A stretch of 39,869 nucleotides of DNA from an uncultured Clostridia bacterium (GCA_946627565.1 CAMOVR010000014.1:1-39869), one strand, 5' to 3'. Positions 1 through 39,869 are shown, numbered from the stretch's first letter. Numbers and translations: made by a program. The notes: generated by a model from the sequence alone, not told the origin.

Positions 1-2
1 AC

Positions 3-95
3 CGTGACGGCAAAGAGGTTGACAGAACCTTCATGTATACGGATGTGTACAATCCCAAGGCTGAAAGAATCTATGTGGGTGTGACTCCCAGATAA
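3..95 (+). CDS. C-terminal fragment of a protein truncated by the window edge, possibly VanW/G5-type
   Basis: Open frame from the window edge ending at TAA 93-95 (...RDGKEVDRTFMYTDVYNPKAERIYVGVTPR*), followed by a terminator-like hairpin. Family guess rests on a short tail only. Confidence 0.45.
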   Translation, partial: RDGKEVDRTFMYTDVYNPKAERIYVGVTPR

Positions 96-118
96 GCATT
101 CAGGTACAGGGAAAACAG

Positions 119-148
119 AAAGGACCGGCTGCAGCAGCCGGTCCTTTT
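119..148 (+). terminator. Rho-independent terminator
   Basis: aggaccggctgc/gcagccggtcct stem followed by a TTTTT run, directly after the stop of the partial CDS. Confidence 0.8.
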
Positions 149-174
149 TGGCAGAAGCTTTCATCATGTGAGCA

Positions 175-206
175 TCAAAAAGGAGCCGCATCATGCAGCT
201 CCTTTT
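175..206 (-). terminator. Terminator of the aldolase gene
   Basis: aaaaggagc...gctcctttt inverted repeat just beyond the stop of the minus-strand aldolase gene, T-rich on the minus strand. Confidence 0.6.
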
Positions 207-222
207 CGTGTTCGTATTTGGA

Positions 223-1188
223 TCAGGCCTTGCCGTCGCAGCCGAGAACGTCCACGATCTTATGCTTGACCATATCCTTGATGGCCGTGCGGGCTTCACT
301 GAGGTACAGCCGGGGATCGAAATCGCCGGGCTTGGCAAAGTAATGCTTACGCACAGCAGCGGTGAAGGCGAGACGAAGGTCCGAGTCGATGTTGATCTTG
401 CAGACAGCCATGGTGGCAGCCTTGCGAAGCTGTTCCTCGGGAATGCCAACGGCATCCGGCAGCTTGCCGCCGTTTTCGTTGATGACCTTCACGAATTCCT
501 GGGGCACAGAGGATGCGCCGTGCAGGACGATGGGGAAGCCGGGGAGGCGCTTGGAGACTTCTTCAAGAATGTCGAACCTCAGGGGCGGGGGAACAAGGAT
601 GCCGTCCGCATTGCGGGTGCACTGAGCGGCAGTGAACTTGTAGGCGCCGTGAGAGGTGCCGATGGCGATGGCCAGAGAGTCGCAGCCGGTGCGGGTGACG
701 AATTCTTCCACGTCTTCGGGCCTGGTGTAGGAGGAATCCTCAGCGGAGACCTTGACATCGTCTTCCACGCCGGCAAGGGTACCCAGTTCAGCTTCAACGA
801 CAACACCGTGATCATGGGCATATTCCACAACCTGACGGGTGATCTTGATGTTCTCTTCAAAGGGCAGGCCGCTCTTGTCGATCATGACAGAGGAGAAGCC
901 GCCGTCGATGCAGCTCTTGCAGGTCTCGAAATCGGGGCCGTGGTCGAGGTGAACAGCGATGGGCAGATCCGTGTCAGCCACAGCTGCTTCGATCATCTTC
1001 ATCAGGTAGACATGCTTGGCATACTTGCGGGCACCGGCGGAGACCTGAAGGATCAGGGGAGCATTGCATTCCTTGCCTGCTTCGGTGATACCCTGGATGA
1101 TCTCCATGTTGTTGACGTTGAAAGCACCGATGGCATACTTTCCTTCATATGCCTTCTTGAACATTTCGGTGGTGGTTACGATGGCCAT
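223..1188 (-). CDS. fba: Class II fructose-1,6-bisphosphate aldolase
   Basis: MAIVTTTEMFKKAYEGKYAIGAFNVNNMEIIQGI..., AVHLDHGPDFETCKSCIDGGFSSVMIDKS, VEAELGTLAGVEDD, LVLHGASS-like motifs typical of class II aldolases; RBS upstream of ATG. Confidence 0.95.
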   Translation of the reverse strand: MAIVTTTEMFKKAYEGKYAIGAFNVNNMEIIQGITEAGKECNAPLILQVSAGARKYAKHVYLMKMIEAAVADTDLPIAVHLDHGPDFETCKSCIDGGFSSVMIDKSGLPFEENIKITRQVVEYAHDHGVVVEAELGTLAGVEDDVKVSAEDSSYTRPEDVEEFVTRTGCDSLAIAIGTSHGAYKFTAAQCTRNADGILVPPPLRFDILEEVSKRLPGFPIVLHGASSVPQEFVKVINENGGKLPDAVGIPEEQLRKAATMAVCKINIDSDLRLAFTAAVRKHYFAKPGDFDPRLYLSEARTAIKDMVKHKIVDVLGCDGKA

Positions 1189-1369
1189 TGGTAATCCCTC
1201 CTAAATCGTGGTTGAGTGAATTATATCACAGAATCTGAGGGCTGAAAAGAACCGGTTCGGATGGATTATCAGGTGGATTTTTGTCAGAAAACGACTTTCT
1301 GCGAATCGGTTTTTTTCAATTTCGACGGGAAGATGCTTTGGGCGGGAGGAAAAACAGCAGGAAGGTCGA

Positions 1370-1828
1370 ATGATAACAGATAAGTGTACAGAAAGGGTGG
1401 TTCACGTGACGAACCTGGATAAGATTAATCATTGTTCTCTGGTGCTTATGGTCATTGGAGCGGACCTGCCCATGGATGAAATATCCGCCATGCTGGATAT
1501 GGAACCCACCAGTGTGGTCCGCAAGGGAGATGTCATCAACAGGCTTCCCCGGATGGTGGCAGGTGAAGATGAGTGGGTGTATGCCCATGAGCTGGAATCT
1601 CCCCAGGGCCGGGATGAAATCATGAAGGGGATTCTGGAAAAGATCCGCCGCAGCAAGGAAGGACTTGAAAAAGTCAAGCAGTTCGGGGAAGTAAGGCTTC
1701 GCCTGAGGGTCCAGAGCGACTATGCCCAGATGGCATACTGCCTTATGCCGGAGACGCTTTCGGACTTGGCCGGCATCGGCCTGCCGCTGGATATCTCCTC
1801 CATCAGCTGGGGCGAAATCGGCATGTGA
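1370..1828 (+). CDS. DUF4279-like domain protein
   Basis: Pattern 'SLVLMVIGADLPMDEISAMLDMEPTSVVRKGDV...EDEWVYAHELES...LSDLAGIGLPLDISSISWGEIG' resembles DUF4279. Alternative in-frame GTG start at 1406 preceded by gaaagggtgg. Confidence 0.65.
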   Translation: MITDKCTERVVHVTNLDKINHCSLVLMVIGADLPMDEISAMLDMEPTSVVRKGDVINRLPRMVAGEDEWVYAHELESPQGRDEIMKGILEKIRRSKEGLEKVKQFGEVRLRLRVQSDYAQMAYCLMPETLSDLAGIGLPLDISSISWGEIGM

Positions 1829-1923
1829 CAGAGAGAAAATATGATCCGGAAATAAAAAGGGAAGGTATCCGGGAAGATTATCCGGCCCGGAAGCGTTACT
1901 TTCTCTGACAGGGGGAATGAAAG

Positions 1924-2922
1924 ATGCAGCCCGGATATGGCAGAGGGGAAGAACCTGCATATGATCAGAATGGACAGTACAGCGCTTCTCCGTTAAACGG
2001 GGGCAGCGGCAGCTACCCGGCGTATCCCCAGGGCGGGATTGTGTTTGCGGAGTCCAGCTATCCGCTGCAGAACAGCGGTGCTGTCCCGGCGGGGTATCCT
2101 GTGCAGCCCCAGCCCATGCAGGAGGATCCTGCATACGCCCAGAATATGGGATATGCCCAGGGCCAGCCCATGCAGAACAGCGGTGCATACGGGTATCCTC
2201 AGAACATGGAATACGGACAGCCCCAGCAGCCTGTGCAGGGCAGCGGGATGATGACCGGATATCCACAGATGGGGTATGTGCAGACTCAGGGTATGCAGGG
2301 CGGGTATCCGCAGAATGCGGGATATATGCCGGATCAGCAGGCCATTGCCTATGACGCCCCGGTGATGCCCATGCAGGAGGCTCCCAGCATCCCCACGCCC
2401 CAGACCACCAGGGAACTGCCTGTGCAGAAGGGCCCCTCCCTTATGGAACGCATACGGGAGAATCCGAAGCCCTGGATTACCGGGGCAGCGGTGGCACTTG
2501 TGGTGATTGTGGCCGTCGTCATTCTTGTGATGCGCCTTCAGAACCGTCAGGTCTATACGGCGGAGGATGTGGTCAGAGCCCTGTACCGCAGGGACATGCC
2601 CATTACAGAACCCTACATTTACGGAGAAAACACGGACCCGGACGGACTTCTGGGCACGAGGCATTCCTACACCTCCAAGGTTTCCTTTACGGATACCACC
2701 ATCCGGGACGGCTGGTCCATTCTGGAGCGGGGCGGCATAGTGGAAGTGTTTGACTCAGAAGATGACGCACAGGTGAGGGCGAGACAGCTGAACAATATGC
2801 TTCCCAGCCAGTCCGGCTATGTGATTCAGGAAAACCGTGTGGTGCTGCGCCTGAGTCCCCTGTCTTCAGAGGAAAACAACGCTGCCTATGAAGAAGCGCT
2901 CCGGGACATGTTCGGAAAATGA
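1924..2922 (+). CDS. Membrane-anchored protein with Q/G/Y/P-rich low-complexity N-terminus, one TM helix and a small C-terminal domain
   Basis: ORF with RBS (gggggaatgaaag); N-terminal degenerate GYPQ/PMQ repeats, TM segment ITGAAVALVVIVAVVILVMRL, then a ~120-aa globular tail. Confidence 0.75.
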   Translation: MQPGYGRGEEPAYDQNGQYSASPLNGGSGSYPAYPQGGIVFAESSYPLQNSGAVPAGYPVQPQPMQEDPAYAQNMGYAQGQPMQNSGAYGYPQNMEYGQPQQPVQGSGMMTGYPQMGYVQTQGMQGGYPQNAGYMPDQQAIAYDAPVMPMQEAPSIPTPQTTRELPVQKGPSLMERIRENPKPWITGAAVALVVIVAVVILVMRLQNRQVYTAEDVVRALYRRDMPITEPYIYGENTDPDGLLGTRHSYTSKVSFTDTTIRDGWSILERGGIVEVFDSEDDAQVRARQLNNMLPSQSGYVIQENRVVLRLSPLSSEENNAAYEEALRDMFGK

Positions 2923-2955
2923 CCCCCACAGATAATCTGATTACCGGATAAACAT

Positions 2956-2996
2956 AAGGCGTCCTGCCAGGGCAAGGCCCGGGCAAGACGCCTTTT
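2956..2996. terminator. Bidirectional terminator between convergent genes
   Basis: aaggcgtc...gacgcctttt inverted repeat between the + strand gene ending at 2922 and the - strand gene ending at 3023. Confidence 0.75.
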
Positions 2997-3022
2997 GCAT
3001 GTGATTTCATAATCCGTCTGTG

Positions 3023-3781
3023 TTACGGATGGTGCCTGTCGCCCCACTCGACGGGATCGGTGGTGTCCCGGCCGTCATACACCTCCGGGAAGAGACCGGC
3101 GGTGGACCAGGGCTGGTCATTGGAAAGCAGATGGGTGATGTCTCCCAGCTGGAAACAGCGCCAGACAGTTTCCCCCTTCACCCGCTCCTCCGTAACCAGG
3201 GTGGTGACGGAGCTTGGGGTCATGCAGAAGTTCTGCCAGAGAGAAACCGGGGACATATGGGTGAGATAGGCGACAACGGCCATGGCAATCCCGAAATGAC
3301 AGAAGAGCATGAGGGTGCCGGTATGGTTATTGTCATTGAGCCAGAGCCTGCCATCCCGGTGAAAGCCGTAGCGGCCCAGCAGCTCATCCACCCCGTCTGT
3401 GGTTTCCTGCCAGATTCGCGGAATATTGGAGCCCTCAAAGAGGGGAGAATGCAGCCAGGTATCCGCCCCATCCAGCTCGGGGTGGGCGTGCAGTGTGCGG
3501 GGACGAAGGTCCCAGCAGTGTTTGATGCGCTGCCTGTCCGGATCAAAGAAGGTGCCACGGAACTCCTCCAGCCAGGGAAGCACTTCCGCCTGGCCGCCCA
3601 GCTTTTCCATGGTATAGCGGGCTGTCTCCCGGGCACGGCCCAGGGGTGAGACATAATAGCCCAGCACATCCTTCTCACGGCACAGCCGTCTGGAAAGCAG
3701 TTCTGCTTCGACCCTTCCTTTTTCCGTCAGGGAATCGATGCTGTAATCCGGCTCTGCATGCCGTACGATCATGATTTTCAT
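3023..3781 (-). CDS. Histidine phosphatase superfamily (phosphoglycerate mutase-like) protein
   Basis: MKIMIVRHAEPDYSIDSLTEKGRVEAELLSRRL (RHG/RHAE motif), YVSPLGRARETARYT, MLFCHFGIA; start set to MKIMIV rather than the longer ORF start at 3898. Confidence 0.88.
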   Translation of the reverse strand: MKIMIVRHAEPDYSIDSLTEKGRVEAELLSRRLCREKDVLGYYVSPLGRARETARYTMEKLGGQAEVLPWLEEFRGTFFDPDRQRIKHCWDLRPRTLHAHPELDGADTWLHSPLFEGSNIPRIWQETTDGVDELLGRYGFHRDGRLWLNDNNHTGTLMLFCHFGIAMAVVAYLTHMSPVSLWQNFCMTPSSVTTLVTEERVKGETVWRCFQLGDITHLLSNDQPWSTAGLFPEVYDGRDTTDPVEWGDRHHP

Positions 3782-3807
3782 AGCTGTCCTCTTATGCTGT
3801 CTGGTTC

Positions 3808-4347
3808 TTACATGCCCTGCCGGGTCAGTTCCTTTCCGTACTTTCGGAAGTAGACCCATCCGGAGTACAGCGTGATGATGGCAATCCAGGCTGTACAAAG
3901 GATCAGGATGATGTGGTCCGTGACCGGAATGTTAAAGATAAGCACCGCCAGGATATACACCATCTGGGAGGCGGTTTTGATCTTCCCCGCCATGCCGGCA
4001 GCCACCACGGTGCCGTGCCCGGAGAGGATCATCCTCAGGCCGTCCACGGCCATTTCCCTGCTCAGAACCAGAATCACAAGCCAGGCCGGGACCAGCCCCC
4101 GGACCGACAGGAGAATCAGGGCGGAGAGCACCAGCAGCTTATCGGCCAGGGGATCCAGAAAACGGCCGAAATCCGTGATCAGGTTCTGCTTCCGGGCAAT
4201 GGAACCATCCAGGTAATCCGTAACGGCTCCCGCAAGAAAGACGAAAGCGCCCAGATACCGGCACACATCCCCCGGAAGGCTCAGCAGAATCGTCATGACA
4301 GGGACCAGAAGGACCCTGATAAGGGACAGACGGTTGGGGAGATTCAC
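3808..4347 (-). CDS. pgsA: CDP-diacylglycerol--glycerol-3-phosphate 3-phosphatidyltransferase
   Basis: MNLPNRLSLIRVLLVPVMTILL... and CDP-alcohol phosphotransferase signature TDYLDGSIARKQNLITDFGRFLDPLADK. Confidence 0.93.
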   Translation of the reverse strand: MNLPNRLSLIRVLLVPVMTILLSLPGDVCRYLGAFVFLAGAVTDYLDGSIARKQNLITDFGRFLDPLADKLLVLSALILLSVRGLVPAWLVILVLSREMAVDGLRMILSGHGTVVAAGMAGKIKTASQMVYILAVLIFNIPVTDHIILILCTAWIAIITLYSGWVYFRKYGKELTRQGM

Positions 4348-5666
4348 TGGACATGACCTCTTATATCGTAATAGTCAGCAGCATCCAGATGGACACTGAC
4401 AAAGGAACCCGGGGCGGGGACGGAGGGGGCGGTAAAGAGGATCACGCCGTCTGTTTCCGGCGCTTCCCGCTCGCTGCGTCCGATGATGGTCCCGTTTTCC
4501 TGCCGGCCGGTCACAAGAACCTTCACGGTCTGACCGATGCGGGCCTGATTGCGGCGAAGGGAGATTTCCGCCTGACGGCGCATGAGCCTGTCCAGGCGCT
4601 CTGCCTTGACATCCTCGTCAATCTGGTCCGGCATTTTGGCCGCCGGCGTATCCTCCTCGGGAGAGTAGGCAAAGGCACCCAGCCGGTCAAACTGGGCTTC
4701 ATCCAGAAAGTCCAGCAGCTCCTGGAACTGGTCCTCCGTTTCCCCGGGGAAACCCACGATGATGGATGTGCGCAATGTGATGTCCCGCTCCCGGGCCCAG
4801 CGGACGCATCTGCGGATGTCCTCCGAGGTCCCGCGCCGGTGCATGCGCTTAAGCAGCGTGTCGTTGATGTGCTGGATGGGGATGTCCAGATACCGGCATA
4901 CATTTTCTTTTTGAGCCATCAGGTCAAGAAGGGCCTCGTTTGTCTCATCCGGATAGCAGTAGAGCACCCGCAGCCAGTCAACGCCTTCGATCCGGGAAAC
5001 CTTGTCCATAAGGTCCGGCAGTGTGGTGTGTCCGCCGTGGTCCGTGCCGTACCTTGTGGTATCCTGGGCCACCAGAATGTGTTCCCTCACGCCCCGGCCT
5101 GCCATCTCCCGGACTTCATCCAGGATTGCCTGTTCATCCCTGGAGTGATAGTTGCCCCGGATCAGAGGGATGGCGCAGAAGGTGCAGCGGTTGGAGCAGC
5201 CCTCCCCGATGCGGATGTAGGCGGAATAGTCAGGGGTGGCTAGCACGCGGCGGTGCTCAAAGTAGGTATGATTGTCCCCGGTAAGCATCTGGCGTGTGCC
5301 TGTGATGAGAGCCTTTTCAATGGCGTCCGGGAGGGCAGCATACTGGTTGACGCCAAGCAGGATATCGATCTCCGGTATGTCTTCCATCAGGTCCCTGGCA
5401 TAGCGCTGGGCCAGGCATCCGGTGACAATCAGGAGGCGGCAGCGCCCTTCCTCCTTGTATTTTGCCATGTCAAAGATGGTGTCAATGGACTCTTCTTTGG
5501 CAGGCCCGATGAACCCGCAGGTGTTGACCAGCAGGACATCCGCTTTTTCCTTTTCCGTGGTGATCTCAAAATTGTGGTCGGCAAGCAGGCCCAGGGCGGT
5601 CTCGGTATCCACGAGATTCTTGTTGCAGCCCAGGGAGACCACACCGACCTTCATTTTCTGATCCAT
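4344..5666 (-). CDS. rimO: Ribosomal protein S12 methylthiotransferase RimO
   Basis: MKVGVVSLGCNKNLVDTE..., radical SAM motif RIGEGCSNRCTFCAIPLIRGNYHSR, C-terminal TRAM-like region; overlaps pgsA by 4 nt. Start placed at MDQKMKVGVV. Confidence 0.95.
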   Translation of the reverse strand: MDQKMKVGVVSLGCNKNLVDTETALGLLADHNFEITTEKEKADVLLVNTCGFIGPAKEESIDTIFDMAKYKEEGRCRLLIVTGCLAQRYARDLMEDIPEIDILLGVNQYAALPDAIEKALITGTRQMLTGDNHTYFEHRRVLATPDYSAYIRIGEGCSNRCTFCAIPLIRGNYHSRDEQAILDEVREMAGRGVREHILVAQDTTRYGTDHGGHTTLPDLMDKVSRIEGVDWLRVLYCYPDETNEALLDLMAQKENVCRYLDIPIQHINDTLLKRMHRRGTSEDIRRCVRWARERDITLRTSIIVGFPGETEDQFQELLDFLDEAQFDRLGAFAYSPEEDTPAAKMPDQIDEDVKAERLDRLMRRQAEISLRRNQARIGQTVKVLVTGRQENGTIIGRSEREAPETDGVILFTAPSVPAPGSFVSVHLDAADYYDIRGHVQ

Positions 5667-5815
5667 ATCTAACCTCTTCTGTATTAATGGGGGCCATTGG
5701 CCCGGGTGCATATTAGCATATCAAAAGACGGTTGTATACTGGAAAAAGCAAAAATCCGGAAGGGTTTTTTGCCTTATTTCTGTATGTGTCCGGACCTTTC
5801 AAACTTTGTCACGTT

Positions 5816-7054
5816 TTATGCGCTCCAGAGCTGGTAGACCATGACGGAGCCCAGAAGATTGACGGCGCAGCCGAAAAGGAGCAGGGGCGTCTGCAGCACC
5901 TCCATGTGGGTGCCCAGGCTGTCAAGCCGCAGCAGACCCAGAAGCAGAACGGGCATCAGGTCCACGAAATACCGGTTCCCGAACTGGAAGCCGCCCAGGG
6001 TGCGGTGCATGCAGATGAGAAACACATGAAGGACCAGGAGAAAGGGAATGAGGGCGGTCAGAAGGGAGAAGCGCCTGCGTACCATTCCCCGGATGAGGGC
6101 AAAGATGTAGGTTACCGACAGGGGACAGATGATAAAGAAGGCGGTGGTTTCCAGGTGCTCAAAAATCAGGGCGTCAGTTGCCGGGTTTACCGTGGGCAGG
6201 CGGATGAGCATCCACAGGTGCGTGGGAACATAGCTCAGGGAAAACTGGCCCTCCGGGGCCCGGACAAACTCGGGCAGGTAATTGTGCCCGAATTCCAGCG
6301 GGTCTGAAAAACGCAGGGTGTTGAGCAGCATATAGGAAGCGGCAATCAGACAGGGGGCAATGGCCCAGGAGAGATGAGAGAGGATCCATCTGGGAACGGA
6401 AGGGGTTCTTTCCTGCTCCCGGAGCAGAAGAAACAGAAGGGGCAGGTACAGAACCTGCATGGGTCTGCAGCCCACCGCCATGGCCCAGAAAGCCAGGGAA
6501 AAGCCGCCGCGGCCCTCTAAGGCCTGCTCCAGGGACAAAAGGGTCAGGGTAAACGCCATAGTCTGGGCGAAGAACCATACCCAGGCGGTCTGGGCAATAA
6601 AGAGGTAGCCGCTGCCGAGATAGAGGTACAGTGTCCAGAACAGGGTCCGCATGGGGGACAGGCCAAGCTCGAAACAGAGCCTGACGGCAGTGATGACCCC
6701 CACGGCGGTTACACACCAGGCAATGAGGGAATCGGGGCAGTTCTCAGCGCCCCCGAAGAGGATGACAAAGGGGAGAAGCACATAGGAGGGGAAGGGAGGA
6801 AAGCTGACGTAGTATTTCCCGTTTACAATGGCCAGCTCCAGCCACGCATAGTCCTGTCCCAGGTCCAGGTGCCCGTTCAGCCAGGCCTCCGCCTGCAGGG
6901 CATAGGAGGGATAGGGGTTGAAGGACCAGGGCCAGAACCCTGTAAAGGCGGAAACACAGAGAAGGACCATAAGGACGCACAGGGGGGCAGCGATATACAC
7001 ATCCCTCCGGCTCATTTCCCGCTCAATCCTTGTTTCCAGTCTCCTTCTCCGCAT
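5816..7054 (-). CDS. Polytopic membrane protein, GT-C/ArnT-like glycosyltransferase fold likely
   Basis: Many hydrophobic helices; N-terminal 'YPSYALQAEAWLNGHLDLGQDYAWLELAIVNGKYYVSFPPFPSYVLLP' resembles the first extracytoplasmic loop region of GT-C enzymes. Confidence 0.65.
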   Translation of the reverse strand: MRRRRLETRIEREMSRRDVYIAAPLCVLMVLLCVSAFTGFWPWSFNPYPSYALQAEAWLNGHLDLGQDYAWLELAIVNGKYYVSFPPFPSYVLLPFVILFGGAENCPDSLIAWCVTAVGVITAVRLCFELGLSPMRTLFWTLYLYLGSGYLFIAQTAWVWFFAQTMAFTLTLLSLEQALEGRGGFSLAFWAMAVGCRPMQVLYLPLLFLLLREQERTPSVPRWILSHLSWAIAPCLIAASYMLLNTLRFSDPLEFGHNYLPEFVRAPEGQFSLSYVPTHLWMLIRLPTVNPATDALIFEHLETTAFFIICPLSVTYIFALIRGMVRRRFSLLTALIPFLLVLHVFLICMHRTLGGFQFGNRYFVDLMPVLLLGLLRLDSLGTHMEVLQTPLLLFGCAVNLLGSVMVYQLWSA

Positions 7055-7255
7055 GGGCTTGCCCTTCCTTTCATATGGATTCTGTATAATAAACGCATTT
7101 CTGTCTGATTTCTTCCATGGTTTTCAATGCTTTGTGTCAGGATGCATGATACCCGCCCTTCTGCGCATCTGTCAATGATGTATGGCCGGCCATTAACAGG
7201 TGCAAAACCGTGAAAACAGGCCCTGCGCCCCGGGGACGGGGAGAGCACAGTTTCC

Positions 7256-7285
7256 TTGACAGTTCCACGCCCGGCGTGATATCAT
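7256..7285 (+). promoter_or_regulatory. Predicted sigma-A type promoter for the sugar transferase gene
   Basis: TTGACA (7256-7261), 18-nt spacer, TATCAT (7280-7285). Confidence 0.6.
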
Positions 7286-7313
7286 CCAGTCCATGGAAAG
7301 GGGGCTGAAACAC

Positions 7314-8732
7314 TTGCAGCGGTGGCTTCGCAGCATCAGGAATCACCGGGGCGATCTCGTGGTTGGGTTGCTGAAGACCGTCACGTATTTTGGCCTGTTC
7401 GCCATTTTCTTCTGGCTCATGTCCATAAACAATTTCCAGCTGAAGGGCCCCTCCCGTACCCTGGCGACAACGGTGATCACATGGTGCGCCATGACCATCG
7501 GCATGCACGGGATCTACGGGGGCTATGACATAGGGCGGAAAAAGAGCAAGCCCATTATAGCCAACATGACGCTGGCCGTGGGCATCACGGACATGGTGAC
7601 ATATCTGCAGCTGCAGATCATGAACGTCAATGCCAACAAGAATGCTACGCTGGAATTCTTCGGACAGGATTTCCCGTACCTGGTGGCCGTTTACCCTCTG
7701 CAGATCCTGTTTCTGGTCTTCATTGTCCGTTACGGGAATCACCGGTTCTTTTCCATCTATCCCCCAAAGCGCTGTATCCTGATTCTGGGGGACATGGATG
7801 ACAAGGAGAGAATCATAGACAAGCTCAATCATTTCCGCCTGCAGTGGAAGGTCATGGATGCCGCCACATGGGAAGCACCGAACCTGAAGCAGCGCATAGA
7901 AGCGGCGGAAGTGGTTTTTATTGCCACGGTGCCGGAAAAGGAAGCCATGCACCTTCTGCAGATCTGCTATGACCTGCACCGGGATGTGCTGTGCAAGGCC
8001 CAGCTGCAGGACATCATGCTTTCCAGTGCCCAGCAGGTGGTCATCGACGATGCGCCTTTCCTGGAAATGGATTACCATAAGATGACCCTGTTCCAGAGAA
8101 TCGTCAAGCGCATCACCGACGTGGTCCTCTCTTCCCTGGTTCTGGTGCTCTTCTCGCCCCTCATGCTGCTCATCTCCCTGGCCATATGGTATGAGGACCG
8201 GGGGCCGGCCATTTTCCGGCAGCCCAGGATGACCATCGGGGGCAGGAACTTCATCATCTATAAGTTCCGCACCATGTATGTGCACCACGACGCCTTTGAA
8301 GTGTCCGCCACGGAGGATGATCCCAGAATCACAAAGGTGGGGCGCTTTCTGAGACGGACAAGGCTGGATGAACTGCCTCAGTTCTATAACATTCTCAAGG
8401 GTGACATGACCCTGGTGGGGCCCAGGCCTGAAATGCTGGACAATGTGGAAAAGTACAAGTCCGGCATGCCCACCTTCGTATACCGGGAAAAGGTGAAGGC
8501 CGGCCTGACAGGATATGCCCAGATTGAGGGCAAGTACAATACCAGCCCCGAGGACAAGCTCATGCTGGACCTGCTGTACATTGAAAACTTCTCCCTGATC
8601 AATGATGTCAGGCTCCTGTTCAGAACCCTGACGGTGATCTTCCGGGCAGACTCCACCGAAGGTTTCCACAGGAACCAGGCGGAGGGGACCGGGGGAAAGA
8701 AAGGAAAGAAGCGCAGGCGCGGGCATGCATGA
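7314..8732 (+). CDS. Polyprenyl-phosphate sugar phosphotransferase (exopolysaccharide priming transferase family)
   Basis: C-terminal bacterial sugar transferase motifs: IVKRITDVVLSSLVLVLFSPLMLLISLAIWYEDRGPAIFRQPRMTIGGRNFIIYKFRTMYV..., LRRTRLDELPQFYNILKGDMTLVGPRPEM. ORF call begins at 7293; TTG at 7314 has an SD (aaaggggg) and fits the promoter better. Confidence 0.9.
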   Translation: MQRWLRSIRNHRGDLVVGLLKTVTYFGLFAIFFWLMSINNFQLKGPSRTLATTVITWCAMTIGMHGIYGGYDIGRKKSKPIIANMTLAVGITDMVTYLQLQIMNVNANKNATLEFFGQDFPYLVAVYPLQILFLVFIVRYGNHRFFSIYPPKRCILILGDMDDKERIIDKLNHFRLQWKVMDAATWEAPNLKQRIEAAEVVFIATVPEKEAMHLLQICYDLHRDVLCKAQLQDIMLSSAQQVVIDDAPFLEMDYHKMTLFQRIVKRITDVVLSSLVLVLFSPLMLLISLAIWYEDRGPAIFRQPRMTIGGRNFIIYKFRTMYVHHDAFEVSATEDDPRITKVGRFLRRTRLDELPQFYNILKGDMTLVGPRPEMLDNVEKYKSGMPTFVYREKVKAGLTGYAQIEGKYNTSPEDKLMLDLLYIENFSLINDVRLLFRTLTVIFRADSTEGFHRNQAEGTGGKKGKKRRRGHA

Positions 8733-8792
8733 GCATACAGCGTTCTTAAACCAATGGGTATTTCATGAATAGACAGATATGGAGATGAAGGT

Positions 8793-9695
8793 ATGAGTTT
8801 GACACTTCTGATCATGGCTGCCGGCATGGGTTCCCGGTACGGCGGCAACAAGCAGGTGGACCGTATCGGACCGGACGGGGAGATCCTGATGGAGTATTCC
8901 ATCTATGACGCCCTTCAGGCCGGGTTTGACAAGGTGGTATTCGTCATCAAGCCGGAGATGGCTGAGTCCTTCCGGGAAATGGTGGGGGACAAGATTGCCC
9001 GCCGGGCAGAAGTGGCCTATGCCTTCCAGGATTATTCCTCCCTGCCCGCCGGCTTTACCGTGCCCGAGGGCCGCACCAAGCCCTACGGCACCGTCCATGC
9101 GGTGCTCTGCGCCAGGGATGTCATCCATGAGCCCTTTGCGGTGATCAACGCAGATGACTACTATGGCCGTGACGCCTTTACCGCCATGGCGAAAGCCCTT
9201 TCTTCCATGAAGGGTGCCGAGGCGGCCATGGTGGCATATGACCTGCACAACACGATCTCCGAAAACGGTTCCGTGACGCGCGGCGTATGCGAAAAGGATG
9301 AGCAGGGCCGTCTTAAGAAGGTCACGGAGACCTACAAGATCATGAAGGCGGAGGACGGCACCATCCGTGACTTTGAAAGCAGTCAGGAAGGTGTGATCCT
9401 GGATCCCAATGCCCTGGTGTCCATGAACTTCTGGGGCTTCACTCCCTGGTTCTTTGAAAGAGCAGGGGAACGCTTTGAAGAGTTCCTGAAGCACGCAGAC
9501 GCCAATCCCCTCAAGTGTGAGTATGTGCTGCCCACCCTGGTGGACGAGCTCATGCGGGAGGACGGCATGCCGGTACAGGTGCTGAACACCCATGCGGTAT
9601 GGTTCGGCATGACCTACCGGGAGGACCGCCCCTATGTGATGGAGGAGCTGAAGAAGCTCCATGATTCCGGTTTCTACCCGCCGACTCTGGGATAA
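8793..9695 (+). CDS. Sugar-phosphate nucleotidyltransferase-like protein
   Basis: LLIMAAGMGSRYGGNKQVDRIGPDGEILMEYSIYDA (NTP_transferase signature) and AVINADDYYGRDAF. Confidence 0.85.
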   Translation: MSLTLLIMAAGMGSRYGGNKQVDRIGPDGEILMEYSIYDALQAGFDKVVFVIKPEMAESFREMVGDKIARRAEVAYAFQDYSSLPAGFTVPEGRTKPYGTVHAVLCARDVIHEPFAVINADDYYGRDAFTAMAKALSSMKGAEAAMVAYDLHNTISENGSVTRGVCEKDEQGRLKKVTETYKIMKAEDGTIRDFESSQEGVILDPNALVSMNFWGFTPWFFERAGERFEEFLKHADANPLKCEYVLPTLVDELMREDGMPVQVLNTHAVWFGMTYREDRPYVMEELKKLHDSGFYPPTLG

Positions 9696-9718
9696 AACAG
9701 ACGAAGGAGAAATATACC

Positions 9719-10735
9719 ATGCATATTCTGACAACAGGCGGAGCCGGGTTCATCGGCTCGCATACCTGTGTGGCACTTCTGGAAGCAGGCCACAGCGTGA
9801 CGGTGGTGGACAATTTCGTCAACAGCCAGAAGGAAGCTGTAAGACGGGTGGAGGAACTGACGGGAAAAAGCATAAAGCTGTATGAAGCCGACTGCTGCGA
9901 CAGGGACGCCATGGAGAAGATCTTTGACGAGAATCATTTTGACGCCGTCATCCATTTTGCCGGTCTGAAGGCTGTGGGCGAGAGCGTGCAGCAGCCCCTG
10001 AGGTATTACCGCAACAACATCGACTCTGCCCTGACGGTATGCGAGGTCATGGGACGGCACGGCTGCAAGCGCATCGTCTTTTCCTCCTCTGCCACGGTCT
10101 ACGGCGTGCCGGATGAAGTGCCCCTGAGGGAAGACATGTTCTGCAAGGGCTGCACCAATCCCTACGGCTGGACCAAGTACATGATCGAGAAGATCCTCAT
10201 GGGTCTGTGCGATTCGGACCCCGAGTGGTCCGTGGTTCTGCTCAGGTACTTCAATCCCATCGGTGCCCACGAGTCCGGCAGGATCGGCGAGAACCCCAAC
10301 GGCATTCCCAACAACCTCATGCCCTTTATCACCAAGGTGGCTGTGGGTCAGCTGGATCACCTGAATGTCTTCGGCAATGACTATGACACCCCCGACGGAA
10401 CCGGCGTGCGGGATTACATCCACGTGGTGGACCTGGCCAGGGGACACGTGCATGCCTGCGACTATGCCATGACCCGCACGGGCTGCGACATCATCAACCT
10501 GGGAACCGGCGTGGGATACAGCGTGCTGGACATTGTCAACACCTTTGAAAAGGTCAACGGCATCAAGGTGCCCTACGTTATCGGACCCCGCAGGGCCGGC
10601 GACGTGGCTGCCTGCTATGCGGATCCGAAAAAGGCTGCGGAAGTGCTCCACTGGAAGGCGGAAAAGAGCCTGGAGGACATGTGCAGGGATTCCTGGAGAT
10701 GGCAGAAGAACAATCCCAACGGCTATTCAGCGTAA
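9719..10735 (+). CDS. galE: UDP-glucose 4-epimerase
   Basis: MHILTTGGAGFIGSHTCVALLEAGHSVTVVDNF, SSSATVYG, PYGWTKYMIEKIL, LLRYFNPIGAHESGRIGE. Confidence 0.96.
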   Translation: MHILTTGGAGFIGSHTCVALLEAGHSVTVVDNFVNSQKEAVRRVEELTGKSIKLYEADCCDRDAMEKIFDENHFDAVIHFAGLKAVGESVQQPLRYYRNNIDSALTVCEVMGRHGCKRIVFSSSATVYGVPDEVPLREDMFCKGCTNPYGWTKYMIEKILMGLCDSDPEWSVVLLRYFNPIGAHESGRIGENPNGIPNNLMPFITKVAVGQLDHLNVFGNDYDTPDGTGVRDYIHVVDLARGHVHACDYAMTRTGCDIINLGTGVGYSVLDIVNTFEKVNGIKVPYVIGPRRAGDVAACYADPKKAAEVLHWKAEKSLEDMCRDSWRWQKNNPNGYSA

Positions 10736-10742
10736 CATCTGA

Positions 10743-10774
10743 GGCAGGTGCGGCGACGCCCTGCCCATTTTCTT
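10743..10774 (+). terminator. Probable Rho-independent terminator after galE
   Basis: GGCAGG-t-GCG-GCGA-CGC-CCTGCC hairpin with GNRA-type loop followed by atttTctt. Confidence 0.6.
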
Positions 10775-10818
10775 AACAAGTTTATGTATCAGACCTTTTT
10801 GAAAAGGAGGACGGGGCC

Positions 10819-12633
10819 GTGAAATGCACGCTGTTTGCTGTGGGCCGGGCCGGAGCCCGTGCTGCCCGCTCCCTGGTAGAGGGCGTCATGACGGGCCTGG
10901 TGAAGGCGGACAGCCTTTCCCTGGTGCTGATCGGAATCCGGCAGGATGACAGGGAAAGCCTGGAGAGGCTCCTTACCCCCTTAAAGCGGCTGTACCGGGA
11001 GGAAAACGGAGCGCCGTTCTTTTCCACCCCTGTCACGGCCCTGATCCTGCCTGAGGAAGAGATGGACGAGAGCCTCATGGAGAAATGCCAGACCCCGGAG
11101 GACAAGCTGCTTATGGCGTCCCTGTTTTCCGGGGACAGGACCCTGAGGCGCTCTGCAGGCTCCTCCATGGAGACGGCCCAGACAGCCTGGGCGGACCTGC
11201 TTAACGGGGACAACGAGGTGGTTAAGGCCATACAGAAGCTTTCGGAAGAAGACGGTCCGGTGCTCATGGCCGCATCCCTGACCGAACCCCTGGGGGCCGC
11301 CGGATGCGGCCTTATGCAGAAGGAAATCCGGAAATACTTCCATGGACCTCTTTGCGGCGTGTTCGGCCTTAAGATCCGCAAGAAGGACCGGACGGACCTG
11401 GCTGCATCCGCCCTGCGGGAGATATCGCAGATGGACGGCCTGTATATCTTCGGCCTGCCGGATGACGCGGCCACCGACGGCGACGGCATAGAGGAACTGG
11501 TGGGCCTAAGGTGCATGGCGGACTTTCTTGAGGGCGGCCGGGGCTGCTTTTCCTATGCCGTTCCCCTGGATACACCGGACTGGTCCATGTTCGGGGACAG
11601 GGCAGAAAAGTGGGAAGCGGCCCTTACGGATTTCCTGTATGCCTCCCTGTTTATGCTGGTGAGGTACGGACCCGAGGCGGACGAGCGGCTGCGTGTGGGG
11701 GGAAACCTGTCCATGCGGGGCTGGTTTGGCCGGGTGTACGGGAAGGCCCGCAGCGATACCGGGTACACGGCCCGGGAAAAGGAAATCCTGCATGCCCTGC
11801 TTTCCGTGTGCCGCTATTTCACCGCCTGGTGCTATGTCACCACCGGAAACCTGCCCCTGAGCCTCAGGTGCCAGGCCCAGCTGCTGGAAACCATGGACAG
11901 TGCCGGGGTACTGTATGACCGGATCCTGGAAGAAGCGGGCCAGCTGAGTTTACTTAACTATGATCTGAAGTGTGCAGGCCTTCTGGATGACGAGACCGTT
12001 TCCCGCAGCAGTCAGGAGGTCACCGAGGCGGAGAATGCCAGAAAGAAAATCACCCGGCAGGCGGAGAAGGTCAAGAACATGGCGGAGGAACTCCGGGCCA
12101 TGGAACAGATCATGGGAGGCCGCAACACCCTGATCCTCCTGGAGGACAGGGCTGCAAATACCCTGAAGGAAGCGGAAAACCTGGAACAGCAGGGCAGGGA
12201 AGCGGAAAGACGCATCGGGGAGGCTGCCATGACGGCAGGCCCGGAGGACATGCCCAGAATCGACGCAGCCAGGAGCCGGCTCAGGGGTCTGGAAAGGCAC
12301 CTGATGTACCTGCGGGGCAAGGCTGCCTATGCCAGGCGTGACCTGGAGGAAGCAAGGAAGGAAGAAAACCGGTCCAGGCCGCCCAGGGCATCCCTGGCGG
12401 CGGAGGATCCGGATGTGCTCTATGAGCGGCGCTATCTCAGACAGGTGCTGAAGGCGGTGGACACCGGGAGCGATGTGCGCCGGTCCGGACCGGCGCTTCT
12501 GGAGAGCATGCAGCGCTTTGACGCCCGGGAGATCCTGGACCGTCTGGAACGCAACGCGGAAACGGCAGAAGGCACCATGGGACTGTTTGAAACGCTGTAC
12601 GCGCTGATAAGCATGGAAAGAGAGGGGAGGTAA
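10819..12633 (+). CDS. Uncharacterised protein; candidate divergent tubulin-like N-terminal region plus coiled-coil C-terminus
   Basis: GTG start with AAAGGAGG SD; N-terminus MKCTLFAVGRAGARAARSLVEG, later SLTEPLGAAGCGLMQKEIRKYF; strongly heptad-like region EVTEAENARKKITRQAEKVKNMAEELRAMEQIM... Tubulin relation is hypothetical. Confidence 0.85.
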   Translation: MKCTLFAVGRAGARAARSLVEGVMTGLVKADSLSLVLIGIRQDDRESLERLLTPLKRLYREENGAPFFSTPVTALILPEEEMDESLMEKCQTPEDKLLMASLFSGDRTLRRSAGSSMETAQTAWADLLNGDNEVVKAIQKLSEEDGPVLMAASLTEPLGAAGCGLMQKEIRKYFHGPLCGVFGLKIRKKDRTDLAASALREISQMDGLYIFGLPDDAATDGDGIEELVGLRCMADFLEGGRGCFSYAVPLDTPDWSMFGDRAEKWEAALTDFLYASLFMLVRYGPEADERLRVGGNLSMRGWFGRVYGKARSDTGYTAREKEILHALLSVCRYFTAWCYVTTGNLPLSLRCQAQLLETMDSAGVLYDRILEEAGQLSLLNYDLKCAGLLDDETVSRSSQEVTEAENARKKITRQAEKVKNMAEELRAMEQIMGGRNTLILLEDRAANTLKEAENLEQQGREAERRIGEAAMTAGPEDMPRIDAARSRLRGLERHLMYLRGKAAYARRDLEEARKEENRSRPPRASLAAEDPDVLYERRYLRQVLKAVDTGSDVRRSGPALLESMQRFDAREILDRLERNAETAEGTMGLFETLYALISMEREGR

Positions 12634-12637
12634 GGGT

Positions 12638-15600
12638 ATGGCAGAAAGTACGCATTTTCTGAACTGGCTGCCCGACGAAAAGGGCCTGGTGGTACTTGAA
12701 GCCCATGCAGGTCCCGTGCGGGCCGAACACCCTGAAACCTTCCTGAAGGATATCATGGGGGCCATGGAAGCGGGAGAAGAGTCCGCCGGGATCCGGGCAA
12801 TTCGCCATGAGCTGGCAGGCGGGGATGAAAAGCGCCTGCGGGCATGGCGCGGCCTTATGGCTTTTGCCCTGCTGTCTGACATGCTTGTGGAGGAGAGCGT
12901 CAGGATCCATGCCGTGCGGGCGGAGAGCGGAGCCCTCTGCCGGTCGGTGCTGGAGGTCATGGGGGAAGAGGAGATCATGCTTCTCTCCGTCAAAGAGGGG
13001 AATAAGGACCTGCCCCTTGGCATGACCGACAGCCGTTTCCTGCTGATTCCCTCCCGGGCCATGGAGCGGGACCATACCGTGGCCTTCGGCATGCTTCCCT
13101 GGTACACGGACGCGGGTTTTGACGACCCCCTTCCACATCTTGACCCCATGATGAGGAATGCCCTTCTCACCAGGCTCAGGGCCGCGGGCGGGGGCAGGGA
13201 AGTTCAGGTATTCTTAAAGGATCTTGAGGCCGCCCAGGAAAAAGCCGTGAAGGAAGCCTCCGCAAAGGGCAGATGGGACAGCCATTTCAAGAGCGTCACC
13301 GGCCTTATGGGGGAGAAGGGTTTTGAAGAGCTCGCGGTCCGAGTTATCCCGGGAAAGGTGACGGATGGATGCCCCCTGCTTCAGGCCCTGCATGTGGAGG
13401 ACCCGGTGAAGACCGTTCCGGACCAGCGTGTCTACAGCTTCCGGGACAGGGAGATCGCCAGGGAAAGCCCCGTATGCCTGCTGGAATTCGGCCGCGGGGA
13501 AAAGGCGGCGGAAGCCCTGTTTGAACTGAGTCTGGACCAGCAGATCCTGGAAACCTGTGTCCGGCCCTATGCTGCCGCACTTGCGGAGCGCATGCGGCGC
13601 AGGAGCGCCGGGACATGCGATGAGCGGGTCCGCAGCCATGTGCTGGAAATGGCAGGTGCACTGGAAGAACTTTCCGCAAGACAGACAGGGAATATATCCC
13701 TGACCTATCCCTGGCGGGCGGAATCTCCCGCCCTGATGAACCTTCTGGAGGAAACCCTGGGCAGCAGCCTGGTGCCTGCCGCCCTGTCACCCTTTTCAGA
13801 CCGCCTGACCCTCATGACCGGGGCGTCCTTTGCAGACCCCATGATGGAGCGCAGCTGCACCTTCAGCTGGGAGGGAGGACAGTATCTTGTGCTGCCGCCC
13901 ATTTCCGCTGACCTGGCCAGATGGGAAGCCGAGCGGGGGGACAGCCTGCAGGGATATATGCCCGACAGCCTTCGTTTTTCCATGGAACCCTCCGGACAGG
14001 TGACGGTCACCTTTTCCATACAGGGGGAAAACGGGAGCATCTCGGTGAAGCGCACCTATACGGACATGGAACAGGTGATTCTCCGGGAAAACCAGATTCC
14101 GGACCTGACACTGTGGCCCTCTGTGCCGGTGCCCGGCAGCTGGAAGGCATATTACCTGTCCCTGCGGGGACGCATCTGCCTTAAGGTCTGGGACAGCAGG
14201 GATGAGAAGTTCCAGACCCTGACATCTGACACGGATGAGGACGGCAATTTCCTGCCCCCTGTTCTCTTAAGGGTATCTTCATTCCCGTCTGTCATGGTGG
14301 TTTCCAGAAACGACCTGACACTGGGTGCCCTGTTTTATGCGCCGGAGCCTGCCCGCCCCATGGAGGGGGGCGATGCGGTATGCGCACTGGATATAGGGGA
14401 GAGCGGCACAGCCATGGCCGTGCGGAGCGACAGCGGCATGGAGCGGGTGAGCCTGCCGCCCATGGCAGGGAAGATCTGGCACGGGACGGGCAATGCCGAC
14501 CCGGCTGCGGAAGTCCTGCCCATGGAAGGAAAAGGCCCCCTGGTGGAATCCGCGGTGCAGCTCATGCCCGGGGAGGGCACCGAGCCCTTCAGGGACGGAG
14601 CCATCTGCCCCGTCTCCCGGATCCTTTCGGTACATCCCTGCTGCCATTTCCTTTGGAGGACGGATCCGGACGGGATCCGGGCCCAGCGCATCCTGCTGCG
14701 CCAGCTCATGCTGGAAGTCTGCCTGAATCAGGCCATGCAGGGCAGGTCGTCCGTCACCTGGCGGCTTTCCGTGCCCCACAGCGCCAGCCAGGAAGACTGG
14801 GGCCGCCTGGAAAAGGAAGCCCAGAGCGCCGCAAGGGACGTGCAGAACCTGTGCGGTATGCCCTGCAGGGGCATTGCCTCAGCATGGCACGATACCAGGG
14901 CTGCGGGGCAGTACCTGTATCAGGCCATGAACCGCACTTCTTTCCTCATGCTGGACCTTGGCGGCGGGGACGCGGCCATTGCCCTGTGGCTTAGGGGTAT
15001 GCCGGGGCCGGTGCTGGAGATGGATGCCGGGGACGGGTTCGCCCTTGCCTGGCATACCGCCTTTCTGGATATTCCGCTTACAGCGGCTCAGGACATGCGG
15101 CGGTTCACATACCTTGATAACGGGAATTTTACAGAAAGCCTTCTCCGCTCCCGGGACTCCGTTTTGGACTGGGAAAAGAGCCGGCATTTTGTGGATCTGC
15201 TGCTGGGACCGTATCTGCAGGAAACCATAGGGGCACTCTCCCAGGCCCTCATGTCCGGCACGGGAGATTACAGCCAGGCCCTGCTTCTCCTGGAAATGTG
15301 CCGGAAAATGGTGCTGTGCGGGCTGGCTGTGGAGGAAGCGGGAAACACTTCCACCCTGGTGGACAGGCTGCCGGAAACCCTGCCCGTGGTGCTGTGCGGC
15401 CGGGGCAGCCAGATCTATATGGTACTGCCCGAGAACCTGAAAAACGCCCTGATGCGCTTTGCGTATCTCCCCATGCGGGAGTCGCTGCCGGTGAAGCGGA
15501 TGATGCTTCAGATGAGCCCGGAAAACAAGATGGAAGCCGCCTTCGGCCTGCTTCTGCAGGAAAAGCGGGAGGATACCAGGGCCAGGATCACGGCGTGCCG

Positions 15601-15862
15601 GAATACCGTCCCGCTGGACTGGCTGCTTGGGAACTTCATCATGCTCTTTGGGAGTCTCTTCCCCCAGATGGCATCCCTGCTCTTTCCGGGGGCCCTGCGG
15701 CCTGACGGGGTGCTTTCGGATGTGTACGCCAACCAGATTATAGGCCTGTCTGCCATCTGGCAGGGGGATGACATGGAGGAGGCCCTCCGGGGCTGCCTCC
15801 AGAGACTGCGGGCCTGGCCTGCCACGGCCCCGGTTTCCATGCAGACGGCAGCACCCACATAA
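12638..15862 (+). CDS. Large uncharacterised protein with C-terminal actin/Hsp70-like ATPase fold
   Basis: Phosphate-1-like CALDIGESGTAMAV, phosphate-2-like LMLDLGGGDAAIALW, adenosine-motif-like VVLCGRGSQIYMV in correct order; SD aggggagg and 4-nt gap to upstream gene indicate co-translation. Confidence 0.85.
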   Translation: MAESTHFLNWLPDEKGLVVLEAHAGPVRAEHPETFLKDIMGAMEAGEESAGIRAIRHELAGGDEKRLRAWRGLMAFALLSDMLVEESVRIHAVRAESGALCRSVLEVMGEEEIMLLSVKEGNKDLPLGMTDSRFLLIPSRAMERDHTVAFGMLPWYTDAGFDDPLPHLDPMMRNALLTRLRAAGGGREVQVFLKDLEAAQEKAVKEASAKGRWDSHFKSVTGLMGEKGFEELAVRVIPGKVTDGCPLLQALHVEDPVKTVPDQRVYSFRDREIARESPVCLLEFGRGEKAAEALFELSLDQQILETCVRPYAAALAERMRRRSAGTCDERVRSHVLEMAGALEELSARQTGNISLTYPWRAESPALMNLLEETLGSSLVPAALSPFSDRLTLMTGASFADPMMERSCTFSWEGGQYLVLPPISADLARWEAERGDSLQGYMPDSLRFSMEPSGQVTVTFSIQGENGSISVKRTYTDMEQVILRENQIPDLTLWPSVPVPGSWKAYYLSLRGRICLKVWDSRDEKFQTLTSDTDEDGNFLPPVLLRVSSFPSVMVVSRNDLTLGALFYAPEPARPMEGGDAVCALDIGESGTAMAVRSDSGMERVSLPPMAGKIWHGTGNADPAAEVLPMEGKGPLVESAVQLMPGEGTEPFRDGAICPVSRILSVHPCCHFLWRTDPDGIRAQRILLRQLMLEVCLNQAMQGRSSVTWRLSVPHSASQEDWGRLEKEAQSAARDVQNLCGMPCRGIASAWHDTRAAGQYLYQAMNRTSFLMLDLGGGDAAIALWLRGMPGPVLEMDAGDGFALAWHTAFLDIPLTAAQDMRRFTYLDNGNFTESLLRSRDSVLDWEKSRHFVDLLLGPYLQETIGALSQALMSGTGDYSQALLLLEMCRKMVLCGLAVEEAGNTSTLVDRLPETLPVVLCGRGSQIYMVLPENLKNALMRFAYLPMRESLPVKRMMLQMSPENKMEAAFGLLLQEKREDTRARITACRNTVPLDWLLGNFIMLFGSLFPQMASLLFPGALRPDGVLSDVYANQIIGLSAIWQGDDMEEALRGCLQRLRAWPATAPVSMQTAAPT

Positions 15863-15873
15863 GCAGTCTTTAC

Positions 15874-15900
15874 GGGACAGTCTCAGGGCTGTCCCTTTTC
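15874..15900 (+). terminator. Rho-independent terminator of the two-gene unit
   Basis: GGGACAG-tctcaggg-CTGTCCC followed by TTTTC. Confidence 0.8.
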
Positions 15901-16074
15901 CGTTTCCCTGAGATACGAAGGACAGAGTCTTTATGCCGGAAGACGCCTGAAAAGACGGGGACGCAGGGAAAAAGAAACAGACAGATGGGAAAACAGGGAG
16001 AAGTGCAGGGCCGTCAGATGCCTGTTTTCAAAGGGCAGACAGATTTTCTGCCATGTTTTCTGCCTTACAGTACG

Positions 16075-17597
<1,523 letters not shown>

Positions 17598-17611
17598 GAT
17601 AACGCCAATAC

Positions 17612-17650
17612 AAAAGACACACAGCGTCGGAAAGCGCTGTGTGTCTTTTT
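17612..17650. terminator. Strong terminator after guaB, likely also serving the convergent MATE gene
   Basis: aaagacacacagcg-tcggaaag-cgctgtgtgtcttttt long stem with T tract. Confidence 0.9.
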
Positions 17651-17669
17651 GCGTTTTACATGGCTGCCG

Positions 17670-19058
17670 TCAGGCGCCTGCGATTTTGGAGCGGCGCAGC
17701 TGGGCATCCGCCACCCATTTGCCTGATTTCCATCTTCTGAGCAGCAGCAGGCCCCGGGTTAACTCGTCCAGGGCGAAGGCAATCCAGACCCCGTAGAGAT
17801 CCATGTGCAGGAGAATGCCCAGCACATAGGCACCGCCAACGGAGATAATCCAGCCGCTGAGCTGGTTGACCACCATCTGGTAGGTGACATCCCCGGCTGC
17901 CTGCAGGGCGCTGGCGTTGGTGTGGTTGAGGGACCTGCCGATTTCCACAAACAGGTCCAGGAAGAACAGACTGGAACCGATCTGAAGGATGGTTTCATTG
18001 TCTGTAAAAAACCGCAGAAGGGGATAGCGCAGAAGGATGAAGAGCAGGGAGAGGAAAATGTTGGAGGCCAGTCCGATGCGCCCCACCAGGGAGCGGATGG
18101 TGCGGGCCTCATCAAAGCGGCCTGCCCCAATCTTGTAGCCGATGAGCATGCCGCTGGCGCTGCCAAAGGCCATGCCGATGAGGTAGATGTACTGGACGAT
18201 GTTGCTGACATAGACCTTGGCGGCAATAAGGGTTTCACCGGTCAGGGAGATGATGGCCGTGGTGACAATCTGGCTTACGGAATAGGCGATGTTGTTAAGG
18301 CCCCCGGGAATTCCTATGGACAGGGAAAGCCAGATATCATCCTTCGGGAAGGGAAAGAGGAAGCTGGGAGACGGGCGGATACCGGAGCGGTATACAATGC
18401 TCAGGGACAGGAGCATGCCCACCACGCGGCTTAGGACCGTGGCATACGCCACACCCGTCAGGGGATCCAGGCCAATGGCTTTTCCGTGGAAGATGGCGAT
18501 ATAGTTGCCGACGATGTTCACCAGGTTCCCGATGAGGTTGATCAGCAGCGGGGCATTGGGATGGCCCATGGAACGGCACAGGCTGGCCATGACGATTTCA
18601 ATGCACTGGAAGATCATAAGGCCGCCCACGATCTGCATGTAGCGCAGGGCTGCATCCTGAGAGGCGGTTTCCAGCTTCATGATCAGAAGCAGGGGACAGG
18701 CGCCGAAGAAGAACAGAATACCAAAGAGGATGCCAAGGCACATGTTGGCTGCCACGGCAATGGAGGCCAGGGTATTGACCCGCTTCCGGTTCTGCATTCC
18801 TATGGCCTGGTTGATGCATACAATGGAGCCGCCTGCCAGAGAGGAGGCGACGATGATGCACACCAGGATGTACTGGGAAGCCACCGAGACCGCGCTGACC
18901 ACACTGTCAGAGAGGCGGCTCAGGAAAGCCACGTCTATGACTCCCACGGTGCTTCGCAGGATGTTTTCCAGCAGGATGGGCAGCGCGAGCTGAACCAGGC
19001 CGATGTTTTCCGGTCCTCTTTCCCGGTCCTCCCGGGATGCCCAGAGATATTTCTGCAT
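17670..19058 (-). CDS. MATE family efflux transporter
   Basis: 12-TM-like protein, GLVQLALPILLENILRSTVGVIDVAFLSRLSDSVVSAVSVASQY typical of MATE/DinF; start set to MQKYLWAS. Confidence 0.9.
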   Translation of the reverse strand: MQKYLWASREDRERGPENIGLVQLALPILLENILRSTVGVIDVAFLSRLSDSVVSAVSVASQYILVCIIVASSLAGGSIVCINQAIGMQNRKRVNTLASIAVAANMCLGILFGILFFFGACPLLLIMKLETASQDAALRYMQIVGGLMIFQCIEIVMASLCRSMGHPNAPLLINLIGNLVNIVGNYIAIFHGKAIGLDPLTGVAYATVLSRVVGMLLSLSIVYRSGIRPSPSFLFPFPKDDIWLSLSIGIPGGLNNIAYSVSQIVTTAIISLTGETLIAAKVYVSNIVQYIYLIGMAFGSASGMLIGYKIGAGRFDEARTIRSLVGRIGLASNIFLSLLFILLRYPLLRFFTDNETILQIGSSLFFLDLFVEIGRSLNHTNASALQAAGDVTYQMVVNQLSGWIISVGGAYVLGILLHMDLYGVWIAFALDELTRGLLLLRRWKSGKWVADAQLRRSKIAGA

Positions 19059-19359
19059 GGGTTCTTCCTTCTTTGTCGGCGTATGTCCGGGACAGGCCCG
19101 TCGGGGAGGGAGTGTAGCACGATGCATCCGGGAATGCAATGCAGGATATAAGGCAAAACATGGCAAATCTTCAGGGAAGGACATGACGGAAAGCCTCTGC
19201 GTGGCGCATGCATGGAAGACCTTCATAAAGGGGGCGGACATGCAGATGGAACAGGCAGGGGACGCATATAATGCTGCGGTGCCGCGTCATCTTGCCATTG
19301 CCTGCGGGATTGTTTATAATCTCCCCGTTCCCAAGGGCTGAAATAACAGGAGGTAGCAC

Positions 19360-21222
19360 ATGCCGGAGACGATCAAGAAACATAAGACAGCTGTCAGGTG
19401 GGTGATCCTGGTGGTCGCAGCCCTGCTTATGGCTGTGGGTCTGGAAGCTCTGCAGCTGCACCTGCTCCCTCCCATCTTCACGGATATGGACGTGACCATC
19501 ATCAAAGACCCTGACCTGCTGGAAACATCCAGGACATATCTGCATGAAAGCGGAAGAACGGCGCTGGTGGAACAATGGGATGCCCTGCGGCTCTTTTTTA
19601 CCTTCCTCATGCAGCTGATCCTCCTGGTGGTGCTCTTTCCCCTGGGTCTGATGAAATATCTGCTGAACGGACTGAAAAAAGGGTTTTCCTCCCTTGTATC
19701 CGCCCTTTCGGCTTCCTGGCGCCGGGATCTTCTGCTTCTTGGTATTTTTGCTGCAAGCGCCGCCGCCATGTTTTTCCTGACCAGGTTCCTGGTGGTGTAC
19801 CTGTACCATAAGGCGGAGAGCAACTGGATGATTGACCTGTTCTCCCTGCTGTGCGGCATCTCCCTGGCCATGATGGCGACTTTCCGGCAAACCCTTTCGA
19901 AAAAGCCGGAGATCTTCTTTCTGGCGTTCATGATCATGATCGGGGGCCTCATGTCCTTCCTTATGCCCGCCAGTTCCGTGGTGGCCTGGGACGACGGCTT
20001 CCATTACCAGCACGCCCTGAACTTTTCTACCATGGGCCATGTGCGCTACACCCAGGCGGATATGGACGCCATGGATGCGGCCAATGTGAAAATCTATGCC
20101 CTGGGCGAGGAAAGGGATGCGTTTCTGAAAGCAAGGGACGAGGCCAATGCGAAGGGCTCCGTCTACGTGACGGTGGGCTTTCACATGCAGCCCAAGGAGG
20201 TCTGGATGGCCTTCTATGGCCTGGGCCTGTTCCTGGGAAGGCTCTTCCATCTCAGCTACTGGCTGACCTGGTCCCTGGGCCGCTTTACCGGCCTTCTGGC
20301 CTACAGCATCATCGGGTACTTTGCCATAAGGAGGCTTAAGTCGGGCAAGCTGATCCTGGCTTCTGTCCTCATGATCCCCGAGGCCATCTTCCTGGCCAGC
20401 AATTACAGCTATGACCCCTCGGTTACCTGCTGTCTGGCTCTGCTGTTTGCCTATTTCACGGCCCAGTGGCAGGAAAAGGGGATCATTTCGGAAAAAGACC
20501 AGCTGGTCATGATTCTTTCCGGTTTCTTTGGCTGTCTTGCCAAGGCCATCTACTTTCCCATCGTGCTCCTGCCCCTGCTTCTGCCAAAAAGCCGGTTCCG
20601 GGACGGGAAAGCCTGGAAGCGCTTTATCTATGGTGTGCTGCTTGCCGTGTTCCTGCTGCTGGTTTCCTTTGTCCTGCCCTTCATCTTCAGTGACGGGACC
20701 GGGGATACCCGGGGCGGGGACGGGGTCAACGCCTTCGGGCAGGTGGCCTTTATCCTGGGCAATCCCCTGAAGTACACGGAGATCCTGCTGAACTTCCTGA
20801 GGGAATACCTGAATGTGAACTATATGAACGGGGCCCTGACCTTCTTTGCCTACATGGGCAGCGCTCCCAACGGCATCCTGTGCCTGATTCTTCTGGCCGT
20901 TGCAGCCTTTACGGATCGGGGCGAAGCGGATGAAAAGCCGGGACCCGGCATCCGGGTCATTGTGCTGCTGTTTGCGGCGGCCACCATTGTGCTGCTGACC
21001 ACCGCCCTGTATGTCTCCTATAATCCGGTAGGGTCCGAGGGCATAGGCGGGGTGCAGCCCAGGTACCTGCTGCCCCTGATGTATCCCATCCTGGCCATGC
21101 TGGGATCCGGGAATATACGCAATTCCATTCCCAGGGGCTGGTATAACGGCGTCTGCCTCGGCATATGCGGCTATATGGGCTTTGTGTCGGTGCTGCATAC
21201 CTGCATTGTATATTACAACTGA
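19360..21222 (+). CDS. DUF2142-like polytopic membrane protein
   Basis: Multiple TM helices and the extracytoplasmic segment 'SSVVAWDDGFHYQHALNFSTMGHVRYTQ' resembling the DUF2142 family; RBS ggaggt. Confidence 0.75.
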   Translation: MPETIKKHKTAVRWVILVVAALLMAVGLEALQLHLLPPIFTDMDVTIIKDPDLLETSRTYLHESGRTALVEQWDALRLFFTFLMQLILLVVLFPLGLMKYLLNGLKKGFSSLVSALSASWRRDLLLLGIFAASAAAMFFLTRFLVVYLYHKAESNWMIDLFSLLCGISLAMMATFRQTLSKKPEIFFLAFMIMIGGLMSFLMPASSVVAWDDGFHYQHALNFSTMGHVRYTQADMDAMDAANVKIYALGEERDAFLKARDEANAKGSVYVTVGFHMQPKEVWMAFYGLGLFLGRLFHLSYWLTWSLGRFTGLLAYSIIGYFAIRRLKSGKLILASVLMIPEAIFLASNYSYDPSVTCCLALLFAYFTAQWQEKGIISEKDQLVMILSGFFGCLAKAIYFPIVLLPLLLPKSRFRDGKAWKRFIYGVLLAVFLLLVSFVLPFIFSDGTGDTRGGDGVNAFGQVAFILGNPLKYTEILLNFLREYLNVNYMNGALTFFAYMGSAPNGILCLILLAVAAFTDRGEADEKPGPGIRVIVLLFAAATIVLLTTALYVSYNPVGSEGIGGVQPRYLLPLMYPILAMLGSGNIRNSIPRGWYNGVCLGICGYMGFVSVLHTCIVYYN

Positions 21223-21263
21223 AACTAAAGCCTGAACCAACAGCGAAACAGGAGGAAAAACCT

Positions 21264-21974
21264 TTGAAGCTCCTTGTGGTGATCCCTGCCTTCAATGAGG
21301 AGGAAAACCTGCCCAGGGTGATCTCCGAACTGAGGGAGAAGGTTCCCCAGTATGATTTTGTCATCATCAACGACGGGTCCACGGACGGCACGGAAGCCCT
21401 GTGCCGCGCGCAGGGGTATCCCTTTCTGGATCTGCCGGCCAACCTGGGCCTGACCGGTGCCTTCCAGACCGGGGTCAGATACGCCTGCGAGATGGGCTAT
21501 GACGCGGTGATTCAGATCGACGGGGATGCCCAGCATGACCCGGCCTATATCCCGGATATGGCCGCCCTGATGGAAGAAAAGGACCTGGACCTGGTGATCG
21601 GGTCAAGGTTTGTGACGGAAAAGCGCCCCGCCACCATGCGTATGGCGGGCAATGCCCTGATTTCCTGGGCCATACGGGTGACCACGGGAAAGACGGTGAT
21701 GGACCCCACCTCCGGCATGCGCCTGTACGGCAGGCGGGTGCTGAAGGAGCTGGCCGTTGAACTCAATGCCAGGCCGGAACCGGATACGGTGGCCCAGCTC
21801 CTCAGAGGGGGCGCCAGAATGGAAGAATACCAGGTCCGCATGCGGGAGAGGGAAAAGGGCGAGAGCTATCTGGACTTCGGAGCCTCCATGCTCTATATGG
21901 TCCAGATGTGCATGAACATCTTTTTCCTGCAGTGGGTCATGAAAAAGGAGAGTCAGACATGTCCTGGGCAATGA
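21264..21974 (+). CDS. Family 2 glycosyltransferase (dolichol-phosphate mannosyltransferase-like)
   Basis: LKLLVVIPAFNEEENLPRVISELREKVPQYDFVIINDGSTDGTEALCR, IQIDGDAQHDPAYIPDM; TTG start preceded by aggagg. The annotated ORF start at 21165 is upstream inside the preceding gene. Confidence 0.92.
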   Translation: MKLLVVIPAFNEEENLPRVISELREKVPQYDFVIINDGSTDGTEALCRAQGYPFLDLPANLGLTGAFQTGVRYACEMGYDAVIQIDGDAQHDPAYIPDMAALMEEKDLDLVIGSRFVTEKRPATMRMAGNALISWAIRVTTGKTVMDPTSGMRLYGRRVLKELAVELNARPEPDTVAQLLRGGARMEEYQVRMREREKGESYLDFGASMLYMVQMCMNIFFLQWVMKKESQTCPGQ

Positions 21975-22330
21975 GGATACTGCTCATACTGGGGTCCGTG
22001 ATGACCGCTGTGTATGTTCTCAGACGGGTGCGCAACAGCAGGATGCGGACAGGGGATTCCGTCTTCTGGCTGTTCTTTTCCCTGATCCTGGTGCTACTTG
22101 GAATCTTCCCCGGCATCGCCATACGTTTTTCCGAATGGATCGGCGTGCAGAGCGCCGCCAATCTGGTGTTCCTCATTGTGATCTTCCTGCTGATCATCAA
22201 ACTGTTCCTCATGGACCAGCGCATTTCCAAACTGGATATGCAGATCACCAGGACCGTCCAGACCATCGCCATCCATGAGCGGGAAGGGGAGGCCATGGAG
22301 GAAGAAAACAGGGATAAAGAGGAAAAATGA
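21959..22330 (+). CDS. DUF2304-like small membrane protein
   Basis: Two TM segments then a short coiled tail; ATG overlaps the GT2 stop, a pairing common for DUF2304 proteins. Confidence 0.75.
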   Translation: MSWAMRILLILGSVMTAVYVLRRVRNSRMRTGDSVFWLFFSLILVLLGIFPGIAIRFSEWIGVQSAANLVFLIVIFLLIIKLFLMDQRISKLDMQITRTVQTIAIHEREGEAMEEENRDKEEK

Positions 22331-22348
22331 CACTGAATAGATCTGTGC

Positions 22349-22396
22349 AGGGCAGCACCGGCTCCCGCCCGGGGACGGGCGGAACGGGCTGCCCCT
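22349..22396 (+). terminator. Terminator-like hairpin after the DUF2304-like gene
   Basis: gggcagc...gctgccc with nested gcccg/cgggc, followed by a moderate T run. Confidence 0.45.
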
Positions 22397-22487
22397 GCTG
22401 TTTTACAGGACTGCATGCACGACATGTACAATCTGGTATGGTTTTCATATACTTAAACGATTAAGTAATATAAGCACAGGCAACCGC

Positions 22488-22531
22488 AGTAAGAAACCCG
22501 GGGAAGCAGGCAAGATACCTGATTCCCCGGG
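22488..22531 (-). terminator. Terminator for the minus-strand hydrolase gene
   Basis: cccggggaa...ttccccggg 9-bp stem, with TTTCTT following on the minus strand. Confidence 0.6.
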
Positions 22532-22550
22532 AAGAAAGATATGCGCCGTG

Positions 22551-23306
22551 TCAGCAGTCCCCGGCGGGATGGACTTTCAGGAGCCAGGCTTTCAGAGCGT
22601 CTGTCATAAGATCCAGGTGTCTGTTAAAGCAGTGATCGTCCTCCGGGATTACATCCATATGGCAGTTTGCATAGCGCTGTGCCGTGCGGGTGGCAAAGGA
22701 GATGGGAACAGCATCATCCGCCGCGCCATGGATAATGAGGACGGGGCCCTTATAGGCGTCTACGGCATCCTCCACCCGGATGGTCTGGGCCACCCGGATA
22801 TAGTTGCCGTTCAGCACAAGACCGTCCCAGGTATGGAGGCTGTCGGGCACATGGCAGGGATCAAAATTCGTGCCCAGCAGCGTGCCGGCGCGGGCCTGCT
22901 CCGGGATCATGACGGCAGGGGAGAGTGGCATCAGGCCGGCGATCTGATCCTGCTTCATGGCAGCTGTCAGGATCACGGTAAGGCCGCCCTGGGAGTGACC
23001 GCACAGATACACCTCGGAGACAAAGGGCAGGGACCTGGCGTAGTCTGTGATGAACAGGGCCTGGGTGAGCCACTTGTAAAGGGTGTGTTCCCCGAATTTG
23101 CCGTCGCTTTCCCCATGGCCGTACATATCCGGCCTCAGGACGGCAAAGCCGCATTCATTCATGGTTTTGGCAGCCGCCAGAATGTGCCGTTCCTGCCGGT
23201 TTCCGGTGAAACCGTGGATCAGCACCACCAGAGGCATTTTGTCTGCCTTTTTTTCCGGCATGTCCAGGTCTGCCTGGATGCGGAGCCCGTCACAGTTGAG
23301 TATCAT
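22551..23306 (-). CDS. Alpha/beta hydrolase family protein
   Basis: LVVLIHGFTGNRQERHILAAAKTMNECGFAVLRPDMYGHGESDG, nucleophile elbow LCGHSQGG, VLIIHGAADDAVP. Confidence 0.92.
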   Translation of the reverse strand: MILNCDGLRIQADLDMPEKKADKMPLVVLIHGFTGNRQERHILAAAKTMNECGFAVLRPDMYGHGESDGKFGEHTLYKWLTQALFITDYARSLPFVSEVYLCGHSQGGLTVILTAAMKQDQIAGLMPLSPAVMIPEQARAGTLLGTNFDPCHVPDSLHTWDGLVLNGNYIRVAQTIRVEDAVDAYKGPVLIIHGAADDAVPISFATRTAQRYANCHMDVIPEDDHCFNRHLDLMTDALKAWLLKVHPAGDC

Positions 23307-24756
23307 GTTCTTTCTCCTCCTTCGTTTCGCTCTGAGGAAGGGCCTCCGTGCTTCCAGCTGTCTTTTCGGCTGCCTTTTCTGGTGCCGTACCGACTGCCTT
23401 TTCAGGATTGCTGTCCAGATCGTTTTCCTTCCGGGCCTTTTCCAGAACCTTGTTGTAGGGCATGAGCATACCCTTTGTCATGGAAGCCCTGGCCTTCTTT
23501 TTGATGGGACCGAAGTTCATAAGGAACGAGACAAAGTACATACCCAGCACCCGGCCCCGGTGCTTCTGTGGAAAGTCATAGAAGCCGTGGGCCTTATAGA
23601 ACCTGTGGTCCTCCCGCATGAGGCCCTGCATGAGATAGATCAGGTCCCGGAAGATCTTCATGCCGCCCACGCCATAGAAGTTTTTGGGTGCCTGCAGGCT
23701 GTTGGAGATGGCATAGTCAAGGGAAATGGCCACGTCAAGGCACCGGGCGGTGTCCTCTGCGATGCCGGCCAGGAAGTTTCCGCCCACCTGGGCCCTGGCT
23801 TCCATGACCATGCGGAGGTTGGGTTCCGCTTCCAGGTCCCCGTCCACAAGATAGGCCACCGGTTTTCCCATGGTGACGGTGCGGTGTCCGTTACAGAACT
23901 GACGGTCATCATAGAGCTTGAAGCGGGAGCCCATGGAATGGCCCTTGATCTGAAAGGCGTACACGGTGGCATCTGCGGTCTGGATCTTCTCCCGGAGGAA
24001 GGCATCAAAACCGTCCTTATAGACACATTTCCCGTCCCTGGCGCAGTGAAAGCACCCAAGGCACCCGCCGGCAAAGGGGAAATCCTTAAGATCCACCACT
24101 TCGGATGCGCAGGGCAGGCGTGCGGAAAAGACAGAGATCAGGGCAGAAAGATGCTCTGACGGACTGTCGGTGACAATCACCACACGGCCTGCCTTTTTTG
24201 TCACGGCAGGAAGCTGACAGTCCATATCCGGCACAGACCGGGGCAGCATGGCAGCCCTGCGGGGTGCGGGCTCTGAAATACCGGCTTTCATGCACCACAG
24301 CACATGGGCAAAGAAGGTCTGCGCTTCCATGCGTCCCTTATCCGTCAGCAGGTCCTCCATATCGGCAGACAGGCCATGGATGGGTCGAAGGCCCAGGTCA
24401 TGGCAGTTGTCCTCGATAAACTGATGGGCGGTGACGTCATAGAAGTGCTTGGAGGTGGAGATCTGGGTGGCGAATTTGCCTGTAAGGTTGACCCCATGCT
24501 CCCGGATCAGCTCCAGGAAGCGGTGCAGCTGATACGGCACCAGAAAGGTATAGACCGGATAGCAGAAAAGCAGGAGATCGGCTTCTTCCAGCTGCGGGAT
24601 CACTTCGTCAAAGCTGTTTTCCAGGCGGTGGATCTGCTGGCCTGCCTGCAGGGTGTGAAACTGCACATCGGGAAAAAGTACCTGAAGGTATTTCACCGTA
24701 CAGAGGGTAATGCTGTTTTCACCGGAGGGGGAACCGTTTATAACCAGTACGTTCAT
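23290..24756 (-). CDS. NAD(P)H-dependent FMN reductase-like protein with two flavodoxin-fold domains in tandem
   Basis: Domain 1 MNVLVINGSPSGENSITLCTVKYLQ...LLLFCYPVYTFLVP; domain 2 GRVVIVTDSPSEHLSALISVF...PFAGGCLGCFHCARDGKCVYKDGFD; 17-nt overlap with the hydrolase gene. Confidence 0.8.
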   Translation of the reverse strand: MNVLVINGSPSGENSITLCTVKYLQVLFPDVQFHTLQAGQQIHRLENSFDEVIPQLEEADLLLFCYPVYTFLVPYQLHRFLELIREHGVNLTGKFATQISTSKHFYDVTAHQFIEDNCHDLGLRPIHGLSADMEDLLTDKGRMEAQTFFAHVLWCMKAGISEPAPRRAAMLPRSVPDMDCQLPAVTKKAGRVVIVTDSPSEHLSALISVFSARLPCASEVVDLKDFPFAGGCLGCFHCARDGKCVYKDGFDAFLREKIQTADATVYAFQIKGHSMGSRFKLYDDRQFCNGHRTVTMGKPVAYLVDGDLEAEPNLRMVMEARAQVGGNFLAGIAEDTARCLDVAISLDYAISNSLQAPKNFYGVGGMKIFRDLIYLMQGLMREDHRFYKAHGFYDFPQKHRGRVLGMYFVSFLMNFGPIKKKARASMTKGMLMPYNKVLEKARKENDLDSNPEKAVGTAPEKAAEKTAGSTEALPQSETKEEKEHDTQL

Positions 24757-24775
24757 TTGATCAGATAGCTTCCTT

Positions 24776-25513
24776 TCACAGGGGGTCAGAGTCCTGGAGA
24801 GGACTGTCCATATAGAAGGGCTGAAGGTCATTAAGGCGCAGGAGCATGGGGTGTCCGCCCGCGGATGCGCCGGTGTCTATATCCGCCCAAGTTTCCGTCA
24901 TCAGCATTCTTCCCCGGAACTGGGGCCCGTAGAGGGCTGTAGGGGTATGGCCGAAGACGGTGAACACATCCCGGAAATAGGTTTCCATGGGAGAAGGCCG
25001 GTTCCACAGCAGCTCCAGGGGTGTATAGGAGGGAATGGGCTTCTTCGGCTGAAAGTTGCCAAGACCTGCATGGGTGAGAAGACAGGTCTGGTTCCGGATC
25101 CGAACAAACTCAAACAGGCGCAGGCCCCGGATATACGCAAGCAGACGCTGGAGCCCCTCTGGATCCTGCATGCTCATGGTTCTGAGAGATCGCAGTGTGG
25201 GCAGGCCGCCGTTGACAAGCCATCTGGAGAGGCGTTCCGCCAGCTCCGGCTGGGCAGGCATGACAATCTCATCCGGGGATCCCGCCAGGGCAAAGGCACT
25301 GTCCAGCAGCATGGCCTCATGATTGCCCATGAGCATGTGAACATTTGGGGTATCCATGATCCACTGAAGCAGGGTGACCCCGCCGTCCCCGTTCCGGTCG
25401 ATGACGTCCCCCAGGACGATGAGCTCATCCTGACCTGTGAAGCCCGCAATGAAGAGCAGTTCCAGCAGGCCCTCCAGCGGGTAGCCGTGCAGGTCTGAGG
25501 TTACATAGATCAA
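24776..25513 (-). CDS. Calcineurin-like metallophosphoesterase
   Basis: IYVTSDLHGYPLEGLLELL, ELIVLGDVIDRNGDGGV, MLMGNHEAML; TTG start at 25511-25513 with ggggagggg SD is preferred over the longer ORF. Confidence 0.88.
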   Translation of the reverse strand: MIYVTSDLHGYPLEGLLELLFIAGFTGQDELIVLGDVIDRNGDGGVTLLQWIMDTPNVHMLMGNHEAMLLDSAFALAGSPDEIVMPAQPELAERLSRWLVNGGLPTLRSLRTMSMQDPEGLQRLLAYIRGLRLFEFVRIRNQTCLLTHAGLGNFQPKKPIPSYTPLELLWNRPSPMETYFRDVFTVFGHTPTALYGPQFRGRMLMTETWADIDTGASAGGHPMLLRLNDLQPFYMDSPLQDSDPL

Positions 25514-25515
25514 TC

Positions 25516-26283
25516 TCAGGCCCCTCCCCATTCGTTCCGGCTGCACAGGGCGTACATCATGATGCCCGCTGCCACGGCAGCGTTTAAGGATTCGGCATCC
25601 CCGCGCATGGGCAGTGTCAGGCGGTGGGTACACACGTCCTGTACCTGCTGGGAAATGCCGTTGCCTTCATTGCCGATGACCAGGCAGAAGCTGTCGGGCA
25701 GAGTATTCAGGACGGCAAAAAAGGGGTTTCCGTTTAAAACGGAGGCCAGCACCGGGATACCGGAGGCAGCCAGCTGGGACAGGCGGTCCGGCAGGGATGC
25801 GACACGCTGGCAGGGAAGATGAAAGATGGAGCCCATGGTGGCTCTGAGCACCTTCGGGGCATAGATATCCGCGCAGCTGTCTGAAAGGATCAGGCCGTCC
25901 ATACCGGCGGCATCTGCGGTACGCAGGATGGTACCTACATTGCCGGGGTCCTGTACCCCGTCCAGTGCCAGGATCTTCCCGCCACGGAAGGGAAAGTCAG
26001 GAAAAGCCGTCTGGGCGGCAATGCCCTGGGGCGTTTTGGTATCGCAGATATGGGCCATGAGGTGGGCCGGCACCCGGTAGACCGGGGCGGACAGCTGGGG
26101 GAGGGGTTCTGTGTAGTCATCCTGGAGGATCAGGGACAGGATGGATGCACCGCTTCGGATGGCCTCCTCCACAGATCTTCTGCCTTCCACGAGAAAGGAT
26201 CCGGTTTCCATACGGCCCTTCCGGTCCCGCAGGGACCTCCAGACCGTGACTTTGGGATTATGCAGACTGGTTATGGTTTCCAT
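25516..26283 (-). CDS. TrmH/SpoU family RNA methyltransferase
   Basis: METITSLHNPKVTVWRSLRDRKGRMETGSFLVEGRRSVEEAI, LDGVQDPGNVGTILRTADAAG, LVIGNEGNGIS, LTLPMRGDAESLNAAVAAGIMMY. Confidence 0.93.
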   Translation of the reverse strand: METITSLHNPKVTVWRSLRDRKGRMETGSFLVEGRRSVEEAIRSGASILSLILQDDYTEPLPQLSAPVYRVPAHLMAHICDTKTPQGIAAQTAFPDFPFRGGKILALDGVQDPGNVGTILRTADAAGMDGLILSDSCADIYAPKVLRATMGSIFHLPCQRVASLPDRLSQLAASGIPVLASVLNGNPFFAVLNTLPDSFCLVIGNEGNGISQQVQDVCTHRLTLPMRGDAESLNAAVAAGIMMYALCSRNEWGGA

Positions 26284-26340
26284 AATAGCTCTTTCTGTTG
26301 TCTGCTGCACAGGATGGCAGCATATGTAAGGCGCAGCAGC

Positions 26341-27195
26341 TCAGTTGACGCCGCGGAAGCCGCGCCCGATGATCTCGGAAGTGTTGGTGATAAGCAGGAA
26401 GGCGGAAGGATCGGCAGCCTTCACGAACCGGCGCAGGTGTACGGCCTGACGGCGGTTGACCACCGTCAGGATAACCTCTCTGCCCTCATGGGTATAGATG
26501 CCTTCACCGTGCAGCCTTGTGGCACCCCGGTGCAGTTTGGTGAGGATATAGTCCTCCAGCGCATCCGGATGGGCGGTGATGATATGAAAGCACTTGTTGG
26601 TGTTCACGTTTTCCAGTACCAGGTCAATCACCAGGGATTTCATGATGAGGCCCAGGATGGAGAACAGGCCTGTTGTCATGCCGAAGGCAAAGCAGGCGGA
26701 CACGGTGATGATGCAGTCGGATATGAGCAGGGCCACACCGATGTTTAAGGTGGTGTATTTGCGCATGATCATGGCAATGATATCCGTGCCGCCGCTGGAG
26801 GCATCCACATTAAAGAGGATGGCTGACCCGATGGCCGGCAGTCCCACGGCAAACACAAGCTCCAGAAAGGGCTCATCCGTAATGGGGTGATCCATGGGCA
26901 CCAGCCGCTCCAGAAGCCAGATGACACCGGACTGCAGCAGGGTGACATAGGTGGTTCTGACACCGAAGCTTTTTCCCATCACCAGGTAGCCCAGAATCAG
27001 GAGCACAATGTTGATGCTCAGCCCGATGGTACCGGGGGTGGAGGGAAAATAGTGGGCCATAATCACGGAGATGCCGCTGACACCGCCGGTGGAAAAGTGG
27101 TTGGTAAACTTGAAGAAATAGATACCAAGGACCATGAGGAGGGTACCGGCGGTCATGATGAGGTAATCCAGGAGCACACCGTACTTTTTTGACAT
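26341..27195 (-). CDS. YitT family membrane protein (DUF161/DUF2179)
   Basis: LMVLGIYFFKFTNHFSTGGVSGISVIMAHYF, SSGGTDIIAMIMRKYT and C-terminal ILTVVNRRQAVHLRRFVKAADPSAFLLITNTSEIIGRGF. Confidence 0.93.
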   Translation of the reverse strand: MSKKYGVLLDYLIMTAGTLLMVLGIYFFKFTNHFSTGGVSGISVIMAHYFPSTPGTIGLSINIVLLILGYLVMGKSFGVRTTYVTLLQSGVIWLLERLVPMDHPITDEPFLELVFAVGLPAIGSAILFNVDASSGGTDIIAMIMRKYTTLNIGVALLISDCIITVSACFAFGMTTGLFSILGLIMKSLVIDLVLENVNTNKCFHIITAHPDALEDYILTKLHRGATRLHGEGIYTHEGREVILTVVNRRQAVHLRRFVKAADPSAFLLITNTSEIIGRGFRGVN

Positions 27196-27223
27196 GTCAG
27201 ATTCTGTCCTTTAGCTAATATTC

Positions 27224-28567
27224 TTATTTGCCGACGCAGAAGGTGGAGAAGACCCGGTCCAGAAGCGATTCTTCCACATTGTCCCCGGTGATCTCCGATA
27301 GGGCGGCCTGGGCCCGGTCAAGATCCAGGGTGCACAGGTCCAGTGCGTCATGCAGAAGGGTTTCTTCTGCATCCTGAAGCGCAAGGGCTGCACGCCTGGC
27401 GGCATCCATGTGCCGGGGCTGGGTCAGGGAAAGAAGGTCTGAGACCCTGGCCTTTTCCAGGATATAGTCCTTGAGAGTTCTGCACCCGTCCTGCTTCAGG
27501 GCACAGACGGGGATCAGGGGCAGGTCAGGGAGAAGGGAACGGAGCTGTTCTTCCGTGCCGCCGGATGGTAGGTCCTGTTTATTCAGCACTATGGCCAGCG
27601 GCAGGTCCTTGAGGCTCAGGAGCATCTCCCGGTCCTCTTTCGTCAGAGGGCTTGAACTGTCCACCACCAGGAGCACCAGGTCTGCCCGCTCAGCAGCCTG
27701 ACGTGCCCGGTGCACACCTTCCGCTTCCACCACATCATCCGTTTCCCTGATACCGGCGGTATCAATAAGACGGATGCGGCAGCCTGAAAGCATGAGTTCT
27801 CCCTCCACCAGGTCTCTTGTGGTACCGGGAATGGAGGTGACAATGGCCTTTTCTTCCCCGAGAAGGAGATTCAGGATGCTGGACTTGCCCACATTGGGCC
27901 GGCCGCAGAGTGCTACGGTAAGCCCCTGCTGCAGGAGCCGGGCAGCTCTTTCATCGCAGGCAGATAGGAGGGTTTCGGAAAGGGCATGGATTTTGGGCCC
28001 AAGATCCGAGGCAGCTTCCTCTTCGCTGATCTCCTCCGGATAATCCAGACAGGCGGCAATGCCGGCCTGAATATCATACAGCTGGTCCGAAACCTGACGG
28101 ATAAAGGCGGAGGCACCGCCTTCCAGCTGGTGGACGGCAGCCCGTCTTGCCTGTTCTCCCCGGGCAGATATGAGAGCCATGACAGCTTCAGCCTGGGAAA
28201 GGTCCAGGCGTCCGTTCAGAAAGGCACGCCGGGTAAACTCGCCAGGTTCAGCAAGGCGTGCGCCGGAGCGGAGACACAGGTCAAGGACGCGGGAGGCTGA
28301 AGTGTATCCGCCATGAACCTGGAACTCTGCCACATCCTCCCGGGTATAACTGCGGGGGGACTTCATAATAACCGCCATACACTCATCCACCACCTGGTCC
28401 CCGTCCAGGATATGGCCATAGGTGAGAAGATGATCCTGAAGGGGCAGATGGGATGCGGGACGGAATATACACTGAAGGAGCTTTTCGCACGCCGGACCCG
28501 AGATCCTGACAATGGCGATTCCGCCCTCGCCCGGGGCAGTGGCAATGGCGGCGATGGTATCTGACAT
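27224..28567 (-). CDS. mnmE: tRNA modification GTPase MnmE (TrmE)
   Basis: MSDTIAAIATAPGEGGIAIVRISGPAC, GRPNVGKSSILNLLLGEEKAIVTSIPGTTRDLVEG, C-terminal FCVGK; start set to MSDT, not the long upstream ORF extension. Confidence 0.97.
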   Translation of the reverse strand: MSDTIAAIATAPGEGGIAIVRISGPACEKLLQCIFRPASHLPLQDHLLTYGHILDGDQVVDECMAVIMKSPRSYTREDVAEFQVHGGYTSASRVLDLCLRSGARLAEPGEFTRRAFLNGRLDLSQAEAVMALISARGEQARRAAVHQLEGGASAFIRQVSDQLYDIQAGIAACLDYPEEISEEEAASDLGPKIHALSETLLSACDERAARLLQQGLTVALCGRPNVGKSSILNLLLGEEKAIVTSIPGTTRDLVEGELMLSGCRIRLIDTAGIRETDDVVEAEGVHRARQAAERADLVLLVVDSSSPLTKEDREMLLSLKDLPLAIVLNKQDLPSGGTEEQLRSLLPDLPLIPVCALKQDGCRTLKDYILEKARVSDLLSLTQPRHMDAARRAALALQDAEETLLHDALDLCTLDLDRAQAALSEITGDNVEESLLDRVFSTFCVGK

Positions 28568-28719
28568 GGGATCGTCCTTTCTGAACCAAAAACTGAAGTG
28601 CCATGAAAGTATACGGTCTGCATGCATATTCGTCAATTTTTTAACGTGCTGAGCTCTGTGCAAATAAAATATTATTGCACAAATGTCATAAAGTACATAA
28701 ACAAAGTGACGATTCGGGA

Positions 28720-28760
28720 TTGAATTATACATCAACATAACAATATAATATTGATATAAT
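28720..28760 (+). promoter_or_regulatory. Candidate promoter(s) for the giant surface protein gene
   Basis: TTGAAT (28720-28725), 18-nt spacer, TATAAT (28744-28749); a second TATAAT at 28755-28760. AT-rich region, so chance matches are possible. Confidence 0.4.
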
Positions 28761-29024
28761 AAATGCAATATTAAGAAGAAATGTCAATACTTGCGCAATG
28801 CTGTTTCTTGATTTTACATGCAATTCGGCGTATCATTCGTTGTGAAAATATGCAGATCTATAAGAAAGTGCAAACCATGGATCCAGGCATTCTGAAGCCT
28901 CTGCCGGATACATGTTGTACCCTTAAGAACAGAGAAAACATTGAGATCTGCGGTACATAACTGACAGCTGTAATGAAGAAAAATAAGGATTCCAGAAGCT
29001 GCGTTTGTTACTGAATGCCCGTGC

Positions 29025-29057
29025 CGGATTTGGGATTTTATCCAAATCCCAAATCCG
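29025..29057 (+). repeat. Perfect 14-bp inverted repeat/hairpin in the 5' leader of the giant surface protein gene
   Basis: CGGATTTGGGATTT-tatcc-AAATCCCAAATCCG, ending 29 nt before the ATG at 29087. Confidence 0.9.
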
Positions 29058-29086
29058 CGCTGTGTCCTGAGAGGAAGCATGATCAT

Positions 29087-32000
29087 ATGACGAAGTACAG
29101 GATCGTATCGCTGCTGTTGGCTTTTGTGTTGGTTTTCCAGACTTTACCCCTTGAATTATCCGGGGCGGAGGGATGGAATGAAGTCGTTTCCGTAGAATAC
29201 AAGGCAGACACCCGCCATCTGGTTGTTTTTCTTGCGGACAATATGGAAATGGCCCGTTTGTATGCGTTGGACGGGAGTTGTCTGAACAGTCTTCCTGAAG
29301 CCCCTGAGAAAGATGGGGCGACCTTTGAAGGCTGGTTTGCAGATGGCAGGGAATTTACGGAAGATACGGTGATTCATGCAGATATACAGGTCACTGCCGT
29401 CTATTCCAATTCCGGAATACTTCTTTCGGAACAGATGGAAGAAGCAGAAATACCCTATGTTTCCGCTGCCATGGAGTCGGATCTGGATGCCGATGTCATC
29501 TCTGAATATGTAGAGCCGGTTATGACAGCCATTTCCGGGGATCCCATTGCCGTGCTTTCTGGTGAAAATGTGGAAATAGGGATCCTGGATGGCAGTGTGC
29601 CGGGCATGACGGAAGTTAACTTTGAAAAGTACGATGAAGAAAAGACAGAATACCTGGTTTCCTCATATGCCCTTGCGCAGGAGCAGGAAGGGCTTTTGGT
29701 CTCCGGGTATTCTGCCTTTTCCGTATCCATGCAAGACAGGACCTGTCCGGAAGACGGTCTTTATAACGTGAAGGTAAATCTTGACGTGGATCCTGAAAGC
29801 ATCCTTCCGGAGCGGACTGTGAAGCAGGATACGCAGTATGAGGTCTTCCGTCTGCTGGAGAGCGGGACAGAACGGATTGACGCATCCATGCAGGACGGGA
29901 TGCTTGTCTTTACCACGGAGCAACTCGGGACCTTTATCCTGCGCTATACCGTGGAATATGTCTATGAGAAGGCAGAGGTTACCCTGGATCTGTCCGGATA
30001 CGCAGAACTGGGATACAGCGTTCCCGGAATTGAATACGATTTTGATCTGGGCAGGGCGGCTATTTACCCGGTCTCCTTCCTGGAAAACGCGAGTTCAGAC
30101 GAAGAAGATAACCCGGTATATACCCTTACTCTGCCGGAAGGTATGGCCTGGAGTATGTTTGATGCTGCCTTCCTGGAGGAAGCGTCTGTTCTGACAGAGG
30201 GAAACGGTATCCTGTACGAGGACGGACAGATCCTGCTTACAGAGAGCATGGAAGAAGCATCTGTTCTTTTTGAAAAGGATATTGACAGCATTGTGTTTAC
30301 GATCTCGGGTTTTACAAAACCAGAGAGACCTGTTCTTCCGGAAACCAGAGATTTCAGCTTCAGGATGCTTTCTGATTCAGTTGAAATAAAGGATATCCTG
30401 ACAGAAAACGGGATCATTTCGCCTACTTTCAGGATAACCGGTCTGTCTGACAGCAATCTTGTTTCCGTGGAAGGTGAAACCCTGGTGGCGCACAACTTCT
30501 TTGGGGAAGTGGTGCTGTCCCTGGCACTTTCTGATGGAACGCTTATTCAGATCCGACTGAACCATCCGGGTCCTGTGCCGGCAGGGGAGAAAGTCATTTC
30601 TGAAGCAGGCTCCTTTACTGCAAAGACACAGGTTCCTGCAGGTACTGCCCTTTCCGTAAAGGCAGCTGAACCGTCTGAAGAAGAAATAGCCATGGTGGAG
30701 CAGGCTGTGTTGGAAACCCTGGGAGAAGCTGCCCAGCCCGTCCTCTGGTTTGACATTTCCCTTATAGGACCTGATGGGGAACCGATCCAGACAGGTGCAG
30801 AACTTGTGTTGAACACAGATGTGGAGCTTCCCCAGGCACCAGCAGGCAGGAATGCCAGGGTCAAAGAGATTTGTGTGTACCATCTGAAGGATGGAGAACT
30901 GGAAGTTATTGACGATGCAGAATGTGCCGTTGCGGATGGGAAAATCTGCTCCATAAGCTTCTCTACAGAGGGATTCTCCACGTTTGCTGTTTCCTATACC
31001 GTGGATTTCCACTGGGAAGTGGATGGGCGGATGTACGAGTTTTCACTCCCCGGAGGCGGATTTATCAGCTTTTCTGAGCTTATGGAGGTGCTTGGGGTCG
31101 CAAAAACGGATGAAAATGAGGAAAATGAGGCCAAAAATGACGATGTCCAATTGCCCGGGGAAGTACCGGGTATAGATAATCAAGATGAAAATGGGGAAAA
31201 AGGTACCTCGGTGGGTGCCGAAAACGCCGAAAATCAGGGCAATTCCGATGTCTACCTGGCAGGGGAAGAGACAGGTATAGAGAATCAGGATGCAACGGCG
31301 CTCACACTGGATGGTGTGGTGGTGTCTGAGGATACCTGGGAGTTTGTGAGGGATGTTGAGAGCGTGGTGTTCTCAAGCCCGGATCTGGTCTGGGTCGGGA
31401 AGGTTGATGAAGAGAGTAAGGTAGGAGGAATTAAAGAGAGCATAGGGTTGGAGGCTCAGTATAGTGCTGAACTGACAGAGGAGCAGATCGATAGAATTAA
31501 TGGAACTGTGGTCGAGTCCGGAGACTGGGCTTTGATTAGTGTGCAGCCGTTTGAGAGTACGGAGAGTTTGACCGTGACCATGAAGACCGGAGAGGTCTTT
31601 GAGATTCGTGTGACGGATGCTCAGCTGAAGAAGACAGTGATTTCAGCATCTGGCGAGACTTATGAGATTATTGTAACATATGATGACAGTGCGGAGATTC
31701 CGGAAGGCGCAGATCTGACGGTGACTGAATATGCTGAAGACAGCAAAGAATACAAAGAAGCATGTGAGGCGGTTGTCTCTCAAAAGGAACAGGAAGACGA
31801 TTCCTTTGACGAGAATACGTTCGGCATGTCTGCCTTTGATATTTCAATTATTGATTCCGAAGAGAAGATAGTTGAACCGAAGGCTCCTGTAAGTGTTACT
31901 ATAACTATTAAGGTTTTGCCGGAGGAAGTAGTTGCAGGAAATTTACAAGAATCATTGGAAATCCAACATCTGGATACCAGTGAAGAAGATCTCGTTGTAG

Positions 32001-35000
32001 ATACAGTGGCATCTGTGTTTGAAGGCAACATGGAAGCTGACGAAGATACTGCACGAGCTGAGTTCGTTTTGAATAGTTTCTCCACATTTACGGTAAGCTG
32101 GAATAGCGCGGGGACAAATAATAGCACAACTGTATTAGGATGGCGTTATCGGGAAAACTGGGGGGATCCTTATACTAATCGAGCATTTTTCACAGCCCGT
32201 TATGTTGATGAAAACGGAAATGGAATAACAAGACCAAATGAAGTGGGATATACCATTAATAATGATAATTTCTATGATGGAGCAGAGTATACAGTCGATA
32301 TTAGTAGCACGTTAGGAAAAAATATCAATAATTACACCTATAAATCTGCATATATTACGGATTCAGATGGAGTAAAGCATACCGTGACCTCTGTTAAAGC
32401 AGAACGTCATGGAGATACTTCGACCATTACATATTATAATGATTCCGAAATAGTTAAGTCTGCAAATTATACAGGGACAGACAGACATAATTTTGATGCA
32501 GATGGGTTGGATTTGACCATCGAATACGAGAGCAATAATCACATAACTGTCCACTATGGATATATGGAAGACGGAGTATTCCATGAGTTTGACGAGCAAC
32601 CCTATCCTACTGACACATCGACAGGATATGGCTGGGCATATCTTATCTACGATTTTAATGGCACAGACGGAAGCGGAAGAGATTTTACTTACGACTATTC
32701 TGGAACTTACTATAATACCGGGGAGGCGACAGATCCAACAGACGGAACCGAGGCAGAGCCTCTTTTAAGGTACTACAACGGTAGTTGGCGTTACTATGCC
32801 AGCAGTAACGGGCGTACAGGAAATGCTCTCCGGAACAACGGAAATTGGACAAGTGTTTCTAATGACAGCCATGTTTACGTGGTTTACGAGAGACCTTCAA
32901 TTCCGGAAGGAGGGACGTCTAAAATTGACGAGGTTGCCTCTACGCCCGATATTCCTGCGATTTTAAAGCAGTCTGATGAAAATGGTGATGGAACGAATAC
33001 CTTGTCGCTCAGTGTGACAGGCTCTCAGAAGGATATTGTTGCCGAAAAACTTGCAGACGTTATCGTGGTTCTTGACCTTTCGTCGTCCATGCAGAAGGGT
33101 ATTAGCAACAACAGCAGTGACAGTGGCTATCTCACCAACCCTAACTCTCGCTATAATCAGGCGAAGAGTGCACTCATCAGCTTTGCTGATATACTATATA
33201 AGAAGAACGAAGACAGCGGGAAAGATCTGATCCGAATGGGACTGATCACATTCTCAGGGAACGCTCATGTGCGGCAGGAACTGACAGCAGATGAGGATAC
33301 CTTTGATGCTGCGGTCAATGCGATCACAAGATATGAGGGAAAGGGAACAAACTGGGAACACGGACTGAAGCTGGCCAATGAGATGGCTACTGATTCAGAC
33401 CGCATGACCTTCGTTGTCTTTATTACTGACGGTGAGCCTACTTCATCTCAGACACGTTATGGATTAACTAACAGCAGGCTGCAGAATGTTATTTTTAATC
33501 CTGGAACAACTGGAGGAGGTGTTCCTCAGCAGTATACACAAAACAGTGCACATGTTATTTCATATGATCCTATGCATTTCTATCTGGAAACAGGATCGTT
33601 TGGAACAACAAACACTGGGCAGCCTGGTATATTTACAGATAATGGAGTCACGCTGAGCGGCGACTACATGTATAACCATGCGGCATATGATGATGTGCAA
33701 TCGATTACGGAGCACAATAAGAATTTTTATACGATTGCTATTTCCAGTGAAGTTGGTACCGATGCTTTGAGCGCATTGCTTGATGCGGCGGGGGTTCCAT
33801 CAGATCATGGTATTCCTGCAAGCACTCCCAAGCAGTTGACTGATGCGTTTGATGAGATTCTTGACGACATCAAACTGGAAGGAACCCGTGGATGGAGCGA
33901 TGTCAGAATGTCCGATGGTATCACCGATCTGACCAACACTATTGACAAGGTAAACCAGGTCGAGCACCGGCTCTACGATGTGGATGGGAATTTCGTTTAT
34001 TATAAGTCAACAAAGCCGGATGGATGGAGTACTTGGTCAGCGGATCAGAAGTCGGCCTATTTGGCAGGCGTTGAATACGCTGAGCGTGATGATACCCCGG
34101 ACGGATACGACGACTGGACCAATGAACAGAAATCAGCCTATGCTTTGGGAAAGGCAGTTCAGTTTACAGAATGGACTTCGCGTGAGGAAGATGGCTGTGC
34201 AGAAGCAGTATATAATACTGTAACCGGTGCCGTTGAATGGAACATGGGCAGCGCGTTCATGCTTGAAGATGGTGTTACCTACAAAGTATCTTTCATTTGC
34301 TGGCCAAGCCAGGAAGCTTACGATATTATAGCCAAACTTAATAACGGAACCATTACCTTTGGGGATACAGATGTTTATAGTCAGGATATCTGGGATCAAT
34401 TCGAGGGTAATGCTACGGATGGCTATACCCTCAAAACCAATGCAGATGGTGCAAATACAACTTACAAAACAGCCACGAAGATAGATACTGTAACAACATC
34501 AGGAGATCCGCAGACGCTGTTATTTGGTGAGGTTCCGAATCTCAATCTGTCCGAACAGAAGATTTACATCCATAAGGATTGGAAGAACTCACTGGATAAT
34601 GAGTCTGAGGATAGCGTTAACCTGGGCGTAATAGCTGACGGGGATGAGGACGATCTTTATAAAACAATCACGGTCGGTGCTAATGATGATCCCGACTTGG
34701 ATTGGCGGGGAGACGCGTTCGTTTCCACAGGGCTTCTAAAGGTTGAGTCTGGCGAGATGACACTCTACGAATCTGGCCATGACTTTACTATCACAGAGAA
34801 TGTGGAAGGTGGACCTAACTATAACTGGGATCTTACAACAGATACTTACCGTCCTATGGTCATCACAGATCCGAGTAAAGGATATGAAACAACAACGGTA
34901 ATTCTGAAGAAAGTGGCGAGTACGGACGAGTATGATTATCAGATCGGTGATGCGTATTATGCTATTGTCACGGATTCAAACAATGCTTTGAATGCGGTCA

Positions 35001-38000
35001 ACCACAGACGAAGCCACGTGGAAATTGTGAAGAACGTTGAAGGGGATGATGCTCCGGAGAATAGTCGTTTTACATTCACTATTGAAGTAACTGACAGTAA
35101 AGCCGATTCAGGTGACATTAATAATACGGATTCTGATGCATGGGTGTGGTTCTCAATTTATGATAGTGACGGGCAATTAGTGACTACGGTAAGTCTTGAC
35201 GACATTAATTTCGTCACTGCAAATAACCTTAGGTATGAGCTGATCAATGGTGACGATAAATCAGTTGTCGACGAAGTAGATGAGACAAATATCGCTTACT
35301 ATTCGGGATATTGTTGCGTGCCTTCAGGGACAACAATTACAGCCAAACTTCCAAGTGGTTACAAATTGGATGTCATCAATTTGCCTGTTGATTCTGTGTG
35401 CATAATTACAGAACCTGAGGACGAAATACCTGCAGGATACAGCATTGAGGGTATTGTAGAAACAAGAACGTATCATGATGAGGAGGATGAAGAGCAGGAA
35501 GAGCCAATACAAACGACTAATACCAACACGATCACTGTTACGATTGGATATAATGAATCAACCTATAAAGTAGATGTTAATAATCAATGGGATACAGTTG
35601 ATGTTCCCGTGGATAAGACCTGGCCTGATATTGACGATGATGATAGCTATACCTGGACAGCTACATTTGTACTGGAAGAAATCGAGGTACATGAGAGCGG
35701 CCCGGATAGCTCTGAGGCGAATACTACAGCTTTCCATGCGGTTGATGGGGTAATACCAATCACTATTTCCAAGGGTGATAGTGGAGATGATATACCCTTT
35801 AAGAACCTGCCGAAATATCGGTATTATGATGTAGAAGGAGAGCAAAGTATCTACAGAATCATATATTCCGTAGATGAGACAGCTTACGAGTTGAAGCAGA
35901 ATGGTACCACAGTCAGTAAGTGGGATAAAACCCATGGGTTGACGGAGGGTACAGAGATATATGTACCGGAGTGGCCCCACGATGCCGGCGATACGGATGA
36001 TGAGATGCATTTGTCTGAGGATGATGAACTGTTCTACCATGTAATTGTCCAGAACCATAAAAAGGATGAAAAAATCATTGAGACTTTAACAGGTCTGGAG
36101 CTTCACAAACAGTGGGAAGATGGTGCATTTGACGATGTTCAAGAGGAGGATGCATTTGCAACATTCCAGTTAAAGCGTTATGTTACAAGAGAGCATTTGG
36201 ATTATACAAGTGATTATGATGGCTCCGATGCTACGGTGACGTTGATTGGTCAGGATGGTAATACGGATACTCTTACAGTGAAGAAGGGTGCCAGAGTTAA
36301 TGTGGTGGCCACCTTTAGTGGAGTCGGTACAGTACAGTACAAAAACACTACGACTAATGAAACTTTCACGATGTCTCGTTCGTGGTCTGGTGATGATGCT
36401 AATAAAGTAAGTGTGGCCATTCCGATTGCGGGTGATACAACTATTGAACATGATAATCAAACCGGGCATCAATCTGGAATCGTCGATGAAGACCATCTTG
36501 TGCTTGACACAGGTGCAGGGTCTGAAACAAGTGAAGATACCGATTTTACGAACGAAAGACATTATTATACCCTCGACTTGGACGGAGAATGGACTCAGAG
36601 CATAGACCATTTGCCGTTGTACTCGGAAGGCTCGATTAACGAAACTGCGAATGGTTACAGCCAGACAGTTTATCATTACAGCTACTATTTTTCAGAGATA
36701 GATTTCCATCCGTCAGGCTTCTATTCAGAATTCACCGATGGACATGGAAATCCTGTTGGAGATGCTGCGCATCGGATTACAGAGGATGACACAACTGTAT
36801 TAGCCCTGAATAAAAAGATCCCGCCCTTCTATGTCAAGAAAGAGTGGCATGATATTGAGGATCCGGATAATTACCCGGAAGTGCGCTTTACTTTGTATCA
36901 GGGTCTCAGGAATGGAGATGATGTATCAGAAGGAAGTATATTCGTTGGATCCAATGGCGAGAGCTATGTGGATATACCTTTGAATTCGGATAATAATTGG
37001 ACATGGAAGTGTCCTGGTTTCTTGCCGACAAAAAATGCAAGCGGTCAGGATGTAGGCTATTATGCTGTTGAGAACACTGGTAATGATAATAATCATCGAC
37101 AGGTTCTTCTATACAACAACAGCGAACTTAATGAGGATGGATCCATAAAAGTTGCTGGGGAAGAGATAACCACAAGCCAGCAGACAAAAGACGAAGTATG
37201 GCTCTGGAATTATTACAATGACAAGAACAGTAATACGGCTTACCGGAACGACCAGCAGATGCCAAGAGGATGGGATGGTGGTATCGGAGGCAATACCGGT
37301 ACACTGACCATTGTCAACCGTTCACCCAAGTATATGCAGATGGACATCAAGAAAAAGATCATGGAGTATCAAGATGATGGAAGTCTTGCGACAACTACTG
37401 GATGGCCAAGCAGAACAAGAGATATTGTACTTAAGATCCAGCTGATGCGCCGCATTTACCTGGCTGATGCGCCGGTGGATGCTGAACCGTTGGTAAAATG
37501 GACAAATTATGGGGTGCCATTCTATGTGGGCTATGATTCTGAGGGCCATGATGTTGCCCTGAATGATAATGATTTTGATGTCGGTGTTGGTTTGAGTTCG
37601 TGGCATTGGACGATTCTGGATCAGAACCAGGAGAACGGTTTACCTGCGTATGGCTATTACACAAAGCCTGATGGGACGGTTGTCAAAGTCCATTACCGCT
37701 ATATCCCGTTTGAGATCGGCGCATACAGCAATACGAATGAAGACCCGATTGATCCGCAGTTTGACTGGTTTATTGGCTTACAGCCAAATGCCTGGGACGG
37801 TGCACATGGTCAGGTGCCGACATTTGCTCCACTTGTGGGTCAGGATCAGGATCGTCTGATGAATGTGCAGGCATCCGACCTTGAAGTTGATAAGGATTGG
37901 ACGGAAACCCCGGACAATGTGGAGGAAGTGTATGTAAAGATTTACCGTCAGGCCAGTGGAGGAGCAGTTGAAGACTTCACCAACGACATAGCCACAAGAA

Positions 38001-39820
38001 CAAATACTCTGGAAGTTTACGGTTTTGTGGATGATCCTGCAAGACTTACCATGCTGGACAATGGTGCTTTGGTACTGGGGCTGACTCCGGAGACGGGAGG
38101 AGTGCTGATTCACAGTGTTCTGATGACACCGGCTACGGATAATTCCAACCTGAATACCCATTACTATGAATACTGGATTGAGGAAGTCGGATATAAAGAT
38201 AAAGATGGAAATGTCTATTTAAATTCTTCAGGCACAAGCGCAACCAGCACATTCTTCCCGGAATATGGGAAATCTGATAACCAGGGCAATTGGATAGACA
38301 GTTGGACGTCAACTCCGACAGACAATAAGCTGAAGCTGTCAACGAAATGCAAGAACAAACTTCGTGTGAAAAACCATCCTACAAAAGACATTGAAGTAAA
38401 GAAACAATGGATTGACGAGGATGGTAACGTACTCGTAGAACCATGGGATAAATCCGGAACAACGACACCTGCGGCGACATCCATCAGCTTTAAGGTAAAA
38501 CGAAGTGATGGACAGTACCTGACCTTTGGCAGCAGCGATACTCTGACCATCTCCACTGATGGCCAACGTGCTGTGGTACGATCAGCTTCACAGGACAGCA
38601 CCATTTATACCGTCAACTATGTGGCTGACGGTGTAGACGAGGCAGATATCGGAAACTGGACAACGTTGATACATGGCTTGCAGAAGTATGCTTCTGACGG
38701 GACGGAATACACTTATACGGTAGAGGAGGTTACAAATCAGAACGGGAAGCCTGTTGACAGTTCGGGAAATGTCATCGAGAATTGCCACGTCACCGTGACG
38801 GGAAGTGGTGCAAATTTTGTCATCAGAAATGAAAAGGTAGATACTTCACTTGCTATTGAGAAGGTGTTTGCTGGCAGTGTGGAGCTGACCGATGCTCAGA
38901 AGCAAAAGATTACCTTTACGGTTACGGGTATGTTCGATGGACAAACCGAATCTTCCAGGATTTTCACATATGGCGTAGATGGTATCACTGTAAACGGAGG
39001 ACAGCAGCAGACTGACATTTACAAGTGGAATGATGGTGTTCTGGTAATTAAAGATATTCAGCCTGGAACTTATATAGTTACCGAGCAGAATGATAATGTT
39101 GATGTTATTTTTGAAGGCGATTCTTCGGGAAATGTTTATACTCATACCCGTACTTATACCGTGACAGCAGGGACAGTGAATGATGATACTTCCGCATCAG
39201 CTACTGTATCAGAAGGTGCCCGTACTGTTGTAACGATCACAAATACATATGACGAGGGTCCGAGTACAATTGATGTTACATTGAAAAAGGTTGATGCAGA
39301 TGAGGTAGACGAGGAGCCGAACAACCTGTTGCAAGGTGCGACATTTACAGTGACGAAGTACACCGATAGCAATTTCAACCATGTAGATCAGGATACGCCG
39401 TATACTCAGACAAAGGCTGATGTTAAGGACGGTAACACATATACACTTAACGGATCCTTTGAGTTCACAGATCTTCCTATTGGTTATTACAAAGTAGAAG
39501 AATCTGTAATGCCAACAGGTTATGTCAAGACTGGCGATGACCCGGTATTTGAGGTGAGGCAGAAATCTGGATCAGCAGCTGAGTTGGAAATTGTCTTGTG
39601 GAAAAAGACAGCGAATGGAACAGGATATGAAGAAGTTGAAGGAGGTTCAACAGGAATTCTGAGGATTCCTAATAATACTAACACCATCATTGTCGGCAAC
39701 ACCCCCGGCGCAGCCCTTCCCAACACCGGCGGCCCCGGCACACGGCTCTTCACAATCCTCGGCAGTATCCTGATCCTTGGAGCGGGAGTACTGCTGTGGA
39801 GGAGACGGAGATTGATTTAG
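29087..39820 (+). CDS. Giant LPxTG-anchored surface protein/adhesin with vWA and multiple Cna_B/SpaA-like domains
   Basis: Signal peptide MTKYRIVSLLLAFVLVFQTLPLELSGA; InlB-like repeat GATFEGWFADGREFTEDTVIHADIQVTAVY; vWA MIDAS DLSSSM...GKGTNW...ITDGEP; serial modules (IHKDWKN, VDKTWPD, LHKQWED, VKKEWHD, VDKDWTE, VKKQWID, LKKVDAD); C-terminal LPNTGGPGTRLFTILGSILILGAGVLLWRRRRLI. Confidence 0.95.
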   Translation: MTKYRIVSLLLAFVLVFQTLPLELSGAEGWNEVVSVEYKADTRHLVVFLADNMEMARLYALDGSCLNSLPEAPEKDGATFEGWFADGREFTEDTVIHADIQVTAVYSNSGILLSEQMEEAEIPYVSAAMESDLDADVISEYVEPVMTAISGDPIAVLSGENVEIGILDGSVPGMTEVNFEKYDEEKTEYLVSSYALAQEQEGLLVSGYSAFSVSMQDRTCPEDGLYNVKVNLDVDPESILPERTVKQDTQYEVFRLLESGTERIDASMQDGMLVFTTEQLGTFILRYTVEYVYEKAEVTLDLSGYAELGYSVPGIEYDFDLGRAAIYPVSFLENASSDEEDNPVYTLTLPEGMAWSMFDAAFLEEASVLTEGNGILYEDGQILLTESMEEASVLFEKDIDSIVFTISGFTKPERPVLPETRDFSFRMLSDSVEIKDILTENGIISPTFRITGLSDSNLVSVEGETLVAHNFFGEVVLSLALSDGTLIQIRLNHPGPVPAGEKVISEAGSFTAKTQVPAGTALSVKAAEPSEEEIAMVEQAVLETLGEAAQPVLWFDISLIGPDGEPIQTGAELVLNTDVELPQAPAGRNARVKEICVYHLKDGELEVIDDAECAVADGKICSISFSTEGFSTFAVSYTVDFHWEVDGRMYEFSLPGGGFISFSELMEVLGVAKTDENEENEAKNDDVQLPGEVPGIDNQDENGEKGTSVGAENAENQGNSDVYLAGEETGIENQDATALTLDGVVVSEDTWEFVRDVESVVFSSPDLVWVGKVDEESKVGGIKESIGLEAQYSAELTEEQIDRINGTVVESGDWALISVQPFESTESLTVTMKTGEVFEIRVTDAQLKKTVISASGETYEIIVTYDDSAEIPEGADLTVTEYAEDSKEYKEACEAVVSQKEQEDDSFDENTFGMSAFDISIIDSEEKIVEPKAPVSVTITIKVLPEEVVAGNLQESLEIQHLDTSEEDLVVDTVASVFEGNMEADEDTARAEFVLNSFSTFTVSWNSAGTNNSTTVLGWRYRENWGDPYTNRAFFTARYVDENGNGITRPNEVGYTINNDNFYDGAEYTVDISSTLGKNINNYTYKSAYITDSDGVKHTVTSVKAERHGDTSTITYYNDSEIVKSANYTGTDRHNFDADGLDLTIEYESNNHITVHYGYMEDGVFHEFDEQPYPTDTSTGYGWAYLIYDFNGTDGSGRDFTYDYSGTYYNTGEATDPTDGTEAEPLLRYYNGSWRYYASSNGRTGNALRNNGNWTSVSNDSHVYVVYERPSIPEGGTSKIDEVASTPDIPAILKQSDENGDGTNTLSLSVTGSQKDIVAEKLADVIVVLDLSSSMQKGISNNSSDSGYLTNPNSRYNQAKSALISFADILYKKNEDSGKDLIRMGLITFSGNAHVRQELTADEDTFDAAVNAITRYEGKGTNWEHGLKLANEMATDSDRMTFVVFITDGEPTSSQTRYGLTNSRLQNVIFNPGTTGGGVPQQYTQNSAHVISYDPMHFYLETGSFGTTNTGQPGIFTDNGVTLSGDYMYNHAAYDDVQSITEHNKNFYTIAISSEVGTDALSALLDAAGVPSDHGIPASTPKQLTDAFDEILDDIKLEGTRGWSDVRMSDGITDLTNTIDKVNQVEHRLYDVDGNFVYYKSTKPDGWSTWSADQKSAYLAGVEYAERDDTPDGYDDWTNEQKSAYALGKAVQFTEWTSREEDGCAEAVYNTVTGAVEWNMGSAFMLEDGVTYKVSFICWPSQEAYDIIAKLNNGTITFGDTDVYSQDIWDQFEGNATDGYTLKTNADGANTTYKTATKIDTVTTSGDPQTLLFGEVPNLNLSEQKIYIHKDWKNSLDNESEDSVNLGVIADGDEDDLYKTITVGANDDPDLDWRGDAFVSTGLLKVESGEMTLYESGHDFTITENVEGGPNYNWDLTTDTYRPMVITDPSKGYETTTVILKKVASTDEYDYQIGDAYYAIVTDSNNALNAVNHRRSHVEIVKNVEGDDAPENSRFTFTIEVTDSKADSGDINNTDSDAWVWFSIYDSDGQLVTTVSLDDINFVTANNLRYELINGDDKSVVDEVDETNIAYYSGYCCVPSGTTITAKLPSGYKLDVINLPVDSVCIITEPEDEIPAGYSIEGIVETRTYHDEEDEEQEEPIQTTNTNTITVTIGYNESTYKVDVNNQWDTVDVPVDKTWPDIDDDDSYTWTATFVLEEIEVHESGPDSSEANTTAFHAVDGVIPITISKGDSGDDIPFKNLPKYRYYDVEGEQSIYRIIYSVDETAYELKQNGTTVSKWDKTHGLTEGTEIYVPEWPHDAGDTDDEMHLSEDDELFYHVIVQNHKKDEKIIETLTGLELHKQWEDGAFDDVQEEDAFATFQLKRYVTREHLDYTSDYDGSDATVTLIGQDGNTDTLTVKKGARVNVVATFSGVGTVQYKNTTTNETFTMSRSWSGDDANKVSVAIPIAGDTTIEHDNQTGHQSGIVDEDHLVLDTGAGSETSEDTDFTNERHYYTLDLDGEWTQSIDHLPLYSEGSINETANGYSQTVYHYSYYFSEIDFHPSGFYSEFTDGHGNPVGDAAHRITEDDTTVLALNKKIPPFYVKKEWHDIEDPDNYPEVRFTLYQGLRNGDDVSEGSIFVGSNGESYVDIPLNSDNNWTWKCPGFLPTKNASGQDVGYYAVENTGNDNNHRQVLLYNNSELNEDGSIKVAGEEITTSQQTKDEVWLWNYYNDKNSNTAYRNDQQMPRGWDGGIGGNTGTLTIVNRSPKYMQMDIKKKIMEYQDDGSLATTTGWPSRTRDIVLKIQLMRRIYLADAPVDAEPLVKWTNYGVPFYVGYDSEGHDVALNDNDFDVGVGLSSWHWTILDQNQENGLPAYGYYTKPDGTVVKVHYRYIPFEIGAYSNTNEDPIDPQFDWFIGLQPNAWDGAHGQVPTFAPLVGQDQDRLMNVQASDLEVDKDWTETPDNVEEVYVKIYRQASGGAVEDFTNDIATRTNTLEVYGFVDDPARLTMLDNGALVLGLTPETGGVLIHSVLMTPATDNSNLNTHYYEYWIEEVGYKDKDGNVYLNSSGTSATSTFFPEYGKSDNQGNWIDSWTSTPTDNKLKLSTKCKNKLRVKNHPTKDIEVKKQWIDEDGNVLVEPWDKSGTTTPAATSISFKVKRSDGQYLTFGSSDTLTISTDGQRAVVRSASQDSTIYTVNYVADGVDEADIGNWTTLIHGLQKYASDGTEYTYTVEEVTNQNGKPVDSSGNVIENCHVTVTGSGANFVIRNEKVDTSLAIEKVFAGSVELTDAQKQKITFTVTGMFDGQTESSRIFTYGVDGITVNGGQQQTDIYKWNDGVLVIKDIQPGTYIVTEQNDNVDVIFEGDSSGNVYTHTRTYTVTAGTVNDDTSASATVSEGARTVVTITNTYDEGPSTIDVTLKKVDADEVDEEPNNLLQGATFTVTKYTDSNFNHVDQDTPYTQTKADVKDGNTYTLNGSFEFTDLPIGYYKVEESVMPTGYVKTGDDPVFEVRQKSGSAAELEIVLWKKTANGTGYEEVEGGSTGILRIPNNTNTIIVGNTPGAALPNTGGPGTRLFTILGSILILGAGVLLWRRRRLI
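33052..33432 (+). other. vWA domain MIDAS-containing segment of the giant surface protein
   Basis: ADVIVVLDLSSSMQKG ... GLITFSGNAHVRQEL ... GKGTNWEHGL ... FVVFITDGEPT. Confidence 0.85.
39716..39820 (+). other. Sortase sorting signal (LPNTG, TM helix, RRRR tail)
   Basis: LPNTG encoded at 39716-39730, hydrophobic stretch, WRRRRLI*. Confidence 0.95.
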
Positions 39821-39838
39821 CACAAGGTTAACAGAGAA

Positions 39839-39869
39839 GTCAGTCACTTCGGTGGCTGGCTTTTCTTTT
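39839..39869 (+). terminator. Rho-independent terminator of the surface protein gene
   Basis: GTCAGTCAC-TTCG-GTGGCTGGC hairpin (TTCG tetraloop, two G:T wobbles) followed by ttttctttt. Confidence 0.85.

Follow-up and report, generated by a model that had tools for sequence, protein, structure and literature searches.

Two adjacent genes of an uncultured Clostridia bacterium from the rumen, here denoted P1 and P2, code for a divergent protein that very probably belongs to the tubulin superfamily and for a large protein that almost certainly belongs to the actin/Hsp70 superfamily. Tubulin-like and actin-like filament proteins usually constitute separate systems, and their familiar pairing is the FtsZ-FtsA divisome, in which a tubulin-like and an actin-like protein encoded by adjacent genes act together. 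The consistent pairing of P1 and P2 in dozens of related species and their fusion in one genus point to an undescribed membrane-associated scaffold apart from the cell-division machinery. The reading favored here, to which a probability of about 0.5 is assigned, is that the pair represents a diverged branch of the FtsZl1-type membrane systems in which an actin-like protein is an obligate partner, roughly FtsZ-FtsA-like and acting outside of division. The literature searched, which covers a minority of subscription papers, contained no account of a comparable tubulin-actin pairing.

Genetic organization of the P1-P2 locus

The term window denotes the whole stretch of DNA analyzed, 39,869 nucleotides in length (GCA_946627565.1, CAMOVR010000014.1:1-39869). 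P1 and P2 are real adjacent genes on the + strand, and both ORFs, which an earlier sequence-only reading had described as two large genes 4 nt apart, were confirmed with that spacing. The locus comprises the following features:

7293-10735, + strand: conserved upstream neighbors, encoding a Bac_transf sugar transferase (7293-8732), an NTP-transferase (8793-9695) and galE (9719-10735)
10740-10767, + strand: terminator-like hairpin in the gap between galE and P1 (-18.3 kcal/mol, z -2.76, T-rich tail)
10804-10810, + strand: AAGGAGG, resembling a ribosome-binding site, 5' of the P1 GTG (read from the sequence; spacing 8 nt)
10819-12633, + strand: P1, divergent tubulin/FtsZ-superfamily protein, 604 aa, GTG start (AF2 model, PDB fold search, Tubulin_2 matches of homologues)
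12638-15862, + strand: P2, large protein with a C-terminal actin/Hsp70-type ATPase domain, 1074 aa, ATG start (AF2 model, PDB fold search)
15874-15895, + strand: intrinsic terminator closing P2 (terminator scan; 9 pairs, TTTTCCGTTT)

The first two upstream neighbors were identified via Pfam, and galE was named from its sequence. In a folding calculation, 4 of 200 shuffled sequences were as stable as the hairpin behind galE (10740-10767); a strict ungapped terminator consensus scan misses it because the hairpin has a bulge. This structure may separate the pair from the sugar genes transcriptionally, and the neighborhood could therefore reflect chromosomal position rather than function. The hairpin and the clear terminator after P2 had both been proposed from the sequence, and both were found. 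The accompanying idea of a self-contained unit agrees with these terminator-like flanks but was overstated, since a sugar transferase, an NTP-transferase and galE precede P1 and P2 in a conserved arrangement.

The gene after P2, recognized from its sequence as IMPDH, has its own promoter-like site, a sigma-70-like promoter (11/12) at 16075-16103. Farther downstream on the + strand, the window encodes a predicted membrane protein with a DUF2142 domain (19360-21222, E 3.9e-32) and a 3601-aa ORF with VWA (E 4.5e-13) and SpaA prealbumin-like (E 1.5e-10) domains (29015-39820), probably a giant surface adhesin.

Tubulin-like features of P1

Neither P1 nor P2 of the window yields a credible match in Pfam, NCBIfam, PHROGs, PADLOC or PDB sequences; their folds are assignable because relatives bridge to known families. 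Structure predictions were based on alignments of eight rows, taken from the window and related loci with the relatives from genome searches left out, and gave a P1 model with a mean pLDDT of 84.1 and a pTM of 0.79. The following regions are distinguished in P1:

10819-11529, + strand: N-terminal tubulin-like alpha/beta (Rossmann-type) domain, residues ~1-237 (AF2 model)
10840-10860, + strand: degenerate T1 loop VGRAGAR, residues 8-14 (aligned to GG[ST]Gx[KR] of deep homologues)
11275-11310, + strand: degenerate T4 signature loop SLTEPLGAAGCG, residues 153-164 (aligned to GSIFGGTGASGI)
11581-12372, + strand: long region of helices and coiled coil, residues 255-518 (AF2 model, DSSP)
12427-12621, + strand: helical region at the C-terminus, residues 537-601 (AF2 model, DSSP)

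The N-terminal elements follow the order E2-8, H9-24, E32-40, H42-61, E72-78 and, further on, E148-153, H157-173, E178-183, H192-201, E207-211, H223-237. The sequence-only reading had made its proposal depend on a Rossmann/tubulin-like fold of this protein; the predicted model has such a domain, and FtsZ, CetZ or microtubule-structure chains make up 49 of the 50 matches listed in a PDB fold search (probability 0.99-1.00). CetZ2 and FtsZ rank at the top, with a modest best E of 1.5e-3. When the model was compared to a viral structure library, both matches with a probability of 1.00 were FtsZ-like.

Deep-branching P1 homologues are intact in both loops, with GG[ST]Gx[KR] at T1 and GGTGAS at T4, and have a DxD following the second strand. 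The corresponding loops of the window protein read VGRAGAR (T1) and EPLGAAG (T4), and both are degenerate across the window clade, while in genus g25 GGTG is kept by some members and lost in others. Judged from these alignments, the degenerate G-loops of the window clade are a derived state, deeper relatives being intact. The glycine-containing stretches quoted in the sequence-only reading align exactly with the intact loops of deeper homologues and thus represent eroded T1 and T4 loops; its description of a divergent tubulin-like protein with degenerate G-loops is, according to fold search and deep relatives, right for the window clade.

Among 12 diverse deep P1 homologues, 11 match Tubulin_2 weakly (best E 4.3e-7) and seven match Tubulin; a match to a non-tubulin family was found for none of them. 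Compared to classical Tubulin_2 proteins, the deep P1 profile scores an E of 9.8e-7 with a probability of 91%, spanning T1-T4. The link between P1 and Tubulin_2 is stated via intermediates, since the profile-profile match of the window clade alone is not significant. Window P1 has no match to PF13809, and relatives scanned individually reach 17-27 bits vs the curated cut-off of 27. By loops and cut-off, window P1 is not strictly a Tubulin_2 protein; it is of the same superfamily, and its deep relatives come close. Transmembrane segments were detected in neither P1 nor P2, the highest 19-residue hydropathy being about 1.5.

Actin/Hsp70-type ATPase domain of P2

The AF2 model of P2 (pLDDT 80.6, pTM 0.60) retrieved MamK (E 7.6e-6), actin, MreB, Hsp70, EutJ, and ParM in the PDB fold search with a probability of 1.00. 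About 575 residues, the last part of which is beta-rich, lie N-terminal to the ATPase domain:

13952-14335, + strand: beta-rich region directly 5' of the ATPase domain, residues ~439-566 (AF2 model, DSSP)
14372-15553, + strand: actin-like nucleotide-binding domain, residues ~579-972 (limits estimated from secondary structure and motifs)
14390-14410, + strand: phosphate-1 motif DIGESGT, residues 585-591 (aligned to DFGTSNT of deep homologues)
14954-14971, + strand: phosphate-2 motif DLGGGD, residues 773-778 (aligned to DVGGGS(TD) of deep homologues)
15395-15409, + strand: adenosine motif CGRGS, residues 920-924 (aligned to AGNGG of deep homologues)

Deep P2 relatives harbor DFGTSNT, DVGGGSTD, and AGNGG in the same order as the window motifs. 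Their profile hits almost exclusively actin/Hsp70/MreB/FtsA-type chains among PDB sequences, weakly (best E 0.0046) and via the phosphate motifs. Fold and ordered motifs hence confirm the actin/Hsp70-like ATPase that had been suspected from the sequence. Matches of P2 to FtsA/SHS2 were obtained neither in Pfam nor in NCBIfam. In two congeners of the window (L037 and L043), the actin motifs of P2 are eroded alongside the tubulin loops of P1.

In the fold search, P2 matches the nucleotide-binding domains of Hsp70 and actin to a similar degree, a beta-rich region adjoins its ATPase domain, and the GTP loops of P1 are lost, all of which would suit a chaperone pair. In such a pair, P2 as an Hsp70-type ATPase would fold or assemble either P1 or a substrate in the envelope, with P1 serving as an adaptor rather than a cytoskeletal protein. 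This reading is nevertheless considered unlikely: window and deep P2 members show no Pfam HSP70 match and no C-terminal substrate-binding domain, the beta-rich region is situated before and not after the ATPase domain, and the natural 1:1 fusion to P1 is more in keeping with a structural partner than with a client.

Pairing, fusion and distribution

Pairing was screened in 46 loci, 45 of which contain P2; locus L132, with a weak match only, to an Hsp70-like protein, was left out of this count. P1 is located directly upstream of P2, or fused to it, in all 41 loci that could be judged cleanly, the other four being two at contig ends (L081, L091), one with P1 fragments (L131) and one with P2 fragments (L090). 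In L131 (11246-12696) P1, and in L090 (9443-12628) P2, appears to be spread over several frames, through either decay or assembly error. In genus g27, P1 and P2 form one open frame of 1722-1756 codons in six genomes (L046, L047, L084, L087, L088, L097). Joint conservation of the two genes, on which the sequence-only reading had likewise staked its proposal, thus extends to every resolved locus and to fusion in one genus. Moreover, the evolutionary distances of P1 and P2 correlate given galE (partial r 0.54, 0/5000 permutations, 20 taxa). It is likely that the two proteins form a complex.

Relatives of P2 were detected in 37 of 150 genomes of the same family (9/50 genera) and relatives of P1 in 19 of 150, and every same-genus genome listed harbors both. 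A profile of near P1 members finds P1 upstream of distant P2 genes with E values of 4e-46 to 9e-60 (L048-L050), the P1 sequences of these three loci having been left out of the profile. Beyond the window's family the pair is rare, occurring in families f23 and f4 of the order and f50 and f73 of the class; the class-level counts are lower bounds, as one genome (G682) was missed by one search and found by a second profile. A contig scan with P2 alone returned no relatives, and one with a narrower alignment returned seven named loci. Those relatives that bear a name are MAGs of Clostridia; several carry a rumen label, and one is labeled Christensenella sp. UBA2853. The P2 tree mostly tracks genera, with long branches that leave the deepest forks unsure, and it fits a mainly vertical inheritance of the pair. 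Chance is considered an insufficient explanation of the observation, since entire genera share the pair and the quoted P1 stretches align with intact T1 and T4 loops.

Gene neighborhoods

The order lipoprotein - small multi-pass membrane protein - P1 - P2 is found in three genera of the window's family (g14, g15, g34) as well as in f23 and f73 (L125). A lipoprotein and a small membrane protein also precede the P1 fragments in f50 (L131); in f73 and f50 the membrane protein was assigned via position and hydrophobicity, not by profile. The upstream lipoprotein of the deep loci possesses a cysteine in a lipobox-like context, and its DxTxSM and VxxTD-like stretches recall vWA domains; it has no Pfam VWA match, and its comparison to vWA profiles is not significant. 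A vWA gene is absent beside the window pair, and the window's genus yielded no convincing homologue of the lipoprotein, a weak match in G076 covering only the N-terminal signal region.

The sugar transferase - NTP-transferase - galE - P1 - P2 order is present in 18 loci (six in g1, four each in g45 and g25, three in g27, and one named MAG), and in two further loci galE is present with one or both other sugar-block genes absent in the stretch read. The end of galE lies at most 162 bp from P1 in 18 of these 20 loci (overlapping in L101), and the gap amounts to 501 and 874 bp in two fused loci.

In genome G682 (L125, 8425-19001; L128, 147-4372), P1-P2 is followed by genes for a ZorA-like (padloc E 2.9e-11) and a ZorB-like protein (padloc E 4.9e-19) and by a gene of 1133 aa, a possible tubulin-actin-proton-motor operon.

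This deep operon, with its Zorya-like layout, could indicate a defense or conflict system, in the form of a rapidly evolving module on the chromosome that would sense damage to the membrane and act against phages or stress. P1 and P2 evolve far faster than galE or IMPDH: between the window and L031, they share 45% and 47% identity, whereas galE and IMPDH of the same species pair share 86% and 92%. ZorAB-like genes occur, however, at this single locus, convincing padloc matches to P1, P2 or deep members are absent, and all listed genomes of the window's genus have the pair, whose distribution is mostly genus-bound instead of patchy. A defense role is therefore quite improbable.

Selection on the pair

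Pairwise dN/dS values of P1 and P2 range from 0.10 to 0.35, so that the proteins are regarded as maintained by purifying selection. These values also bear on the suggestion that the pair of the window lineage is a decaying relic, deprived of its nucleotide sites and in the course of disappearing. The degeneration of both P1 loops, the eroded P2 motifs in L037 and L043, and the fragmented P2 of L090 would agree with decay; dN/dS within degenerate-loop pairs, however, is 0.10-0.33, ORFs of about 600 and 1070 codons are still open, and the pair is present in every listed congener. A relic is accordingly rated as very improbable.

Although tubulin-like and actin-like motors are among the known types of plasmid-segregation motors, a system for replicon or cargo segregation like TubZ or ParM is disfavored and has a very slim chance of being correct, given the absence of matches among 72,556 plasmid records (window P2), 50,697 phage records (deep P2) and viral contigs, the conserved galE-adjacent setting, and the lack of iteron-like repeats in the P1-P2 unit, where a DNA repeat search gave short coding matches only. 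Based on the same P2 searches of plasmid, phage and viral-contig records, an origin from plasmids, phages or viruses was rejected.

Comparison with known systems

P1 resembles FtsZl1/Tubulin_2 proteins (PF13809; PMC2875224) in its FtsZ-like N-terminal domain, long coiled coil, and helical C-terminus. Further likenesses are the company of membrane proteins, possibly including a vWA-like protein, at the deep P1-P2 loci, and the presence of conventional FtsZ in the hosts. Unlike these proteins, window P1 is too diverged for PF13809 and lacks the GGTG[ST]G-type T4 and glycine-rich T1 loops; the window clade has lost both GTP loops and membrane genes, and an actin-like partner belongs to the P1-P2 system. 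The partners of FtsZl1 given in the main text of its description are vWA, GTPase, kinase, and OmpA proteins, none of them actin- or Hsp70-like (Makarova and Koonin, 2010; PMC2875224). Seven classical Tubulin_2 loci were inspected, and none contains a P2-like gene.

Ordinary FtsZ is also present in all ten hosts tested, and for this reason P1-P2 is not taken for a divisome. By analogy, the system would work most like FtsZ with FtsA, being neither. The gene order is reversed, the hosts already possess FtsZ, and no Pfam match to FtsA or FtsZ was obtained for either window protein, so that the comparison serves as a working analogy only. With Hsp70/DnaK and MreB/MamK/ParM, P2 shares the actin-type nucleotide-binding domain and its phosphate-1, phosphate-2, and adenosine motifs; it differs in the ~575 residues before this domain, in having no Hsp70 substrate-binding domain after it, and in showing no family-level Pfam match. 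The likeness to the ZorAB proton motors of Zorya is confined to the ZorA-/ZorB-like genes after P1-P2 in one deep operon (L125); such genes were not seen with the window pair or at the other loci examined, nor was any other Zorya gene.

Proposed mechanism

A mechanism at the membrane or envelope is given even odds. As an obligate pair, P1 and P2 would form a single complex on the cytoplasmic side of the membrane. Given that the deep branches retain intact nucleotide motifs in both proteins and encode, upstream, a small multi-pass membrane protein and a lipoprotein with vWA-like motifs, the machine probably began as an FtsZl1-type system for membrane remodeling or scaffolding that acquired an actin-like partner. 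Following the analogy to FtsZ-FtsA, P1 might polymerize into a scaffold, which P2 would gate or tether via ATP. In the window clade, the membrane genes were lost from the locus and the GTP-binding loops from P1, and the pair lies behind an envelope-polysaccharide block. There it probably forms an ATP-switched scaffold, which may organize sites of polysaccharide synthesis or export. In its fullest form the proposal is tentative: an undescribed cytoskeletal machine of obligate tubulin and actin-ATPase partners, fused in one genus, ancestrally associated with a lipoprotein and a membrane protein (once with a proton-motor pair), may have been recruited to envelope polysaccharide assembly, its tubulin half no longer binding GTP.

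If this holds true, P1-P2 would represent a second, independent pairing of tubulin-like and actin-like proteins, one that also occurs naturally as a single chain and in which the GTP site is lost by degrees within one family. It would permit a direct test of what a tubulin fold does without GTP, and of the control of tubulin-type scaffolds by an actin-type ATPase. For two gene families without a database match, which are apparently fixed in several genera of rumen metagenomes, it provides a candidate function.
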